Positions 1 through 64,000 of a DNA stretch of 64,000 bases are shown here, in pieces (position 1 is the first letter of the stretch; each line of letters starts with the position of its first letter). The translations under genes were made by a program, and so were the position numbers. Where the stretch lies: contig NZ_CP090976.1 in the NCBI RefSeq assembly GCF_021513235.1, positions 2,418,001 through 2,482,000 on the forward strand. The letters run 5' to 3'. Origin of the DNA: Kaistella sp. 97-N-M2 (lineage in GTDB: Bacteria; Bacteroidota; Bacteroidia; Flavobacteriales; Weeksellaceae). Below the pieces are notes generated by a model. That model ran no database searches. It saw only the letters and a program-made list of their open reading frames with translations, and was not told where the DNA came from.

Positions 1-2
1 TC

Positions 3-851
3 GCACATTTTTTAGGCCTGATTTCCAGATGGTACTTATCCGGCCACGCGCCCTGGAGTAACGGTTACGAAGCAATTATCTTTATTTCCTGGGTAGGTAT
101 TTCAGCGGGGTTAATGTTTTATTTCGGCTTCGGAAAACCAAGTTTCAAAAAGAAAGACAAGTCCGTAAAAATCAACAGAAACAATGTTTCAAACGCCCTG
201 ATTCCTGCAGCCGGATTTATGGTTGCAGTTATTATGATGGGCTTTGCGCATGGTGGTTCCGCTCTGGATCCGCAAATTACGCCGCTTGTTCCCGTTTTAA
301 AATCGTACTGGTTAATTGTTCACGTTGCCGTTATTGTATCGAGCTACGGCTTTTTCGGTTTGTCCATGGTTATCGCGGTGATCACTTTGGTGTTCTATAT
401 TATTTCCCATAAAAAATCATATCATTTTCACCACGATACAACGTTGAAAGAACTGACCATCGTATCCGAAATGTCATTAACAATCGGGCTTTTTGCCTTA
501 ACGGTTGGTAATTTCCTCGGCGGAATCTGGGCCAACGAATCCTGGGGAAGATACTGGAGCTGGGATCCGAAAGAAACCTGGGCATTTATTTCCATCATGG
601 TTTATGCCTTCGTTTTACACATGAGATTGGTTCCGGGTTTACGAAGCAGATGGTTTTACCACACGGCCACAATGTTTGCCTACTGTTCAATGGTTATGAC
701 GTATTTCGGCGTAAATTATTACCTGAGTGGACTCCATTCCTACGCAGCCGGAGATCCGGTTCCCGTACCGGCGTGGGTTTACATCGGTCTGGGAAGTATG
801 ATCCTGCTCGCCACCGTTTCTTTTGTAAGATTCCGCGCGCTGAAAAAATAA
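3..851 (+). CDS. ccsA: Cytochrome c biogenesis protein CcsA/ResC-like, C-terminal part (5' end outside window)
   Basis: The reading frame is open from the left edge, so the gene begins before the window; 282 codons are visible. It is a multi-span membrane protein with the tryptophan-rich haem-handling motif WGRYWSWDPKE around codons 180-190, the hallmark of CcsA/CcmF/ResC proteins that bring haem to apocytochrome c outside the cytoplasmic membrane. In Bacteroidota this domain is often fused behind a ResB domain, which may lie upstream. An ATG at position 114 is internal and should not be taken as the start, because the family sequence continues upstream of it (WYLSGHAPWSNGYEA). A strong terminator follows 19 bases after the stop. 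Identification is secure; the total length is unknown. Confidence 0.9.
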   Translation, partial: AHFLGLISRWYLSGHAPWSNGYEAIIFISWVGISAGLMFYFGFGKPSFKKKDKSVKINRNNVSNALIPAAGFMVAVIMMGFAHGGSALDPQITPLVPVLKSYWLIVHVAVIVSSYGFFGLSMVIAVITLVFYIISHKKSYHFHHDTTLKELTIVSEMSLTIGLFALTVGNFLGGIWANESWGRYWSWDPKETWAFISIMVYAFVLHMRLVPGLRSRWFYHTATMFAYCSMVMTYFGVNYYLSGLHSYAAGDPVPVPAWVYIGLGSMILLATVSFVRFRALKK

Positions 852-869
852 TACATCATCAAATAATCG

Positions 870-900
870 ATCCCGGAACATTTTTCCGGGATTTTTTTTG
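870..900 (+). terminator. Rho-independent terminator after ccsA
   Basis: A perfect 9-bp stem (ATCCCGGAA with TTCCGGGAT) with a 5-base loop is followed by a run of eight T, starting 19 bases after the ccsA stop codon. Confidence 0.85.
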
Positions 901-939
901 TGCCGGAAGTGCTAAATTTTTTAGTAGCGCCACCCGAAG

Positions 940-1035
940 TTTTCTCTTCCGAAAATGGTACCCGCTTTCACTACTCGCGTCCCGACGCGTCGGGAGCGCT
1001 CAAACAGGCCGTTCAATCGGGGCTATAATGACGAT
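940..1035. repeat. GC-rich intergenic element with a 16-bp perfect palindrome
   Basis: This piece is much richer in GC than the flanking AT-rich spacer and carries the perfect palindrome TCCCGACGCGTCGGGA at 980-995. It has no convincing coding frame. It resembles, from memory of flavobacterial genomes, dispersed intergenic elements of the form AGCCCCGAT...TCCCGACGCGTCGGGA...GCGGG. Only one copy is in this window, so calling it a repeat is an inference. Confidence 0.35.
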
Positions 1036-1129
1036 AGGTTTTTTCTTTTCAAAAATCATTAAATAATCATTAAATTTGTCTGGACGTTAAATAATTCATC
1101 ATCGTCATCCATCATCAACATCCATCAAT

Positions 1130-2047
1130 TTGAGCACTTATCTCACCATTCTCGGCTTCAATTCGGCAATTCCCACGGTAACATCTTCGCCAACCGCACA
1201 GTTTCTCGAAATGGAAGAACGCGCTTTCCTCATCGATTGCGGCGAGGGAACACAGGTGCAGCTGCGCAAAGCCAAAGCCAGATTCTCCAAGATCAATAAT
1301 ATTTTTATTTCTCATCTTCATGGCGACCACTGTTTTGGTTTGCCTGGATTGATTGCGTCTTTCCGCCTCCTGGGCCGCGATACCGCGCTGAATGTTTACG
1401 GCCCGAAAGGCATTAAAGAAATGATGGAAACCATTTTCCGTCTCACCGAAACGCACCGCGGTTTCGATGTAATTTACCATGAGCTCAGCAGCAAAAAATC
1501 CGAAAAAATTTACGAAGACAATAGAGTAGAGGTCTTCACCATTCCGCTCGATCACCGCATTTACTGCAATGGCTATCTTTTCCGCGAAAAACCGAAAGAA
1601 CGCCATCTCAATATGCAGGAAGTTTCAAAATATGCGGAGATTGAAACCTGCGATTATCATAATTTAAAATTGGGGAAAGATTTTATCTTAAGTGATGGCT
1701 ATGTTTTAAAAAATTCAGTCTTAACCACCGAGCCTTCCAAATCGGTTTCCTACGCCTTTTGTAGCGATACCCGGTATTTGGAAGACGTTGTCCCGCTAAT
1801 CGAAAATGTAGATGTGCTGTATCACGAATCCACTTTTCTGCACGATCTGAAAGAAATGGCAGATTATACTGGCCACACCACGGCTTTGGAAGCCGCAAGG
1901 ATCGCCCGCAAAGCCAATGTCCGCAAGCTTATTTTGGGCCATTTCTCCAACCGGTACAGCGATCTGACCGTCTTCACCGATGAAGCCCGCGAAGTTTTCC
2001 CGAACAGTTTTTTACCAAAAGCGTTGGAAGCGGTAAAAATCGGCTAA
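1130..2047 (+). CDS. rnz: Ribonuclease Z
   Basis: A 305-residue metallo-beta-lactamase-fold endonuclease that removes 3' trailers from tRNA precursors in the cytoplasm. The metal-binding motif SHLHGDH is at residues 61-67 (H62, H64, D66, H67); further metal ligands sit in the SDTRY and LGHFSNRY segments of the C-terminal half. Length is normal for bacterial RNase Z. The start is a TTG at 1130: the conserved beginning YLTILGFNSAIPT follows directly and no ATG lies closer. It stands alone, 230 bases after the ccsA terminator, and is followed by a toxin-antitoxin pair of unrelated function. Confidence 0.93.
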   Translation: MSTYLTILGFNSAIPTVTSSPTAQFLEMEERAFLIDCGEGTQVQLRKAKARFSKINNIFISHLHGDHCFGLPGLIASFRLLGRDTALNVYGPKGIKEMMETIFRLTETHRGFDVIYHELSSKKSEKIYEDNRVEVFTIPLDHRIYCNGYLFREKPKERHLNMQEVSKYAEIETCDYHNLKLGKDFILSDGYVLKNSVLTTEPSKSVSYAFCSDTRYLEDVVPLIENVDVLYHESTFLHDLKEMADYTGHTTALEAARIARKANVRKLILGHFSNRYSDLTVFTDEAREVFPNSFLPKALEAVKIG

Positions 2048-2185
2048 AAGATTTTAGGCACAGGTCAATAACTTTCGATATCTAGCGTGGCGAGCTCAAA
2101 AAACTTCTGATAATTTCTACCCCAGAAAGCAGATAATATAATATAATTTATTTGTATCTTCGTATGGAAACAAGAAGCCTTTTAA

Positions 2186-2536
2186 ATGAAACGGTTTAAT
2201 GTCATTTTTCTAAGCGAAGCACGAGAATTTCTTCTCCGAGTTGATGAGAAAAGTCGGCATAAAATAATTTTCAATATAGATAAATCCCAGGTTAAAAATG
2301 ATACTGAACTTTTTAAGAAGCTTCAGGGTAATATTTGGGAATTTAGAACTTTGTATAATAAAACTTACTTCAGAATTTTTGCTTTCTGGGATAAAACTGA
2401 AAAAATAAATACATTTGTCCTAGCGACGCACGGAATTATTAAAAAGACCGGCAAAACGCCTGAAAACGAAATTATAAAGGCCGAAAATATTAGATTAAGA
2501 TATTTTGAACTTAAAAATAAATTAAATGAAAACTAA
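2186..2536 (+). CDS. HigB/RelE-like toxin (phage-derived Gp49-like family)
   Basis: A 116-residue basic protein of the RelE/HigB superfamily (Gp49-like), with the typical patterns RVDEKSRHKI, LQGNIWEFRT and ATHGIIKKTGKTP. Members cut mRNA on the ribosome when their antitoxin is lost. The gene overlaps the following XRE-family gene by 11 bases, and toxin-before-antitoxin order is the HigBA arrangement. A TATCTTCG box (2155-2162) about 24 bases upstream may be the promoter -7 element. Base composition is more AT-rich than the neighbouring rnz gene, in line with horizontal acquisition. Toxic activity is inferred from family and operon layout only. Confidence 0.85.
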   Translation: MKRFNVIFLSEAREFLLRVDEKSRHKIIFNIDKSQVKNDTELFKKLQGNIWEFRTLYNKTYFRIFAFWDKTEKINTFVLATHGIIKKTGKTPENEIIKAENIRLRYFELKNKLNEN

Positions 2537-2861
2537 AAACACACCATTTGAAATGTTCTCATTAGATAAAATAAAAGACGAATTTATTGGCGAGCCCGGA
2601 ACGCCAAGGCGAATATTGTATGAACAGGAACTTCAAATGGAATTGCTGGGTGGCTTAATAAGAAAAGTCCGCTTAGAAAGAAATATGACACAGGAAGAAC
2701 TTGGAAAACTGATTGGTGTTCAACGCGCTCAGATTTCGAAACTTGAAAATAATACGACTAATGTTACTGTGGAAACAATTTTAAGAGTTTTTAGTGCTTT
2801 AAAAGCCAAAGTAAATTTTAATGTGGAGATCTTAAGTAATAAAATTGAAATCGCCGGGTAA
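2526..2861 (+). CDS. XRE-family antitoxin (HigA-like)
   Basis: A 111-residue protein whose second half (about residues 40-95) is a Cro/C1-type helix-turn-helix: RKVRLERNMTQEELGKLIGV followed by QRAQISKLENN, the recognition-helix pattern. It would neutralise the toxin encoded just upstream and repress the shared promoter. The ATG overlaps the last 11 bases of the toxin gene, implying translational coupling. The N-terminal 35 residues (MFSLDKIKDEFIGEPGTPRR and onward) are the likely toxin-binding segment, as in other antitoxins of this type. Partner assignment is firm from the overlap; the regulatory role is from the family. Confidence 0.88.
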   Translation: MKTKNTPFEMFSLDKIKDEFIGEPGTPRRILYEQELQMELLGGLIRKVRLERNMTQEELGKLIGVQRAQISKLENNTTNVTVETILRVFSALKAKVNFNVEILSNKIEIAG

Positions 2862-2889
2862 GAAATATACTCTAATGACAAAATAAAAA

Positions 2890-3654
2890 ATGATTATTGC
2901 CGATTTAAAAGAATTTCTCGACGAAAAAGCCGATCTCTACAACAATCCCGATTTTATCGATAATGATCCCATCGCGATTCCGCACCGCTTTTCGCTGAAG
3001 CAGGATATTGAGATCGCAGGATTTCTAACGGCCACCATTTCCTGGGGAAACCGAAAATCCATCATCAACGACGCGGAAAAAATGATGAGTTTCATGGAAA
3101 ATTCTCCCTACGATTTTATTCGTAACGTGGAGGAAAACGACCTGAAAGCATTAGAAAAAATGAGCATCCACCGCACTTTCAACGGCGGAGATTTCAGAGA
3201 ATTTATTTTAAACTTAAAGCGGCTCTATTCCCAAAATAATACTCTGGAAAATTTTTTCCTCATTCATGATAGCGAACACAATTTCTACCACGCGCTGCAC
3301 CGGTTTCGCGGGAATTTTATTGGGGAAGATTTGCACCGCAGCACGAAGCATGTGAGTTCTACATACAAAAATTCTTCTGCTAAAAGACTGATGATGTTTT
3401 TGCGCTGGATGGTTCGGAAAGACAGAAAAGGTGTGGATTTCGGTCTGTGGCAAAACATCGATCCAAAATATTTATCGGTGCCGCTGGACGTGCACACGGG
3501 AAATATTTCCCGAAAACTTAACCTCATTCAAAGAAAACAAAACGACTGGAAAACCGTGGAAGAAATGGATGTGCCGCTGCGGAAATTTAACGCAGAAGAT
3601 CCGGCTTTATACGACTTCGCCTTGTTTGGCTTGGGAGTTTCCAGGGATTTTTAA
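2890..3654 (+). CDS. TIGR02757 family protein (DUF2400)
   Basis: A 254-residue cytoplasmic protein matching the TIGR02757/DUF2400 family found through Bacteroidota and some other bacteria. Visible family traits are the beginning LKEFLDEKADLYNNPDFI, the central RLMMFLRWMVRKD, VDFGLWQNI and PLDVHTGN segments, and the ending YDFALFGLGVS. The combination of LRWMVR and DVHTGN recalls helix-hairpin-helix DNA glycosylase-like folds, but the biochemical function is not known to me. It begins 28 bases after the antitoxin stop on the same strand and may be read through from it. Family call is confident, function is not. Confidence 0.85.
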   Translation: MIIADLKEFLDEKADLYNNPDFIDNDPIAIPHRFSLKQDIEIAGFLTATISWGNRKSIINDAEKMMSFMENSPYDFIRNVEENDLKALEKMSIHRTFNGGDFREFILNLKRLYSQNNTLENFFLIHDSEHNFYHALHRFRGNFIGEDLHRSTKHVSSTYKNSSAKRLMMFLRWMVRKDRKGVDFGLWQNIDPKYLSVPLDVHTGNISRKLNLIQRKQNDWKTVEEMDVPLRKFNAEDPALYDFALFGLGVSRDF

Positions 3655-3680
3655 CTAAATTTGCGCTAAATTCAAGCCCC

Positions 3681-4247
3681 ATGAGCCGAGAAGAAGTTCG
3701 CGAAAAAAATATACAGTTTTTAGAAAAAGTCACGGATTGGGTGATGTGGTGGATCGGCTCCATTCCTTCACTAATTGTGCATTCGATTGTTTTTATGGTG
3801 GCTTTTCTGCTGCCCGTTTTCGGAATTGTCGCTGTAGATAAAATGCTGTTGGTTTTAACAACCGTTCTCTCGCTGGAAGCCATTTATCTCGCCATATTCA
3901 TTCAGATGTCCGTGAACAGAAGTCACGAGCATATTGAAGATATTCGCGAAGATATTGAAGAAATTCAGGATGATATCGAAGAAATCAGCGAAGATATTGA
4001 GGAAATCAGCGAAGACATTGAGGAAATCAGCGTGGATATCGATGATATTCAGGAAGATATTGAAGATATTGCGGAAGATGAAGATGAAGAAGACCACAAC
4101 GAACGCGCCAAGAACGTGATGCTGAAAAGTCATGTTTCCTCCAATAAGAGCGACATCCGCGAAATGCGCGAGGTTATCGCCAAACTGCATGCACAGCTGC
4201 AGGACCTGAAAAATGACAGTGCGGAAAATTCAAAAAAAAATACCTAA
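3681..4247 (+). CDS. Membrane protein with Ile heptad coiled coil (DUF1003-like N-terminus)
   Basis: 188 residues. Two hydrophobic segments (about 25-48 and 53-75) are followed by VNRSHEHIEDI and then a highly regular acidic region (about residues 85-135) made of seven-residue units of the form EDIEEIS, with Ile at both core positions. That is a textbook left-handed coiled coil. A polar tail (about 140-188) contains a second short helical stretch. The two membrane spans ending in a QMSVNR-type motif resemble DUF1003 proteins, a tentative match. The underlying DNA (3936-4085) is a tandem degenerate 21-bp repeat. Start at 3681 is 26 bases after the TIGR02757 gene, so the two may be co-transcribed. 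Function unknown; cytoplasmic oligomerisation is inferred. Confidence 0.75.
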   Translation: MSREEVREKNIQFLEKVTDWVMWWIGSIPSLIVHSIVFMVAFLLPVFGIVAVDKMLLVLTTVLSLEAIYLAIFIQMSVNRSHEHIEDIREDIEEIQDDIEEISEDIEEISEDIEEISVDIDDIQEDIEDIAEDEDEEDHNERAKNVMLKSHVSSNKSDIREMREVIAKLHAQLQDLKNDSAENSKKNT

Positions 4248-4289
4248 AACTTTTTCATCTTAGCTGAAATACTTTGATATTTTATTAAT

Positions 4290-4838
4290 CTAGTTTTTTG
4301 CGGATTTAAGCACTTTAAAATAATTATTTAGAGGTTCTAAATTCATAGTTTTCCTTCGGACATCAACCTGGGACGAATCAATTAAATTGTCGATAAAAAA
4401 CGCTCCGTTTTCTCTGATGGAATATTGCGTCCCATAAATCTGTTTGCGGTTGTTCAGTAATTCAATTCGATCAATTAAGTACGCTAGTTGTCTTTTGTCT
4501 GCGTTTCCTTTTTTGGCCGCTTCCTCCATCACGGGCAGATAGCGCTCCATTGTTGATAATTCGTGTGAATGTTGAATTACAACGAAAAAGGCAAGATTAG
4601 CATTTTTCCCGATTTTTTCGGCACCTAACCAGCCCAAACTATCTATGATCTTTGTTACGATTTTAATGTTCTTTCGATCGAGGGGGTTTTGTTTTTTCCA
4701 GTCATAAACAGGGTTTCTGTATTTTTGATCGTCTTCCAAAATATTTTCCAATGTTTTTCTTACCTCGGTGTAATTTTCTTTTTGTTTACATGCGACCGCG
4801 TAAACAATAAAAAACACAAATAAGAATTTAATTTTCAT
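4290..4838 (-). CDS. DUF6624-like lipoprotein
   Basis: A 182-residue protein starting at the ATG at 4838; the frame is open 66 bases further upstream, but the hydrophobic signal MKIKFLFVFFIVYAVAC begins here and would be buried by the longer form. Cys17 follows a weak lipobox (AVAC), so the mature protein is probably lipidated. The segments SLGWLGAEKIGKNANLA, VIQHSHE and AYLIDRIELLNNRKQIYGTQ match the DUF6624 family, whose function is unknown. It lies 38 bases downstream of rsmA on the same strand and is probably its operon partner, although no functional link is evident. Confidence 0.75.
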   Translation of the reverse strand: MKIKFLFVFFIVYAVACKQKENYTEVRKTLENILEDDQKYRNPVYDWKKQNPLDRKNIKIVTKIIDSLGWLGAEKIGKNANLAFFVVIQHSHELSTMERYLPVMEEAAKKGNADKRQLAYLIDRIELLNNRKQIYGTQYSIRENGAFFIDNLIDSSQVDVRRKTMNLEPLNNYFKVLKSAKN

Positions 4839-4876
4839 TGCAGAAGTATAAATTTTTGCCAAAAATGTTGGGAGAT

Positions 4877-5656
4877 TTAGTTGAAATTCCACGCGTTTTT
4901 CCACGCGGCCGTAAACGCAATAAAATCCTGAATCGATAATTCTTCGGCACGTTTTTCCATAAATTCGTGCGTCTGCAAAGCTTCCGGAATTTCTAAAGCT
5001 TTCAAAGAGTTCGACAGTTTCTTCCGCCGTTGACCAAACCCCGCTTTCACAATCTGTTTAAACAAAACTTCATTTCCCACCAAACCTGCTTTCGGGTTTC
5101 GCGTGAGTTTAATAACGCCCGACTTTACCTGGGGCGGTGGATTAAAAACATTTTCGTGAACCGTAAACAAATATTCCACATCATACAAAGCCTGAACAAG
5201 CACCGACAAAATGCCGTATGCCTTCGTTCTGGGAACCGCTGCCGTTCGTTCGGCGACTTCTTTCTGAAACATGCCCACCATTTCGGGAACGCGGTCGTAA
5301 AAATCAATGATTTTAAATAAGATCTGCGAGGAAATATTGTACGGAAAATTTCCGATGATCGCCACTTGATCTTCAAAGATCTCGGCGATATCCAATTTTA
5401 AAAAATCCCCAATGATGTGTTCTTCTTGAAGTTGCGGGTAATGTTTCTGCAGATATTCCACAGATTCGCGATCGATTTCCGCCACAAAAATTTCGCTTTC
5501 TTTCTCTAAAAGATACTTCGTGAGGACGCCCATTCCAGGACCAACTTCCAGCACTTTTGCGTAACCGTCGACGCTGAGCGCATTTACAATATTTCTGGCA
5601 ATATTTTCGTCGGTCAAAAAATGCTGACCGAGATATTTTTTGGCTTTTACGCTCAT
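4877..5656 (-). CDS. rsmA: 16S rRNA (adenine(1518)-N6/adenine(1519)-N6)-dimethyltransferase
   Basis: 259 residues from the ATG at 5656, which directly precedes the conserved VKAKKYLGQHFL; an in-frame ATG 15 bases upstream adds only MNFEF. RsmA (KsgA) uses S-adenosylmethionine to dimethylate two adjacent adenines near the 3' end of 16S rRNA during 30S assembly. The SAM-binding motif LEVGPGMG is at residues 36-43, the acidic E60/D62 pair of motif II follows, and the catalytic NFPYNIS is at 103-109 (NLPY in many homologues). Full length for the family. It is the first gene of a minus-strand pair with the DUF6624 lipoprotein and diverges from ftsX. Confidence 0.95.
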   Translation of the reverse strand: MSVKAKKYLGQHFLTDENIARNIVNALSVDGYAKVLEVGPGMGVLTKYLLEKESEIFVAEIDRESVEYLQKHYPQLQEEHIIGDFLKLDIAEIFEDQVAIIGNFPYNISSQILFKIIDFYDRVPEMVGMFQKEVAERTAAVPRTKAYGILSVLVQALYDVEYLFTVHENVFNPPPQVKSGVIKLTRNPKAGLVGNEVLFKQIVKAGFGQRRKKLSNSLKALEIPEALQTHEFMEKRAEELSIQDFIAFTAAWKNAWNFN

Positions 5657-5785
5657 AAATTCAAAATTCAATACTGAAAATTACGGGTTAAGAGGATTTC
5701 CTTATGTTTTTTTTAACACCGATTTTCTGGGTTTCCCGGCAAATTACGGAAGTTTTTTTCTATTTTAGCAGAAATTTTTTATTTA

Positions 5786-6685
5786 ATGGCTAAGACAGTT
5801 GAAGATTTTAACAAAAGGCGCCTCCGCTCCAGCAACATCACCGTGGTAATCAGTATTGCACTGGTTTTGTTTTTACTGGGATTAATGGGACTCATCCTCA
5901 TCAATGCGCAAAAATATTCCGATTATATTAAGGAACAGCTCGTCGTCAACGCCTATTTTGATGAAAATTACGATGCGAAAGATTCCGCGAAAATTGTGAA
6001 GCGGGAAAACGAAGCCTTCCAAAAAATCCAGAAACTGACGCCGGTAAAACGTGCAACATACATCTCCCGCGAAATGGCGGCTGAAGAAGCCAGAAAAAGC
6101 ATGGGAATTGAAACCAGCGCCCTTTTCGAGGAAAATATTTTTCCGTCTTCCGTGGAAGTGGCACTGAAACCCGACTATGTGGATCCCGCGAAAATTGATG
6201 AAGCCATCAAACAAATCAAATCAACGCCCGGTATTGTCGATGTAAAGAACAACAGCACGCTGATGGTCGAGGTTTACAATAATCTGAACAATATTCTAAA
6301 ATGGATTCTCGGTTTTTCCGTGCTCTTTTTATTTTTGGCAGTCGTTCTCATTAACAATTCCATCAGACTCAAAATATTCTCCAAAAGATTCATTATTAAA
6401 ACCATGCAGCTCGTAGGCGCGAAACGCCGTTTTATCCTGAAGCCTTTCATTAAAGAAGCAATTGTTCTGGGTGTTATCGGCGCTGTGCTCGGTTTGGCGG
6501 TACTTTTTGGTGTGTGGTATTATTTTATAACCCAAATTGGGACGCCTTTTGCGCAGGACGATAATCAACTTATTATTTTAGTTGTCGGCATTTTCCTTTT
6601 AGGTGTTCTTATCACGGTTTTAAGTACCATTTTCGCCACGTGGAGATTTCTACGGTCGAATGTGGATGATCTTTATTATTCTTAG
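5786..6685 (+). CDS. ftsX: Cell division protein FtsX
   Basis: 299 residues with the FtsX topology: a cytoplasmic N-terminus, a transmembrane helix at about 22-42, a periplasmic domain (about 43-170) and three further helices at about 172-195, 225-245 and 262-285. FtsX pairs with the ATPase FtsE at the septum and controls peptidoglycan hydrolases. No ftsE is nearby, which is usual in Bacteroidota, where ftsX sits with DUF3098 and uppP as here. The DUF3098 gene begins 3 bases after its stop. The start codon follows a TATTTTAGC box (5761-5769) that may be the promoter -7 element. Confidence 0.92.
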   Translation: MAKTVEDFNKRRLRSSNITVVISIALVLFLLGLMGLILINAQKYSDYIKEQLVVNAYFDENYDAKDSAKIVKRENEAFQKIQKLTPVKRATYISREMAAEEARKSMGIETSALFEENIFPSSVEVALKPDYVDPAKIDEAIKQIKSTPGIVDVKNNSTLMVEVYNNLNNILKWILGFSVLFLFLAVVLINNSIRLKIFSKRFIIKTMQLVGAKRRFILKPFIKEAIVLGVIGAVLGLAVLFGVWYYFITQIGTPFAQDDNQLIILVVGIFLLGVLITVLSTIFATWRFLRSNVDDLYYS

Positions 6686-6688
6686 AAA

Positions 6689-6994
6689 ATGGCAAAAAAA
6701 TATAAAAGTTTCCAGGCCGATACCATTGGAAAAAAGGAAGAAAAAGTACCGGCGCAGAATGTATTCTATTTCGGCAAAGAAAATTATAAATTTATGATGA
6801 TAGGTTTAGCCCTCATTGTTGTAGGTTTCCTCCTCATGATAGGGCCCGACGCCAATACCGTAGATGGAAAATATGATCCGAATCTTTGGAACGAAGATAT
6901 TTTCTCCATCCGCAGAATCCGAATTGCACCTTTTCTGGTGATTGCGGGCTTCGCTGTAGAAGTTTATGCCATCCTGAAGAGAAACAAAGCTTAA
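6689..6994 (+). CDS. DUF3098 membrane protein
   Basis: A 101-residue protein with a hydrophilic N-terminus and two transmembrane helices (about 34-53 and 78-96) joined by a short loop with GPDANTVDGKYDPN and EDIFSIRRIRIAP, typical of DUF3098. It is tightly coupled to ftsX (3-base spacing), a gene pair conserved in Bacteroidota, and may act with the division or cell-wall machinery; this is inference from context. It is separated from uppP by a strong terminator, so ftsX-DUF3098 is one transcription unit. Confidence 0.88.
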   Translation: MAKKYKSFQADTIGKKEEKVPAQNVFYFGKENYKFMMIGLALIVVGFLLMIGPDANTVDGKYDPNLWNEDIFSIRRIRIAPFLVIAGFAVEVYAILKRNKA

Positions 6995-7016
6995 GTAATT
7001 TTTAACACCATTAACC

Positions 7017-7054
7017 ACTTTGTCAAAGTTTCAGTACTTTGACAAAGTTTTTTT
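7017..7054 (+). terminator. Terminator between DUF3098 gene and uppP
   Basis: A perfect 13-bp inverted repeat (ACTTTGTCAAAGT and its complement at 7036-7048) with a 6-base loop is followed by seven T. Confidence 0.85.
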
Positions 7055-7071
7055 AATATCACGCTCAATCA

Positions 7072-7890
7072 ATGGATCTTATCAAAACGATCATCGTTGC
7101 CATTATCGAAGGTTTAACCGAATTTCTGCCCATTTCTTCCACCGCACACATGGGATTTGCCGCCAATTTAATGGGCATGGAAGAAACTGAATTTCTGAAG
7201 ATGTTTCAGGTTTCCATACAATTCGGTGCCATTTTGGCCGTGGTTGCCGCATACTGGAAAAAGTTTTTCGACTTTCAGAATTTTAAGTTTTATTACAAAC
7301 TCGCCTTTGCCGTACTTCCCGCCTTGGTTTTAGGTTATCTGTTCGACGATAAAATTGAAGCGGTTTTGGGCAACCAAATCGCCATTTCTGCCGTCCTTGT
7401 TCTGGGTGGAATCGTCTTACTGTTCGCCGATTCCTGGTTCAAAAACCCCACGATTCACGATGAAAAAGAAATGTCTTATAAAAAAGCCATCATCATAGGT
7501 TTTTGGCAATGTCTTGCCATGATGCCAGGGACGAGCAGAAGTGCCGCTTCCATTATCGGTGGAATGACGCAGGGCCTGACGCGAAAAGCCGCCGCCGAAT
7601 TCTCCTTCTTTCTTGCCGTTCCTACCATGCTGGCCGTTACGGTGTATTCCGTTTTTGTAAAAACCTGGGGAAAAACCACCGCCACACCGCTGAAAGGTTA
7701 TGAAATGATTTTATCTTCCGCAGACAACATTACCGCTTTTATCGTGGGAAATATCATTGCTTTTGTGGTGGCTTTAATCGCCATAAAATCCTTCATCGGC
7801 TTGTTGAACAAATATGGCTTCAAACCTTGGGGTTGGTACCGGATTATCGTCGGAATCGTTTTGCTGATTTATTTCACGCAGTTTCAGTAA
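7072..7890 (+). CDS. uppP: Undecaprenyl-diphosphatase UppP (BacA)
   Basis: 272 residues, mostly membrane helices. UppP removes a phosphate from undecaprenyl diphosphate to regenerate the lipid carrier for peptidoglycan and other wall polymers; it also confers low-level bacitracin resistance. Both family motifs are present: EGLTEFLPISST at 13-24 (E13 and E17 catalytic, with H26) and PGTSRS at 152-157 with R156. Length is as expected. It begins 18 bases after the terminator of the previous unit and is followed, 149 bases on, by truB; this order is common in the group. Confidence 0.95.
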   Translation: MDLIKTIIVAIIEGLTEFLPISSTAHMGFAANLMGMEETEFLKMFQVSIQFGAILAVVAAYWKKFFDFQNFKFYYKLAFAVLPALVLGYLFDDKIEAVLGNQIAISAVLVLGGIVLLFADSWFKNPTIHDEKEMSYKKAIIIGFWQCLAMMPGTSRSAASIIGGMTQGLTRKAAAEFSFFLAVPTMLAVTVYSVFVKTWGKTTATPLKGYEMILSSADNITAFIVGNIIAFVVALIAIKSFIGLLNKYGFKPWGWYRIIVGIVLLIYFTQFQ

Positions 7891-7911
7891 TAATTCTGCA
7901 CCGAAAGTTGC

Positions 7912-8022
7912 TTCATTTTTTGGGCAGCTTTTTCCGCCCTCCGTTCCCGCTTTTTTGTCTCCACTGCGTTGCGGCAAAAAGAGCTCCACTCAGGTCGGGC
8001 TGCGGCGGGGAAATTTTTTACC
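7912..8022. repeat. GC-rich intergenic element between uppP and truB
   Basis: The spacer holds a GC-rich segment with paired motifs (GGGCAGCTTTTTCCGCCC near the left end; GGTCGGGCTGCGGCGGGG near the right end) around a purine/pyrimidine-rich centre. It shows no plausible gene. It resembles dispersed intergenic elements I recall from Chryseobacterium genomes, but no second copy lies in this window. Confidence 0.35.
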
Positions 8023-8039
8023 AAATTTAGTTTTCAAAA

Positions 8040-8750
8040 ATGACCGAAACCGATTTCTTAGACGGACAAATTATCCTCCTCGACAAACCTTTGGACTGGA
8101 CGAGCTTTCAGGCCGTCAATAAACTCAAATACAAGCTCAAGCGCGAATTTAATCTTCCGAAAAAGTTCAAGATAGGACACGCCGGAACCTTAGATCCGCG
8201 TGCCACCGGTTTGCTGATTGTCTGCACGGGAAAATTTACGAAGATCATTCCGGAAATTCAGGATGCACCAAAAGAATATTTCACCGAAATAAAAATCGGC
8301 GTTCAGACAGAATCTTACGATACCGAGAAACCCGAAATATTGACCCAGGATATTTCAAAAATAACAGAAGAACAGATCGAAGAAACGCTGCAAAAATTCC
8401 TGGGCGAGATCGACCAGAAACCGCCCGTTTTTTCCGCTATCAAAATTGAAGGAAACCGCGCTTACGATTTGGCGCGCGCCGGAAACGAAGTTGAAATGAA
8501 ATCCCGCAAAACAACAATCAATTACATTCGGGATATCGAGATCGACCTGCCTTTTGTGCGTTTTACTGTTGGGTGTTCCAAAGGAACCTATATCCGCAGT
8601 TTAGCCCACGACATCGGTCAGGAATTGGGAGTTGGCGCCTATCTTACAAATCTTCGCCGCACCAAAATCGGGGAATACAGCATCGAAGATGCGAGCGCAG
8701 ACTATCTGGAAAACGATTACCGCTTCGAAAATTTTGATCAGAAAAAATAA
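8040..8750 (+). CDS. truB: tRNA pseudouridine(55) synthase TruB
   Basis: 236 residues. TruB isomerises U55 in the T-loop of tRNAs. The N-terminal motif LLDKPLDWTSFQAVNK and the catalytic GHAGTLDPRATGLL (nucleophile D52) are intact, as are KPPVFSAIKIEGNRAYDLAR and the conserved CSKGTYIRSLAHDIG near the C-terminus. The protein ends soon after the catalytic domain, without a long PUA-like extension; short TruB forms are normal in Bacteroidota. The ATG at 8040 is the only sensible start. It probably has its own promoter in, or after, the GC-rich spacer. Confidence 0.95.
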   Translation: MTETDFLDGQIILLDKPLDWTSFQAVNKLKYKLKREFNLPKKFKIGHAGTLDPRATGLLIVCTGKFTKIIPEIQDAPKEYFTEIKIGVQTESYDTEKPEILTQDISKITEEQIEETLQKFLGEIDQKPPVFSAIKIEGNRAYDLARAGNEVEMKSRKTTINYIRDIEIDLPFVRFTVGCSKGTYIRSLAHDIGQELGVGAYLTNLRRTKIGEYSIEDASADYLENDYRFENFDQKK

Positions 8751-8893
8751 GTCGTTCATACCGTGTCGAAAAAGGTGAATTTTTGATCTTTTTTTTATTT
8801 CGTAGGAAATTGCAAGCCGCCTAACTTTTCAATAAACCTTAATGGTCAATCATATAAATTCTGAAAGTATTAGTGTTCAAATAAAATCCAATT

Positions 8894-9484
8894 ATGAAAA
8901 AACTTTCTCTTCTGCTTCTATTGTTATCCATCTTTACTTTTAGTCAGAAAAAGACGGAAAAAAGACCCATTCAGGGTTTTTATTTCGCGCCGGAAATTAG
9001 CGCGGGATTCAATTTATCCAACATCATCAAAAGCGATCGTGATAAAAAAACCGATCCTAATTATCTGTATAACAACGATTATCCGAATAATTTTTCCTAC
9101 GGAATTTCAGCAGTCGCAGGCTATCATTTTGTTCCGAATGTCGCTTTAGGTGGCGGCCTAAAATACATGTACACGGCAGATAATTATCATATTCTGTACG
9201 GAATTGTTCAACCCAAAATTCTTTTTAATCTGGATGATGATCCTTATTTTATCGATCTGACTTACGGTTTTCAGCTCAATAAATCGGCCGTCAGCGATGC
9301 CGATTTTTGGGGCATCAAAGCAGGCGTGCTGCTTTCTTACGAAAAGCGTTTAAGTCAGCAGGCAGGGTTTTTCTTCGAAGGACAGCAGTTGGGAAATAAC
9401 GGAGTTGTTTTTGTGGGCGCATTTTACGGCGTAACTTTGTTCAGCAATAAAAATTACAATAAGTATGGAAAAGACGAGGATTAA
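8894..9484 (+). CDS. Outer membrane beta-barrel-like protein of unknown function
   Basis: 196 residues. The signal peptide [18 protein letters not shown], with a likely cut after FS-Q, is followed by a short basic stretch and alternating hydrophobic/aromatic strands ([48 protein letters not shown]), the usual pattern of small outer membrane beta-barrels in Bacteroidota. I do not recognise a named family. The last 20 bases overlap the start of the next gene, a pseudouridine synthase, so the two are translationally coupled, although a functional tie is not obvious. Confidence 0.75.
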
Positions 9485-10187
9485 CAAATATCTTTCAGAA
9501 GTAGGTTACTGTTCGCGCCGCGAAGCCGACCGTTTGCTGGAGCAGGGCCGGATAACGATCAACGGCGCCGTTCCGGAACTCGGAACAAAGGTTTCCGAGG
9601 AAGACGAGATTTTTGTGGACGGCGTTTCCATCAAAAAAACGGAGGAAGAAAATGTGTATATCGCGTTCAACAAACCCGTCGGAATCGTCTGCACCACCGA
9701 TACGAAACGCGAACTCGATAACATCATTGAATTCATTAACCACCCAAAAAGAATATTCCCCATTGGAAGATTGGACAAACCCAGTGAAGGCCTGATTCTG
9801 CTGACCTCCGACGGCGATATTGTAAATAAAATTCTGCGCGCCAAAAATAACCACGAAAAAGAATATATCGTAAGAGTCGACAAGCCGATTTCGCCGAAAT
9901 TTCTCATGCAGATGCGCGGCGGAATTCCAATCCTGGATACGGTGACGAACAAGTGCGAAGTGGAGCAGATTGATAATTTGTCTTTCCGAATCGTTTTAAC
10001 GCAGGGCTTAAACCGCCAAATCCGCCGCATGTGCGAGTATTGCGGCTATGAAGTAAAAAAGCTGAAACGCATCCGCATTATGAACATTAAACTGGATCTT
10101 CCCGTCGGGAAATGGCGCGATCTAACGCAGGCGGAATTACAGGAACTGGACCGATTGGTGGGAGATTCCGACAAAACCGTGGATTAG
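9465..10187 (+). CDS. rluF: 23S rRNA pseudouridine synthase, RluF-like
   Basis: 240 residues: an S4 RNA-binding domain at about 4-50 ([20 protein letters not shown]) followed by the RsuA/RluB/E/F catalytic domain, with the catalytic aspartate D104 in GRLDKPSEG and the [17 protein letters not shown] motif near the end. Features such as [26 protein letters not shown] point to the RluF branch (U2604 in E. coli numbering), but substrate choice among RluB/E/F cannot be settled by eye. A separate RluB-like paralogue is at 49.8 kb. The ATG lies inside the end of the upstream beta-barrel gene; the stop overlaps by 4 bases the stop of the opposing HD-domain gene. Confidence 0.88.
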
Positions 10188-10627
10188 TATTTTTCCTTTA
10201 AGTAAAGGTAAGCCTTCAGATATTTATTCAGTCTTTTCATGTCGCGCTTTGTAATAAGGTGGTTAAACCTTCGCAGATCCATATTATCGCGCAGATCATT
10301 AAGTTTTACGGCCACGGCAAGCGGTGATTTCTCGGTTTGGTGAACAAATTCTGTATAATCCTGGTCGGCCGGATTTTTCGTTAAACACTCGATTGCGAAA
10401 ACGATATCGTTCGGAAAACCTTCCTCTAAAAGATCTTCCAGTGTGATGTCCGGGCAGTCTTCGATTACATCGTGCAAAACGCCCACTATTTTTTCGTCAA
10501 ACGTTTTTCCGTAATTCATCACGCGCATCACGTGCCCAAGATACGGCGCTCCAAATTTGTCGGTTTGGCCTTTATGAGCTTTCTGCGCAATTTTCATGGC
10601 TTTGTTTAAGAGTTCGTATTTGGTCAT
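10184..10627 (-). CDS. HD-domain protein (RelA/SpoT hydrolase-like, stand-alone)
   Basis: 147 residues. The N-terminal [28 protein letters not shown] and LHDVIED segments carry the metal-binding histidine and HD pattern of the RelA/SpoT and small HD phosphohydrolase family. The synthetase, TGS and ACT domains of RelA/SpoT are absent, so this is a single-domain protein that could hydrolyse a nucleotide, perhaps (p)ppGpp like small alarmone hydrolases; the substrate is inference. The later segment [12 protein letters not shown] matches the second conserved box. The gene faces rluF and the two stop codons share the 4 bases TTAG. Confidence 0.82.
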
Positions 10628-11414
10628 TTTTCTAAGATTCGGGATGTTAAGAGAAGGAAATATAAGCGATTTTTCTGAAACTTTTTTAAAATATTACAAT
10701 TATTGCAGACAAAACCTTTGTAAAAGAACCAGGACAATCAGGCCTATTCCTGTAATGACAATTGCGAAAAGAATTTCGACAGTTGGCTCCCAACGCCTGG
10801 TCCAGACTTAACTTTCCGCTTGAATTGACGAAAAAAACAGCAGGAAAGCCTGTAGGAAAACCTAATTAAAGGTCAGCCCAATTCCCGCGCTTATACACAA
10901 GGTTTTTGCCTGACACAGTTGTGGAAGAATTGGATATTTCGGCTCTTTTGCTGCGAAAAAAAACGAAGGCGAAGAATAAAATGAAAACCTCTAGAACTTC
11001 CTGCCAGCGGATTTTCGAAAGAATTTTTTTAAAAGGATTTGGTACGTGGATAAGTGAAAACCGACCAACCACTGTACCCGAACGAAGAATTGAATCGTGA
11101 CTTTAAGGCGGTCGGCATCGTTGGTTGAAAGACCGGACAGTTTTCTTCGCGCATTGCCCCGGTATTTAGTCAACAAAGGTTAAGCAGTTTGGAAAAAATT
11201 TTTAGTCTATTTTAAAAAGACAGATTCTATTTTTAAATAAGTTCGCGCTACTGTAAGTTTTTTTCTATTTTATCAGCTTTTCTGGGCGGCATTTCGTGCA
11301 GTTTCGGACTTGTCGTTTGATGGTCCTGATGTTTTGAAATGGTGCGGAAATTTTCGCGCACCGTTGTATTATTATTCTGTGTTTTTTGTTAATTTTACGG
11401 GAGTTATTTTAATC
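10628..11414 (-). other. Gene-poor stretch with traces of decayed minus-strand coding sequence
   Basis: 787 bases without a convincing gene. Two minus-strand pieces still read like membrane protein sequence: 10866-11072 (68 codons, with KIRWQEVLEVFILFFAFVFF) and 10700-10807 (RRWEPTVEILFAIVITGIGL and onward, ending in a stop). They lie in different frames, lack good starts and are separated by stops, as expected for a degraded gene. Their shared RW-x(4)-E pattern before a hydrophobic helix hints at related modules. I do not recognise a family, and the call as remnant is tentative. Confidence 0.3.
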
Positions 11415-11726
11415 ATGAATCTATCACCGGAAGGGCAAAAAGTTGTTAACAGACTTATTTCAGAAATGCTTGAAGATGGCTTTGTTAAAATCAGCGACCA
11501 TACTTTCTATAAAAAGTTAGGAAGTATAACGGTGTCTTTGGGCGATCATGCGCTCGATATCATGCATAAAGGAAAGTGCTACGGACGCATTTCGGAACAT
11601 GATTTTATGAAACTGGCCAATGGATTTGAGCCGCTTCTTTTTCAGTTAAAATATATTTTGGCATTTTCGATGCGTCAGGATATGAACCGCTTCGTCAATT
11701 TTCTTTCGACGTATTTCTGGAATTAA
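11415..11726 (+). CDS. Hypothetical protein, 103 residues
   Basis: The frame is open from 11310, but the ATG at 11415 begins the soluble, compositionally normal part (MNLSPEGQKVVNRLISEMLE); the preceding 35 codons look like translated promoter DNA. No signal peptide or membrane helix. The protein is probably a small alpha/beta cytoplasmic domain with DHTFYKKLGSITVSLGDH and GKCYGRISEHDFMKL segments. I do not recognise the family. It stands alone after the gene-poor stretch and converges with the DUF1508 gene, with only 10 bases between the stops. Confidence 0.65.
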   Translation: MNLSPEGQKVVNRLISEMLEDGFVKISDHTFYKKLGSITVSLGDHALDIMHKGKCYGRISEHDFMKLANGFEPLLFQLKYILAFSMRQDMNRFVNFLSTYFWN

Positions 11727-11736
11727 TTTCCCGACC

Positions 11737-12063
11737 TTAATTTTCGACAATTATTGCAGTAGGTGCGTTGGTTTTAACGGACTGCATGCCGATTTCCATG
11801 CCGCGCACGCTCTCGTACATTTCACTCAAACCAAGGATTTCGCGGTTTCCCGCTTTAAGCGTAAAATACCATTTGCCGTCGCTCGACGTTTTCTTTTCGA
11901 ATTTGGAATCGTCCGCAGAATTCTTCCGCGTCGATTCAATTCCTTTCTCGCAGGACGATTTTGCTTTGTATCCTTCGCTTGTTAAAATAACGGCGCCATT
12001 AACCGCTTTTAGATTAAACTGATAATCGCCGTTTTTCCTTTTGGTGATAATAAATTTACCCAT
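11737..12063 (-). CDS. DUF1508 (YegP) family protein
   Basis: 108 residues made of two tandem DUF1508 units of about 50 residues: the first has GDYQFNLKAVNGAVILTSEGYKAKSSCEKGI, in parts, and the second has GKWYFTLKAGNREILGLSEMY. Each unit is a small beta-sheet plus helix, as in E. coli YegP. Biochemical function is unknown; the family is common in environmental bacteria. The gene converges with the small gene at 11415-11726 and is upstream of nothing on its own strand, so it is likely monocistronic. Confidence 0.9.
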   Translation of the reverse strand: MGKFIITKRKNGDYQFNLKAVNGAVILTSEGYKAKSSCEKGIESTRKNSADDSKFEKKTSSDGKWYFTLKAGNREILGLSEMYESVRGMEIGMQSVKTNAPTAIIVEN

Positions 12064-12146
12064 AAACTATTTTTAGTTACTAATTTTTCGTAAAAATACT
12101 AAAATTAAGGGAAAATATTTAAAAAATTTTTATTTTTAAAAGGGGT

Positions 12147-13682
12147 TTAATCTTCAACCGCCACCAGATATTCCGGATCTTTAATGATGTTAACGTCAAT
12201 AACCGCCTGCGCATTATCCAAAAGTCTGATGCAGTCGGGACTTAAATTCTGGAGGTGAACTTTTTTGCCAGCATCACTGTACTTTTTCGTGAGGGCATTC
12301 AGAGCTTCAATTGCAGACATATCTGCCACCCTTGATTCCTGAAAATTGATGATAATTTCTGCAGGATCTTCTTCAATTTTAAATTTTTCCGAAAAATTCA
12401 TCGTCGAGCCAAAAAACAACGGTCCATAAATATTGTAGTGTTTCACACCGCTGGAATCGATATGCGTTCTTGCCCGGATTCGTTTTGCGCTTTCCCAGGC
12501 AAAAACGAGGGCAGAAATAATCACCCCAATTAAGACCGCCAGTGCCAGATTGTGCAGAATAACGGTAATCACTGCGACCAAAATACCAATAAAAATATCG
12601 TGTTTCGGCATTTTGTTGATGATTTTAAAACTTGCCCATTCGAAAGTTCCCAGCGCGACCATAATCATAACGCCCACTAGTGCCGCCATGGGTAATCTGC
12701 CGATAACGGGAGCACCAAAAAGAATAATCAACAGGATTGTGACCGAAGCAATAATGCCGGAAAGTCGCGCCCTGGAGCCGGCAGATAGATTGACTAAAGT
12801 TTGGGCGATCATGGGGCAGCCGCCCATTCCGAAGAAAAAACCGTTGGCAATATTCGACGTACCCTGCGCAATGCATTCGCGGTTTCCGTTGCCTTTTGTT
12901 CCCGTCATTTCGTCGACCAGATTTAAAGTTAAAAGGCCTTCCGTTAAACCTACCGCCGCAAAAATTAAAGAATAAGGCAGGATGATTTTAAAAGCCTCTA
13001 CTGAAAAAGGAATTTGAGGAATATGAAAGGGAGGAAATCCGCCTTCGATGGAGGCGATATCCTGCACTGTTTTCGTGTTAATCCCAAAGCCAACCACCAA
13101 AGCAAAAACCACGATAATGGCGACGAGAGACGAGGGAATTTTTTTCGTGACCTTCGGAAAGAAAACGACGATCGATATGGTTAAAGCCACCAAACCGGCC
13201 ATGATCATTAATGATTCTCCCTGAAGCCAGGAAACCTCGTCATTCGTAATCATTTTAAACTGATCGAGCTGCGACATGAAAATAATTACTGCCAAACCAT
13301 TTACAAAGCCGTACATCACAGGCTGCGGCACAAGTCTTATAAATTTACTGAATTTAAATAAACCGATCAGTATTTGAATGATTCCGGCGAGCGCAACAGC
13401 TGCAAAAACATATTCAATGCCGTGCGAGCGCATTAAGGCGATCAATACGACAACCGTAGCGCCCGCCCCGCCCGACACCATGCCTGGGCGTCCACCAAAA
13501 ACGGCAGTTATTAAGCCCGCTATAAAGGCCGCATACAAACCGACAAGCGGCGGAAAGCCTGCCAGAATAGCAAAGGATAAAGATTCCGGGATCATGGTCA
13601 TGGCCACAGTTAATCCGGCTAAAATTTCGGTTCTGTAATTTACTTTCTGAGAGAAATCGAACAAGTTTAGGGCTAATTTCAT
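12147..13682 (-). CDS. SulP family inorganic anion transporter with STAS domain
   Basis: 511 residues from the ATG at 13682 (MKLALNLFDFSQKVNY); the frame stays open 42 bases upstream but the extension has no family support. About eleven to twelve membrane helices include the SulP signature GLTVAMTMIPESLSFAILAGFPP, in parts, near residues 20-45, and GTSNIANGFFFGMGGCPMI in the middle. The C-terminal STAS domain (about 415-505) is cytoplasmic. SulP proteins move sulfate, bicarbonate or dicarboxylates by symport or exchange; the substrate here is undetermined. No carbonic anhydrase or sulfur-assimilation gene is adjacent. The 308-base spacer upstream is shared with the divergent M20 gene. Confidence 0.9.
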   Translation of the reverse strand: MKLALNLFDFSQKVNYRTEILAGLTVAMTMIPESLSFAILAGFPPLVGLYAAFIAGLITAVFGGRPGMVSGGAGATVVVLIALMRSHGIEYVFAAVALAGIIQILIGLFKFSKFIRLVPQPVMYGFVNGLAVIIFMSQLDQFKMITNDEVSWLQGESLMIMAGLVALTISIVVFFPKVTKKIPSSLVAIIVVFALVVGFGINTKTVQDIASIEGGFPPFHIPQIPFSVEAFKIILPYSLIFAAVGLTEGLLTLNLVDEMTGTKGNGNRECIAQGTSNIANGFFFGMGGCPMIAQTLVNLSAGSRARLSGIIASVTILLIILFGAPVIGRLPMAALVGVMIMVALGTFEWASFKIINKMPKHDIFIGILVAVITVILHNLALAVLIGVIISALVFAWESAKRIRARTHIDSSGVKHYNIYGPLFFGSTMNFSEKFKIEEDPAEIIINFQESRVADMSAIEALNALTKKYSDAGKKVHLQNLSPDCIRLLDNAQAVIDVNIIKDPEYLVAVED

Positions 13683-13990
13683 GCAATTAATTTTGTGCGT
13701 GGTGTTAAAGATCGCCGCACGCATTTCGGTAATGATTTTGATTCTTATCGGATTTTAAAGACGACCCGAAAGTTTTAACGTTAATTTTGCGCCGAATAAG
13801 ATGCGCATTTTTTTGAGGTTGCAAAAATAGCGAATTAAAGTAAGATGTTTGGCTCAGTAGGTTACGCAATTAAAACGGAGTATTTAAAAGCATCAGGTAT
13901 TAAAAAGCAGTATTTTTTAATGCTTAAAATAAAATTCCTTATTTTGAAGGACTGCTTTTTCTTAAGCAACTCAATTCAAACTAAATCAGC
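13683..13990. other. Divergent intergenic region, sulP / M20 amidohydrolase
   Basis: 308 bases without a gene. On the minus strand CAAAAATA (13822-13829) reads TATTTTTG, a candidate -7 box for sulP, about 140 bases before its start. On the plus strand a TATTTTGA-like box lies near 13935. An imperfect hairpin (AAAGCAGTATTTTTTAATGCTT) at about 13903-13924 precedes the M20 gene. No operator or riboswitch was recognised. Confidence 0.3.
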
Positions 13991-15127
13991 ATGAACGATA
14001 TTATTACGCTTCGTAAAGAACTTCATCAAAATCCCGAACTATCAGGGTTTGAAAGAGAAACGGCGAAAACAATTGCCGCTTTTCTGCGCAGGTATTCACC
14101 CGACGTCCTGCTTGAAAATTTGGGTCATGGAACTGGAATTGTTGCGGTTTATCATCCCGAAAAAGAGGTAAAAGAGACGATTATGTTTCGGTGCGAACTC
14201 GATGCCTTGCCCATTCAGGAGGTTAATGGCTTTGAGCATCGGTCCCTTGTTCAAGAGGTGTCGCATAAATGCGGCCACGACGGCCACATGGCGATTATGG
14301 CGGCGCTGGCGAAAAAATTGTCGACCAAAAAGTTGCAGAATACTAAAGTTCTTTTGCTTTTTCAGCCTGCCGAAGAAAATGGGGAAGGAGCGCTTGCCAT
14401 CTATAACGACGAACGTTTCAGAAATTTAAATCCCGATAAAGTTTTTGCATTGCATAATCTTCCCGGGTACAACCATCATGCAATTGTCGTTAAAAATCAC
14501 ACTTTTACATGCGCGGTGAATTCGATGATTATAAAACTTCAGGGCAAAACCGCGCACGCCGGAGAACCGGAAAATGGCGATAACCCGGCGCTTGCGATTG
14601 CAGAAATTATTACAGAATTCAATAAAAAAATACAACCTGACCTCAAAAAAGAAAAATTCACGGTATTAACACCCATCTATTTAACAATGGGCACACAGGA
14701 TTATGGAATCTCAGCGGGTTATGGCGAAGTTCATTACACCATCCGGCGCGCTGCCAACGGTGAAATAAAAGCGCTTGAAAGAGAACTGGAACAGATAGCC
14801 GCCAATGCCGCGCGAAAATACAATTTGAAAGCCGAAATATCTTGGACGCAGCGTTTCAGCGCGAATGAAAACGATCCGGAAGTGGTGGATTTTGTTCGGA
14901 AAGCGGCAAAAGCACTTCAGCTTGAGTTGACCGAAAGAGAAGTTCCTTTTCAGTGGGGCGAAGATTTTGGAATTTTCACCGAACATTATAAAGGCGCGAT
15001 GTTTGGTTTAGGAAGCGGCATAAGTACACCAAATCTGCATAATCCCGACTACGACTGGCCGGACGAAATTACAGAAACCGGTGCGGATATATTTTACAAA
15101 ATAAGTCAATTAATAGATGCACAATAA
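13991..15127 (+). CDS. M20 family amidohydrolase/carboxypeptidase
   Basis: 378 residues of the M20D amidohydrolase type (IAA-amino acid hydrolase, N-acyl amino acid deacylase and relatives). The start LRKELHQNPELSGFERET is the family N-terminus; the metal-binding site includes CGHDGHMA and PAEENGEGA, and HNPDYDWPDE-like residues close the site at the C-terminus. Members cleave an amide bond between an acyl group and an amino acid in the cytoplasm; the substrate here is unknown. Its last 11 bases overlap the alanine racemase gene, so the pair is translationally coupled and may act together on wall- or amino-acid-derived amides (inference). Confidence 0.88.
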   Translation: MNDIITLRKELHQNPELSGFERETAKTIAAFLRRYSPDVLLENLGHGTGIVAVYHPEKEVKETIMFRCELDALPIQEVNGFEHRSLVQEVSHKCGHDGHMAIMAALAKKLSTKKLQNTKVLLLFQPAEENGEGALAIYNDERFRNLNPDKVFALHNLPGYNHHAIVVKNHTFTCAVNSMIIKLQGKTAHAGEPENGDNPALAIAEIITEFNKKIQPDLKKEKFTVLTPIYLTMGTQDYGISAGYGEVHYTIRRAANGEIKALERELEQIAANAARKYNLKAEISWTQRFSANENDPEVVDFVRKAAKALQLELTEREVPFQWGEDFGIFTEHYKGAMFGLGSGISTPNLHNPDYDWPDEITETGADIFYKISQLIDAQ

Positions 15128-16271
15128 TTCATACCTCGAACTCGACGCGAAAGCCTATAAAATTAATATTGATTTCTTGCGAAAGCATTTCCAAAAGGGA
15201 GTTCTCTTCTCTTCCGTAGTGAAAGGAAATGCCTATGGCCATTCCATCGAAAAGTTTGTAGGAATTGCTCTGGAAGAAAATGTGAAACATTTTTCAGTTT
15301 TCGACAGTCAGGAAGCGCGCCGTGTACACGCCGTGACTGGCAATAAAGCCACCGTTATGATCATGGGCTGGCTCAACAATGAAGAAGATCTGGAGTGGAT
15401 CATCCAAAATCAGGTGGAATTTTTCGCTTTTGAACGGGCCCGATTAACTGCGGCTTTAGCGGTCGCCAAAAAATTAGGCAAAAAAGCCATCGTTCACATC
15501 GAAGTGGAAACGGGCATGAACCGCACCGGTTTTAATGCTGCTGATTTGAGATGGGTGCAGGATTTTCTCCAAAAAAACAAAGATTTTATTGAATTTAAAG
15601 GGCTTTGTACGCATTTTGCCGGAGCGGAAAGCATCGCAAATTATTACCGCATCAAAAAGCAGATCGAGCGGTACGACGAAATTTATAAGCAGTTTTGCGC
15701 GAAAGACTTGAAACCCAAACAGCGTCATGCCGCATGTTCCGCCGCCGCCATGATGTATCCTGAGACGCAGATGGATATGGTGCGGATCGGCATTATGCAA
15801 TACGGTTATTGGCCCAGTCCGGAGGTTTTGGTGAATTATTATAATACAAAGAGAAAAAAGGAAGATCCGTTGAAACGCCTCATCAGCTGGAAAAGCAGCG
15901 TGATGAGTGTGAAAAAAGTGAAACGCGGCGAATTTGTGGGTTACGGTACGAGTTTTATGGCAGATGAAAATATGAAAATCTGCTGCGTTCCCGTGGGATA
16001 TGCGCACGGTTACAGCCGAAGTTTGAGCAATATCGGCCGCGTACTGATCAACGGGGAGCGTTGCGTTGTTATTGGCAGCATTAATATGAACATGATGGTG
16101 GTGGAAGTGACATTTCTGGAAAACATCAAGCGCGGAGATGAAGTGGTTTTAATTGGAACCCAGGCGGATAAGGTGCTGTCGGTTTCGTCTTTCAGCGATT
16201 ATGCCAATCTGTTAAATTACGAACTGCTCACGCGATTGTCTGCAGATATCCCACGAATCATTAAGCGTTAG
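15117..16271 (+). CDS. alr: Alanine racemase
   Basis: 384 residues. A PLP enzyme that interconverts L- and D-alanine for peptidoglycan. The cofactor lysine K36 lies in VVKGNAYGHS, the TIM-barrel segments HIEVETGMNRTGF and FKGLCTHFAGAES follow, and the C-terminal beta domain carries FVGYGTSFMA with the second catalytic tyrosine and GSINMNMMVVEV. Unlike most flavobacterial loci, no MurF fusion is present; this is the free-standing form. The ATG overlaps the M20 gene by 11 bases. A bidirectional terminator follows about 25 bases after the stop. Confidence 0.93.
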   Translation: MHNNSYLELDAKAYKINIDFLRKHFQKGVLFSSVVKGNAYGHSIEKFVGIALEENVKHFSVFDSQEARRVHAVTGNKATVMIMGWLNNEEDLEWIIQNQVEFFAFERARLTAALAVAKKLGKKAIVHIEVETGMNRTGFNAADLRWVQDFLQKNKDFIEFKGLCTHFAGAESIANYYRIKKQIERYDEIYKQFCAKDLKPKQRHAACSAAAMMYPETQMDMVRIGIMQYGYWPSPEVLVNYYNTKRKKEDPLKRLISWKSSVMSVKKVKRGEFVGYGTSFMADENMKICCVPVGYAHGYSRSLSNIGRVLINGERCVVIGSINMNMMVVEVTFLENIKRGDEVVLIGTQADKVLSVSSFSDYANLLNYELLTRLSADIPRIIKR

Positions 16272-16291
16272 ACGTATTTGATAAAAGGAAC

Positions 16292-16330
16292 AAAAAAATC
16301 CAGGCTTCTAAAACCTGGATTTCCTTTTTG
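16292..16330. terminator. Bidirectional terminator between alr and the thioredoxin gene
   Basis: An 8-bp stem (AATCCAGG at 16297-16304, CCTGGATT at 16314-16321) flanked by a run of A on the left and T-rich sequence on the right can stop transcription from both converging genes. Confidence 0.75.
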
Positions 16331-16342
16331 AAAATCTTAAAA

Positions 16343-16936
16343 TTAAGGATGCATCGCGATTAATTTATCCATAAAATCGACCACATCCTGTCCGGAATAA
16401 TCTGTCATTCCTTCCGTAATATGGGCGATGTTTCCCGCTTTATCCAAGATCACGGTTGTGGGTAATCTTCCTTCGAAAAATTCGGTGGGGATTTCGCTGT
16501 CCGGATAATAAACCGGTAAATTCAGTTTGCGGCTTTCCATAAATTTTGTCGCTTTCGCTTTATTGCCTTCCACTTCCAGGATCACAAAAACGACCTGCGA
16601 ATTATCTTTATATTTATTCCGCAGCTTTTCGATAGAGGGCATTTCTGCGATGCACGGCCCGCACCAGGTTGCCCAGAAATTAATGAAGACCACTTTTCCT
16701 TTCATATCTTCCAGAGAAGTTTTGTTTCCTTTCTGGTCGACAAGATTCAATTTATAATCTTCAGTTTTTTCAGATTTGGTTGAATTTGGAAGGTTTAGAG
16801 AAAGTGTGCTTTCCTTTAAATCAGGGCTGAAAAACCCTAATTTCATTAAACCTTGCTGCATGGTGGCTTTCACTTCCGGCACGAAAATCATGGAGAGGAT
16901 TAAGACAATAAAGATGATATTTGAAACTTTTTTCAT
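16343..16936 (-). CDS. TlpA-like thioredoxin family protein, membrane anchored
   Basis: 197 residues from the ATG at 16936 (MKKVSNIIFIVLILSMIFVP, an N-terminal membrane anchor); the open frame upstream lacks a signal and was rejected as start. After a low-complexity linker, the thioredoxin fold carries the redox motif WCGPC with C92 and C95 in NFWATWCGPC. Such periplasmic TlpA/ResA-type proteins reduce disulfides, for example during cytochrome c maturation or in outer envelope protein folding. The gene converges with alr. The next gene upstream on the same strand is a small lipoprotein 92 bases away. A second TlpA-like lipoprotein is at 28.5 kb. Confidence 0.9.
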   Translation of the reverse strand: MKKVSNIIFIVLILSMIFVPEVKATMQQGLMKLGFFSPDLKESTLSLNLPNSTKSEKTEDYKLNLVDQKGNKTSLEDMKGKVVFINFWATWCGPCIAEMPSIEKLRNKYKDNSQVVFVILEVEGNKAKATKFMESRKLNLPVYYPDSEIPTEFFEGRLPTTVILDKAGNIAHITEGMTDYSGQDVVDFMDKLIAMHP

Positions 16937-17028
16937 TATATTTTTTGTTTGAGTATTGAGAACGATTCTATTAAGTTCACATTGAAAAATTGCCATTTTG
17001 CGCGAGAATGAAAAGCGCGTTAAACCTA

Positions 17029-17379
17029 CTACATTAAGGAAGTGCGTAGCTGCTGATAAAGAATATAAAGTGGAACCGATCTGGCTTTTCGAACGCCCTC
17101 ATAATCGCTTACAATAGTAGCCGCTGCGTGCGCGAACTTAACCGTTAGATTTTCAAAATCCTGTCTGATTACCGCAACTTGTTGCGTTGTTTGCAACGTT
17201 GAAGTTGACGTATATTGACACGAAGCACCCGTTTTAAGGCCATTTGATGAAATGTTTTCAATATTGAAAACCTGTTTCAGCGACTTTTTTATTCCACATG
17301 AAGAAAATCCCAGTACAACGATGAGTACCAGTATACCGAATGTTTTGCAGATTATTCGCGCCGGAAAAAATCTTTTCAT
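17029..17379 (-). CDS. Small hypothetical lipoprotein
   Basis: 116 residues from the ATG at 17379. The N-terminus MKRFFPARIICKTFGILVLI ends in a clear lipobox, LGFSSC, predicting lipidation and export. The mature part is short, with no recognised domain (SLKQVFNIENISSNGLKTGA, then QTTQQVAVIRQDFENLTVKF). An upstream in-frame ATG at 17436 would bury the signal and was not chosen. It lies between the TlpA-like gene and the aldehyde dehydrogenase gene on the same strand; co-transcription is possible but unproven. Confidence 0.6.
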   Translation of the reverse strand: MKRFFPARIICKTFGILVLIVVLGFSSCGIKKSLKQVFNIENISSNGLKTGASCQYTSTSTLQTTQQVAVIRQDFENLTVKFAHAAATIVSDYEGVRKARSVPLYILYQQLRTSLM

Positions 17380-17524
17380 TTTGGCAAAACTAAGGGGAAT
17401 AAATTCGATGCACCAATTTTTAACATAGTTTATCATTAAAAAAATACCGCGTCAAAGTATGAAACTTTAAGACGGTTTATAAATTTCACCGGAATCAGCG
17501 ATCCTTAAAAACTATTTATTAAAA

Positions 17525-18928
17525 CTAAAAAGGTTTATCGGGTGATGTAGTGCGGATCATTTTAATATTGACAAACTCGAGCAGTCCTTCAATTGCATGT
17601 TCGCGTCCGTAACCCGAATGTTTGGTACCACCAAAGGGCAATTGCGGCGCAACGCTGGTTGCGTGGTTGATGTAAACCATTCCGGAATCTACTTTTCTGG
17701 CCACCTCGACAGCTTTTTTGGTGTCGGTTCCGAAAACGGTTCCACCCAAACCAAAAGGTGTAGCATTGGCGATTTCCAAGGCTTCTTCAAGGGTTTCGTA
17801 TTTGTACAGCATCATCACGGGGCCGAAAACTTCCTCAACATACATATCCATTTCCTGCGTAATATCCGTAACCAAAGTCGGCTCCAAAAAAGCGCCGGGT
17901 CTGTCCATTCTTTTTCCGCCTAAGGCGATATTCGCGCCCTGTTCCGCAGCTTTCTGAATCTGTGCCAAAACATCTTCCGCCGCTTTCTCCGAACTCAACG
18001 GACCTAAAGTGGTATCAGCATCCATTGGATTTCCTACTTTAATCTGCTCGAAGGCTTCTTTGGTTTTCGATAAAAATTCATCGTAAATGCTGGCTGCGAC
18101 GATCATTCTTTTCGGCGAGGTACAGACCTGGCCTCCATTGGCCATTCTGCCTTGTACGGCCGTTTTCGCTGCTAAGGCAACATCAGCATCTTCCAAAACG
18201 ATAAAAGGATCGCTTCCGCCCAGTTCCAATGTCGATTTCTTTACGACTTTCGCAGCAGCTGTGGCGATACTTGCGCCAGCAGGCTCACTTCCGGTTAACG
18301 TTACGGCTTTAATTTTAGGATTCGCAACAATCGGTTCGATATCTTTTCCGGAAACAAATAAATTCGTATAAACACCGTCCGGCAAACCGGCTTCCCTGAA
18401 AATATCTTCCATCATCTGGGCGCACTGCGGCACATTCGAAGCATGTTTTAAAACCATCGTATTTCCTGCCGTGATGTGTGCGGCCGCAGATCGTGTGATC
18501 TGGTAAAAGGGAAAATTCCAGGGTTGAACGCTTAAAATAACGCCAATCGGTTCGTAACTTAAGAAAGCTTCGCCGTGTGGAACTTTTAGGGGTTTATCCG
18601 CAAGGAATTCCGCGGCGTTGTCTGCATAATAATCGAAGATGGCGGAACATATTTTCACTTCGCCAATGGCCTGGGCTAAAACTTTGCCCATTTCCAGCGT
18701 GGCTAATTTGCCAAGTTCTTCTTTTTTGTCGCGCATAAGCGAAGCCACTTTATGCATAATTGTCGAACGTTCTTCCATGGAAGAATGTTTCCATTTTTTA
18801 AAGGCTTCGTCTGCTTTATCGATGATTGAGGAAACCTGTTCTTTCGACATGGCTTCAAATTCTTTTACTACTTCATTATTAAAAGGATTAACGCTTTTTA
18901 TTGAAGATGATTTGGTTGTATTGCTCAT
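17525..18928 (-). CDS. gabD: NAD-dependent succinate-semialdehyde dehydrogenase
   Basis: 467 residues of the aldehyde dehydrogenase superfamily, oxidising an aldehyde to the acid with NAD(P)+. The catalytic base E235 lies in LELGGSDPF and the nucleophile C269 in GGQVCTSPKR; the cofactor region has VQPWNFPFYQ and LTGSEPAGASIA. The compact length, ISVQPWNFPFYQ-type segment and overall order match the short SSADH subfamily (YneI/GabD2-like), which converts succinate semialdehyde to succinate. Substrate is inferred from family. The gene stands alone; its 3' neighbour is the lipoprotein gene 145 bases away. Confidence 0.88.
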   Translation of the reverse strand: MSNTTKSSSIKSVNPFNNEVVKEFEAMSKEQVSSIIDKADEAFKKWKHSSMEERSTIMHKVASLMRDKKEELGKLATLEMGKVLAQAIGEVKICSAIFDYYADNAAEFLADKPLKVPHGEAFLSYEPIGVILSVQPWNFPFYQITRSAAAHITAGNTMVLKHASNVPQCAQMMEDIFREAGLPDGVYTNLFVSGKDIEPIVANPKIKAVTLTGSEPAGASIATAAAKVVKKSTLELGGSDPFIVLEDADVALAAKTAVQGRMANGGQVCTSPKRMIVAASIYDEFLSKTKEAFEQIKVGNPMDADTTLGPLSSEKAAEDVLAQIQKAAEQGANIALGGKRMDRPGAFLEPTLVTDITQEMDMYVEEVFGPVMMLYKYETLEEALEIANATPFGLGGTVFGTDTKKAVEVARKVDSGMVYINHATSVAPQLPFGGTKHSGYGREHAIEGLLEFVNIKMIRTTSPDKPF

Positions 18929-19238
18929 AAAAATTTTTTTATAGGCCGTTCATGCCAATATCTGTTCCAAAAACCCGCTGCCGTTTTAAGAATAATGATT
19001 AGCGGTCATTCAAAATATGAATTGAAAATGTTTTGGAGGAAGTTCACTTCAGAAAAAATTCGACTTAACGGACTGGTTAAAGTGGTTGGGAAATAATATA
19101 AGGAAAGCGGCGGGGCAAAATAGGATTTTAGGTCAGACTTTTTAAATAGAAAAGTTAGTCTGTTTTTTAAGTTTGTAAAGATGTAAAAAAAGAACGCCCC
19201 GATTTCTCAGAGCGTTCAAACCACATATCAAACTATTG
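18929..19238. other. Intergenic region between gabD and acyl-CoA dehydrogenase
   Basis: 310 bases without a gene. It holds the terminator of the beta-oxidation operon at its right end and, at 19134-19168, a second weak hairpin (CAGACT with AGTCTG) followed by T on the plus strand that serves no visible plus-strand gene. The gabD promoter must lie near 18930-19000; no clear TAnnTTTG box was found. Confidence 0.4.
19185..19217 (-). terminator. Terminator of the beta-oxidation operon
   Basis: On the minus strand GAACGCTC pairs imperfectly with GGGCGTTC around a loop and is followed by seven T, 22 bases after the acyl-CoA dehydrogenase stop. Confidence 0.7.
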
Positions 19239-21017
19239 CTAGTAAGATCCTTTTTCCACAAAATGTGCGGCTACCTTTTCGGTGATCGCCACTACATTTG
19301 GCATATTGGTGTATTTTGTAAAACGTCGCAAACCAGAAAGCATCATGCGCTGTTCGTCACCCTCGGCAAAAGAAACAATGCCTTCTTTCGCGGCAGCGGT
19401 AATGGCTTCCACGGCTTTGTAAAGGTTTAACTGCGCCATGGCTGCTTCGACGGAATCTGCAGAGAAGTGTTTTTCAGCTCTTAACACTGCCGATTCTGCC
19501 ATATAAATCTGGTTCAGAATTTCCGAGGCATTCAATAAAAGATGCTGCTGTTTTTCGATCTCCATCATGTATTTCTGAAGTGCTGCTCCCGCAACCATTA
19601 AAAATACTTTTTTCAGGTTGTGAAGAATGGCTTTTTCTTCAGACATATATTCTGAATAATCCGGAACTTCAAAAGAAGGAATTCCCATCAGTTCTTTTCC
19701 TATTGCCATGGCTGGTTTCAAGAGATCCAATTCGCCTTTCATGGTTTTTTTGATGAGCATTCCTACGGCCAACAAACGGTTAATTTCGTTGGTTCCTTCG
19801 TAGATTCTGCCGATACGCGCGTCTCTCCAGGCGGCTTCCATGGGTGCGTCTTCGGAGAATCCCATTCCGCCGTAAATCTGAATTCCTTCATCGGCGATGT
19901 GCTGCGTTAGGTCGGAAACATATACTTTAAGAATAGAACATTCCACCGCGTATTCTTCCAGCGCTTTCAATTCTGCTTCTTCGTGCGTGGAACCTGCGGC
20001 TACGAATTCTTCAATTTTATCTTCAACATTTTTCGCGGCTCTGTACGCTCCGGCTTCAGAAACGAAAATTCCGGTGGCCATTTCTGCGATTTTCTTACGG
20101 ATGGCACCGAACGTAGAAATTGAAACGCCGAACTGTTTTCTTTCGTTCGCATAATTAATGGCTAAACCTGTAATTCTTCTCTGTCCGTCGATGTTTGCGG
20201 CGGCTAATTTAATTCTGCCGGCGTTCAGAGCATTCAAAGCGATCTTGAAACCGTTGTTTCTTTCGCCTAAAAGATTCTCCACCGGAATTTTCATATCGTT
20301 AAAGAAAACCTGACGCGTAGAGGAGGAGCGGATTCCGAGTTTGTGCTCTTCTTCACCGAACGTCATGCTGTTTGGATCTTCCAGTTCCGACCGGTTGATC
20401 ACGAATCCGGTGATATTTTTATCATCTTCAATACGGGCGAATAAAGTGAAGGTATCGGCAAATCCGGCATTAGAGATCCACATTTTTTGGCCGTTGATGA
20501 TGTAATGTTTTCCGTCTTCCGTCAGTTTCGCGCGCGTTTTCCCGGAGTTCGCATCGGAGCCTGCATCAGGTTCTGTCAGGCAATAGGCGCCGAATTTTTC
20601 ACCCGTCGCTAAAGCGGGAAGGTATTTTTGTTTTTGCTCTTCCGTGCCATAAAGAAGAATCGGAAGCGTGCCGATTCCCGTATGCGCGCCGTACGCCGTT
20701 GCCAACGAACCGTTTGCGCCGGAAACAACGTCGCAGGTTAACATGGTGCTGACAAAGCCCATTCCAAGACCTCCATAAACTTCCGGAACGGCGATTCCCA
20801 AGGTTCCGAGTTCGCCTAACTTTCGCATTGTTTCTTCCGTTAAAGCGTAATCTTTACTTTCGAAACGGTCTTTCTTCGGGATTACCTCGCGGTCCATAAA
20901 TTCGGTTAAAGATTCGCGAAGCATTTTCTGCTCGTCGGAAAGTTCTTCCAGACTGAATAATTCTGCTGCAGGAATATCTTTGATGATGAATTCGCCGCCT
21001 TTTAAAGTATCGCTCAT
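19239..21017 (-). CDS. Acyl-CoA dehydrogenase, long form
   Basis: 592 residues, longer than the usual 380 because of a C-terminal helical extension (about 430-592) like that of very-long-chain acyl-CoA dehydrogenases. It catalyses the first step of beta-oxidation, using FAD and passing electrons to electron-transfer flavoprotein (etfBA is at 39.6 kb). Visible motifs: YCLTEPDAGSDANSGKT and MWISNAGFAD for FAD/substrate binding, and the catalytic glutamate E407 in RIYEGTNEINR. It is the last gene of the marR-fadB-fadA unit; between it and fadA lies an inserted four-helix-bundle gene flanked by AT-rich repeats. Confidence 0.93.
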   Translation of the reverse strand: MSDTLKGGEFIIKDIPAAELFSLEELSDEQKMLRESLTEFMDREVIPKKDRFESKDYALTEETMRKLGELGTLGIAVPEVYGGLGMGFVSTMLTCDVVSGANGSLATAYGAHTGIGTLPILLYGTEEQKQKYLPALATGEKFGAYCLTEPDAGSDANSGKTRAKLTEDGKHYIINGQKMWISNAGFADTFTLFARIEDDKNITGFVINRSELEDPNSMTFGEEEHKLGIRSSSTRQVFFNDMKIPVENLLGERNNGFKIALNALNAGRIKLAAANIDGQRRITGLAINYANERKQFGVSISTFGAIRKKIAEMATGIFVSEAGAYRAAKNVEDKIEEFVAAGSTHEEAELKALEEYAVECSILKVYVSDLTQHIADEGIQIYGGMGFSEDAPMEAAWRDARIGRIYEGTNEINRLLAVGMLIKKTMKGELDLLKPAMAIGKELMGIPSFEVPDYSEYMSEEKAILHNLKKVFLMVAGAALQKYMMEIEKQQHLLLNASEILNQIYMAESAVLRAEKHFSADSVEAAMAQLNLYKAVEAITAAAKEGIVSFAEGDEQRMMLSGLRRFTKYTNMPNVVAITEKVAAHFVEKGSY

Positions 21018-21023
21018 TATTTT

Positions 21024-21081
21024 GATTTTAAATTTTAGATTATAGATTTTAAATTAGATTCGCTGTTACAAATTTTAGATG
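21024..21081. repeat. AT-rich repeats upstream of acyl-CoA dehydrogenase
   Basis: Holds an inverted, diverged copy of the TAAATTTTAGATT/AATCTAAAATTTA-type motif and, at 21056-21081, AGATTCGCTGTTACAAATTT and onward, which recurs at 21177-21203. These border the inserted four-helix-bundle gene on its downstream side. Confidence 0.75.
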
Positions 21082-21134
21082 TGTTTAATTTTTCAATTAC
21101 GATAAGTGAAAGGTCTCATTCCTGAAATGCATTT

Positions 21135-21166
21135 CATCTAAAATTTATAATTTAAAATCTAAAATT
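21135..21166. repeat. 32-bp direct repeat, copy 1
   Basis: Begins CATCTAAAATTTATAATTTA and is identical over 32 bases to 21546-21577. The two copies bracket the four-helix-bundle gene. Confidence 0.9.
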
Positions 21167-21176
21167 ATTGTGTTTA

Positions 21177-21203
21177 AGATTCGCTGTTATAAATTTTCAG
21201 ATG
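21177..21203. repeat. AGATTCGCTGTTA repeat, copy 2, overlapping a stop codon
   Basis: Nearly identical to 21056-21081. The stop codon of the four-helix-bundle gene (21187-21189) lies inside this copy, so the repeat supplies the end of the reading frame. Confidence 0.8.
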
Positions 21204-21543
21204 AGGTTTTAATGATTTTAGTTAAGATATTGATGATGGTTTCGATTTCCTTTAAATAAGATTCCATATTAATTTCAACGAGATTTGAAGAATGATAAAG
21301 TCGCAACCAATACTTCGTTTCCCTTGCATCTTTATTTGCAATTGATAGTTTTGAAATGAAATCTTTTTTTGACTGAGCAGCAATTGCTTCTTCAACGTTT
21401 GCTCCTATCGAGGTTCCGGAACGAAGAATTTGCTTTGATAAAACATACTCATTTTGAGCTTTGCATTCGAGATAAAATCTAATAATCTCAAGAGCAAATT
21501 CAAATGTTTTAATTTGTATCAAGTTGTCTTGTTTGAAACTCAT
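21187..21543 (-). CDS. Four-helix-bundle protein (23S rRNA intervening-sequence protein family)
   Basis: 118 residues, all helical, with the family patterns FEFALEIIRFYLECKAQNEY, KQILRSGTSIGANVEEAIAA, FISKLSIANKDARETKYWLRL. This is the S23/IVP family, first seen inside 23S rRNA intervening sequences and structurally like the Avd protein of diversity-generating retroelements. In Bacteroidota these genes are scattered at unrelated sites; their function is unknown. Here the gene interrupts the beta-oxidation operon between fadA and the acyl-CoA dehydrogenase gene and is enclosed by 32-bp direct repeats and a second repeat pair. It is more AT-rich than its neighbours. Insertion as a small mobile unit is inferred. 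Confidence 0.9.
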   Translation of the reverse strand: MSFKQDNLIQIKTFEFALEIIRFYLECKAQNEYVLSKQILRSGTSIGANVEEAIAAQSKKDFISKLSIANKDARETKYWLRLYHSSNLVEINMESYLKEIETIINILTKIIKTSSENL

Positions 21544-21545
21544 AT

Positions 21546-21577
21546 CATCTAAAATTTATAATTTAAAATCTAAAATT
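21546..21577. repeat. 32-bp direct repeat, copy 2
   Basis: Identical to 21135-21166. It ends exactly at the stop codon of fadA (21578) and lies just upstream of the four-helix-bundle start. Confidence 0.9.
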
Positions 21578-22762
21578 TTATAAAAGTTCAAAGATCGAAG
21601 CCGCGCCCTGTCCCGTTCCCACGCACATCGTGACCATTCCGTATTTCATGTTGCCGCGTTTGCGCATTTCGTCCAGGAGTTGAACGGTTAATTTGGTTCC
21701 CGTACAACCGAGTGGGTGTCCGAGTGCGATTGCGCCACCATTAACATTTAATATGTCTGGATTAAGATTCAATTCTTTTTTCAACGCCACTGATTGGGAA
21801 GCGAAGGCTTCATTCAGTTCAATTAAATCAATGTCTTTTAATTCTAAACCTGCTTGTTTCAAAGCTTTTGGAACTGCGTATAAGGGACCCATTCCCATAA
21901 TTCTTGGTTCTAAACCTGCCGCTGCGTAGGCAACTAATCTTGCTTCTGGTTCCAGTCCTAATTCCTTCACCATTTCTTCCGACATGACAATCACGAAAGC
22001 TGCACCGTCGCTCATTTGAGATGAATTTCCAGCCGTTACCGTTCCGCCATTGGCAAAGACAGGACGTAATTTTGCCAAACCTTCCAGACTCGTGTCTTTT
22101 CTCGGACCTTCGTCCTGAGCAAAGTCGAACTTTTTGGTCTGCATTTTCTGGTTTTCATCCAGATAATTGTATTCAACCGGAATAGGAACGATCTGATCTT
22201 TAAATCTTCCTGTTTCATTGGCTTTTAAAGCTTTCTGATGTGATTCAAATGAAAACTGATCCTGTTCTTCCCGTGAGATTTTATACTGATTCGCCACTTC
22301 TTCTGCGGTGTAGCCCATTCCCCAATAATAATCTGGATTGGATTTTGCCATGTCGCTTTCCGGTACAGGTTTATAACCACCCATCGGAATATAAGACATC
22401 GATTCTGTTCCACCTGCGATGATGCAGTCAGCCATGCCCGCCTGAATTTTTGCTGATGCGATTGCGATCGCTTCAGATCCGGAGGCGCAATATCTGTTGA
22501 CCGTTACGCCCGGAACCTGATCGGTGTTTAATCCCATTAAAGAAATTAAACGCGCGACGTTCAAGCCTTGTTCGGCTTCCGGCATTGCGTTTCCAACGAT
22601 GAGATCGTCGATTCTGTTTTTATCGAGTTGTGGAACAGCCGCCATCAATTTTTCGATAACGGTTGCTGCCAAGACGTCGGGTCTGGTAAATCTCAAACTT
22701 CCTTTTGGTGCCTTTCCGACTGCGGTTCTGAACCCTTTAATTATATATGCTTGTTTTGACAT
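21578..22762 (-). CDS. fadA: Acetyl-CoA C-acyltransferase (3-ketoacyl-CoA thiolase)
   Basis: 394 residues. Catalyses the thiolytic last step of beta-oxidation. Nucleophile C92 is in NRYCASGSEAIA; the C-terminal GHPLGCTGTK histidine and TMCVGTGQGAA cysteine complete the active site. Sequence order and operon position make it the FadA partner of the fadB-like gene. Between the two genes lies a REP-associated transposase that separates fadB and fadA by about 750 bases. A second thiolase gene at 45 kb is a paralogue with a different context. Start ATG at 22762 is followed at once by the conserved AYIIKGFRTAVGK. Confidence 0.93.
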   Translation of the reverse strand: MSKQAYIIKGFRTAVGKAPKGSLRFTRPDVLAATVIEKLMAAVPQLDKNRIDDLIVGNAMPEAEQGLNVARLISLMGLNTDQVPGVTVNRYCASGSEAIAIASAKIQAGMADCIIAGGTESMSYIPMGGYKPVPESDMAKSNPDYYWGMGYTAEEVANQYKISREEQDQFSFESHQKALKANETGRFKDQIVPIPVEYNYLDENQKMQTKKFDFAQDEGPRKDTSLEGLAKLRPVFANGGTVTAGNSSQMSDGAAFVIVMSEEMVKELGLEPEARLVAYAAAGLEPRIMGMGPLYAVPKALKQAGLELKDIDLIELNEAFASQSVALKKELNLNPDILNVNGGAIALGHPLGCTGTKLTVQLLDEMRKRGNMKYGMVTMCVGTGQGAASIFELL

Positions 22763-22795
22763 TTTTTAATTTTTAAAAATTAATTTTAATTTTTT

Positions 22796-22890
22796 GCCTC
22801 GTAGAGGCTTACTATTAATAGCCTTTTTTATTAATTGTTTTTATGAGCTCCGGAGGAGCGATCTGTTAATTGATGGAGCGACCTGTTAAT
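22796..22890. repeat. REP-like palindromic repeats, left flank of the transposase (minus orientation)
   Basis: Three units: GCCTCGTAGAGGC (22796-22808), GAGCTCCGGAGGAGCGATCT and onward (22845-22870), and GATGGAGCGACCTGTTAAT (22872-22890). They are reverse complements of the right-flank consensus ATTAACAGGTCGCTCCTCCG. The transposase stop codon (22886-22888) lies in the innermost unit. Confidence 0.85.
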
Positions 22891-23350
22891 CTTCAATCCA
22901 GTTAAACAAATATTTTGAATCGTATTCAATTTCAAACTTTTCCAGGAAATCCAAATATTCGTTTTTAAAAGACTTGTTTTTGTGATGCTCTTCTTGGTTT
23001 AAAATATATTTCACAACGGAATCAACACCGCTTTTAGAATAAGAGAACGCTCCATATCCTTCCTGCCAACTGAATTTTTCGGTCATCCATTTTTTATCAT
23101 TAATGAATTTTGAAGAACCCGCTTTTATGTCTCTCACCAAATCTGAAAGTGCAATGGTTGGACCGATACTAACCAAGATATGAACGTGGTCGGGCATTGC
23201 AAAAACAGCAAATAATTTCTGACCTCTGTTTGACACGATCCCCGTAATAAATTTATGTAATTCTTCTCTGTTCTCTTTTGCAATAAGGTTTTGTCTTCCT
23301 TTCACCGCGAAAACGATCTGAATATAAATTTGGGTGTAGGTGTTTGCCAT
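22886..23350 (-). CDS. IS200/IS605-type Y1 transposase, REP-associated (RAYT-like)
   Basis: 154 residues, the size of a TnpA single-strand transposase. The HUH motif appears as MPDHVHILVS (about residues 71-80) and the catalytic tyrosine in GAFSYSKSGVDSVV (about 118-131). It is flanked by palindromic repeats, three on the left and three on the right, in opposite orientations, the layout of REP-associated tyrosine transposases, which move or maintain REP sequences rather than act as classic insertion sequences. No tnpB accompanies it. It sits inside the beta-oxidation operon between fadB and fadA, reading in the same direction, so the operon may still be transcribed through it. Confidence 0.92.
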   Translation of the reverse strand: MANTYTQIYIQIVFAVKGRQNLIAKENREELHKFITGIVSNRGQKLFAVFAMPDHVHILVSIGPTIALSDLVRDIKAGSSKFINDKKWMTEKFSWQEGYGAFSYSKSGVDSVVKYILNQEEHHKNKSFKNEYLDFLEKFEIEYDSKYLFNWIED

Positions 23351-23383
23351 AAAATTAATTTTGTAAATTAATTTGGTTTATTC

Positions 23384-23510
23384 ATTAACAGGTCGCCTCT
23401 ATGAGGCTTTATTGACGTTTGTTATTCATTCTATTAACAGGGCGCTCCTCCGGAGCTTTATGCGAATATCTTAAAATTCTATTAACAGGTCGCTCCTATG
23501 GAGTTTCGCG
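23384..23510. repeat. REP-like palindromic repeats, right flank (three units, 48-49 base period)
   Basis: ATTAACAGG units start at 23384, 23433 and 23481. Each is followed by a short palindrome: CGCCTCTATGAGGC, CGCTCCTCCGGAGC, and CGCTCCTATGGAG. The third ends 3 bases before the stop codon of the fadB-like gene. Confidence 0.88.
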
Positions 23511-23513
23511 TGA

Positions 23514-25907
23514 TTAATTCCTCAACGGTTTTCCTTTCGTCAACATGTGTTGAATTCTCTCCAAAGTTTTTCTCTCGCCGCAAAGCTGCAGGAACGTTTC
23601 TCTTTCCAGATTTAATAAATATTGCTCTGTTACGACTGTTGGTTCGGAAAGATTTCCGCCGACCAGTACGTTCGCTAATTTGTCTGCGATCAGCTTGTCG
23701 TGCTCTGAAATGTATTTTCCGGTGAGCATTTGATCGGTTCCAACGAGGAACATTCCTAAAGCATCACGTCCTAAAACCTTTACTTTTTGTTCGATTGGTT
23801 GCGTATAACCGTGTTCCGCTAAACTTAAAGCCAGCATTTTTGCAGTTTTGATCTGACGGTTTTTATTCACCACCACAATGTCTTTATGCTCTTCCAGAAT
23901 TCCCATATCGTAGGCTTCATAGGCTGAAGTCGCTACTTTTCCCATCGCAATGTTCATAAACATATCCCGCAGACGGTTATTTTTCACATCATCTTTGTGG
24001 AATTCTCGCGAAACTCTCAAGGCCATTTCCTTCGTTCCGCCACCGCCAGGAATTACGCCGACTCCGGTTTCTACCAAACCAATGTAAGTTTCTGCTGCTG
24101 CAACTACGCGGTCTGCATGCATCGTCATTTCGCAACCACCTCCTAAAGTCATTCCGTGAGGAGCGACTACGACAGGAATTGAAGAATAACGAACTCTCAT
24201 CATGGATTTTTGGAAATAGGCAATTGCCATATTCAAATCGTCCCAATCCTGTTCGATCGCCATCATTAAAATCATGGCTAAATTGGCTCCAACAGAGAAA
24301 TTGGCACCTTGATTTCCGATCACCAAACCTTCATATTCCTTTTCTGCTAAGTCAATGACTCTGTTTAAACCATCTAAAACTTCGCCTCCTAAAGAATTCA
24401 TTTTTGAATGGATCTCAAAATTGATAATTCCGTCTCCCAAATCAAGGATGGAAGAACCTGAATTGCTCCAAAGGGTTTTGTTTTTTCTGATATTATTAAG
24501 AATGATAAAAGCCTCCTGACCCGGAATATTGCTGTAGTTTCCAGAGTTTTTATCGAAGTAAATACTTTGACCTTCGTCGTTTACTTTATAGAAAGTCTCT
24601 ACGTTTTTCACCCAATCAGAAACTTCATAACCGGCTTCTTTAGCCAGTTCAATTCCTTTTTGGACGCCAATTGCATCCCAGATTTCGAATGGTCCGTTTT
24701 CCCAGCCGAAACCTGCTTTCATCGCATCATCGATTTTGTAGACTTCATCCGAAATTTCCGGAACTTTGTGGGAAACATAAGCGAATAATGCCCCTAAAGA
24801 TTTACGGTATAATTCGCCGGCTTTGTCCTTTCCACCGATTAAAACCTTGAAACGGTCTATTGTTTTATCAATATTTTTCGTCAATTCTAAAGTTGGAAAA
24901 GATGATTTCCCTTGAAGTTCATATTCCATGGTTTCTAAATTCAAACCTTGAATTTCAGATTTACCCGCAGAATTTTTTACTTTTTTGTAAAAACCCTGTT
25001 CCGTTTTAGAGCCCAACCATTTGTTATCAACCATGATTTGGATGTATTTCGGAAGTGCAAAAACATCGTTAAAATCATTTGCTTCCACTTTGCTGTCGCG
25101 AACGCCGTTTGCAACCATCACCAAAGTATCCAAACCAACCACATCCGCAGTTCTGAAAGTTGCAGATTTCGGACGACCGATTACAGGACCGGTTAATTTA
25201 TCAATGTCAGAAACATTTAAGCCTAAATTTTGAACTTCATGAAGCAGATTCATCATCGAGAAAACTCCGATTCTGTTGGCGATAAATGCGGGTGTATCTT
25301 TCGCTTCTACGGTAGCTTTTCCTAAGAATTTTGCGCCGTATTCCATGTAAAATTTCACGATTTCAGGATCCGTTTCCGGCGTTGGAATAATTTCTAAAAG
25401 TGGTAAATATCTTACCGGATTGAAGAAATGCGTTCCGGCAAAATATTTTTTGAAATCATCGCTTCTGCCTTCAATTAAGAAATGAATCGGGATTCCGGAG
25501 GTATTTGATGAAACCAGAGTTCCCGGTTTTCTGAACTGTTCAATCTTTTCGTAAACTGATTTTTTAATGTCGAGTCTTTCAACCACAACCTCAATAATCC
25601 AGTCTGTTTTTTTAATTTTTTCTAAATCGTCATCGAAGTTTCCAACGGTAATTCTTTCCGCAAATTTCGGGGAATATAAAAGCGCCGGACTTGATTTCTG
25701 TAATTTGACGAAGTTTTCTGTAGCAATCCTGTTTCTTACAACCTTATCTTCTTTCGTAAGACCTTTTTTCTGTTCGGCTTCGGAAAGTTCAAAGGGTACG
25801 ATATCAAGCAGAAGCACTTCAACGCCAATGTTGGCAAAGTGAGCCGCAATACCGGTTCCCATAATCCCTGAACCAAGAACCGTAACGTGTTTGATTCTTC
25901 TTTTCAT
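23514..25907 (-). CDS. fadB: 3-hydroxyacyl-CoA dehydrogenase/enoyl-CoA hydratase fusion (FadB-like)
   Basis: 797 residues. Carries out the hydration and NAD-dependent oxidation steps of beta-oxidation. The order is reversed relative to E. coli FadB: the dehydrogenase comes first, with the nucleotide-binding GSGIMGTGIAAHFANIGV at residues 12-29 and FFNPVRYLPLLEIIPTPET further on, and the crotonase domain last (about 490-700) with the oxyanion-hole glycine motif GANFSVGANL and GLVETGVGVIPGGGG. This arrangement is typical of Bacteroidota and Bacillus FadN. It starts 5 bases after the marR gene, so both are one transcript. Its 3' end abuts the REP cluster. Confidence 0.94.
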   Translation of the reverse strand: MKRRIKHVTVLGSGIMGTGIAAHFANIGVEVLLLDIVPFELSEAEQKKGLTKEDKVVRNRIATENFVKLQKSSPALLYSPKFAERITVGNFDDDLEKIKKTDWIIEVVVERLDIKKSVYEKIEQFRKPGTLVSSNTSGIPIHFLIEGRSDDFKKYFAGTHFFNPVRYLPLLEIIPTPETDPEIVKFYMEYGAKFLGKATVEAKDTPAFIANRIGVFSMMNLLHEVQNLGLNVSDIDKLTGPVIGRPKSATFRTADVVGLDTLVMVANGVRDSKVEANDFNDVFALPKYIQIMVDNKWLGSKTEQGFYKKVKNSAGKSEIQGLNLETMEYELQGKSSFPTLELTKNIDKTIDRFKVLIGGKDKAGELYRKSLGALFAYVSHKVPEISDEVYKIDDAMKAGFGWENGPFEIWDAIGVQKGIELAKEAGYEVSDWVKNVETFYKVNDEGQSIYFDKNSGNYSNIPGQEAFIILNNIRKNKTLWSNSGSSILDLGDGIINFEIHSKMNSLGGEVLDGLNRVIDLAEKEYEGLVIGNQGANFSVGANLAMILMMAIEQDWDDLNMAIAYFQKSMMRVRYSSIPVVVAPHGMTLGGGCEMTMHADRVVAAAETYIGLVETGVGVIPGGGGTKEMALRVSREFHKDDVKNNRLRDMFMNIAMGKVATSAYEAYDMGILEEHKDIVVVNKNRQIKTAKMLALSLAEHGYTQPIEQKVKVLGRDALGMFLVGTDQMLTGKYISEHDKLIADKLANVLVGGNLSEPTVVTEQYLLNLERETFLQLCGERKTLERIQHMLTKGKPLRN

Positions 25908-25912
25908 ATTAT

Positions 25913-26365
25913 TTATTTTTTATTGTTTAATTCGTTGGCAATTTTCAGGATGTCGGTCATCACTTCCTTGAAAATTTCCATTTTCTCGTCGGAGATTTTT
26001 TCAATTACTTTTTTATTAAAGTTGACCACCACTTCTTTAGATAAATTACGGCTGTTGAGCCCTTTATCCGTAAGTTTAATAATTACTTCACGTTTGTCAC
26101 TGAGCGTCTTTTCTTTGTAGATGTAGCCGTTATCTTCCAAAAGCTTAATAATTCGGGTCAAAGAAGTCGGTTCGATCGCCATTTTGGGACCGAGATTTGT
26201 GCTTCTGGTTCCTTCTTTCGGGTCAATTTTTAAAAGGGTTAAAGCCTGAACAGCAGTTGCATCGTGGTCTTGTGCCAATTCTGAGTACATTTTCGACACT
26301 GCAAGCCACGTGGATTTTAAAATTAGATCTACATTTTCAACTTTTTCGGGTGTTTTTTTTGTCAT
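25913..26365 (-). CDS. MarR family transcriptional regulator of the beta-oxidation operon
   Basis: 150 residues with the MarR winged-helix fold: dimerisation helices at both ends, the recognition helix in KMAIEPTSLTRIIKLLEDNG (about 65-85) and the wing in KTLSDKREVIIKLTDKG. It heads the fad operon, 5 bases before the fadB-like start. Its own promoter carries the palindrome at 26401-26420 directly upstream of a TATATTTG box, and a perfect copy lies at 26485-26504; an identical site covers the etfBA promoter. It is therefore the likely repressor of beta-oxidation, with an acyl-CoA or fatty acid as probable inducer (inference from comparable systems such as FadR and FabT). Confidence 0.9.
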   Translation of the reverse strand: MTKKTPEKVENVDLILKSTWLAVSKMYSELAQDHDATAVQALTLLKIDPKEGTRSTNLGPKMAIEPTSLTRIIKLLEDNGYIYKEKTLSDKREVIIKLTDKGLNSRNLSKEVVVNFNKKVIEKISDEKMEIFKEVMTDILKIANELNNKK

Positions 26366-26388
26366 AATAAATAGTAATGTGGTTATGT

Positions 26389-26396
26389 CAAATATA
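26389..26396 (-). promoter_or_regulatory. -7 box of the marR/fad operon promoter
   Basis: Reads TATATTTG on the minus strand, a perfect match to the Bacteroidota TAnnTTTG element, 24 bases upstream of the marR ATG. Operator site 1 lies 4 bases further upstream, over the -33 region. Confidence 0.65.
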
Positions 26397-26400
26397 AAAA

Positions 26401-26420
26401 ATATTATGCATGCATAGTAT
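26401..26420. promoter_or_regulatory. MarR operator, site 1
   Basis: ATATTATGCATGCATAGTAT, one mismatch from a perfect 20-bp palindrome, identical to the site at 39540-39559. Its position over the -33 region predicts repression of marR and the fad operon. Confidence 0.75.
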
Positions 26421-26484
26421 ATTTAAATTGTTAAACTTTTGTTAATTACTCAGGTTCAGGTACTTAAAATATATGAAATGCATA

Positions 26485-26504
26485 ATACTATGCATGCATA
26501 GTAT
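26485..26504. promoter_or_regulatory. MarR operator, site 2 (perfect palindrome)
   Basis: ATACTATGCATGCATAGTAT is a perfect 20-bp palindrome, 84 bases from site 1 (eight helical turns). It is upstream of the marR promoter and may support cooperative or looped binding. Confidence 0.72.
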
Positions 26505-26530
26505 TTATGGGAAGTGCCTTGAATACGGAT

Positions 26531-27454
26531 TTAGCGAAGGTTATGCAACATTTGCGCGATCTCTGCAAAAGAATGGCACGTATGTTGAAAAGTGTGATTT
26601 GAAATTGCCCAAAAGGAACCTTTCCATTCAAAATGATAGGTCGTGAAGTCTTTTTCGAAGTTTTTTTGAAGGAAAGAATAGAGCATTTCTTTTTCCAACG
26701 CGGGCGCAGAAATCCGTGGCGGAAGAAATGATTTCGTGAAGTTGAAAAGCTGCGGGTTCAGAAGTTCATCGTGTTTTAAGAGGATATCTTCCGTAATACC
26801 GCCGTCCAGTTTTTTGTTGTGGATGATCCACATTTTGTCCGCAAATTCTTTCGCCAAACGCCAGTCGTGCGAGGAAAAAAGGATTAGTTTATTGTGGGTT
26901 TTTGCGAGCTTCCGCAGAAGTTTCAAGATGATGATTTTATTTTCTTCGTCAAGGTGAGTCGTCGGTTCATCCAGAATTATTAACGGAGAGTTTTGGGCTA
27001 AAGCCCGACCTATAAATGCTTTCTGAAGATTTCCATCGGATAATTGGTGTAACGGAAAATCAAGGTACTGCGTTAAATTTAAGCTTTCGACGATCTCTTC
27101 AACTTCTCTTTTATCGGAATTGCTCAATTCAAAATAATACGGATAATGAATGTATTTGCCCAGCGAAACAAGATCTTTCAGCGTATAATTCGCAGGTACA
27201 GGCGATTTAGAGAATACCACCGCGATCTGCTCCGCGATTTCTTTGTTCGAAAGCGATTTTACGCTTTTTCCGCCCAACATTATTTCACCTTCCAAACCAG
27301 GGATCTGATGAAGAATACTTTTAATTAAGGTCGTTTTTCCCACGCCATTATTGCCGATCAACAGACTGATGTCGCCTAAATCCAGCGCCGCATTAACGCC
27401 TTTTATTAAAGGTGTCTTGTAACCGATTGCTGTATTTTTTAATTCTAAAAACAT
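26531..27454 (-). CDS. ABC transporter ATP-binding protein (FecE/BtuD-like)
   Basis: 307 residues from the ATG at 27454 (MFLELKNTAIGYKTPLIKGV); the frame is open 198 bases upstream but that part overlaps non-coding sequence before the permease stop. Walker A GNNGVGKTT (about 33-41), the ABC signature as LSDGNLQKAFIGRALAQ, Walker B LIILDEPTTHLDEEN, and the switch histidine in LFSSHDW are visible. The last 70 residues form an extra tail beyond the normal ATPase (FLPPRISAPALEKEMLYSFL to HNLR). It powers import with the FecCD-type permease encoded 38 bases upstream; siderophore, haem or cobalamin are candidate substrates. No binding protein gene is adjacent. Confidence 0.9.
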   Translation of the reverse strand: MFLELKNTAIGYKTPLIKGVNAALDLGDISLLIGNNGVGKTTLIKSILHQIPGLEGEIMLGGKSVKSLSNKEIAEQIAVVFSKSPVPANYTLKDLVSLGKYIHYPYYFELSNSDKREVEEIVESLNLTQYLDFPLHQLSDGNLQKAFIGRALAQNSPLIILDEPTTHLDEENKIIILKLLRKLAKTHNKLILFSSHDWRLAKEFADKMWIIHNKKLDGGITEDILLKHDELLNPQLFNFTKSFLPPRISAPALEKEMLYSFLQKNFEKDFTTYHFEWKGSFWAISNHTFQHTCHSFAEIAQMLHNLR

Positions 27455-27492
27455 TTTTATTTTGCGTTCACGTTTTATGCAGATTTGTAGGT

Positions 27493-28470
27493 TTATTTGA
27501 CCCTCGTACTTTTCAACATCATCATTAAAATAACCGGAATTCCAAAAAGGGACGTGATCACATTCAAAGGAAACTGCGTGGATTCGGAAATGATAGAAAA
27601 AAATCCCATAATTAAAATGCCTAAGATCATATTCAAAATCCATTGCTGCCATAATTGTGCAGGATTAAACAGCATTCGACAAAAATGTGGAACCACAATT
27701 CCGATGAATAAAATAGGTCCTAAAAACGCCGTTACCGACGCAGAAAGCAGGGAAGAGGCGATGATGACCAGATATTTCAACTGCTTCAAATTGACACCCA
27801 AACTCTGCGCGTAAGCTGTTCCTAATGAATTTCCAATTAGAGGTTTGATGGTTTTAAAAGTCAAGAATAAACCGAGCGCTACAATCACCGACAGCACCAT
27901 AATCTGATTCGTGGAAACCTGATTGTTCGCGCCAAAACTCCACAAAATATAATTTTTTAAACTTTGATTTTCCGCGTAAAATTGTAAGATAGAAACCACG
28001 GCGCCGGCCAATGCTGAAACTAAAAAACCAAAAATGATAAGAAAAGATTTGTCCTGAAATCTGCCTGAAAAAAGCAGCAGAATCGCCATCAAAACTAAAC
28101 TTCCGGCGATAGCCGTAAGGCTTAAAAAACTGTTTTGGAGCAACTCCGGCAAGACCATATCCTGCGAAAAAAAGATATAAAAAGCCACACTTAAACTCGC
28201 CACAGATGTAATGCCTAAAACCGACGGTCCGGCCAAAGGATTCTGAAAATATTCCTGCAACAAAAATCCGGAGGTTGGAATGGAAATCCCCGCCAGTAAC
28301 ATTACCAAAACCCGGTTGATGCGCAACTTTGCGATCTGGGAATGTTCGGAAGAAGCAGAGAAAAAATCCGAAAAATTCAAATTTAAAAAACCGATATTCA
28401 AGTTCACAATAACCGAAATAACAATTCCGATAAGAATGAAAATGGCGGTAATTTTGAAATTTTTAGTCAT
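27493..28470 (-). CDS. FecCD-family iron/cobalamin ABC transporter permease
   Basis: 325 residues with about ten membrane helices. Typical BtuC/FecCD segments: RINRVLVMLLAGISIPTSGF near residue 50, LQEYFQNPLAGPSVLGI, the cytoplasmic NNQVSTNQIMVLS region, and FLGPILFIGIVVPHFCRMLF near 240. It forms the membrane channel with the ATPase downstream. The substrate-binding protein and TonB-dependent receptor are not in this stretch and must be encoded elsewhere or nearby outside. It starts 71 bases downstream of the thioredoxin lipoprotein gene on the same strand. Confidence 0.9.
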   Translation of the reverse strand: MTKNFKITAIFILIGIVISVIVNLNIGFLNLNFSDFFSASSEHSQIAKLRINRVLVMLLAGISIPTSGFLLQEYFQNPLAGPSVLGITSVASLSVAFYIFFSQDMVLPELLQNSFLSLTAIAGSLVLMAILLLFSGRFQDKSFLIIFGFLVSALAGAVVSILQFYAENQSLKNYILWSFGANNQVSTNQIMVLSVIVALGLFLTFKTIKPLIGNSLGTAYAQSLGVNLKQLKYLVIIASSLLSASVTAFLGPILFIGIVVPHFCRMLFNPAQLWQQWILNMILGILIMGFFSIISESTQFPLNVITSLFGIPVILMMMLKSTRVK

Positions 28471-28541
28471 AAATCTTTTGGATTTTTAAACAAAGAAAAC
28501 ACCTTCTAAAAAGATGTCTTCTATAAATAAGGGCGCTATAA

Positions 28542-29114
28542 CTATTTAAAAGAATTTAGCTTTTCGGTGAGCATTTCTTCGCTCATCGAACCTAAAGTTT
28601 CGTCGGTTTTATCGCCTTTTCTCATGTAAGTAAAGGGGATCGCGCCGCCGTTCCAATTTTTAAAAGTCGATGCGAAAAATTCCGGGGTCAATTTAGAGCC
28701 GTCTAAAAGCACAACGTGATTGGACAATCCCTGTTCTTCCGCAAATTTTTTCACCTTCGTGTCCCAGTCCTCTTTTTGGTCCAAATCGACAAAGGTAAAT
28801 TTCACCGGCTGGCCTTTCATTTCTTCCATCTTTTTCTTGAAATGCGGAATTTCCTGCATGCATGGGCCGCACCACGTTGCAAAAAAGTTGTTCACATAAA
28901 GCGTATCGTTATTTTGTTTGCCCATAAATTTGGAAGCTTCGGCAGGCGAAAGTTCTACTTTCTTAAAAGGTACAACTGCTGCGCTGGCTTCATTGGATTC
29001 GGATACCGTTATTGAATCTGAAGTTTTGTTTTCTGCATTTTCTACAACATTTGTTTCTTTCTTACAAGAAGCTGCTGTTGCCAGAACCATCAAACCAAAA
29101 ATTACTTTTTTCAT
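28542..29114 (-). CDS. TlpA-like thioredoxin lipoprotein
   Basis: 190 residues. The signal peptide MKKVIFGLMVLATAASCKK ends in a lipobox, so Cys17 is lipidated. After a Ser/Glu-rich linker (18-48) the thioredoxin fold has the redox motif WCGPC with C82 and C85 in NNFFATWCGPCMQEIPHF. It resembles periplasmic disulfide reductases of the TlpA/ResA group. The gene is divergent from the PaaE-like reductase gene, with only 33 bases between the two start codons, so the promoters must overlap. Its distance of 71 bases to the ABC permease makes co-transcription possible. Confidence 0.9.
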   Translation of the reverse strand: MKKVIFGLMVLATAASCKKETNVVENAENKTSDSITVSESNEASAAVVPFKKVELSPAEASKFMGKQNNDTLYVNNFFATWCGPCMQEIPHFKKKMEEMKGQPVKFTFVDLDQKEDWDTKVKKFAEEQGLSNHVVLLDGSKLTPEFFASTFKNWNGGAIPFTYMRKGDKTDETLGSMSEEMLTEKLNSFK

Positions 29115-29147
29115 TATATTTTTATTATTTTTGAATCATTATTAATT

Positions 29148-30272
29148 ATGGAAAAACTCTTACCAAAAGCGAAGCAGACTGAATTTCACCGGCTAAAATT
29201 AGCGAAAAAACGACAGTTGACCAAAAACATCTTCGCTTTGGAATTCGAAATTCCCGAAATGCTGAAACCCAATTATCGCTTTGAAGCCGGGCAGTATGTC
29301 ACCTTAAATTATACTTCGAAGGGTGAAGTGGTTCAGAATGATTTCTCCATGACTTCGGCACCTTTTGAAGAGAAAATTACTTTAGGAATCAAGATTAATT
29401 ACGAGAAAAGTTCCACGCAGGATTTCCTGAATAATTTGGATGTTGGCGACGAAGTAGAAGTATCCGAACCGCGGGGCCGCTTTACCATCGTGGCCAAACC
29501 GCACGAATTTCGTACCATCATTGGGTTTGCAAGCGGTATTGGAATTACACCCATTCTCAGCCATTTTAAAAATTTGCTTCATACCGAACCGCGAACGCGG
29601 CTTTTCCTTTTTTATGGAAACCGCAAAACGGAAGAGATTGCCTTTAGGGATGAACTCGATGCGCTGGCAAAAAAATATAATGACCGGCTGCAGATTTTCT
29701 ACTTTTTCTCCCAGGAAATCCCCAGCGATCATCTATTTTATGGCAGGTTAGACGAGAAGAAAGTACGCTTAATCATCAATCAAATTTTGCATTTGGATGA
29801 TACCGATGAAGAAAGTACCATTTGGGATGCGGTTGATGAAGTCTTAATTTGCGGAAAAGGCGATATGATAAAAGCTATTGCGAACGCCTGCTATAATAAC
29901 GGAATTCAAAAGAAAAACATTCATTTTGAGCTTTTTGAGGAATATAATGAAGATATTTATCCCGTCGAAAAAGACTTTCCTCTTATAGAAAACATTGAAC
30001 TGGATTTTAAACTTTATAATAACAATTACAGCACAACTTTAGAAAACAATAAGGAAAAACTGCTGCAACAGCTTTTGATTCAGGAATTTCCCGTGCCTTA
30101 TTCCTGTAAATCCGGAATATGTGGAAGTTGCGAATGTATTCTGGAAGAAGGCGAGGTAGAACTGCTGGAGAATGAGTATTTAACGGAAAAGGAAGAGAAA
30201 GCCGGGAAAATTTTAGCGTGCATGTCGGTAGTTTTAAGCAAGAAAATAAAAATAAATTTCGACCTAATTTGA
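29148..30272 (+). CDS. Ferredoxin-NAD(P)H reductase with C-terminal 2Fe-2S domain (PaaE-like)
   Basis: 374 residues in three parts: an FAD-binding barrel (about 10-115, GQYVTLNY and NDFSMTSAPF), an NAD(P)-binding domain (about 120-260, GFASGIGITPILSHFKNLL and FYGNRKTEEI) and a plant-type ferredoxin domain at the C-terminus with C320, C325, C328 and a last Cys in KILAC. This is the layout of PaaE and of Hmp-like oxygenase reductases, which pass electrons from NAD(P)H to an oxygenase partner. No paa catabolic genes are near, so the partner is unknown. It begins 33 bases from the divergent thioredoxin gene and ends 4 bases before the SanA-like gene. Confidence 0.9.
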   Translation: MEKLLPKAKQTEFHRLKLAKKRQLTKNIFALEFEIPEMLKPNYRFEAGQYVTLNYTSKGEVVQNDFSMTSAPFEEKITLGIKINYEKSSTQDFLNNLDVGDEVEVSEPRGRFTIVAKPHEFRTIIGFASGIGITPILSHFKNLLHTEPRTRLFLFYGNRKTEEIAFRDELDALAKKYNDRLQIFYFFSQEIPSDHLFYGRLDEKKVRLIINQILHLDDTDEESTIWDAVDEVLICGKGDMIKAIANACYNNGIQKKNIHFELFEEYNEDIYPVEKDFPLIENIELDFKLYNNNYSTTLENNKEKLLQQLLIQEFPVPYSCKSGICGSCECILEEGEVELLENEYLTEKEEKAGKILACMSVVLSKKIKINFDLI

Positions 30273-30276
30273 TCAT

Positions 30277-30903
30277 TTGAAAAGAATTTTAGACATACTG
30301 AAATCATTTTTTATTCTGGTGGAAATTGGGGTTTTGCTTATGATTTTGGCGAATGTCTGGGTTTTTGCCAGCACCAATGGACGAACATTTACGAAGATTT
30401 CTAAAATCCCGCCGCGCGAAACGGCTCTCGTTTTGGGCACGTCGCCGAGAATGAAATCCGGCGTCTCTAATCCTTATTTTACTTCCCGCATGGATGCAGC
30501 TGCTCTTCTGTATCACCACGGAAAAATAAAAAAAATCATTGTCAGCGGCGAAAAAAGCCGGGGCTACGACGAACCTTCAGCCATGAAAAACTATCTTGTT
30601 TATCAGGAAGGTGTTCCCGAAAGCATTATCACCGAAGATCCGAAAGGTTTTAAAACCCAGACCAGCATCAACAACTGCAAAAACATTTATCAACAAAATG
30701 ATGTAATCATCGTCTCCCAGGGTTTTCATAATCTGCGCGCCCTCTTTTATGCCCGCAATAACGACATGAATGCGCTGGGTTTCGATGCGCAGGATGTTTT
30801 GAGCAATGAAAGTTACTACAGAAATCAATCGCGGGAATTTTTGGCGCGCGTTTACGCAGTTATTTTTTATCTGTTGGGAATTGAGAACAAAGCTTCTGTT
30901 TAA
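30277..30903 (+). CDS. ElyC/SanA/YdcF family protein (DUF218)
   Basis: 208 residues with an N-terminal membrane helix (about 10-30) and a DUF218 domain: ETALVLGTSPRMKSGVSNPY, RMDAAALLYHHGKIKKIIVSG, EPSAMKNYL, and DVIIVSQGFHNLRALFYARN. This is the SanA type linked in E. coli to envelope integrity and vancomycin exclusion. The start is a TTG at 30277, four bases after the previous stop; no ATG with a membrane signal is available. Its co-transcription with the reductase is probable, but no functional link is known. Confidence 0.85.
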   Translation: MKRILDILKSFFILVEIGVLLMILANVWVFASTNGRTFTKISKIPPRETALVLGTSPRMKSGVSNPYFTSRMDAAALLYHHGKIKKIIVSGEKSRGYDEPSAMKNYLVYQEGVPESIITEDPKGFKTQTSINNCKNIYQQNDVIIVSQGFHNLRALFYARNNDMNALGFDAQDVLSNESYYRNQSREFLARVYAVIFYLLGIENKASV

Positions 30904-30957
30904 GCAAGTTTGGGAAAATTCTTTCGTCTTATTTTTCTGAAAATCTACACAAAAACC

Positions 30958-30965
30958 TATATTTG
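30958..30965 (+). promoter_or_regulatory. Candidate -7 box of udk
   Basis: TATATTTG, a perfect TAnnTTTG match, 16 bases before the udk ATG. No clear -33 TTTG was found. Confidence 0.5.
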
Positions 30966-30981
30966 TACAAATTAAAATTTT

Positions 30982-31599
30982 ATGCTCGTTATCGGAATTG
31001 CAGGTGGCACCGGCTCTGGAAAAACCACGGTTGTTAATAAAATCCTTCAACAACTAAATGCAGAGGGAGTTAATGTGCTTTCGCAGGACAATTATTATCA
31101 TGACAATCAACACCTTACCCTTTCCGAAAGAGAAGTTTTAAATTACGATCATCCAAAATCCATCGATTTCGATTTGCTGATCAGGCATGTAAAAGATCTG
31201 AAAAGCGGCAATCATATCGAACAACCGATTTATTCTTTCGTAACGCATTCGCGCACGGGCGATCACGTTTTGATTGATCCGAAAAATGTACTTATTGTGG
31301 AAGGAATTTTAGTGCTTACCAATAAAGAACTTTTAAAAGAATATGACTTAAAAGTTTTTGTTCATGCGGATTCCGATGAAAGGTTGATCCGTAGAATCCG
31401 CCGCGACACTCAAGAACGGGGCCGCGATTTGCAGGAAGTTTTGCATCGTTATCAAACCACGTTAAAACCCATGCATCAGGAATTCATCGAACCGTCGAAA
31501 AATGAAGCGGATCTTATTGTACCGAATATGAAGCAAAATACCGTGGCGATCGATTTTCTTTCGACGGTAATTAACAATACTTTAAAGAAAACGCATTAA
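30982..31599 (+). CDS. udk: Uridine kinase
   Basis: 205 residues. Phosphorylates uridine and cytidine in pyrimidine salvage. The P-loop GGTGSGKT is at residues 8-15, the substrate-binding NYDHPKSIDFD follows, and DPKNVLIVEGILVL and IRRIRRDTQERGRD are intact. A TATATTTG box 16 bases before the ATG suggests its own promoter. The FtsB-like gene follows 46 bases later, an order seen in flavobacteria. Confidence 0.94.
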   Translation: MLVIGIAGGTGSGKTTVVNKILQQLNAEGVNVLSQDNYYHDNQHLTLSEREVLNYDHPKSIDFDLLIRHVKDLKSGNHIEQPIYSFVTHSRTGDHVLIDPKNVLIVEGILVLTNKELLKEYDLKVFVHADSDERLIRRIRRDTQERGRDLQEVLHRYQTTLKPMHQEFIEPSKNEADLIVPNMKQNTVAIDFLSTVINNTLKKTH

Positions 31600-31645
31600 A
31601 TTTAGTAAAGATTTCATTCTGTTTTTTAGGAATAATACCGCACCG

Positions 31646-31996
31646 ATGAAAGAATTAATTAAAGAAATAAAGCCGAAGACGCCTGCCGTTAAATTTCTTC
31701 AGAAATATGTTCTGACCAAATATTTTGTGACTGTTTTTTTATTTTTAATATGGATGGTTTTCTTTGATAATACGTCGTTTTTAGTTGTTAATGAGCTCAA
31801 TGGGGAAATAAGCAGGTACGAAGAACAGTTGGCTTATTACAAAGACGAGTACCGCAAAAATGACGAGTTCTACAAGAAGTTGATGAACAATAAATCTGAA
31901 AAGGAAAAATTTGCGCGCGAAAATTATTTTATGAAAAAACCGAATGAAGAAATCTTTATTTTGGTGGTGGATTCCAGTAATCTAAAGAAAAAATAA
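31646..31996 (+). CDS. FtsB/DivIC-family septum formation initiator
   Basis: 116 residues with one membrane helix (about 30-48, FVTVFLFLIWMVFFD) followed by a periplasmic coiled coil (NELNGEISRYEEQLAYYKDE) and the family ending ENYFMKKPNEEIFIL. FtsB/DivIC links FtsL and FtsQ in the divisome. Small size and topology fit; strict assignment to FtsB or DivIC is not possible from this sequence alone. It lies between udk and mutA, the usual place in Bacteroidota. Confidence 0.88.
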   Translation: MKELIKEIKPKTPAVKFLQKYVLTKYFVTVFLFLIWMVFFDNTSFLVVNELNGEISRYEEQLAYYKDEYRKNDEFYKKLMNNKSEKEKFARENYFMKKPNEEIFILVVDSSNLKKK

Positions 31997-32042
31997 ACGC
32001 AGAAACTCTATAAAATCGGCGTTGATCTAGAAAATAAAGTTG

Positions 32043-32252
32043 ATGGCATTTATCACTAAAAAACATTTAATCTTCTTCACCGTATTTTTCTCTATTACGT
32101 TGATCGGACTGGTGATCAACCATTACCTCGGATTCGGCGAAAAAGAAAATGTTTTTAACGCTGTTTTTTATTCGCAATTATTGAAGTCGGCAGTTATTTC
32201 TGCTGCAGTTCTGATGCTTTTAATAATTAACATTAAGAAGAAAGTGTGGTAA
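32043..32252 (+). CDS. Small two-helix membrane protein
   Basis: 69 residues starting at the ATG at 32043 (a TTG three bases upstream is also in frame). Two hydrophobic segments (about 9-27 and 45-64) with a short polar loop NHYLGFGEKENVFNAVF. No family recognised. It sits between the FtsB-like and mutA genes, on the same strand and with short spacers, so it is likely part of that transcription unit. Confidence 0.65.
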   Translation: MAFITKKHLIFFTVFFSITLIGLVINHYLGFGEKENVFNAVFYSQLLKSAVISAAVLMLLIINIKKKVW

Positions 32253-32312
32253 CATTCTTTAGAGAAGAAGTTCTGAATATCTTAATATTTATAGTTTTAA
32301 TAATTTACGCAA

Positions 32313-33506
32313 ATGTTTAAAAATATTACACTTCGAGACTGGGAAAATATTGTTCAGAAGCAACTGAAAACAGACGATATTTATGCTGTTCTGTCCAAAG
32401 AAAATCTGGAAGGAATTCAGGTTAAACCCTATTACGCTTCGGTGGCAAAACCCTTAAATAATCTGCCTAAAATTGAAGAGTCTACGCATCTTGTCTCCAA
32501 TTATCACGAAAGTTCGGAAGAAAATGTTTTTGCATTTCTGCTCAACAATAACGTCGAAAATTTAACGGAGAAAGTGATTTTTGTTAATAATAAGGATCTC
32601 GCGGAACATATTTCTGTGGTAGAAACGAACCGCTATTTTTCTTTAATCGACATTTTTTCGGAGGACGAAAGCGGGGAAATCAGGGAACAGTTGGGAAAAG
32701 AACTTTTGGCGAAAAATTTTGAAAAAAATATCTGCATCGACATTGCCCTCCATCAGAACGCAGGCGCAACTATCACGCAACAATTGGCGGTAGGCCTGGC
32801 AAAAGCAAAAGACATAACGGAAATTTTTGGCGCCGAAATTTTAACAAAAATTATTTTTAAAGTTGCCCTTGGCGGAAACTATTTCTTTGAAATCGCTAAA
32901 ATCAGAGCCCTAAAATTACTATATAACCAGTTTTCCAAAGAATTTGGTTTGGATGAAATCCCTTACATTTTTGCAGAAACTTCGCTGCGAAATAAATCGA
33001 CGGCCGATGCGGAAAACAATCTGATACGTTCCACGCTGGAACTTTCTGCCGGCATGATCGGAGGTGCAGACGCGGTTTATACGAATAATTACAAGATTGA
33101 AAATTCATCCTCGCTGTCTGAAGAAATTTCCTTTAAGCAGCAGATTGTTTTAGCGTATGAAAGTATAATTAATGTTTTCGATGATGCCGGGAACGGAAGC
33201 TACTATATCGAAGATCTCACGCAGCAGTTTGCAGAAAAAGCCTGGAAAGTATTTCTGAAAATGGAAGAAGAAGGCGGATACTGCGAACTTCTGAAATCCG
33301 GTAAAATTCAAAAAACCATTTACGAACAAGCTTTAAAAGAGCAGATTTGGGTGGAAGAAGGCAAAATAAAAATCATCGGTGTGAATCTTTATCCTACACT
33401 GGAAAAAAGAAGACTGCCGCGCAAATGTACGACAGCAGTGAGATTAAGCCCATGCGGCTGGCGGAAATGTTCGAATAAGTTTATCACGAATGCGCATATT
33501 TATTAG
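32313..33506 (+). CDS. mutA: Methylmalonyl-CoA mutase small subunit, C-terminus frameshifted
   Basis: The open frame gives 397 residues. It matches the small (beta, MutA) subunit of methylmalonyl-CoA mutase: ITLRDWENIVQKQLK, DIALHQNAGATITQQLAVGL, NKSTADAENNLIRSTLELSAGMIGGADAVY, in parts. Near 33403-33408 a run of six A appears one base short: with a seventh A the protein would end in the family tail YDSSEIKPMRLAEMFE with a stop at 33476-33478. As read, the last 30 residues are off-frame. The catalytic large subunit, normally just downstream, is absent. The small subunit has no cofactor of its own and stabilises MutB; whether it is functional here is unclear. Confidence 0.8.
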   Translation: MFKNITLRDWENIVQKQLKTDDIYAVLSKENLEGIQVKPYYASVAKPLNNLPKIEESTHLVSNYHESSEENVFAFLLNNNVENLTEKVIFVNNKDLAEHISVVETNRYFSLIDIFSEDESGEIREQLGKELLAKNFEKNICIDIALHQNAGATITQQLAVGLAKAKDITEIFGAEILTKIIFKVALGGNYFFEIAKIRALKLLYNQFSKEFGLDEIPYIFAETSLRNKSTADAENNLIRSTLELSAGMIGGADAVYTNNYKIENSSSLSEEISFKQQIVLAYESIINVFDDAGNGSYYIEDLTQQFAEKAWKVFLKMEEEGGYCELLKSGKIQKTIYEQALKEQIWVEEGKIKIIGVNLYPTLEKRRLPRKCTTAVRLSPCGWRKCSNKFITNAHIY

Positions 33507-33629
33507 TAATACTACCTAATTCGTGAATGATTATTAGAAATTAATAATTCTCTTCCGCATCAAGCAATTCTTGCATCCGTGGCACAAGAAATCGCGTGAA
33601 ATCCCCAGCAAAATATTAGAAAAATAAAA

Positions 33630-34781
33630 GTGGAGAAAAAAATTCTCACTCCGGAAGTTCAAATCTTTATCGATGCAAATCTACACTCCGATTTGCATTC
33701 TTTGTTGCTGAAAAAATCGCCCTTTCCCGAAATTTCGATGCACGAAATTGTGCAGCAGATTAAAGGAAAAAAAGTGGCGCAAAAAAAGTTTCCTTTTTTA
33801 CTTAAAGAAGGAATCGTCTTTCCGCCGAATCTGAATTTAGAACAGGCTTCCTCGCAATCCACCGCAGAATACAAAGCGAAAAATGTAGAGGGCAAAACAT
33901 TTTTGGATCTTACCACAGGATTTGGCATCGACGCGTATTTTCTGTCTCAAAATTTTACAGAAGTAACATTGGTGGAACAAAATAGCCCGCTTTTGGAAAC
34001 CGTAAAACACAACTGGACGATTTTAGAAAGAAAAGCCGCCTTCCTCAACGAAAATCTGGAGGAATTTTTAAAGAAAAATACGGCAAAATTCGATGTCGTT
34101 TATGTTGATCCGGCCCGCAGAGACGATAACAAAAACAAAAAATTCCTGCTCGAAGATCTTTCGCCCAATCTGCTCGAGATTCAGGGTCAACTTGCCGAAA
34201 TATCATCGCAAACGATCAGCAAACTTTCCCCGTTGATTGATATTTCTTACCTGATTTCTGTTTTGAAAAATATATCAAAAATCGAAATTATCGCCCTAAG
34301 AAATGAGGTTAAAGAATTGCTGGTTTACATAGAAGGTGATGCGAAATTACACGATGTAAAAATTTCCTGCATCAATCTGGAAAGTGACGACGCGGATTTT
34401 ACGTTTAATTTTCAGGAAGAAAAAACGGCGGTTTCCCTCTTTTCGGAGCCCAAACAATTTCTTTATATTCCAAATAATACAGTTTTAAAATCCGGCGCTT
34501 TCAACTTGGTTTCCGAAAAATTCAGCCTGAAAAAACTTCATCCCAACACGCATTTTTATACCTCAGATGTTGTGTTGAATCATTTTCCGGGTAGAATTTT
34601 AAAGATTGACACCGTGGATTCTAAAGACATTAGCAAAGGCGGGAAGTACAACATCATCTCGAAAAATTATCCTTTAACGCCGGACCAAATTAAAAAGAAA
34701 TACAAAATTTCTGATGGCGGAGATTTCTATTTAATTTTTACGCAAACGCAGAAAGGAAAGATTATTTTAAAATCTCAATAA
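33630..34781 (+). CDS. Class I SAM methyltransferase with THUMP-like domain
   Basis: 383 residues. A Rossmann methyltransferase core (about 85-240) has TFLDLTTGFGIDAYFLSQ as the SAM-binding motif and VVYVDPARRD as the catalytic-type loop. The C-terminal part carries the THUMP-like segment with PGRILKIDTVDSKDI and GGDFYLIFTQ. Similar flavobacterial proteins are annotated as THUMP-like domain methyltransferases and probably act on RNA; the target is not known. The start is a GTG at 33630, before EKKILTPEVQIFID; no nearer ATG fits. It follows mutA after a 123-base spacer. Confidence 0.85.
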   Translation: MEKKILTPEVQIFIDANLHSDLHSLLLKKSPFPEISMHEIVQQIKGKKVAQKKFPFLLKEGIVFPPNLNLEQASSQSTAEYKAKNVEGKTFLDLTTGFGIDAYFLSQNFTEVTLVEQNSPLLETVKHNWTILERKAAFLNENLEEFLKKNTAKFDVVYVDPARRDDNKNKKFLLEDLSPNLLEIQGQLAEISSQTISKLSPLIDISYLISVLKNISKIEIIALRNEVKELLVYIEGDAKLHDVKISCINLESDDADFTFNFQEEKTAVSLFSEPKQFLYIPNNTVLKSGAFNLVSEKFSLKKLHPNTHFYTSDVVLNHFPGRILKIDTVDSKDISKGGKYNIISKNYPLTPDQIKKKYKISDGGDFYLIFTQTQKGKIILKSQ

Positions 34782-34836
34782 TTTTTTTGTAGAAAGGGGC
34801 AATATTCCTTACTTTTGGGCAATCAAAAATTTTAGA

Positions 34837-35127
34837 ATGAAAAAATTAATTGTAGGCGTAGCTTTCGCGAGTGTTGTTGTTAGCTGTAAAAAAATTCAGG
34901 CCGGTTCAAATCACGGTGTGTTAAAAGCAGAAGAAAACGCGGGAAGATACAGCGATGATGTAATGAGCGACGAAGCTACAGCGAAATATGACGCGATGCA
35001 TGGAAGTGCAAATGCAGCATCGAACGACACTACAAAAGCTACCGGGATGCAAACAGCACCCGCAAAAATGGATTCCGCAAAAATCGTAACACCTACTTCC
35101 GTTACTGCCGCGCCCGAAGCGAAATAG
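34837..35127 (+). CDS. Small Ala/Thr-rich lipoprotein
   Basis: 96 residues. Signal MKKLIVGVAFASVVVSCKK with a lipobox (VVSC) makes Cys17 the lipid anchor. The mature chain is low in hydrophobic residues and rich in Ala, Ser, Thr and Lys (NAASNDTTKATGMQTAPAKM), probably disordered. No family recognised. A strong UUCG-loop terminator follows 26 bases after the stop, so it is the last gene of its unit. Confidence 0.7.
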   Translation: MKKLIVGVAFASVVVSCKKIQAGSNHGVLKAEENAGRYSDDVMSDEATAKYDAMHGSANAASNDTTKATGMQTAPAKMDSAKIVTPTSVTAAPEAK

Positions 35128-35153
35128 AATATTTAAAAATAAGATAAAACCTT

Positions 35154-35184
35154 AATGTCTTGCTTCGGCGGGACATTTTTTTTA
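35154..35184 (+). terminator. Terminator with UUCG tetraloop
   Basis: A 10-bp stem (AATGTCTTGC with GCGGGACATT) closed by C(TTCG)G is followed by eight T. Confidence 0.88.
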
Positions 35185-35224
35185 TTTTTACAAGATTCGA
35201 CTTTAAAATTCTTAAAATATTAAA

Positions 35225-36607
35225 ATGAAAGAAACCTTAAATTACATTCAGGAGAACAAGCAGCGTTATGTTGAGGAACTTTTTGAATTATTAAAAATTG
35301 CTTCGATCTCCGCAGATCCTGCCTATAAAGATGAAGTTTTGAGATGTGCCGACGAAGTAGCAAAATACCTGAAAAATGCGGGTGCAGATGACGTTGAAGT
35401 TTGCCAAACTGAGGGTTATCCGATTGTTTTTGGGCAAAAACTGATCGATCCAAAATTGCCCACGGTTTTGGTGTACGGTCATTACGACGTTCAGCCACCG
35501 GATCCGTTGGAATTATGGACAAAACCACCTTTCGAACCGTATATTGAGAAAACAGAAATTCATCCCGAAGGAGCCATCTTTGCCCGCGGATCGGCCGACG
35601 ATAAAGGACAGTTTTTTATGCATATTAAAGCCTTTGAGGCGATGATGAAAACAGATACCTTACCATGTAACGTTAAGTTTATTTTGGAAGGCGAAGAAGA
35701 AGTAGGCTCCAAAAGTCTGGAGGCTTTTGTGAAAGAGCAAAAAGAAAGACTGGCTTGCGACGTGATCTTAATTTCCGATACACATATTTATTCTAACGAA
35801 CAACCCACGGTTACGACAGGGCTTCGTGGTTTAAGCTATGTAGAAGTCTCGGTGGAAGGACCGAACAGAGATCTGCATTCCGGCTTATACGGCGGCGCGG
35901 TTCCGAACCCAATCCATGTGCTTTCGCGCATGATCGCAAACTTGATCGATGAAAATGGACACATTACAATCGACGGATTTTATGATAATGTGGATGTGGT
36001 TTCCGAGGAAGAAAGAGCGGAAATGAACAAACTGAAAGACGATTCCGAAAGTTTTAAAAAATCAATTGGTTTAAATGGAGTAGAAGGCGAAAAAAACTAC
36101 ACTACTTTAGAAAGAACTTCAATCCGCCCGACGTTGGACTGCAACGGGATTTGGGGTGGCTACATCGGCGAAGGCGCGAAAACGGTGATTCCGTCCAAAG
36201 CTTTTGCGAAGATTTCCATGAGATTGGTTCCGTATCAAACTCCGGAGGAGATTACCGAAAAATTCACGAAATATTTTGAAAAAATAGCGCCTGCAAATGT
36301 GAAAGTTAAGGTAACGCCGCACCATGGCGGCATGCCATACGTTTTGCCCAGCGATACGAAAGAATTCCGCGCGGCTAAAAAAGCTATGGAAACTGCCTTC
36401 GGAAAAGAAGTCCTTTCGTACAGAAGCGGCGGCAGTATTCCGATTACGGCCATGTTTGAAGAGGTTTTGCAAGCAAAATCCGTGTTGATGGGCTTTGGTT
36501 TGGATTCGGATGCCATTCATTCACCAAACGAACATTACGGGCTGTACAACTTCTATAAAGGAATTGAAAGTATTCCGCTTTTCTTTGAGAATTACGCGAC
36601 AGTTTAA
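35225..36607 (+). CDS. M20 family dipeptidase
   Basis: 460 residues of the M20/M25/M40 carnosinase-like dipeptidases. Zinc-binding elements are visible: VYGHYDVQPPDP (His and Asp), the bridging DDKGQ segment ARGSADDKGQFFMHI, EGEEEVGS with the catalytic and metal glutamates, and HSPNEHYGL near the C-terminus. The lid domain lies at about 200-330 (SVEGPNRDLHSGLYGGAVPN). It cleaves dipeptides in the cytoplasm; peptide preference is not evident. It is monocistronic, between two terminators. Confidence 0.9.
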   Translation: MKETLNYIQENKQRYVEELFELLKIASISADPAYKDEVLRCADEVAKYLKNAGADDVEVCQTEGYPIVFGQKLIDPKLPTVLVYGHYDVQPPDPLELWTKPPFEPYIEKTEIHPEGAIFARGSADDKGQFFMHIKAFEAMMKTDTLPCNVKFILEGEEEVGSKSLEAFVKEQKERLACDVILISDTHIYSNEQPTVTTGLRGLSYVEVSVEGPNRDLHSGLYGGAVPNPIHVLSRMIANLIDENGHITIDGFYDNVDVVSEEERAEMNKLKDDSESFKKSIGLNGVEGEKNYTTLERTSIRPTLDCNGIWGGYIGEGAKTVIPSKAFAKISMRLVPYQTPEEITEKFTKYFEKIAPANVKVKVTPHHGGMPYVLPSDTKEFRAAKKAMETAFGKEVLSYRSGGSIPITAMFEEVLQAKSVLMGFGLDSDAIHSPNEHYGLYNFYKGIESIPLFFENYATV

Positions 36608-36705
36608 ACTAAAAATTACACCAATCTCGATAAAAGTTGATTAACATTGTGTTTTTCAACTTTTTTTTAATACTTTCGTGCTCAATAAAAAACAAAATCT
36701 TTATT

Positions 36706-37659
36706 ATGAAAAAAGTTTACTTATTAGGCGCAGTCTTTTTTGCCCTTTTTGCTAATGCACAAGAATTTGCTGCGGTTAGTTCATCCCCATCATCTAATGT
36801 TTCGCCGACTAAAGCTCCTGGAGTTATTTATTCGCAGCCAATTGAGGGTACCTCTGGAATTGTTTCCGACGTGTTAAGCAATGGCAATTACGTTGCGGCC
36901 GCAGACGATTTTATCTTAACTGATAACAGTGTGGTTTCCCGGATTACCGTTACTGGTTTTCAAAATCAAGGAAATTTAGAAACGGTAGTTTCAACTGGTT
37001 TGATCATGTACATTTACACCGATGCAAACGGAATGCCTTCTGGAAACCCCACCGATGCAGCACAAACACCAGTTGCTAAGATCGATCTTTCTAAATCTTC
37101 TCCTGCATACAGTTTAGTAAAAACAGGCAGCACCTATGCTTACTCCGTTAATATTCCATTGGCTTTAGGAAAAGGCATATCCTTAAATAAAGATACAACG
37201 TACTGGTTGGTTTTTGCCGCAAAAACAAATCTTTCAGCTTATACAGGCGCAACCAGATTTAACTGGTATACAGCGGCAAGAGTTGGTAATAAAGCGAAAC
37301 TAATCGATCCGAGCGATGCATTTCAGGCAGGCGCAACAAATTGGACAGATATTTCTGAATTAACAGAGGATGCATCTTTTGATGGTTTGACTTTCACTAT
37401 TGAAGGTGAAACAGCACTAGGAACAGGGGAAATCTACAATTCTAACAAGGTAAGTATCTCACCTAATCCAACTTCAGATTACCTGAACTTTAACGCGAAA
37501 GTAAAATCAGTTCAGATTATTGATGCTGCGGGAAGAAATGTTTCTTCAGCAAAAGTAACAAACAACCAAGTGGATGTAAGAAACCTTGCAAAAGGCGTTT
37601 ATATTGTTAAGTTTGAAACTGAAAAAGGTACACAGACTGAAAAATTCATCAAGAAATAA
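36706..37659 (+). CDS. Secreted T9SS cargo protein with type A sorting domain
   Basis: 317 residues from the ATG at 36706, which starts the signal peptide MKKVYLLGAVFFALFANAQ; the frame is open 69 bases upstream. The central region is beta-rich (IYTDANGMPSGNPTD, YWLVFAAKTNLSAYTG) with no named domain. The C-terminal 75 residues are a T9SS type A sorting domain: ISPNPTSDYLNF, VKSVQIIDAAGRNVS, VDVRNLAKGVYIVKFET, EKFIKK. The protein would be exported by Sec, then carried across the outer membrane by the type IX system and attached to the surface or released. The tail is nearly identical to that of the next gene. Confidence 0.85.
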   Translation: MKKVYLLGAVFFALFANAQEFAAVSSSPSSNVSPTKAPGVIYSQPIEGTSGIVSDVLSNGNYVAAADDFILTDNSVVSRITVTGFQNQGNLETVVSTGLIMYIYTDANGMPSGNPTDAAQTPVAKIDLSKSSPAYSLVKTGSTYAYSVNIPLALGKGISLNKDTTYWLVFAAKTNLSAYTGATRFNWYTAARVGNKAKLIDPSDAFQAGATNWTDISELTEDASFDGLTFTIEGETALGTGEIYNSNKVSISPNPTSDYLNFNAKVKSVQIIDAAGRNVSSAKVTNNQVDVRNLAKGVYIVKFETEKGTQTEKFIKK

Positions 37660-37711
37660 TTAAACAGATAATGTTTGTTAGGAAACGCCTCGATTAGAGG
37701 CGTTTTTTTTT
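37462..37711 (+). repeat. Sorting-domain repeat, copy 1 (coding tail plus terminator)
   Basis: The DNA for the T9SS tail, the stop, the following AATTAAACAGATAATGTTTG spacer and the hairpin closely match 38518-38767. Identity extends past the stop codon, which marks a DNA-level duplication rather than protein convergence alone. Confidence 0.85.
37683..37711 (+). terminator. Terminator after the first T9SS cargo gene
   Basis: Stem AAACGCCTC / GAGGCGTTT (9 bp, 5-base loop) followed by a run of T. Confidence 0.87.
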
Positions 37712-37809
37712 GAACTTGTTCCAGAAAATATATTTTCATCAAATAATGTGTAATAGACACGTAAATCAAATATTTTTTATATTTTTGATGAAATTTAAAT
37801 CAATTTATT

Positions 37810-38715
37810 ATGAAAAGACTTTTACTTATTGCATCCTTAGCTGGATTATCCTTCGCAAGTGCTCAAACCAACGTGTACAGTTATGGTTTTGATGCGGCCT
37901 TTACCGCCCAATGGACTTTAACAAATCAAAGTTCCCCAAGCACCTCAACACTTTGGTCCAAAGCTTCCTACACTTCAACATCGGCTGCTATTTTTGGAAG
38001 TACGCCACCTGCGCTTCCGAAAGGACAGGACGGTACCGACAACACCTTCGCGATCGTGAATTATACCAGTACATCAGGTGCAGGAACGATAAGTAACTGG
38101 CTAATCACCCCTACAGTAAACGTACAGGATGGTGACGTTGTAAGTTTCTACACAAGAAAAGGAACCGATGGAGCTACCGATTATGCAGATCGTTTGGAAC
38201 TTCGCTACAGCACTGCCGCTACAACGGTAAATCCTAGTGGAGGAAGCGCAGGTCTGGGATCTTTTACAAACCTTGGAGTAACGGTTAATCCGAATTTACA
38301 AACAGGTTTCGTTTATCCGCAAGTATGGACCAAGTACTCCTTCACCGTTGCTGGTGTAGGTGCCACTCCGGTTGCTACCAAATTTGCGTTTAGATATTTT
38401 GTAACAAGTGGAGGTCCTAGCGGTAACAATTCAGATATCATCGGTATTGATACATTTTCTGTAGACCGTCCAGGTTTAGCGGTTAGCGATTCTTCAACTT
38501 CAAAACTGGCACTTTATCCTAACCCTACTTCGGATTATTTATATTTTAGTGCTGATGTAAAATCAGTTCAGATTTTTGATGCTGCCGGAAGAAACGTTTC
38601 TTCAGCAAAAGCAGCGACCAACAAGGTAGATGTAAGAAACCTTGCGAAAGGAGTTTACGTTGTTAAGTTTGAAACTGAAAAAGGTACGCAGACTGAAAAA
38701 TTCATCAAGAAATAA
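37810..38715 (+). CDS. Secreted T9SS cargo protein with choice-of-anchor J domain
   Basis: 301 residues. Signal peptide MKRLLLIASLAGLSFASAQ is followed by a jelly-roll, choice-of-anchor-J-like domain (about 22-215) beginning YSYGFDAAFTAQWTLTNQS and containing SNWLITPTVNVQDGDVVSFY and WTKYSFTVAG. The C-terminal 75 residues are a T9SS type A sorting domain (LYPNPTSDYLYFS, VDVRNLAKGVYVVKFET, EKFIKK) nearly identical to that of the preceding gene. The carbohydrate- or protein-binding role is unknown. It has its own promoter region and terminator. Confidence 0.85.
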   Translation: MKRLLLIASLAGLSFASAQTNVYSYGFDAAFTAQWTLTNQSSPSTSTLWSKASYTSTSAAIFGSTPPALPKGQDGTDNTFAIVNYTSTSGAGTISNWLITPTVNVQDGDVVSFYTRKGTDGATDYADRLELRYSTAATTVNPSGGSAGLGSFTNLGVTVNPNLQTGFVYPQVWTKYSFTVAGVGATPVATKFAFRYFVTSGGPSGNNSDIIGIDTFSVDRPGLAVSDSSTSKLALYPNPTSDYLYFSADVKSVQIFDAAGRNVSSAKAATNKVDVRNLAKGVYVVKFETEKGTQTEKFIKK

Positions 38716-38767
38716 TTAAACATATAATGTTTGTTAAAAAGCGCCTCTATTCGAGGCGTTTTTTTTA
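38518..38767 (+). repeat. Sorting-domain repeat, copy 2 (coding tail plus terminator)
   Basis: Second copy of the block described at 37462-37711. The terminator arms have diverged, but with compensating pairing. Confidence 0.85.
38737..38767 (+). terminator. Terminator after the second T9SS cargo gene
   Basis: Stem CGCCTC / GAGGCG, extended by a G-T pair and A-T pairs, loop TATTC, then a run of T. Confidence 0.85.
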
Positions 38768-38790
38768 TATTTAAGAATTAAATTATTATC

Positions 38791-39498
38791 ATGTTTCAAA
38801 ATAAAGTAGCTTACATTACCGGCGGCACAAAAGGTATAGGATTTGGAATTGCAAAAATTCTGTCCAATCAGGGAATTAGAGTCGCGATCAGCGGCAGAAA
38901 ACAAGAAGATGTGGAAAAAGCGGCTGCAGAAATTTCCAGTGATGCTTCGAAAGTTTTAGGTATTGTTTCAAACGTAAGGAATTTCGAGGCGGAAGAAAAA
39001 GCGGTTTCGGAAATTAAAAACCATTTTGGTCAGCTCGATTATGTGGTTGCTAACGCCGGTATGGGCGTTTTCAAACCCGTGGATGAACTCTCAGTAGAAG
39101 AATGGAACGACATGATTGAAACTAATCTGACAGGACTTTTCTACACTTTGAAAGCCTCCGTAGAAGAATTAAAGAAATCGGAGGGCTATTTCATCAGCAT
39201 TTCCAGTTTGGCAGGCACAAACTTTTTCGAAAAAGGTTCGGGTTACAACGCGTCCAAATTTGGCGCGGTAGGATTTACGCAGGCTGCCATGATCGATCTC
39301 CGGAAATATAATATTAAAGTTTCTACCATCATGCCGGGCTCGGTCTCGACCAATTTTAACGGCAATGAACCCTCTGAAAAAGATTCCTGGAAAATTCAAC
39401 CCGAAGATTTAGGAAATTTAGTCCTGGATATTTTCAAAATGAATCCACGGTCTTTACCCAGCAAAATCGAAATTAGACCCTCTAAACCAAATAATTAG
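38791..39498 (+). CDS. Short-chain dehydrogenase/reductase
   Basis: 235 residues of the classical SDR family. NAD(P)-binding TGGTKGIGFGIA is at residues 10-21, NAG follows as VANAGMGVF, the catalytic serine is in SISSLAGTN, and the YNASK motif carries the catalytic tyrosine and lysine. The substrate is unknown. It lies just after the second T9SS cargo terminator and upstream of etfBA; about 40 bases downstream is the MarR operator that controls etfBA, so it is probably not in that regulon. Confidence 0.9.
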   Translation: MFQNKVAYITGGTKGIGFGIAKILSNQGIRVAISGRKQEDVEKAAAEISSDASKVLGIVSNVRNFEAEEKAVSEIKNHFGQLDYVVANAGMGVFKPVDELSVEEWNDMIETNLTGLFYTLKASVEELKKSEGYFISISSLAGTNFFEKGSGYNASKFGAVGFTQAAMIDLRKYNIKVSTIMPGSVSTNFNGNEPSEKDSWKIQPEDLGNLVLDIFKMNPRSLPSKIEIRPSKPNN

Positions 39499-39539
39499 TC
39501 TTTTTCTTTATTATGCAAATAATATATTTTCTGCAGAAT

Positions 39540-39559
39540 ATATTATGCATGCATAGTAT
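39540..39559. promoter_or_regulatory. MarR operator upstream of etfBA
   Basis: ATATTATGCATGCATAGTAT, identical over 20 bases to the operator at the marR/fad promoter (26401-26420). It covers the -33 region of the etfB promoter. Confidence 0.75.
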
Positions 39560-39566
39560 AATTTTT

Positions 39567-39574
39567 TATCTTTA
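39567..39574 (+). promoter_or_regulatory. -7 box of etfBA
   Basis: TATCTTTA, a near match to TAnnTTTG, 7 bases after the operator and 74 bases before the etfB ATG. Confidence 0.5.
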
Positions 39575-39647
39575 CAAAACTTAAAAGAATAGAACCAAAA
39601 TAAAATTGAAAGGTCTATTCCGACGAAAATTTATTAAACTTCGACAA

Positions 39648-40394
39648 ATGAAAATATTAGTGTGTATCAGTAGTGTCCCGGATACTACATCAAAAATTAA
39701 CTTTACGGCAGACAAATCTGCGTTCGACAAAACCGGCATTCAGTGGGTAATTAATCCCTTGGACGAATTTGCCCTAACGAAAGCTATTAAATTACAGGAA
39801 TCGCAAGGTGCGACAGTTACAGTACTCAATGTGGGCGAGGCCATTACAGAACCTGTGATCAGAAAAGCGCTGGCGATTGGGGCGAACGATGCGGTAAGAA
39901 TTAATACAGAACCTAAAGACAGTTATTCTGTCGCAAAAGAAATTGCGAATGTGGCGCAAACAGGCGGTTATGATATGATTCTTTGTGGTAAGGAATCCAT
40001 CGATTATAATGGCGGTTCGGCGCCGGGAATGGTCGCTCAACTGCTCGGTCAGCCTTTTGTAAACGCGTGCGTTGGTTTGGAGGTGAATGGCGCTGAAGCC
40101 ACTGCTGTTCGCGAAATCGAAGGCGGAAAAGAAACAATTTCCGTAAAACTGCCCGCTGTTATCGCCGGACAGAAGGGAATGGTCGACGAAAAAGATCTCA
40201 TCATCCCGAACATGCGCGGAATTATGTCGGCGAGATCGAAACCTTTACAGGTTTTGGAAGCATCGTCTTCGGAAGTGAAAGTAGAAGGGGTTTCGTACGA
40301 TTCGGTTCCGCAAAGAGCAGCTGTAAAGATGGTTTCTGCAGATAATCTCGACGAACTTGTGAGATTACTTCACGAAGAGGCAAAAGTAATTTAA
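39648..40394 (+). CDS. etfB: Electron transfer flavoprotein, beta subunit
   Basis: 248 residues from the ATG at 39648 (MKILVCISSVPDTTSKINF); an in-frame upstream ATG would add 14 unrelated residues. EtfB binds AMP and, with EtfA, accepts electrons from acyl-CoA dehydrogenases. Family segments are WVINPLDEFALTKAIKLQE, ILCGKESIDYNGGSAPGMVA, and LPAVIAGQKGMVDEKDLIIP. It is followed by etfA after 29 bases. The shared palindrome with the fad operon places both under the same MarR regulator. Confidence 0.94.
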   Translation: MKILVCISSVPDTTSKINFTADKSAFDKTGIQWVINPLDEFALTKAIKLQESQGATVTVLNVGEAITEPVIRKALAIGANDAVRINTEPKDSYSVAKEIANVAQTGGYDMILCGKESIDYNGGSAPGMVAQLLGQPFVNACVGLEVNGAEATAVREIEGGKETISVKLPAVIAGQKGMVDEKDLIIPNMRGIMSARSKPLQVLEASSSEVKVEGVSYDSVPQRAAVKMVSADNLDELVRLLHEEAKVI

Positions 40395-40423
40395 GGTAAA
40401 ATTCAAATTTAAAATTCAACAAA

Positions 40424-41371
40424 ATGGCAATATTCGTATATGCGGAAAATATAAACGGAATTTACAAGAAAGCAGCCTTTGAAGCGGTTTCTTATGCAAA
40501 GGCGATTGCAGATCAAGCCGGTGATACGGTGACGGCAATCACCGTAAATCCCACAGATTCTTCCGATTTATTATATAAGTACGGTGCAACCAACGTCATC
40601 AAAATTAAAGATGATGGTTTAAAAAATTTCAGTGCTAAAGCTTACGCTCAGGCGGTTAATGAAGTGGCAAACGGAAACACACTCGTATTTCCCCACACCA
40701 CAGACGCGTCATCCATCGCACCGATGCTGGCAATTATGAAAGATTTTTCTTTAATTACCAACGTTTTGGAAGCACCGGAAAGTCTTTCGCCCTTTCAGGT
40801 GAAAAGAAGGGCTTTCTCCGGAAAAGGATTCATGCACGCCAAAGCTGATGCAGCAGGGGTAATTGTAACCGTTTCTCAGAATGCTTATGGCGTAAAGGAA
40901 AACGCAGTGTCCGGGTCGGAAGAAGTGAAAGAACTGTCTGTTGCAAATGAAGACACAAAAGTAGTTTCTCACGAACAAAGCTCCGGAAAATTAGATCTAA
41001 AGGAAGCAGAAATTGTGGTTTCTGCCGGCCGTGGAATGAAAGGTCCGGAAAACTGGGGAATGATCGAAGATTTAGCGGAACTTTTGGGCGCGGCAACAGC
41101 GTGTTCAAAACCGGTTTCCGATATTGGTTGGAGACCTCACTCCGAACACGTGGGACAAACTGGAAAAGCAATTTCTCCTAATCTCTACATTGCGGTCGGA
41201 ATTTCAGGTGCAATTCAGCATTTGGCGGGCGTCAATTCGTCGAAAACGATTGTCGTCGTTAACAGTGATGCGGAAGCACCTTTCTTTAAATCTGCAGATT
41301 ATGGCGTAGTAGGAGATGCCTTTAAAATCATCCCCGAATTAACGCAGAAAATTAAAGCGTTAAAAGGATAA
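40424..41371 (+). CDS. etfA: Electron transfer flavoprotein, alpha subunit
   Basis: 315 residues. The C-terminal FAD domain has GRGMKGPENWGMIEDLAELL, the RPHSEHVGQTGKAISPNLYI motif with the FAD-contacting arginine, and VGISGAIQHLAGV, then NSDAEAPFFKSADYGVVGD. EtfA with EtfB carries electrons from the acyl-CoA dehydrogenase at 19.2 kb to the quinone pool by way of ETF dehydrogenase, which is not in the window. A strong terminator follows 23 bases after the stop. Confidence 0.95.
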   Translation: MAIFVYAENINGIYKKAAFEAVSYAKAIADQAGDTVTAITVNPTDSSDLLYKYGATNVIKIKDDGLKNFSAKAYAQAVNEVANGNTLVFPHTTDASSIAPMLAIMKDFSLITNVLEAPESLSPFQVKRRAFSGKGFMHAKADAAGVIVTVSQNAYGVKENAVSGSEEVKELSVANEDTKVVSHEQSSGKLDLKEAEIVVSAGRGMKGPENWGMIEDLAELLGAATACSKPVSDIGWRPHSEHVGQTGKAISPNLYIAVGISGAIQHLAGVNSSKTIVVVNSDAEAPFFKSADYGVVGDAFKIIPELTQKIKALKG

Positions 41372-41394
41372 AAAAATATTGGTAACAGTATTGA

Positions 41395-41423
41395 AAACGT
41401 CGGAGAAATCCGACGTTTTTTTA
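41395..41423 (+). terminator. Terminator of etfBA
   Basis: A 10-bp stem (AAACGTCGGA and its complement) with a GAAA tetraloop, followed by seven T. Confidence 0.9.
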
Positions 41424-41534
41424 TATCCTAAATTAAAGGAGTTGGATTTTGGCTTCCAAAATAATATTTAGCTAAGTACGGATAAAAAAGATTAATTTTA
41501 CGTAAGAACCGAATGATTAATTAAAAGTTTTCCG

Positions 41535-42905
41535 ATGGACGTGTTTATTTGGAACATGGCAATCTCGTTCCAGCTGCTTTTTATCGTTATAAGTGGAGTC
41601 ATCTTTATTTATATCGGCGAAAAAAGCTTCAAGTATTATGTTCTCTACAACATATGCCTCGTTTTGTATTTGTTAAGCCGCAATGATTCCAATTATTACA
41701 ATTTTCAACATATCATTTCAGATTTTATGGGCACGGCGAATGCTGAAGTGTTTATGCACCTGCTCAATTTTTTTATTCAGGTTGTGTTTTATGCATTGTA
41801 CAGTATTTTCGCCCTTTATTTTCTTGACCTGGATAAAAAAGTTAAAAAATTCTTCTTTACAGTCATCTGGATTCTTCGCGCATTAATCGCGGTTTTTTTC
41901 CTTTTTGCGGTGGTTTGTTTTATCCTGAAAAATCCGAATCTCTATATCGGTCTTTACTCCTTTATTTTTCTTCCTGTGATGCTGGGCGTATTTTTCATCA
42001 GCGTTGTACGCGCGTTGCAGCATTCCGGGAAGCATAAGGAATATTTTCTCTTTGGCGTTTGTACGTACGTCTTTTGTGCGCTTGTCGCCTTTTTCGGCAC
42101 TTTTATTCCATCCTTACACATCAAAAATCCAATTTCATTTTTCTACGTGGGAATTGTCTTCGAGACCATTTTTTTTAGTCTGGGCCTTGCCTTTAAAATT
42201 AAATTGATAAATGATGAAAAAAACAGGGTAAGCAATCTGGTTTTAAAACATAAACACCAGCAGCAGATCAGCAAACTGAAAGGATTGCTGGAGGGCGAAG
42301 AAAAGGAAAGAAACCGGATTGCGGCGGAACTTCACGACGGAATTGCCGGCGACTTATTTGCCCTTAAATTTAATGTTGCCAATTTAAATCGTGCGGAATA
42401 TGGTGCGCAGTACGAAGAAATTCTGACGGAAATTTCGCAGATTATCGATAAATCATGTGTCCAGATCCGCGAGATTTCCCATAATCTGTCGCCCTCAACC
42501 ATAACCAATTTTGGTCTCCTGCAGGCAGTTCACGATTATTGTAAAAAAGCGGCGAAGATCTACAACATCAAAATAGATTTTGCTTTTTCGGGGGAAAAGA
42601 TCGACCTCGGTACCGCCAACGAAACTCATATTTACCGCATTCTTCAGGAGCTCATTAATAATATTGTAAAACATTCTGAAGCCAGTTCTGCGCAGGTCCT
42701 TATCGAAAATTATTCTTCGAAAATGACCATTAGTGTGAAAGACAATGGCAAAGGTTTTTCCCCGAAAATGTTCTCGAACGGCATTGGTTTAAATAATATC
42801 GAATCCCGCATCACTTTTCTGGAAGCGGTGCTGAATAAAGTAAGCGACCACCGGGGAACTTCCTATACCATCGATTTTGACGCTGATAAAATACGTAAAG
42901 CCTGA
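41535..42905 (+). CDS. Sensor histidine kinase, HisKA_3 type, orphan
   Basis: 456 residues. The first 230 hold about seven membrane helices resembling the 7TMR-DISM sensor module, followed by a coiled-coil linker (KHKHQQQISKLKGLLEGEEK). The dimerisation and phosphoacceptor domain is of the NarX/DesK type, with H267 in RIAAELHDGIAGD; the ATPase domain has ELINNIVKHSEASSA (N box), DNGKGF (G1) and GIGLNNIESR (G2). Such kinases pair with NarL-type response regulators, but none is adjacent in either direction. Signal and target are unknown. Confidence 0.88.
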   Translation: MDVFIWNMAISFQLLFIVISGVIFIYIGEKSFKYYVLYNICLVLYLLSRNDSNYYNFQHIISDFMGTANAEVFMHLLNFFIQVVFYALYSIFALYFLDLDKKVKKFFFTVIWILRALIAVFFLFAVVCFILKNPNLYIGLYSFIFLPVMLGVFFISVVRALQHSGKHKEYFLFGVCTYVFCALVAFFGTFIPSLHIKNPISFFYVGIVFETIFFSLGLAFKIKLINDEKNRVSNLVLKHKHQQQISKLKGLLEGEEKERNRIAAELHDGIAGDLFALKFNVANLNRAEYGAQYEEILTEISQIIDKSCVQIREISHNLSPSTITNFGLLQAVHDYCKKAAKIYNIKIDFAFSGEKIDLGTANETHIYRILQELINNIVKHSEASSAQVLIENYSSKMTISVKDNGKGFSPKMFSNGIGLNNIESRITFLEAVLNKVSDHRGTSYTIDFDADKIRKA

Positions 42906-42975
42906 TGTTTCTCAGAAATTGGAAAAAGATTCCAATTAAATTATTGAATTTAAATCCCTAATCTAAAAAATCATT

Positions 42976-42983
42976 TATATTTG
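42976..42983 (+). promoter_or_regulatory. Candidate -7 box of the bifunctional nuclease gene
   Basis: TATATTTG, a perfect TAnnTTTG match, 5 bases before the ATG of the downstream gene, giving a nearly leaderless transcript. Confidence 0.45.
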
Positions 42984-42988
42984 TAGCT

Positions 42989-43585
42989 ATGGATTACAAA
43001 AGACTAATCATACGCGGTATTTCTTACAGCCAAACACAGTCTGGAGCCTATGCGCTCCTTTTAGAGCACGAAGAAAGCAACGTTAAATTGCCCGTAGTAA
43101 TAGGAAATTTCGAGGCGCAGTCAATTTCTTTAGGTTTAGAAAAAGATATTCACCCTCCACGCCCTTTAACACACGATTTGTTTGCAAAATTTGTAACCTC
43201 TGCCAATTATACGCTGACTTCTGTTATTATTTACCAGATCATCGACGGCGTATTTTTTTCCAATATCAATTTCAAAAATAACGACAACGAGGAGGAGCTT
43301 ATATTGGATGCCCGAACTTCGGATGCTGTGGCGATGGCAGTTCGTTTTGAAGTACCCATTTACACAACGCAACAGGTTTTGAGTGAGGCCGGAATTCTTT
43401 TGGAACTGGATAATCCTGCAACGATAGACGAGAATTTTTCTCCGCTGGAGGCTGAAGGCAATTTGGCATCGTTTCCTTTGGAAGATCTCCATAAACTCCT
43501 GGAGGATGCGGTGAAAGATGAAGATTTCGATGCAGCGCTGGAAATTCAACAGGAAATTAAAAGAAGAAATAAAAAAATAGAATAA
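42989..43585 (+). CDS. Bifunctional nuclease family protein (DUF151) with C-terminal UVR motif
   Basis: 198 residues. The N-terminal DUF151 domain (about 1-135) has the conserved LPVVIGNFEAQSISLGLE, the RPLTHDLF motif and LDARTSDAVAMAVRFEVPIY. The C-terminal 40 residues (LHKLLEDAVKDEDFDAALEI) form a UVR-type helical hairpin, as in UvrB and ClpC. A bifunctional DNase/RNase role is known only for distant plant and mycobacterial homologues; the Bacteroidota form has no assigned role. It precedes the nucleoside permease by 17 bases, so the two are likely one operon. Confidence 0.87.
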   Translation: MDYKRLIIRGISYSQTQSGAYALLLEHEESNVKLPVVIGNFEAQSISLGLEKDIHPPRPLTHDLFAKFVTSANYTLTSVIIYQIIDGVFFSNINFKNNDNEEELILDARTSDAVAMAVRFEVPIYTTQQVLSEAGILLELDNPATIDENFSPLEAEGNLASFPLEDLHKLLEDAVKDEDFDAALEIQQEIKRRNKKIE

Positions 43586-43602
43586 AATTTGATAAAGAAA
43601 TT

Positions 43603-44862
43603 ATGAATTTAAAATTACGACTTACCGTACTCTCTTTTCTGCAGTTTTTTGTTTGGGGAGCCTGGCTCATTACCATCGGAGTTTATTGGTTCGGCACAAA
43701 ACAATGGGGCGGCGAAGAATTCGGAAAAGTTTTTGCAACTTTAGGAATTGCTTCTCTTTTAATGCCTGCAATAACCGGTATTATTGCTGACCGCTGGATT
43801 AATGCAGAAAAACTGTTTGGTATTTTACATATTTTATACGGTATTGTTTTATTTTTCCTGCCTTCCGTAACAACTCCCGACAACTTTTTCTGGGTCATGC
43901 TTCTTGCTATGATGTTCTATATGCCCACCATTTCGCTGTCCAATTCAATTGCGTACTACGTTTTAAAAAATAACGATTACGATGTTGTAAAAGTCTTTCC
44001 ACCCATTCGCGTGTGGGGAACGATTGGATTTATTGCAGCCATGTGGATCACCAATTTAACCGGTAACAAAGCATCCGGAAACCAGTTTTATATCGCCGCT
44101 GTGGTCGCTATCATTTTAGGAATATATGCCTTTACATTACCGAAATGTCCGCCCCAGAATTTGATTCCCGCAAATGCGAGTTTGTCTGAAAAATTAGGCC
44201 TAAATGCTTTCTCTTTGTTTAAAGATTACAAAATGGCCTTGTTCTTTTTCTTCTCCATGTTCCTCGGTGCTGCGCTGCAGTTGACCAATATGTATGGAGA
44301 TACGTATCTGTCGGATTTTGGGAAGATCCCTGAATATGCAGACAGTTTCGTGGTGAAAAGATCAACTTTAATTATGTCTATCTCCCAGATTTCCGAAACA
44401 CTTTTCATTCTCGCAATTCCCTTCTTTTTGAGCCGATACGGAATTAAAAACGTGATGCTCATCTCCATGTTTGCGTGGGTTTTGCGCTTCGGTCTGTTCG
44501 CTTATGGCGTTCCGGTGGGCTTTGGTCTCGGATTAATTGTCCTGTCGTGTATCGTTTATGGCATGGCGTTCGACTTTTTTAATATTTCGGGGTCTCTTTT
44601 TGTAGAAACTACAACCGATTATAAAATCCGTTCTTCCGCTCAGGGGCTTTTTATGATGATGACAAACGGTTTTGGCGCCATTGCCGGAAGTTTGGTAAGC
44701 GGTTGGCTCATTCAAAAATATTTTTCTCTCCCGAATGGCGATAAAATGTGGCACGAAATCTGGCTCGTATTTGCCGCTTACGCTTTGGTTATCGCGGTTT
44801 TGTTTGCTGTAATGTTCAAGCATAAACATGATCCGGCAGTTCTTGCAGAAGTACGACATTAG
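43603..44862 (+). CDS. Nucleoside permease (NupG/XapB-like MFS)
   Basis: 419 residues with twelve membrane helices. The N-terminus LRLTVLSFLQFFVWGAWLIT and GKVFATLGIASLLMPAITGI, then ADRWINAEKLF, match the nucleoside:H+ symporter branch of the MFS. It would import nucleosides for salvage, fitting the presence of uridine kinase at 31 kb, although that is not adjacent. It follows the DUF151 gene closely and ends before a perfect-palindrome terminator. Confidence 0.9.
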   Translation: MNLKLRLTVLSFLQFFVWGAWLITIGVYWFGTKQWGGEEFGKVFATLGIASLLMPAITGIIADRWINAEKLFGILHILYGIVLFFLPSVTTPDNFFWVMLLAMMFYMPTISLSNSIAYYVLKNNDYDVVKVFPPIRVWGTIGFIAAMWITNLTGNKASGNQFYIAAVVAIILGIYAFTLPKCPPQNLIPANASLSEKLGLNAFSLFKDYKMALFFFFSMFLGAALQLTNMYGDTYLSDFGKIPEYADSFVVKRSTLIMSISQISETLFILAIPFFLSRYGIKNVMLISMFAWVLRFGLFAYGVPVGFGLGLIVLSCIVYGMAFDFFNISGSLFVETTTDYKIRSSAQGLFMMMTNGFGAIAGSLVSGWLIQKYFSLPNGDKMWHEIWLVFAAYALVIAVLFAVMFKHKHDPAVLAEVRH

Positions 44863-44885
44863 AAAAAAGATACTAAAAAACGATC

Positions 44886-44918
44886 AAAACACACTTTTCG
44901 AAAAGTGTGTTTTTTTTT
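44886..44918 (+). terminator. Terminator between the nucleoside permease and thiolase genes
   Basis: A perfect palindrome (AAACACACTTTTCG and complement) followed by more than eight T. Confidence 0.85.
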
Positions 44919-44954
44919 GTAATTTGCGTACTCAATAAAATTAAATAAAAGGTA

Positions 44955-46133
44955 ATGAAAGAAGTATTTATCGTATCGGCCGTAAGAACACCCATGGGAA
45001 GTTTTCTGGGTAGCTTGGCAACGGTTCCGGCTACAAAATTAGGTTCAACAGCCATTAAAGGCGCATTAGAAAGAATAAATCTCGATCCGAAATTGGTTCA
45101 GGAAGTTTATATGGGCAATGTTCTGCAGGCAGGCGAGGGCCAGGCCCCAGCGCGCCAGGCAGCTCTGGGCGCAGGTTTGTCTAACGAAACACCTTCCACA
45201 ACCATCAACAAAGTCTGCGCTTCCGGAATGAAAGCCGTTACCATGGCTGCCCAATCCATCAAGGCCGGTGATCAGGATATTATTGTTGCCGGAGGAATGG
45301 AAAATATGTCCTCGGTGCCGCATTATTATAACGCCAGAAATGCGACAAAGTTAGGCGATGTGAAAATGCAGGACGGAATGCTTCTCGACGGTTTGGTTGA
45401 TGTTTACGGAAAAGTACATATGGGCGTTTGCGCCGAAAAATGTGCGGCAGAATATGGTTTTTCGCGCGAAGACCAGGATAATTTTGCGATAGAATCTTAC
45501 CAGCGTTCGGCCAAAGCCTGGAGCGAAGGAAGATTTAAGGATGAGATTGTTTCTGTAGAAATTCCGCAGAGAAAAGGCGATGCAGTTATTTTTTCGCAAG
45601 ATGAAGAATTTAAAGCCGTGAAATTTGATAAAATCCCGTCTTTGCCTACCGTTTTTCAAAAGGAAAATGGAACGGTAACCGCAGCAAATGCCTCAACGCT
45701 GAATGATGGCGCTTCCGCTTTGGTTTTAATGTCTAAAGAAAAAATGGAAGAGTTAGGCATGAAACCTTTGGCAAAAATTATTTCTTACGCAGATGCAGCG
45801 CACGAACCCGAATTTTTCACCACCGCGCCCTCAAAAGCTTTACCGATCGCCTTGAAAAAAGCCGGACTCGAAATTAGCGATATCGATTTTTTCGAATTCA
45901 ACGAAGCTTTTTCAGTAGTAGGTTTAGCCAACAATAAAATCCTGGGACTGGATGCCAGCAAAGTTAATGTAAACGGAGGTGCAGTTTCGCTGGGTCATCC
46001 ACTGGGCAGTTCGGGCAGCCGAATTATTGTAACGCTCATCAATATCTTGAAGCAGAATAACGGTAAATACGGCGCTGCTGCAATTTGCAACGGCGGCGGC
46101 GGCGCAAGTGCCATCGTTATAGAGAATATTTAA
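44955..46133 (+). CDS. atoB: Acetyl-CoA C-acetyltransferase (thiolase)
   Basis: 392 residues. The nucleophile C88 is in TTINKVCASGMK; the C-terminal histidine is in SLGHPLGSSGSR and the second cysteine in AAICNGGGGASA. The sequence is closer to biosynthetic/degradative acetoacetyl-CoA thiolases than to the FadA at 21.6 kb. Candidate roles are the first step of the mevalonate pathway (a mevalonate kinase is at 47.8 kb) or branched-chain and short-chain fatty acid turnover. It lacks the MarR operator. A hairpin terminator follows 22 bases after its stop. Confidence 0.9.
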   Translation: MKEVFIVSAVRTPMGSFLGSLATVPATKLGSTAIKGALERINLDPKLVQEVYMGNVLQAGEGQAPARQAALGAGLSNETPSTTINKVCASGMKAVTMAAQSIKAGDQDIIVAGGMENMSSVPHYYNARNATKLGDVKMQDGMLLDGLVDVYGKVHMGVCAEKCAAEYGFSREDQDNFAIESYQRSAKAWSEGRFKDEIVSVEIPQRKGDAVIFSQDEEFKAVKFDKIPSLPTVFQKENGTVTAANASTLNDGASALVLMSKEKMEELGMKPLAKIISYADAAHEPEFFTTAPSKALPIALKKAGLEISDIDFFEFNEAFSVVGLANNKILGLDASKVNVNGGAVSLGHPLGSSGSRIIVTLINILKQNNGKYGAAAICNGGGGASAIVIENI

Positions 46134-46155
46134 TTTTTATAAGCTTTAAAATCAG

Positions 46156-46207
46156 ACCATTAAGAATAAGCAGTGATTTTTATCCTGAATTCTTAATGGT
46201 TTTTTTA
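46156..46207 (+). terminator. Terminator after atoB
   Basis: A perfect 12-bp stem (ACCATTAAGAAT / ATTCTTAATGGT) with a 21-base loop, followed by seven T. Confidence 0.85.
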
Positions 46208-46233
46208 TTTTTGTTCAACTAATTTTTTCCAAA

Positions 46234-47724
46234 ATGCCAGAAAACGCAGATTTGCAGACGCCAAACATCAAGAATAATCCAAAAATCATGAAAGCTTGGG
46301 CTTTGTATGATTGGGCAAATTCTGTTTATTCTCTCGTCATTACTTCCACCATTTTCCCTATTTATTATTCCATTTTAACCACCGCTTCGGAACGGAGTGA
46401 GTATGTAAAGGAAACAGGCCACTGGATTAAAGTTCCGGTGCGCCACATGATCACCGTTTTTGGCAAAGAATATCAACCAGATGCAATTTACGGGTACTCT
46501 CTCACCATTTCCTTTTTAATTGTGGTTTTGCTTTCTCCCATCCTATCTTCGCTGGCAGACACCATCGGAAACAAAAAATCTTTTCTGCAGTTTTTCTGCT
46601 ATCTGGGCGCGACATCCTGTATGGGACTGGCGATGTTTACAGGTATGCAAAACGTTTTCCTCGGTTTGCTGTTCAGTATTACGGCGAGTGTCGGTTTTTG
46701 GGGGAGTTTGGTTTTCTACAATTCGTTTCTTCCCGATATTGCGACGCCGGATAAACAGGATGCGCTTTCCGCGAAAGGCTATGTTTACGGTTATATCGGG
46801 TCGGTAGTATTGGTGGTAATCTGTTTGGTCCTGATACAGGTTTTTGCAAAAAATCCGGAAGAAGCAAAATTATACACACGAATCTCTTTTCTGCTCACCG
46901 GAGCCTGGTGGTTTGGTTTTTCCCAATATACCTTCAAACATTTGCCACAGTTTGGCAATGTGAAAGATCAGCTGCCGAAAGATTTGGTATTGCTGAATTA
47001 CAAAAACATTTTTCAGGCGCACGAAGAACAGGGTGGTGTTTGGGCAGTACTGAAGGATAACGTTAATTTTTATCTGGATGTTGTAAAAGAAAGTTTTCAC
47101 GAACTTTTCAAAGTTGGAAGAACGCTTTTCGCAGACCGGAATTTGAAATTTTTTCTTTCGAGTTTCTTCTTTTACAGCGTTGGAATGCAGACGATCTTCT
47201 TGATGGCGACGTTGTTTGGAAAAAGCGAAATCAATCTGGAGCAGGATAAATTAATCTTAACGCTTTTGCTCATTCAGATTGAAGCGATAATCGGTGCGTT
47301 GTTTTTTTCATGGCTTTCCCGAAAAATTGGAAACAAAAACGTAATTTCTATCGCAATCGTATTGTGGATTGTGGCGTGTTTATCAGCCTATTTCCTGAAC
47401 AAAGAAAACCCGAATGTCGAAACGCAGTTTTTTGTGATAGCCGGAATTATTGGTCTTGTGATGGGCGGTTTGCAGGCGATGTCGCGTTCCACCTATTCCA
47501 AACTGTTGCCGGAAGACTCGATGGATAATACGACGTTCTTCAGTTTTTATGATGTACTCGAAAAATTAGCCATTATTTTAGGAACGTTTATTTTTGCAAC
47601 CATGATCGAACAATATCATAATATGCGGTACGCAGCCTTGTCGATGTCTTTATTTTTCTTTATTGGGTTGATTTTGATTCGGTTTTTAAAAGTGAAAATG
47701 AACAAAGAAGCAGCGGTGAATTAA
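46234..47724 (+). CDS. UMF1-type MFS transporter
   Basis: 496 residues, about twelve helices. The start AWALYDWANSVYSLVITSTI is the UMF1/Atg22-like signature. A hydrophilic insert (about 55-85, SEYVKETGHWIKVPVRHM) follows the first helix and a long loop lies between helices 6 and 7 (KDNVNFYLDVVKESFHEL). This family is related to yeast Atg22, a vacuolar amino acid exporter; bacterial substrates are unknown. Monocistronic between a terminator and mvk. Confidence 0.88.
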   Translation: MPENADLQTPNIKNNPKIMKAWALYDWANSVYSLVITSTIFPIYYSILTTASERSEYVKETGHWIKVPVRHMITVFGKEYQPDAIYGYSLTISFLIVVLLSPILSSLADTIGNKKSFLQFFCYLGATSCMGLAMFTGMQNVFLGLLFSITASVGFWGSLVFYNSFLPDIATPDKQDALSAKGYVYGYIGSVVLVVICLVLIQVFAKNPEEAKLYTRISFLLTGAWWFGFSQYTFKHLPQFGNVKDQLPKDLVLLNYKNIFQAHEEQGGVWAVLKDNVNFYLDVVKESFHELFKVGRTLFADRNLKFFLSSFFFYSVGMQTIFLMATLFGKSEINLEQDKLILTLLLIQIEAIIGALFFSWLSRKIGNKNVISIAIVLWIVACLSAYFLNKENPNVETQFFVIAGIIGLVMGGLQAMSRSTYSKLLPEDSMDNTTFFSFYDVLEKLAIILGTFIFATMIEQYHNMRYAALSMSLFFFIGLILIRFLKVKMNKEAAVN

Positions 47725-47795
47725 GCAGATAATCATCAGCACTAATGGTCTCTGTTTTGCTAAACACACCGTACTTCAGCTAATAAAAATTTTCT

Positions 47796-47803
47796 TAACT
47801 TTG
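47796..47803 (+). promoter_or_regulatory. Candidate -7 box of mvk
   Basis: TAACTTTG, a perfect TAnnTTTG match, 30 bases before the mevalonate kinase ATG. Confidence 0.5.
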
Positions 47804-47833
47804 CAACTGAAAATCAGTGGATTAAATTAGAAC

Positions 47834-48760
47834 ATGACAAATCCTTTATTTTACGCAAAAATACTTTTGTTCGGTGAATACGGCATTATTGAAGATTCAC
47901 AGGGGCTTACTTTACCGTACAGTTTTTATAAAGGTGCACTAAAATTTTCCGAACTCGAAAACGATTTTGAAAAAGAATCTAATGTTTCGCTTCAAAATTA
48001 CGCCGTTTACTTAAAGGATTTAAAACTTCCCGAGTCTTACCAGATCAGCATTTCCAAATTCCAGAAAGACATTCGTGCCGGACTTTTCTTCGATTCGAAT
48101 ATCCCGCAAGGTTATGGCGTTGGAAGTTCCGGTGCCTTAGTTGCCGCTATTTTCGAAAGATATTCTATTCGAACGTATCTCCCGGAACATATATCAAAGG
48201 ACGAACTGAAAGATCTTAAAAAAGTCTTTGGCGAAATGGAAAGTTATTTCCACGGAAAAAGTTCGGGCATCGACCCGCTGATTTGCTACATGAATCTTCC
48301 CATTCTTATTGAAAACCGCGAAAACGTTAATAAAGTTGCTATTCCGGCGAGTGAAGAAGGAAAAGGCGCGATTTTTTTAATCGATTCTGGAATGACGGGC
48401 GAAACCGGACCAATGGTACAGATTTTCTTCGAAAAAATGAAAACCGAAGGATTCCGCAAAACAATGAAAGAAGAGTTCATTCGCTACAACAACGCTTGTA
48501 TCGACGCTTTTCTAAAAAAAGAAATGACGCCGCTCTTCCGAAATTTAAAAAGTCTTTCCGTTTGGGCGTACGAACATTTTAAACCGATGATTCCCGAAAG
48601 TATTTACAAGGCCTGGAAAAATGGTCTCGATACGAACGCCTATTATCTGAAACTCTGCGGAAGCGGAGGTGGCGGTTATATTTTAGGTTTTACCAAAGAT
48701 TATGAAAAAGCTGAAAAAATGCTGGACGGCTTTCACAAAGAAGTGATTTACAGATTCTAA
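47834..48760 (+). CDS. mvk: Mevalonate kinase (GHMP kinase)
   Basis: 308 residues of the GHMP superfamily. The N-terminus FYAKILLFGEYGIIEDSQGL and the ATP-binding loop IPQGYGVGSSGALVAAI (residues 90-106) are typical of the flavobacterial mevalonate kinase; KSSGIDPLICYMN and the C-terminal CGSGGGGYILGF complete the fold. Flavobacteriia make isopentenyl diphosphate by the mevalonate route, and this step phosphorylates mevalonate. Downstream, a UbiA prenyltransferase gene (frameshifted) and an RNA pseudouridine synthase gene follow, an order known from relatives. Other mevalonate genes are not in the window. Confidence 0.9.
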   Translation: MTNPLFYAKILLFGEYGIIEDSQGLTLPYSFYKGALKFSELENDFEKESNVSLQNYAVYLKDLKLPESYQISISKFQKDIRAGLFFDSNIPQGYGVGSSGALVAAIFERYSIRTYLPEHISKDELKDLKKVFGEMESYFHGKSSGIDPLICYMNLPILIENRENVNKVAIPASEEGKGAIFLIDSGMTGETGPMVQIFFEKMKTEGFRKTMKEEFIRYNNACIDAFLKKEMTPLFRNLKSLSVWAYEHFKPMIPESIYKAWKNGLDTNAYYLKLCGSGGGGYILGFTKDYEKAEKMLDGFHKEVIYRF

Positions 48761-48812
48761 AAACTAAGTCGGAATATTTGAAAATTGTTTTATTCTTATT
48801 CGGCTTAATTTT

Positions 48813-49701
48813 ATGAAAAACCCTTTATTTTACCGTATTTCACAACTTATAGGTTTCCTTTTGGGAGCCCGTGTTTTTGTTGCCTTACTGCTCACTTTTG
48901 CACTTTATGTATCCACTTTTTTTCTTTTCAACACCGAAGAGAGTTTGCGCAATTTTGTTTTCGATTTTAAAGTTCACGGGATCATATTTTGCACGGTATT
49001 AAGTATTTTGGCGGGGGGATTATCAACCAGTTTTACGACCGCGAGAAAGACCAGCTCACGAAGCCTTTTCGGACGAGAATCCAAAGTTTTTTAAAGCAGA
49101 AATATTTTCTTTACGCCTATTTAATTTTAAATTTAATTTCGCTTGGCACTGCGTTTTTAATTTCGCCGCGCGTTTTCTTTTTTTTCTTATCTACCAGTTT
49201 CTCATGTGGTTTTACAGCCATAAACTCAGCAAGATTGTTGTTATAAATAATTTAACCTTCGTTAGTTTAACCGTGTATCCCTTTTTTGGAATGTGGGTTT
49301 ATTACCAAACTTTTTCGGCTAAAATTTTTCTAATGGCCGTCTTTCTTTTTCTCATTTTGATTATGATCGATATGGTGAAAGATCTCTTAACAAAGAACGC
49401 AGACAAGATTTTCGGGTACGCAACCGTTCCAAATGTCTTCGGAAATTCAGTTTCTAAGATTATTTTGAGCGTTCTTACCGTTGTTTTAATGATGATTTCG
49501 ATGTTAATCGTTAGACGCGAAGGAATTCACAATATCATGAACTTGTATTTTGCCGTAGGTCTTTTCGTACTTGTTTTTGCGCTTTACTTACTTTTGGGCA
49601 AGCAGAAAAAACACAATTTTTTCGTCCTCAATATTCTCCGCGTCTGGGTTTTCTTTGGGATTCTCGCCATGCTGCTCGACGGATTGATCAACAGATTCTA
49701 A
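48813..49701 (+). pseudogene. UbiA-family prenyltransferase broken by two homopolymer frameshifts
   Basis: Three consecutive reading frames together give one UbiA-like protein of about 295 residues: 48813 to about 49017 (start MKNPLFYRISQLIGFLLGAR), then to about 49195 with the first Asp motif NQFYDREKD, then to 49701 with MWFYSHKLSKIVVIN and the second Asp motif DMVKDLLTKNADKIFGYATV. The joins fall in a run of six G (49013-49018) and a run of eight T (49188-49195), each apparently missing one base. With both bases restored the frame is continuous. UbiA enzymes join isoprenoid chains to acceptors; flavobacterial neighbours of mvk are often annotated as geranylgeranylglycerol-phosphate or related transferases. 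May be intact in the organism. Confidence 0.85.
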
Positions 49702-49773
49702 AGCGTCTTTCACGTTAATTTTTTTTATCCACAAATTTAATAGGGAAAAATTGTACTTCTGTTTCGCCATTTA

Positions 49774-49802
49774 TTGTTACTTCTAAAAATACCTTATCTT
49801 TG
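49774..49802 (+). promoter_or_regulatory. Promoter of the RluB-like gene
   Basis: TTG at 49774-49776, an 18-base spacer, then TATCTTTG at 49795-49802: a full match to the Bacteroidota housekeeping promoter, 19 bases before the ATG. Confidence 0.7.
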
Positions 49803-49821
49803 CAGATAAATTTTTCAGACA

Positions 49822-50928
49822 ATGAGCAGAGATAGAAACAGTAAGAGCAAACCGAAACGAATAAGCAAGATTTCCAATTCCGGAAGTCCTTCCAAACCTC
49901 GTACCCAAAAATCTGCACGACCACGCGTTGAAAAATCCGAAGAGTCTAAAGAACCGAAAGCGCCCAAAGAACCGCGGTTAATGTCGCAATCTGAAGCCAA
50001 AAGCTACGAAAAATCATTTGACCGAACGTCTAAGCCTACGGGAAAAAGATCCGGAAAATCATTTGATACGCGCGACAAATACGTGAAAGGCGACAGCAAA
50101 TTTGGCGGCAAAAAGCTTTTCAAAAATTACGTAAGACCGGAAGACGAAGGTGAAAAGACAAGATCTTTCGTTCAAAAAAGAAGATTCGATAAACTGGCGA
50201 AAGAAGTTCCGAAAGAGACAATCCGTTTAAATAAATATATTGCCAACTCCGGGATTTGTTCCCGAAGAGAGGCAGACGAGCTTATAACTCAAGGTTTAGT
50301 TGTGGTTAACGGCGCTGTGGTGACCGAAATGGGATACCAGGTGCAAAAAACCGATAAAGTAATTTTCGACGGACAGGGCATTACGCCGGAAAAACCCGTA
50401 TATGTTCTTCTGAACAAACCGAAAGGTTATATCTCCACGACGAAAGACGAGAAAGCCCGGAAAACGGTGATGGATCTCGTCGCAAATGCCTCGCCGTACC
50501 GCGTTTTTCCTGTGGGTAGACTGGACCGCTCGACAACCGGCGTTATTTTGTTGACCAATGATGGTCACATGACTAAGAAGCTGACGCATCCGTCTTTCAA
50601 CATGAAAAAAATATATCACGTTACGCTGGACCGGAAATTGGATCGTGCGGATCTTAACGCCATTGCAGAAGGAATTCGTTTGGAAGAAGGCGTTGCCGAA
50701 GTCGACAGTATTTCTTACATCGAAGGCAAACCCAAAAACGAAGTCGGCATCGAAATCCACATCGGCTGGAACAGAGTAGTACGCAGAATTTTCCAAAGAT
50801 TGGGCTACGAAGTTGAGTTGTTGGACCGCGTTATGTTTGCAGGACTAACGAAGAAAAACATCAAACGTGGACACTGGCGGATCCTGACTGAACTGGAAGT
50901 CAATAATTTAAAAATGATGAGTTCTTAA
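49822..50928 (+). CDS. rluB: rRNA pseudouridine synthase, RluB-like, with long basic N-terminus
   Basis: 368 residues. The first 130 are a disordered Lys/Arg/Ser/Glu-rich arm (SRDRNSKSKPKRISKISNSG and repeats of that composition). An S4 domain follows at about 134-180 (RLNKYIANSGICSRREADEL), then the RsuA-family catalytic domain with D235 in GRLDRSTTG. It isomerises a uridine in 23S rRNA; the RluB-like site (U2605) is the best guess. Long basic arms on RluB proteins are common in Bacteroidota and probably aid RNA binding. A full promoter lies just upstream. Confidence 0.9.
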   Translation: MSRDRNSKSKPKRISKISNSGSPSKPRTQKSARPRVEKSEESKEPKAPKEPRLMSQSEAKSYEKSFDRTSKPTGKRSGKSFDTRDKYVKGDSKFGGKKLFKNYVRPEDEGEKTRSFVQKRRFDKLAKEVPKETIRLNKYIANSGICSRREADELITQGLVVVNGAVVTEMGYQVQKTDKVIFDGQGITPEKPVYVLLNKPKGYISTTKDEKARKTVMDLVANASPYRVFPVGRLDRSTTGVILLTNDGHMTKKLTHPSFNMKKIYHVTLDRKLDRADLNAIAEGIRLEEGVAEVDSISYIEGKPKNEVGIEIHIGWNRVVRRIFQRLGYEVELLDRVMFAGLTKKNIKRGHWRILTELEVNNLKMMSS

Positions 50929-50946
50929 ATTCAAATCAAAAAATAG

Positions 50947-50976
50947 AAAACCTTCTCTTGCCTGAAGGTTTTTTTC
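50947..50976 (+). terminator. Terminator of rluB
   Basis: Stem AAAACCTTC / GAAGGTTTT with an 8-base loop and a T run, 19 bases after the stop. Confidence 0.85.
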
Positions 50977-51000
50977 TGAAATTTAATGAATTTTCAAGAT

Positions 51001-51032
51001 CAAAAAAAACTTCCCGAAATTATCGGGAAGTC
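51001..51032 (-). terminator. Terminator of icd
   Basis: On the minus strand ACTTCCCGA / TCGGGAAGT forms a 9-bp stem with a 5-base loop followed by eight T, 28 bases after the icd stop. Confidence 0.87.
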
Positions 51033-51059
51033 TTTGTTTTAAACTAATTCGGGAATTGA

Positions 51060-53589
<2,530 letters not shown>

Positions 53590-54087
53590 ATGGCAGATAT
53601 TAGCTTACACGGAAACCCGGTGCAGACTTCAGGATCCTTACCCGAAATTGGAAGCACCGTAAAAAACTTTAAATTGGTCAGCAGCGATTTAAAAGACAAA
53701 ACGAACGAAGATTTCGCGTCCAAAAGAATCATTTTCAACATTTTCCCGAGCATTGATACCGGTGTTTGTGCCGCCTCTGCACGAAAATTTAACGAAGAAG
53801 CTGCAGGACTGAACAATACCGTAGTTTTGAATGTTTCCCGAGATTTGCCTTTCGCGCTAAGTCGTTTTTGCGCCGCAGAAGGAATTGAAAATGTAGAAAC
53901 GCTCTCCGATTTCCGCGGAACTTTCGGCGAGGATTATGGCGTAACCATCACCGATTCGCCAATGGCGGGACTTTTAAGCCGTGCAGTTATTGTAGCAGAC
54001 GAAAATGGCAAGGTGGTTTACACGGAACAAGTGCCGGAAATTGCGCAGGAGCCTAATTATGAAAATGCATTGAATGCTTTAAAATAA
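53590..54087 (+). CDS. tpx: Thiol peroxidase (atypical 2-Cys peroxiredoxin)
   Basis: 165 residues from the ATG at 53590 (MADISLHGNPVQTSGSLPEI); the frame is open 63 bases upstream without family support. The peroxidatic C60 in PSIDTGVCAASARKFN and the resolving C94 in SRFCAAEGIENV are at the standard Tpx positions. It reduces lipid and organic hydroperoxides with thioredoxin. A TATTTTTG box precedes it and a hairpin terminator follows, so it is monocistronic. Confidence 0.95.
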   Translation: MADISLHGNPVQTSGSLPEIGSTVKNFKLVSSDLKDKTNEDFASKRIIFNIFPSIDTGVCAASARKFNEEAAGLNNTVVLNVSRDLPFALSRFCAAEGIENVETLSDFRGTFGEDYGVTITDSPMAGLLSRAVIVADENGKVVYTEQVPEIAQEPNYENALNALK

Positions 54088-54107
54088 AATCTAAGGATCA
54101 ATTTTTT

Positions 54108-54149
54108 AAACCTTGTCTTGCTTTCAAAACTAGACAAGGTTTTTTTTTT
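54108..54149 (+). terminator. Terminator of tpx
   Basis: An 11-bp stem (AAACCTTGTCT / AGACAAGGTTT) with a 13-base loop and a T run. Confidence 0.87.
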
Positions 54150-54176
54150 AAATTAAACACACAAAATTTTTAGTAA

Positions 54177-55388
54177 ATGAAACGCTCCGGTTCTTCAGAT
54201 TTACCGCTTCATTACGGCTCCGTTCCACCGTGGCTGTATGAGCGAATGTCGAAACTGGGCCTTTCGGTGATCGAAGTTTTGCTCAGCGATTACGGAAAAG
54301 ATGAAGTCATCCGCAGATTAAGTGATCCTTTTTGGTTTCAGTGCTTCGGTTCCGTCATGGGAATGGATTGGCATTCTTCCGGCATCACCACGTCGGTTTT
54401 GGGTGCTTTAAAAAAATCCATCAATCCAAATTCGAGATCTCTTGGCATATATATCGCCGGCGGTAAAGGAAAATCATCCATACAAACACCTGTAGAACTC
54501 TTAAAAATTTCTGAAAACACCGGTTTAAACGGTAATGAACTTGTGCGCGCCAGTAAACTTTCCGCCAAAGTAGATAATACGGCGGTTCAGGATGGCTATC
54601 AGTTGTACACGCATAACTTTATATTAACCGATAAAGGAAAGTGGGCCGTTATTCAGCAGGGAATGAATGTAAACGATAAAACCGCACGCCGCTATCATTG
54701 GCATTCGGAAAATTTGAAATCTTTTGTTGAAGAGCCGCACACCGGAATTGAAGGAATTAATCAAGGAAAAATCTTAAATCTTACCGCGCAGGCGGCCAAA
54801 GAAAGCCGCTCCGGAATTTTAGAGATTTCTCACACCAATTCCGAAAAAATAATGGCGGATTTTGCCCGTTTGATTTTGCCCGCACATCACGATGTTCAGG
54901 CCTCTGATGTAGATCTGAAACGTTTGGGTGCATTGCTTTATAAAACGCGCGAAACACAGCCAGAGAATTTTGAAGAATTGCTTTTGTTAAAAGGAGTTGG
55001 CCCGCGGACGCTGCAAAGTTTGGCTTTGGTAAGCGAAGTTATTCACGGTTCGCCTTCCCGTTTTCAGGATCCTGCGAGATTTTCCTTTGCGCACGGCGGA
55101 AAAGACGGTCATCCGTTTCCTGTGCCTTTAAAAATTTACGACGAAACACTTTCGATCTTACAAAAAGGGATCGAAAAGTCTAAACTCGGGAATTCGGACC
55201 AGCTGAAATCGGTGGAAAAACTGCATCAGATGATCGCAAAAGCAGAAGAAAGCTTTCACCCCAACTTTGATATTAATGAGGTGATTGAAGAAGAACGCGC
55301 CAATTCCTGGAAATATGGCGGCAGAACGGTTTTCGGTGAGGCCGAAAAACCACATAATCAAAAAGCCATTCAACTCTCTCTGTTTTAA
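54177..55388 (+). CDS. DUF763 family protein with helix-hairpin-helix
   Basis: 403 residues matching DUF763: the start KRSGSSDLPLHYGSVPPWLY, the segments GMDWHSSGITTSVLGALKKS, AGGKGKSS and KVDNTAVQDGYQLYTHNFIL are conserved. At about 265-285 the stretch LLLKGVGPRTLQSLALVSE is a clear helix-hairpin-helix of the DNA-binding GVG type, and the ending YGGRTVFGEAEKPH is also typical. DUF763 occurs in archaea and scattered bacteria; its biochemical role is unknown. The helix-hairpin-helix suggests a nucleic-acid role. The gene stands between the tpx terminator and a structured intergenic stretch. Confidence 0.88.
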   Translation: MKRSGSSDLPLHYGSVPPWLYERMSKLGLSVIEVLLSDYGKDEVIRRLSDPFWFQCFGSVMGMDWHSSGITTSVLGALKKSINPNSRSLGIYIAGGKGKSSIQTPVELLKISENTGLNGNELVRASKLSAKVDNTAVQDGYQLYTHNFILTDKGKWAVIQQGMNVNDKTARRYHWHSENLKSFVEEPHTGIEGINQGKILNLTAQAAKESRSGILEISHTNSEKIMADFARLILPAHHDVQASDVDLKRLGALLYKTRETQPENFEELLLLKGVGPRTLQSLALVSEVIHGSPSRFQDPARFSFAHGGKDGHPFPVPLKIYDETLSILQKGIEKSKLGNSDQLKSVEKLHQMIAKAEESFHPNFDINEVIEEERANSWKYGGRTVFGEAEKPHNQKAIQLSLF

Positions 55389-55712
55389 GTAAGAGGCTGT
55401 TGTTGCGGGGGAAACCGTAGATCTTACGGATTGCTGGCAAGCAGTTCGCTCTTTCCTCCGGATTACGGCAACGTGCTTGTGCCAATTCCGGAGATATCAT
55501 AAAAGAACGTAGAATTCTTCCCCAACTTCGGATCTAAATTTTCAACTTTTCATTTTCTTGTCTTAGGGCAAGTTCCCTTTCTTTAAATGGCTTTATCTTT
55601 AAACATATTTTGAAGTACTTAACAGCTGTCTGTAATTCCAGCTAAAAAAGGAGTCATTCTTAAAATTTAAATTAAAAAAATTCAATAAAAATAATATTAA
55701 TAAACACTTATC
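55389..55712. other. Intergenic region with structured GC-rich part
   Basis: 324 bases without a gene. At 55415-55429 CCGTAGATCTTACGG and at 55456-55493 CTCCGGA...TCCGGAG can form hairpins, the second with an inner GGCA/TGCC pair. The right half is AT-rich and must hold the promoter of the VOC gene. The hairpins could be a leader RNA, an attenuator for the VOC cluster, or a dispersed repeat; no known riboswitch class was recognised. Confidence 0.35.
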
Positions 55713-56102
55713 ATGGAAAATCAAAAATTTAATCCGGTGGTCTGGTTTGAGATTTACGTAGACGATATGGAGCGCGCCACGAAATTTTACGAAGAAATTC
55801 TTCAAATCAAATTACAGGAAATGTCGGATCCCACGAATGAGGCAATGATTATGAAAGCATTTCCCGGCGACCCGTTCACCTCCGGTGCTTCGGGAACATT
55901 AGTTAAAATGGAAGGAATGAAAGCCGGCGGTGGTGGCACAATGGTTTATTTTTTCAGTACAGACTGCAGTATTGAAGAAAGCCGCGTCGAATCCGCAGGC
56001 GGAAAGATCTCTCAACCAAAAACATCGCTCGGCGAATACGGGTTCTGTTCCATCGTTACGGATACTGAAGGCAATACATTCGGGATTCATTCGATGCAGT
56101 AA
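55713..56102 (+). CDS. VOC (glyoxalase/bleomycin resistance-like) protein
   Basis: 129 residues, two beta-alpha-beta-beta-beta units of the vicinal oxygen chelate fold: NPVVWFEIYVDDMERATKFYE starts the first and TMVYFFSTDCSIEESRVESA the second, ending GFCSIVTDTEGNTFGIHS. Metal-ligand positions are partly conserved. Reaction unknown. It is the first gene of a same-strand series of VOC, PhnB and SRPBCC genes up to 59.2 kb. Confidence 0.85.
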   Translation: MENQKFNPVVWFEIYVDDMERATKFYEEILQIKLQEMSDPTNEAMIMKAFPGDPFTSGASGTLVKMEGMKAGGGGTMVYFFSTDCSIEESRVESAGGKISQPKTSLGEYGFCSIVTDTEGNTFGIHSMQ

Positions 56103-56146
56103 CGGCTCTAATTAAAATGGATTGCTTAAATTTAACAAAAAAAAAC

Positions 56147-56560
56147 ATGAGTCCTATTACTATTGATATTACCATTTTGAAATCCGTCGACAAGGTTTGG
56201 GATTATTTTACTAAACCTGAACATATTACAGAATGGAATTTCGCGACCGACGAGTGGGTTTGTCCTGCTGCCAAAAATAATTTTGAGGTCGGCGGCGCTT
56301 TCGATTACCGTATGGAAGCCAAAGACGGAAGCTTCGGCTTCGATTATACCGGAGTTTTTGATGAGATTGTACCGCTGAAAAAAATAAATTATCATCTGGA
56401 TGATGGCAGACAGGTCGAGGTTATTTTTGAAAGCCTCGACCCTGATATGACCAAAGTAACAGAAATTTTCGAACCGGATCCGGAACAACCGCCTCAAATG
56501 CAGCGCGAAGGCTGGTACGGAATTTTAAATAACTTTCATAAATACGTCGAAAACAATTAG
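56147..56560 (+). CDS. SRPBCC (AHSA1-like) domain protein, copy 1
   Basis: 137 residues from the ATG at 56147; the frame continues 30 bases upstream, but the paralogue at 56623 begins at the equivalent point (MSPITIDITILKSVDKVWDY against MEPITINITILKPINQVWDY). A Bet v1/AHSA1-type ligand-binding fold spans the whole protein, with FEPDPEQPPQMQREGWYGIL at the end. Function unknown; such proteins bind hydrophobic ligands. It is the first of a tandem pair. Confidence 0.85.
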   Translation: MSPITIDITILKSVDKVWDYFTKPEHITEWNFATDEWVCPAAKNNFEVGGAFDYRMEAKDGSFGFDYTGVFDEIVPLKKINYHLDDGRQVEVIFESLDPDMTKVTEIFEPDPEQPPQMQREGWYGILNNFHKYVENN

Positions 56561-56622
56561 ACCGCAACGCTCCCAAGGAAAAGTTTAAAAATTAATCCGT
56601 ATTTTTAAAAAAATTACTAAAT

Positions 56623-57036
56623 ATGGAGCCCATTACGATTAATATTACGATTTTAAAACCTATAAATCAGGTTTGGGATTATTTTTACATTCCAAAGCAC
56701 ATTGTAAAGTGGAATTTTACGACCCCAAAATGGCATTGCCCGAAAGCGGTAATCGATTTTCGCGAAGGTGGAAAATTTGACTACCGTTTGGAATGCAAAG
56801 ACAAAAGTTTTGGGTATAATTTCTCCGGAAACATAACTGAAATTAAAGATCAGGAACATGTGAAAAGCCAATTGGACGATGGAAGACTAATCGAAGTACA
56901 CTTTCGCGCTATCGATCCAAATACCACCGAAGTAACGCAGATTTTTGAACCCGAAGAGCAGTATTCCCGCCAAATGCAGCGCGATGCCTGGTATGCGATT
57001 TTAAATAATTTTCATAAATATGTCGAAAATAACTAA
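56623..57036 (+). CDS. SRPBCC (AHSA1-like) domain protein, copy 2
   Basis: 137 residues, the same length as the preceding gene and clearly its tandem duplicate; both end LNNFHKYVENN. Differences are spread evenly, so the duplication is not recent. Ligand and role unknown. Its last 17 bases overlap the following lipoprotein gene, which starts inside the conserved tail. Confidence 0.86.
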   Translation: MEPITINITILKPINQVWDYFYIPKHIVKWNFTTPKWHCPKAVIDFREGGKFDYRLECKDKSFGYNFSGNITEIKDQEHVKSQLDDGRLIEVHFRAIDPNTTEVTQIFEPEEQYSRQMQRDAWYAILNNFHKYVENN

Positions 57037-57604
57037 CCTGATTTGGGCATTTTCCGGTTCCGTTCTTTTTCTGTATTCCTGTTCGAAAGAAGTTAAAAAC
57101 ACTGCAGAGCACGAAGATTCAGCTAGATCGGGGAAAGCTAATTCCTTAAATATTGATCGCAAATCGGGCGCTGAACCGTCCTACAAAAAATATAGCGGAG
57201 CCTGGTTTGAGATTGATTATCCGGCCGGTTTTTCGGTAAAAAATTCGCAAAAATCACTCACCAAGAAGGAAGGCTTCGATTCCGCAATCTTTACTTCGGG
57301 TGATGACAAAGTTCAGTTTTATGTTTTTTCGCCGCAGTGGAGCGGAGTACCCGCGGACATTAATTTAAAAGCTTCCGAAATAAAAACAGATTCCACTTCC
57401 GCCGTGGTTGATGGTTTACGGATTAATAGATGGACCATCCAGGCCAAAAACGGCACTTATTTTCGGTCGTACGAATCTTCGTCGGAAACGGAAGGCAACA
57501 TTAACATGATTTTCGGCATTGTATACATTGCAGAAAAAGATTTAGAGAAGTATAAGAAGGAATATTTGCACTTCAAAAACTCTCTCGAACAATACGCCGA
57601 TTAA
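57020..57604 (+). CDS. Hypothetical lipoprotein
   Basis: 194 residues. Signal MSKITNLIWAFSGSVLFLYSCSK has a lipobox (LYSC), so the protein is lipidated. After a polar linker (about 25-52) the folded part begins KKYSGAWFEIDYPAGFSVKN and ends with a helical YIAEKDLEKYKKEYLHFKNS. It resembles PsbP-like or DUF1795-type beta proteins in outline, but no family is assigned. The start lies inside the end of the SRPBCC copy 2 gene (17-base overlap), implying coupled translation. Confidence 0.75.
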   Translation: MSKITNLIWAFSGSVLFLYSCSKEVKNTAEHEDSARSGKANSLNIDRKSGAEPSYKKYSGAWFEIDYPAGFSVKNSQKSLTKKEGFDSAIFTSGDDKVQFYVFSPQWSGVPADINLKASEIKTDSTSAVVDGLRINRWTIQAKNGTYFRSYESSSETEGNINMIFGIVYIAEKDLEKYKKEYLHFKNSLEQYAD

Positions 57605-57661
57605 TAGTAGCCGTGGATTATGAATTTCTAAAAGTTAATTCAAATTTAAGATACCAAAAGA

Positions 57662-58528
57662 ATGAATACAACTATCTTCCCCTGTCTTTGGTTTGACGGC
57701 AACGGAAAAGAGGCTGTAGCTTTTTACTGCCACACTTTTGGCGGCAGAATTACCGCAGACACGCCGGCCGTCGTCAATATGGATCTGTTCGGACAGAAGT
57801 TAATGATTTTAAATGGTGGCGCTCAGTTCACAAAAAACGCATCTATTTCGTTTACGGTCCTGTGCGAAAGGGAAGAGGAAGTTCAAAAATACTGGGCAGC
57901 CCTGTCGAAAAACGGTGTCGTTTTAATGGAGCTTGGCGAATATCCCTGGAGTAAAAAATATGGCTGGGTCCGCGATAAATATGGCGTTACGTGGCAACTT
58001 TATCTGGGAGAAACTTCCGAGGAGCAGAAAATTGTTCCGACGCTGATGTTCATTCACGATAACAACGGCAAAGCACAGGAAGCCATGGATTTATATACCC
58101 AAATTTTCCCGAACTCCGGTATCAAAGGCGTGCTGAAATATGGCGACGGCGTTGGCGACGAATCGCTGGAGGTTCCAGGAAATGTGCAGCACGCACACTT
58201 TACCCTCGATGGTTACAGCTTTTACTGCATGGATAATTCTGTCAATCATGAATTCGATTTTAACGAAGGGATTTCAATTGTTGTCATGACCAATGATCAG
58301 GAGGAAATGGACCATTTGTGGAATTCACTGAGTGCCGATGGTGGGCGCGAATCCAGGTGCGGCTGGTTGAAAGACAAATTTGGCGTGAGCTGGCAGATCG
58401 TACCGAAAAAATTACTGGCGCTGATGAATGGCGAAGACCGCATGAAAGGTATAAAAGTCATGGAGGCGATGATGAACATGAAGAAGATTATCATTTCAGA
58501 TCTGGAAAAAGCGTACAACGCCTCGTAA
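57662..58528 (+). CDS. Two-domain PhnB-like VOC protein
   Basis: 288 residues made of two PhnB/3-demethylubiquinone methyltransferase-like VOC domains: the first (about 1-120) begins TIFPCLWFDGNGKEAVAFYC, the second (about 123-250) begins KIVPTLMFIHDNNGKAQEAM. Each ends with a KYGVTWQL / KFGVSWQI motif. A C-terminal helix (about 255-288) is rich in Met. Reaction unknown; PhnB-like proteins often lie beside ECF sigma factors and SRPBCC genes, as here. Confidence 0.87.
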   Translation: MNTTIFPCLWFDGNGKEAVAFYCHTFGGRITADTPAVVNMDLFGQKLMILNGGAQFTKNASISFTVLCEREEEVQKYWAALSKNGVVLMELGEYPWSKKYGWVRDKYGVTWQLYLGETSEEQKIVPTLMFIHDNNGKAQEAMDLYTQIFPNSGIKGVLKYGDGVGDESLEVPGNVQHAHFTLDGYSFYCMDNSVNHEFDFNEGISIVVMTNDQEEMDHLWNSLSADGGRESRCGWLKDKFGVSWQIVPKKLLALMNGEDRMKGIKVMEAMMNMKKIIISDLEKAYNAS

Positions 58529-58551
58529 GGACAAGAAAAAAATGAAGCTGC

Positions 58552-58692
58552 TCAATAGTTGCCCTTAAAATAATCAACAAATTCATCCATCGAATTTACT
58601 TTGGCCGTTAAAATTGTACCGTTATTTCGGCTTTCCAAAAGATAAGTGATGTGAAAAATTTCAGAAAAATTAAGCAACTGGCCGAAAACGAT
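58552..58692 (-). pseudogene. Possible gene remnant (46 codons)
   Basis: In the 186-base gap between two plus-strand genes the minus strand holds a 46-codon frame, open to a stop on both sides, that reads as protein (NFSEIFHITYLLESRNNGTI, then MDEFVDYFKGNY). It has no ATG near its beginning; a TTG would give 41 residues. It may be the tail of a lost gene or a real small gene. No family recognised. Confidence 0.3.
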
Positions 58693-58714
58693 TTATAAAA
58701 TTAAAACTCTGATT

Positions 58715-59155
58715 ATGGAAACTTTAAACTACGAAAAAGTGATCAACGCGCCCATTCAAAAACTTTGGGATTTACTCTGGGACGATAAGACCTATCCGCA
58801 GTGGACGCAATTTTTCATGCAAGGTTCACAACTAAAAACCGACTGGCAGATCGACGGCAAAACTTATTTCTTGGATGCTAAAGGCGATGGCATGGTTTCG
58901 ACGATTAAAACACTCAATGAACCCTACGAAGTAATTTTCAGTCATTTAGGGATGATAAAAGATGGCGTGGAAGATGTGAAAAGCAGCCTGGTTGAAGAAT
59001 GGAGCGGTGCCCAGGAAAAATATTTTTTAAGAGCCATCGATGCCAATACGACAGAACTTCGCATCATTATGCATTCCAGTAAAGATATGGAAAGTATGAT
59101 GAATACGGGTTTCAACAAAGGTCTTGAGTTTTTAAAAGACCTGGCGGAAAAATAA
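58715..59155 (+). CDS. SRPBCC domain protein, third in cluster
   Basis: 146 residues with an AHSA1/polyketide-cyclase-like fold: METLNYEKVINAPIQKLWDL at the start, DAKGDGMVSTIKTLNEPYEV in the middle and a C-terminal helix NTGFNKGLEFLKDLAEK. It is only distantly similar to the two SRPBCC proteins at 56.1-57.0 kb. Ligand unknown. The ECF sigma factor gene starts 71 bases downstream on the same strand. Confidence 0.85.
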   Translation: METLNYEKVINAPIQKLWDLLWDDKTYPQWTQFFMQGSQLKTDWQIDGKTYFLDAKGDGMVSTIKTLNEPYEVIFSHLGMIKDGVEDVKSSLVEEWSGAQEKYFLRAIDANTTELRIIMHSSKDMESMMNTGFNKGLEFLKDLAEK

Positions 59156-59226
59156 TGTGGCGGAAATCTTTTTCTTTTTTTACCCCCTTTTTAAAGTAAA
59201 AACCACTTATCCGCGTCCTTCCGAAT

Positions 59227-59802
59227 ATGGACGTGGAAGTTATCGATATGTCACAACGCGAAAAAGACAGCCTCATTTCGCATGCCGTAAAAAATTATGG
59301 CGGTAAGTTGCTGTCCTTTATTCGTCCGAAAGTAAATAATGCCGAAGATGCGGAAGATATTTTGCAGGAAGTTTGGTACCAGTTCAGTAATTTAACCAAT
59401 ATTTCCGAAATTGTGAATGTGAGCGCCTGGCTTTACACGGTTTCGCGCAACAAAATCACAGACAGTTATCGCCGGAAAAAAACGGAAAATTTGGAAGATT
59501 TTGTTTACGAAGACGAAGAGGGCAGTTTTTCCATCAAAGATATTCTGCTTTTGGACGACTCCGAAAATCCCGAATTGCTGGCCTTTCGCGAAGAAGTTTG
59601 GAAAGAATTATTCGCCACGCTGGAAGAGCTTCCGCCGAAGCAGCGTCTCGCATTTGTCGAAAGCGAGATCGAAGGCAAAAAACTTCAGGAAATTGCCGAT
59701 GAACAAGGTGAAAACATTAAAACCATCATCAGCAGAAAAAATTACGCGGTTAAACATTTACGAAAACGAATGTCGATTTTATATAAAGATCTAAACGAAT
59801 AA
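59227..59802 (+). CDS. ECF-type RNA polymerase sigma factor
   Basis: 191 residues. Sigma-70 region 2 (about 20-90) has NAEDAEDILQEVWYQFSN and SAWLYTVSRNKITDSYRRKK; region 4 (about 130-185) has ELPPKQRLAFVESEIEGKKL and LQEIADEQGENIKTIISRKN. No C-terminal SnoaL-like extension is present, so it is not the ECF41 type. No classical anti-sigma factor gene is next to it; the downstream small membrane protein gene starts 11 bases later and could take that role (inference). It may control the VOC/SRPBCC genes upstream. Confidence 0.92.
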   Translation: MDVEVIDMSQREKDSLISHAVKNYGGKLLSFIRPKVNNAEDAEDILQEVWYQFSNLTNISEIVNVSAWLYTVSRNKITDSYRRKKTENLEDFVYEDEEGSFSIKDILLLDDSENPELLAFREEVWKELFATLEELPPKQRLAFVESEIEGKKLQEIADEQGENIKTIISRKNYAVKHLRKRMSILYKDLNE

Positions 59803-59813
59803 AAGAAGAAAAA

Positions 59814-60146
59814 ATGAAAAATAAATTCAGAGGAAAAATGTTGCTCTTCGCCTTGTTTGCCGTTGCAATGTTTTTTGCAGTTTCGGCCGTGGTGATGGTG
59901 CTTTGGAACTGGCTGCTGCCCGATATTGTAGGCGTGAAATCCATAAATTTTTGGCAGGCGATCGGGATTTTAGTTTTGTCGAAAATACTTTTCGGTGGTT
60001 TTGCCGGCAAGAAAGGTTTCGGCAGAGAGAAATTTCGCCGCATGAAAGAAGCGAAAATGAACGGAATGTCCGAAGAGGAAAAGGAAAAATTTAAAGAAAT
60101 GTGGAAGCAACGGTGCGACCGCGGTTTCTTTCGGGACAAATGTTAA
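59814..60146 (+). CDS. Small membrane protein linked to the ECF sigma factor
   Basis: 110 residues. Two membrane helices (about 9-31 and 42-61) and a charged C-terminal helix rich in Lys, Glu and Met (KFRRMKEAKMNGMSEEEKEK), ending in CDRGFFRDKC. Similar proteins follow ECF sigma factors in other Bacteroidota. A membrane partner that senses stress or holds the sigma factor is possible but not demonstrated. A terminator follows 24 bases after the stop. Confidence 0.75.
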   Translation: MKNKFRGKMLLFALFAVAMFFAVSAVVMVLWNWLLPDIVGVKSINFWQAIGILVLSKILFGGFAGKKGFGREKFRRMKEAKMNGMSEEEKEKFKEMWKQRCDRGFFRDKC

Positions 60147-60170
60147 GATAAATTGGTGAATTGTTATTGA

Positions 60171-60195
60171 GAGCGGGCATTAGCCCGCTTTTTCT
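60171..60195 (+). terminator. Terminator after the ECF unit
   Basis: Stem AGCGGGC / GCCCGCT (7 bp, loop ATTA) followed by T-rich sequence. Confidence 0.85.
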
Positions 60196-60370
60196 TTATT
60201 AGATATAAAAGGATTGAGCCAAAACTTAAAAATTATCGTCGTCATTAAAGTAAATTTCAATTCTAAGCGTCTTCAATAAAAAGAGCAGTGCTTCAAAATA
60301 AAACATTAAAGTAAAAACGGGATCAGCCCGACTTTAATAGAAGATAATGTAAAACGTAAAATTTAAAAAA

Positions 60371-60640
60371 ATGAAAAATTCAAGTTTAAAAGGGGTATTT
60401 GGTGTCCTGGCAGCCGTTGGCGTGGCGATCGCAGTGAAAAAAATGGCGAACAGAAAAAGGGCAGTGAAAGGTATTTTCGAGGAGTACGGCATCAAAGGCA
60501 GAACGCCTTTCGCGTTCGCCGACAAAATTCGCGAGCTCGACGACGAGAAGTACGAAGAACTCAAAAGCAAGATCAAGCAGAAATTCGCGTCGCACCGCTG
60601 CTGCAAAAGAGTTTGGAAAGAAGAACGTGCGGAAGCATAA
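60371..60640 (+). CDS. Small hypothetical protein
   Basis: 89 residues. An Ala/Val-rich hydrophobic segment (about 8-22, [18 protein letters not shown]) is followed by a charged helical part ([20 protein letters not shown]) and a Cys-Cys-Lys near the end. No family recognised. It has its own leader (224 bases after the preceding gene, with a terminator in between) and precedes the DnaJ gene by about 100 bases. Confidence 0.65.
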
Positions 60641-60741
60641 CTAAGTCCAATTATTCAGTTATTTTGAAACGGAGAGATTTATTCTTTCCGTTTTTTTCTG
60701 GGCGAAATTTAAAATCCTTATTTTTGTGTTTGCTTTTAAGA

Positions 60742-61392
60742 ATGAAGAATTACTATTATTTTCTCGGCGTCAAAGAAAATGCTTCGGAGGAAGACATTAA
60801 AAAAGCTTACAGAAAATTATCCCTAAAATATCATCCCGACAAAAACGACAACGACGACTTTTTCGCCCAGCGTTTTATGGAAATCAAGGAAGCCTACGAA
60901 ATGCTGGGCGACCCGGAAAACCGCCGGATCTACGACGAAAATTTAGGGCACCAGCAACGCAGTTACCGCCCAACATTGCCGCCCTCCATCAAGACCTTCA
61001 CCGCGAATAAAGTTCGTGTTCAAAAAGGCGAAGAAGTTATTGTCACCTGGCAAACTCATAATGCAGACACCGTGAAAATCCTGCCTTTTGGTCTGGAAAA
61101 AGGTTATGGCGAACGGGTTTTTAAGATTACCGAATTTAAGGACGGAAAATTTCAGATATTACTGCATGCCACAAATACGTTGCTCAACAAAACGCTCGTG
61201 CGTGGCATCACGATCACCGAAGTTTTTGAAAATGACAAAGAAAAATTCCGAAATGAGGTGGAAGAAATGTTTAAGCCTCAAAAACCCACGCGAACAAACC
61301 CCGGCGGACAGTCGAAATTTTTGCGGATCGGACTGGCAGTGCTCTTTGCGGTGGTGGCGATTTTACTTCTGATCAAAACTTTTTCGACCTAA
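60742..61392 (+). CDS. Membrane-anchored DnaJ-domain protein
   Basis: 216 residues from the ATG at 60742 ([20 protein letters not shown]); the frame is open 129 bases upstream, but that segment is not DnaJ-like. The J-domain (about 1-68) has the HPD motif in [10 protein letters not shown] beta-rich middle (about 85-170, [20 protein letters not shown]) and a single C-terminal membrane helix (about 193-212) follow, so the J-domain would face the cytoplasm from a tail anchor and recruit DnaK to the membrane. Not the housekeeping DnaJ: no Gly/Phe region or zinc fingers. Confidence 0.87.
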
Positions 61393-61406
61393 GAACAATT
61401 CGATAC

Positions 61407-61559
61407 TCAGGAAATCTTTAGACGGCTGGGACATTTTTTACAGCGTTTTCCTTTTTTGTATTTCTTACAGCATTTTTTTTTACCGCAAAAAATTTCTTCG
61501 CGGTTCGCGGAGTAACTTACCAAAGGCGGAACTTTAGAAGGCAGAAGGGGCGCAATCAT
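61407..61559 (-). CDS. Tiny Cys-rich protein, 50 residues
   Basis: An ATG at 61559 opens a 50-codon frame ending at 61407, 15 bases from the convergent DnaJ stop. The second half is a Cys/Lys cluster: FCGKKKCCKKYKKGKRCKKC, with six cysteines spaced as C-x4-CC-x8-C-x2-C. Proteins with the same ending, to my recollection, occur in other flavobacteria. A metal- or nucleic-acid-binding role is plausible from the cysteines and basic charge. It is too short for routine calling, but the composition is far from random. Confidence 0.6.
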   Translation of the reverse strand: MIAPLLPSKVPPLVSYSANREEIFCGKKKCCKKYKKGKRCKKCPSRLKIS

Positions 61560-61705
61560 TCTGCAAAGATAGATTTTATAGAGAAGAAGCCGTTCTAATA
61601 ATTCGGTGACCCTTTGTCTTTTTGATGATATTTATCACTGCTGATTTTATTAAAAAGTTGTATTTTTACGAACCTCTATTTCAAAATAAAATCTAGTAAA
61701 AATTT

Positions 61706-64000
61706 ATGGACACTACACAGTTTGTTAACCGCCATATTTCTTTAAATGAAGCCGATAAACAGGCGATGTTAGAGAAAGTTGGTGTTGCGGATATGGATGA
61801 ACTAATCTCCCAAACCATTCCCAATTCAATTCGTTTAGAAAAAGATTTAGACATTTCTCCGGCACTTTCAGAATACGAAATGCTGGCGCACTCGAAAGAT
61901 TTGGCCTCGAAAAATATCATGTATGATAATTACATTGGGTTTGGCTACAACAACACCATTTTGCCCAGCGCCATACAGCGCAATATTTTGGAAAACCCTT
62001 CCTGGTACACCGCTTACACGCCTTATCAGGCAGAAATTGCACAGGGAAGATTAGAAGCGTTGCTGAATTTTCAAACCGTGGTTTGCGATTTAACAGGATT
62101 TAATCTGGCGAATGCCTCTCTTTTGGACGAATCTACCGCCGCGGCCGAAGCAATGCACATGTTTTTCGAAAGCCGCACCAAAACCCAGAAAAAAAGCGGC
62201 GCGCAGAAATTTTTCGTGTCCGATCTTGTTTTGCCGCAAACCATCGCTGTTCTTAAAACGAAAGCAGAAGGTTTAGGTATTGATATCATTATCGGCAACT
62301 ATAAAAATCATCAGTTCAACGATACGTATTTCGGGGTTTTACTTCAATATCCCGGCAAAAACGGAATCATCATCGACTACACCGAAAATATTGCCTATTA
62401 CAAAGAACACTATTTACAGGTTGTGGTCGCGTGCGATCCAATGGCCTTGGTGAAATTAAAATCGCCTGCCGATATGGGCGCGGACTGTGCCGTGGGAACC
62501 ACGCAACGGTTTGGAATTCCGATGGGTTACGGTGGCCCTCACGCGGCATTTTTTGCCTGTAAAGAAGAGTACAAACGCGATATACCGGGACGGATTATTG
62601 GCGTGTCTCAGGATGTTTACGGCAAGCGCGCATTGCGAATGGCTTTGCAGACACGCGAACAGCATATCAAACGCGAAAAAGCGACTTCCAATATTTGTAC
62701 AGCGCAGGTTCTTCTGGCCGTCATGGCCGGAATGTATGCCGTTTATCACGGACCAAAAGGTTTGAATTTTATTGCCGATCAAATTCATTTTAAAGCCAAT
62801 GCACTGCACGACGGTTTAAAAATGTTGGGCTACGATATTGTGGACGAACCTATTTTCGATACGGTGAAATTTAGAATTCACGAAGAAGAAAAGAATGCTT
62901 TGATGCGTTTGATGCGTGATCACCGGATTAATCTCAATTATTTTTCCGAAGGCGTCATTAGCATTTCCCTCAACGAAACTTCTACAGAAGCAAAACTTCA
63001 GTGCTTATTCGATGCTTTTGCGCAATATAAAGACAAACAGAGTTTTAAACTGGTCATCAAAAACGATATTCAGATTCCAGCCGGCTCTTTGCGAAAAGAT
63101 GCCATTTTAACGGACGATGTTTTCAATAAATACCACACCGAAACGGAATTGATGCGTTACATCAAACGTTTGGAAAGAAAAGATCTCTCCTTAACGCACT
63201 CGATGATCTCTCTCGGTTCCTGCACCATGAAACTGAACGCTGCAACGCAAATGTTGCCGCTTTCCTGGGCAGAATGGGGCAGTGTCCATCCGTTTGTTCC
63301 CACAGAACAGGCAGGAGGTTATCAGATCCTGATTAAAGAACTCGAAAAAGATTTGGCAGAAATTACAGGATTTGCCGGAACTTCCTTACAACCAAACTCC
63401 GGTGCGCAAGGCGAATATGCAGGTTTGATGGTGATCCGCGAGTATCATAAATCGCGCGGCGAAGGTCACCGGAACATTGCCTTAATCCCACAGTCGGCAC
63501 ATGGAACTAATCCAGCTTCCGCAGTGATTGCCGGAATGAAAGTCGTGGTAGTGAAGAATCTGGAAAACGGCGAAATCGATTTTGAAGATTTAAAGGCAAA
63601 AGCAGAATTGCACAGCGAGCATCTTTCGGCCATCATGATTACTTATCCCTCAACGTATGGTTTATTTGACGTAAATATTAAAGAAATAACCAAATTGATC
63701 CACAGTCACGGCGGCCAGGTTTATATGGATGGTGCGAATATGAATGCCCAGGTTGGCTTTACCAGCCCCGGAAATATCGGTGCCGATGTTTGCCACCTCA
63801 ACTTGCACAAAACATTCGCTATACCTCATGGCGGCGGCGGTCCCGGTGTTGGACCGATCTGCGTCGCGGAACATTTGGTTCCGTTTTTACCAACCAACCC
63901 AAATATTAAAATTGGCAGCAAAGAGTCCATTGAAGCCATTTCCGCTGCGCCTTACGGTTCCAGTTTGGTTTTGAATATTTCTTACGCCTACATTAAAATG
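61706..64000 (+). CDS. gcvP: Glycine dehydrogenase (decarboxylating), P protein, 3' end outside window
   Basis: 765 codons are visible and the frame is open at the right edge; full GcvP is about 950 residues. It decarboxylates glycine with PLP and passes the aminomethyl group to lipoyl-GcvH. The N-terminal half begins FVNRHISLNEADKQAMLEKV; the PLP lysine K702 lies in LHKTFAIPHGGGGPGVGP, at the E. coli-equivalent position. It is a single fused chain, not split into GcvPA/GcvPB. No GcvH, GcvT or glycine riboswitch is in the 146 bases between the Cys-rich gene and the ATG; a TATTTTTA box near 61661 may be its -7 element. Confidence 0.96.
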   Translation, partial: MDTTQFVNRHISLNEADKQAMLEKVGVADMDELISQTIPNSIRLEKDLDISPALSEYEMLAHSKDLASKNIMYDNYIGFGYNNTILPSAIQRNILENPSWYTAYTPYQAEIAQGRLEALLNFQTVVCDLTGFNLANASLLDESTAAAEAMHMFFESRTKTQKKSGAQKFFVSDLVLPQTIAVLKTKAEGLGIDIIIGNYKNHQFNDTYFGVLLQYPGKNGIIIDYTENIAYYKEHYLQVVVACDPMALVKLKSPADMGADCAVGTTQRFGIPMGYGGPHAAFFACKEEYKRDIPGRIIGVSQDVYGKRALRMALQTREQHIKREKATSNICTAQVLLAVMAGMYAVYHGPKGLNFIADQIHFKANALHDGLKMLGYDIVDEPIFDTVKFRIHEEEKNALMRLMRDHRINLNYFSEGVISISLNETSTEAKLQCLFDAFAQYKDKQSFKLVIKNDIQIPAGSLRKDAILTDDVFNKYHTETELMRYIKRLERKDLSLTHSMISLGSCTMKLNAATQMLPLSWAEWGSVHPFVPTEQAGGYQILIKELEKDLAEITGFAGTSLQPNSGAQGEYAGLMVIREYHKSRGEGHRNIALIPQSAHGTNPASAVIAGMKVVVVKNLENGEIDFEDLKAKAELHSEHLSAIMITYPSTYGLFDVNIKEITKLIHSHGGQVYMDGANMNAQVGFTSPGNIGADVCHLNLHKTFAIPHGGGGPGVGPICVAEHLVPFLPTNPNIKIGSKESIEAISAAPYGSSLVLNISYAYIKM

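Follow-up and report, generated by a model that had tools for sequence, protein, structure and literature searches.

The window analysed here is a stretch of 64,000 nucleotides from Kaistella sp. 97-N-M2 (NZ_CP090976.1, positions 2,418,001 to 2,482,000). Its minus strand carries an operon headed by a gene for a MarR-family regulator of 150 aa (marR, 25913..26365; Pfam PF01047, 41.9 bits against a cut-off of 24.6). The following genes encode a fadB-like 3-hydroxyacyl-CoA dehydrogenase/enoyl-CoA hydratase of 797 aa (23514..25907; PF02737, PF00725, PF00378), a fadA-like thiolase of 394 aa (21578..22762; PF00108, PF02803) and an acyl-CoA dehydrogenase of 592 aa (19239..21017; PF02771, PF02770, PF00441), which also scores 678 bits against the FadE model NF058590 (cut-off 600). 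A Y1 transposase gene is found inside this fad operon. Upstream of marR lie genes of an iron/B12-type ABC transporter (permease and ATPase), an assignment for which the best NCBIfam matches score below their cut-offs; they run in the same direction as marR, so that the marR promoter is not a divergent one. On the plus strand, etfB (39651..40394, taking ATG as the start; PF01012) and etfA (40424..41371; PF00766, PF01012) encode the beta and alpha subunits of electron transfer flavoprotein (ETF).

Two features by which MarR-family regulators are recognized are found in this protein, namely a match to the curated MarR-domain profile and a palindromic predicted operator at its own promoter. Its Pfam matches comprise MarR and related winged-helix models only, with no TetR-family DNA-binding domain, and a PDB sequence search returned only remote MarR matches. 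The score against the FabT equivalog NF050133 is 30.6 bits, below the cut-off of 200, and FabT, CouR (E = 2e-4) and OhrR are all remote from it in sequence. Comparison of the recognition helix was uninformative: the positions invariant among carriers of the site are also kept in the relative L388, which has no perfect site, and L395 and L398, likewise relatives without a perfect site, differ from these positions at A31 only.

The palindrome ATACTATGCATGCATAGTAT (20 bp) occurs in perfect form at 26485..26504 (minus strand), while a one-mismatch form, ATATTATGCATGCATAGTAT, is found with identical letters at 26401..26420 (minus strand) and 39540..39559 (plus strand), exactly as an earlier note on this DNA had claimed. 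The perfect copy, ~120 bp upstream of the marR start, is hereafter O2, the predicted distal operator; it lies 84 bp from O1, the predicted proximal operator (core TATGCATGCATA), which is ~36 bp upstream of the same start. The third copy is the predicted etfBA operator. That the window holds no further copy was also borne out, with up to 3 mismatches allowed, and 100 dinucleotide shuffles gave 0. The genome-wide search proposed in the earlier note extends this result to the whole genome (2,870,393 bases, one contig), where the same three places alone were recovered at up to 3 mismatches (the reversed pattern gave 0) and the degenerate core TATGCNNGCATA has exactly three matches (control, 0). 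Chance and repeat readings of the palindrome were rejected on the strength of these counts and the reversed controls. Two of the sites precede marR-fadB-fadA and one precedes etfBA, in agreement with the claim that the genes on both sides belong to one pathway. What characterizes a fatty-acid degradation regulon, several beta-oxidation units under one predicted operator, is found here for the fad operon and etfBA. Since there is no fourth site, any fadD, fadL or pckA genes of this genome would lie outside the regulon.

The -7 box of the marR-fad promoter, TATATTTG (26389..26396, minus strand), lies 4 bp past O1, and a -7-like box of the etfBA promoter, TATCTTTA (39567..39574, plus strand), a variant of TAnnTTTG, lies 7 bp past the operator. 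The earlier placement of the palindrome a few bases upstream of the -7 box is therefore correct for O1 and the etfBA site, but not for the perfect copy, which is distal. TAnnTTTG follows the proximal site by 3-9 bp in 143 of 154 distinct marR upstreams (background 3.7% per 20 bp, in windows drawn from the same upstream regions as the sites); these 154, like the 65 distinct etfB upstreams bearing the site, hold many close relatives, mostly from one or two genera. After the etfB site the strict box is absent in 65/65, and a relaxed box, TAnnTT[TA][GA], defined only after the sequences had been looked at, occurs 7-11 bp downstream in 59 of the 65 (background 11% per 22 bp, in windows of the same origin).

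Abutting O2 is an imperfect predicted operator, O3 (TATGCATTTCATA, pattern TATGCNNNTCATA; 26472..26484, minus strand), a new feature absent from the earlier note. The named loci are the 80 best out of 192; twin sites were found upstream of marR in 75 of them, and the exact O3 pattern accompanies the twin sites in 29 of 32 dereplicated promoters. Counted by record, the pattern is present in 118 of 134 with two sites versus 0 of 49 with a single site. After O3 a TTAa is conserved. The stop codon of the ABC-transporter gene upstream is 26 bp away from O2, and a TAnnTTTG box after the distal site is seen in only 7 of the 107 two-site promoters. The spacing of the twin sites in the 32 dereplicated promoters is 84 bp (15 cases), 83 bp (10), 78 bp (5) or 82 bp (2). 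Helical phasing was considered as proof of looping and rejected, as 5 of these 32 promoters are off phase; looping stays a guess.

The core is strongly conserved upstream of marR, being perfect in all 80 named loci (best 80 of 192 found). Within the family, reading the marR upstream in 88 of 107 MarR-bearing genomes revealed a perfect core in 85 and a core with at most one mismatch in 87; G002 has no perfect core at marR. The core is kept where the flanking bases have diverged. The idea that the strict 20-mer is confined to the genus was discarded, since the core occurs with other outer bases, e.g., TTATTATGCNNGCATAATAA; indeed, most of the MarR genomes that were read among those without a match at up to 2 mismatches keep the core and differ in the outer bases. 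In other families of the order, the core is perfect in 19 of the 20 marR orthologues read, out of 120 non-family ones, and 4 of 4 further orthologues also carry it upstream of marR. Outside the order, all 13 fadB-linked orthologues have the core at up to one mismatch (10 perfect, 3 with one mismatch), and three relatives without fadB in the ~2 kb downstream have no perfect core. The core remains unchanged while the MarR protein drops to ~30% identity. To place the predicted operator "in this lineage", as first proposed, is too narrow, because the regulator-operator pair also occurs outside the order. There the regulator has a patchy distribution, with 16 sampled genomes carrying it, and 201 of 247 genomes of the phylum gave no MarR match at E up to 1e-20.

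The search of related genomes suggested in the earlier note gave the expected outcome also for etfB, which is preceded by the core in 64 of 71 genomes with MarR versus 1 of 12 without (Fisher p = 2e-8, a value that is only indicative, given that the genomes share kinship). Leaving out 12 genomes fetched because of a match, the figures become 52 of 59 versus 1 of 12 (p = 1e-7, to be read likewise). Within one genus, the etfB site is found in 3/3 genomes with MarR and in 0/6 without. Moreover, all 15 off-marR matches fetched from the family precede etfBA, and three more (G078, G111, G119), among the matches listed, adjoin etfB by coordinates. The seven MarR genomes without a perfect etfB core are G021 (one mismatch) and, with worse matches, G042, G002, G015, G003, G025 and G031. 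G072 has the etfB site and no MarR match; its assembly consists of ~370 contigs and its fadB match is partial. As 11 of 13 genomes without MarR also have no fadB match, the etf operator seems to have gone with the fad operon. These comparisons show that the core, our predicted operator, sits right before the -7 box at the regulator's own and the etfBA promoters, and that it is conserved in those sampled genomes, within the order and beyond it, in which MarR heads a fadB operon.

Additional candidate targets that suit lipid use were found in other families of the order, where the core also precedes genes for acyl-CoA dehydrogenase, FadL, PEPCK, a thioesterase and an FMN/pyridine-nucleotide reductase whose build resembles that of 2,4-dienoyl-CoA reductase. 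TonB-receptor genes are preceded by the core there as well. The order-wide scan, from which 40 of the 47 non-marR matches were fetched, yielded 61 matches versus 26 in the reversed control, so that some of the extra targets are due to chance; in G311 the control matches (7) exceed the core matches (1). Three of the 40 extra sites lie near genes of the ketoacyl-ACP-synthase-III type; the operon headed by marR is one of degradation. Finally, three genomes belonging to two further families carry a gene for an AMP-binding enzyme, as of acyl-CoA ligase, that is divergent from the MarR gene.

Taken as a whole, and judged from sequence, the palindrome is very probably (about 0.87) the operator of the MarR protein encoded at 25913-26365, most likely an acyl-CoA-responsive repressor of the fad operon and etfBA. 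A MarR dimer would sit on the core with one half-site per recognition helix, covering the -33/-7 spacer and denying RNA polymerase access to both marR-fadB-fadA-acyl-CoA dehydrogenase and etfBA; the location of the core directly upstream of the -7 box fits repression. Upon uptake and activation of fatty acids, MarR would bind long-chain acyl-CoA, or some comparable intermediate of beta-oxidation, and be released. The dehydrogenases and their electron acceptor ETF would then be made together, and marR would regulate its own expression. In the least certain step, the second strong operator 83-84 bp upstream and O3 probably tighten repression through cooperative binding or looping.

Could MarR bind the site as an activator or dual regulator, or sense something other than acyl-CoA, such as free fatty acid, acyl-ACP as FabT does, or redox state? 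The MarR family does include activators and its ligands vary (PMC5487221, in the part available), and our protein is only remotely similar to FabT, CouR and OhrR. However, the position of the core shortly before the -7 box at each promoter is easier to reconcile with occlusion than with activation, and the linked genes are catabolic rather than biosynthetic, which argues against a FabT-like logic; we deem this option unlikely, if a serious one. We are similarly disinclined to see in O2-O3 an element without a role in repression, one that would serve a promoter of its own or the 3′ end of the ABC-transporter gene. The stop codon 26 bp away and the conserved TTAa would suit such a role; on the other hand, O2 has the full operator core, O3 is a near-copy that single-site records lack (0/49), and with TAnnTTTG after the distal site in 7 of 107 two-site promoters a second promoter is not evident.

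Any dimeric factor could read a palindrome, and binding by MarR is a prediction, so that marR might be just one target of another transcription factor, a view to which G072, with its etf site and no MarR found, would lend itself. This is very improbable considering that the site lies at marR's own promoter both inside and outside the order, that 11 of 12 MarR-less genomes have no site at the etfB promoter and that the three MarR relatives without nearby fadB have no perfect core. A structural or repeat element of no regulatory role (hairpin, REP-like repeat, methylation or restriction site) might be suspected from the near-perfect symmetry and from the Y1 transposase gene in the fad operon. 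This explanation is scarcely credible when the 2.87 Mb hold just three copies, each preceding genes of a single pathway, with a core kept amid diverged flanks and a nearly fixed distance to the -7 box.

Beyond the acyl-CoA-responsive repressor of fad and etfBA, a wider reading can be sketched, which we hold possible but on balance doubtful. MarR would be an ancestral master regulator of lipid use in the class, lost in many lineages, with one operator code kept at ~30% protein identity. In larger genomes it would govern fad, etf, acyl-CoA dehydrogenase, FadL, TonB-dependent receptors and PEPCK; its regulon in this genus would be down to two units. Three operators (O1, O2 and abutting O3) would act at the marR promoter in cooperative or looping repression. 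We hold it less likely because of the patchy occurrence of the regulator outside the order. If the regulon is real, the exact 12-bp core names both regulator and targets in many genomes, points to the probable function of an uncharacterised group of MarR proteins and hints at which TonB receptors may serve lipids. It would also offer flavobacterial genetics a ready repressor-operator pair, perhaps an acyl-CoA sensor, and genomes that have neither the fad operon nor the etf operator would make a clean natural example of regulon decay.

The regulation of fatty-acid degradation has been worked out mainly in Proteobacteria and Bacillus. Among the literature matches listed (titles and abstract starts), none dealt with a regulator of fatty-acid degradation in this phylum or with a MarR regulator of the pathway. 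A transcriptome study of Flavobacterium psychrophilum (PMC9723704) reports higher expression of beta-oxidation genes in the presence of fish mucus and plasma; its main text does not contain the words MarR, palindrome or etf. According to the available parts of the sources, the MarR-family proteins CouR and FerC repress catabolic genes and are released by a CoA thioester (PMC5487221), and the regulator MbdR responds to 3-methylbenzoyl-CoA (PMC4424350); the ligands of these regulators are aromatic acyl-CoAs, however, and CouR is only a remote relative of our protein. FabT of enterococci and streptococci, also a MarR protein, regulates fatty-acid genes, and its own gene opens the operon under its control (PMC13046290, in part), but it acts on synthesis as a repressor and its binding to DNA improves with acyl-ACP (PMC5487221), whereas the MarR described here heads a degradation operon. 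The degradation regulons of FadR (GntR), PsrA (TetR) and FadP (TetR) were reconstructed by comparative genomics in Proteobacteria, where fatty-acid regulators of unrelated families swap between lineages (PMC5343134); the lineage differs from ours, and the table of that work, as shown, has no MarR-family fatty-acid regulator. The closest parallel in regulon content is FadR (YsiA) of Bacillus subtilis, which represses five fad operons, one of them with etfB-etfA, and is inhibited by long-chain acyl-CoA (PMC4525379, as far as available). That regulator is of the TetR family and ours of the MarR family, and etfBA forms a unit of its own in our genome, linked to the fad operon through an identical predicted operator. 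Co-regulation of fad and etf is thus known elsewhere, while the regulator family and the operator appear to be new.

All three copies of the 20-bp palindrome placed in the window by the earlier note were confirmed, two before marR (O1, proximal, 26401-26420; O2, distal, 26485-26504) and one before etfBA (39540-39559). They are the sole matches there at up to three mismatches, and 100 shuffles of the window gave none. A search of the whole genome (2,870,393 bases), which the note had proposed, returned the same three places only, and the reversed pattern none. Likewise, the 12-bp core of the palindrome, TATGCNNGCATA, has three copies in this genome (control 0), two of them preceding marR-fadB-fadA-acyl-CoA dehydrogenase and the third etfBA; the genes are named from Pfam and NCBIfam matches. 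The closest named relatives of the MarR protein (25913-26365, minus strand), among the matches listed, belong to Kaistella species (93% identity).

Within the family Weeksellaceae, the 20-mer with up to two mismatches is present in 77 of 120 genomes, and its reversed control in 0 of 120. The site recurs upstream of marR in 80/80 named loci (the best 80 of 192), each time with a perfect core; 75 of these 80 have two sites, spaced by 83 bp in 64 loci, 84 in 7, 78 in 3 and 82 in 1. MarR orthologues were found in 107 of the 120 genomes (E up to 1e-15). In 88 of these 107, the core upstream of marR is perfect in 85 and has at most one mismatch in 87, the single exception being G002. The core is kept at orthologues down to 42-55% identity, while the outer bases differ.

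The proposed link of the fad operon to etfBA also held in the family: the fetched matches away from marR lie upstream of etfBA in 15/15 cases (EtfB 70-90% identical) and three further ones, judged by coordinates, adjoin etfB, in both cases among the matches listed. Of the 120 genomes, 119 have EtfB, among them 12 of the 13 that lack MarR, so that the etf site can be tested against the presence of the regulator. A perfect core precedes etfB in 64 of 71 MarR-carrying genomes versus 1 of 12 MarR-less ones, or 52 of 59 versus 1 of 12 when 12 genomes picked for having a match are left out. In genus g17, the etf site is present in 3/3 genomes with MarR and absent in 6/6 without. A fadB match (E up to 1e-20) is absent in 11 of the 13 MarR-less genomes and weak in G102; in G072, the lone MarR-less genome with an etf site, the assembly is fragmented and the match partial. 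The fad operon is therefore missing jointly with its regulator, and the putative etf operator with them. Counting against this reading, no core is recognisable before etfB in six genomes with MarR (G025, G003, G031, G002, G042 and G015), and in G021 the core there has one mismatch. The best etfB match of G056 (G056:C1:1095347-1096086) is in two overlapping parts with one stop flagged in each, and so reflects either gene disruption or faulty sequencing.

Among 157 distinct marR upstream regions, two core sites are present in 107, a single site in 47 and no site in 3. The -7 box noted just past the marR site was borne out: TAnnTTTG, which we take to be the Bacteroidetes -7 box, follows the proximal site by 3-9 bp in 143/154 upstreams (4 bp in 97), against a background of 3.7% of 20-bp windows from the same regions. 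At etfB, the same claim stands in part: the strict TAnnTTTG occurs in 0/65 promoters, and a relaxed TAnnTT[TA][GA], chosen after inspection of these promoters, lies 7-11 bp past the site in 59/65 (background 11% per 22 bp). Given this placement, the predicted operator spans the spacer between -33 and -7, where repressors classically bind. Outer positions are constrained too (T2, A3, Y4; R17, T18, A19) and the centre is variable among 153 sites from dereplicated promoters, which had been selected by core. In L019, L404 and L392, the twin operators at the marR promoter stand approximately 29-33 bp apart instead of 83-84 bp.

Directly after the distal palindrome lies an element that the earlier note does not list, TATGCNNNTCATA (O3, 26472-26484), in effect a putative imperfect second operator abutting O2. 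This pattern is exact in 29 of 32 dereplicated twin-site promoters (118/134 two-site records without dereplication), and no O3-like element was seen in 49 single-site records. Across ten promoters with 83-bp spacing, the element averages 87% identity versus 61% for the remaining interval. O3 beside O2 may allow two dimers to bind side by side. The O1-O2 spacing is near-fixed but not strictly in helical phase; looping between the proximal and distal sites is thus only a possibility.

Between fadB and fadA lies an ORF for a Y1/IS200-like transposase (22886-23350, minus strand; PF01797). Among the 79 named loci that have both fadB and fadA, 34 carry a relative at the identical place and on the same strand, and the genome of the window holds two more relatives (52 and 43% identity); the transposase looks either kept or repeatedly inserted within the beta-oxidation operon. 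A 23S_rRNA_IVP four-helix-bundle protein (21187-21543, minus strand; PF05635) is encoded between fadA and the acyl-CoA dehydrogenase gene, with a relative at the equivalent place in 19/80 named loci.

Of 246 genomes from the order Flavobacteriales, 157 have an orthologue detected by a profile of 23 MarR proteins; 120 of these lie outside the family. Twenty of these 120 were fetched (families f2, f3, f4, f5, f7, f8, f11, f14 and f15): a perfect core lies upstream in 19, L326 being the sole exception, and fadB comes next in 17. The orthologues without fadB (L323, L326 and L329, from two families) are divergent from a gene for an AMP-binding enzyme, which would fit an acyl-CoA ligase. Four more orthologues of family f3 have the core in 4/4 cases. 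In a sample of the phylum Bacteroidota, an orthologue is present in 46 of 247 genomes (E up to 1e-20), and all 16 outside the order were read: fadB follows in 13, and among these the core is perfect in 10 and has one mismatch in 3. Where the fetched stretch holds no fadB, L388 has a one-mismatch core, and L395 and L398 show nothing at up to three mismatches. Outside the order, the distribution of the regulator is patchy: it is present in families f17, f21, f22, f23 and f24 and absent from the genomes listed for f18, f19, f20 and f25.

Scanning 16 genomes of the order with NYTATGCNNGCATARN gave 61 places versus 26 for the reversed control, so that part of the resulting target list is chance. 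Of the 61 places, 14 fall at marR; from the other 47, 40 were fetched and sorted by nearest gene: TonB-receptor or outer-membrane barrel proteins (9), etfB (8), nitronate-monooxygenase-type genes (5, two divergent from a 4HBT thioesterase), acyl-CoA dehydrogenase (4), ketoacyl-ACP-synthase-III-type genes (3), and one each for FadL, a GDSL lipase-like protein, an alpha/beta hydrolase, PEPCK (288 bp off) and an Oxidored_FMN plus Pyr_redox_2 protein (L358). The domain layout of the latter is that of 2,4-dienoyl-CoA reductase, and its site overlaps the furthest upstream of the possible starts, ahead of the first domain. Six sites have no clear gene link: at L366, L370, L374 and L379 the nearest gene has another or no Pfam match, the L372 site is intragenic, and that of L368 has no gene start nearby. 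The sites at etfB, acyl-CoA dehydrogenase, FadL and PEPCK, which serves gluconeogenesis, suit a life on fatty acids as growth substrate. In other families (L352, L354, L363, L364, L375 and L384), the operator lies between etfBA and a divergently oriented gene carrying Transket_pyr and Transketolase_C domains; this gene looks like pyruvate dehydrogenase E1 beta and may be regulated in common with etfBA.

Comparison of the genomes establishes a shared putative operator, its placement, its co-conservation and its joint absence. We infer that the MarR protein would bind this operator, that once bound it would repress the fad operon and etfBA, and that acyl-CoA would release it. Acyl-CoA as the signal is a guess from the pathway and from the precedents of CouR, FerC and Bacillus FadR. 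CouR and FerC, both of the MarR family, are released by CoA thioesters (PMC5487221), and Bacillus FadR, which has etfBA among its controlled genes, is inhibited by long-chain acyl-CoA (PMC4525379). Among the titles and abstract openings listed, we found no paper on a MarR regulator of fatty-acid degradation in Bacteroidota; the system may be in print elsewhere or recorded in a regulon database. Co-regulation of fad and etf genes is known from Bacillus, and Proteobacteria have fatty-acid degradation regulons under GntR and TetR regulators (PMC5343134). The regulatory logic is known and the regulator family (MarR) different; the operator is one for which this literature search gave no record, and its reach is wide.
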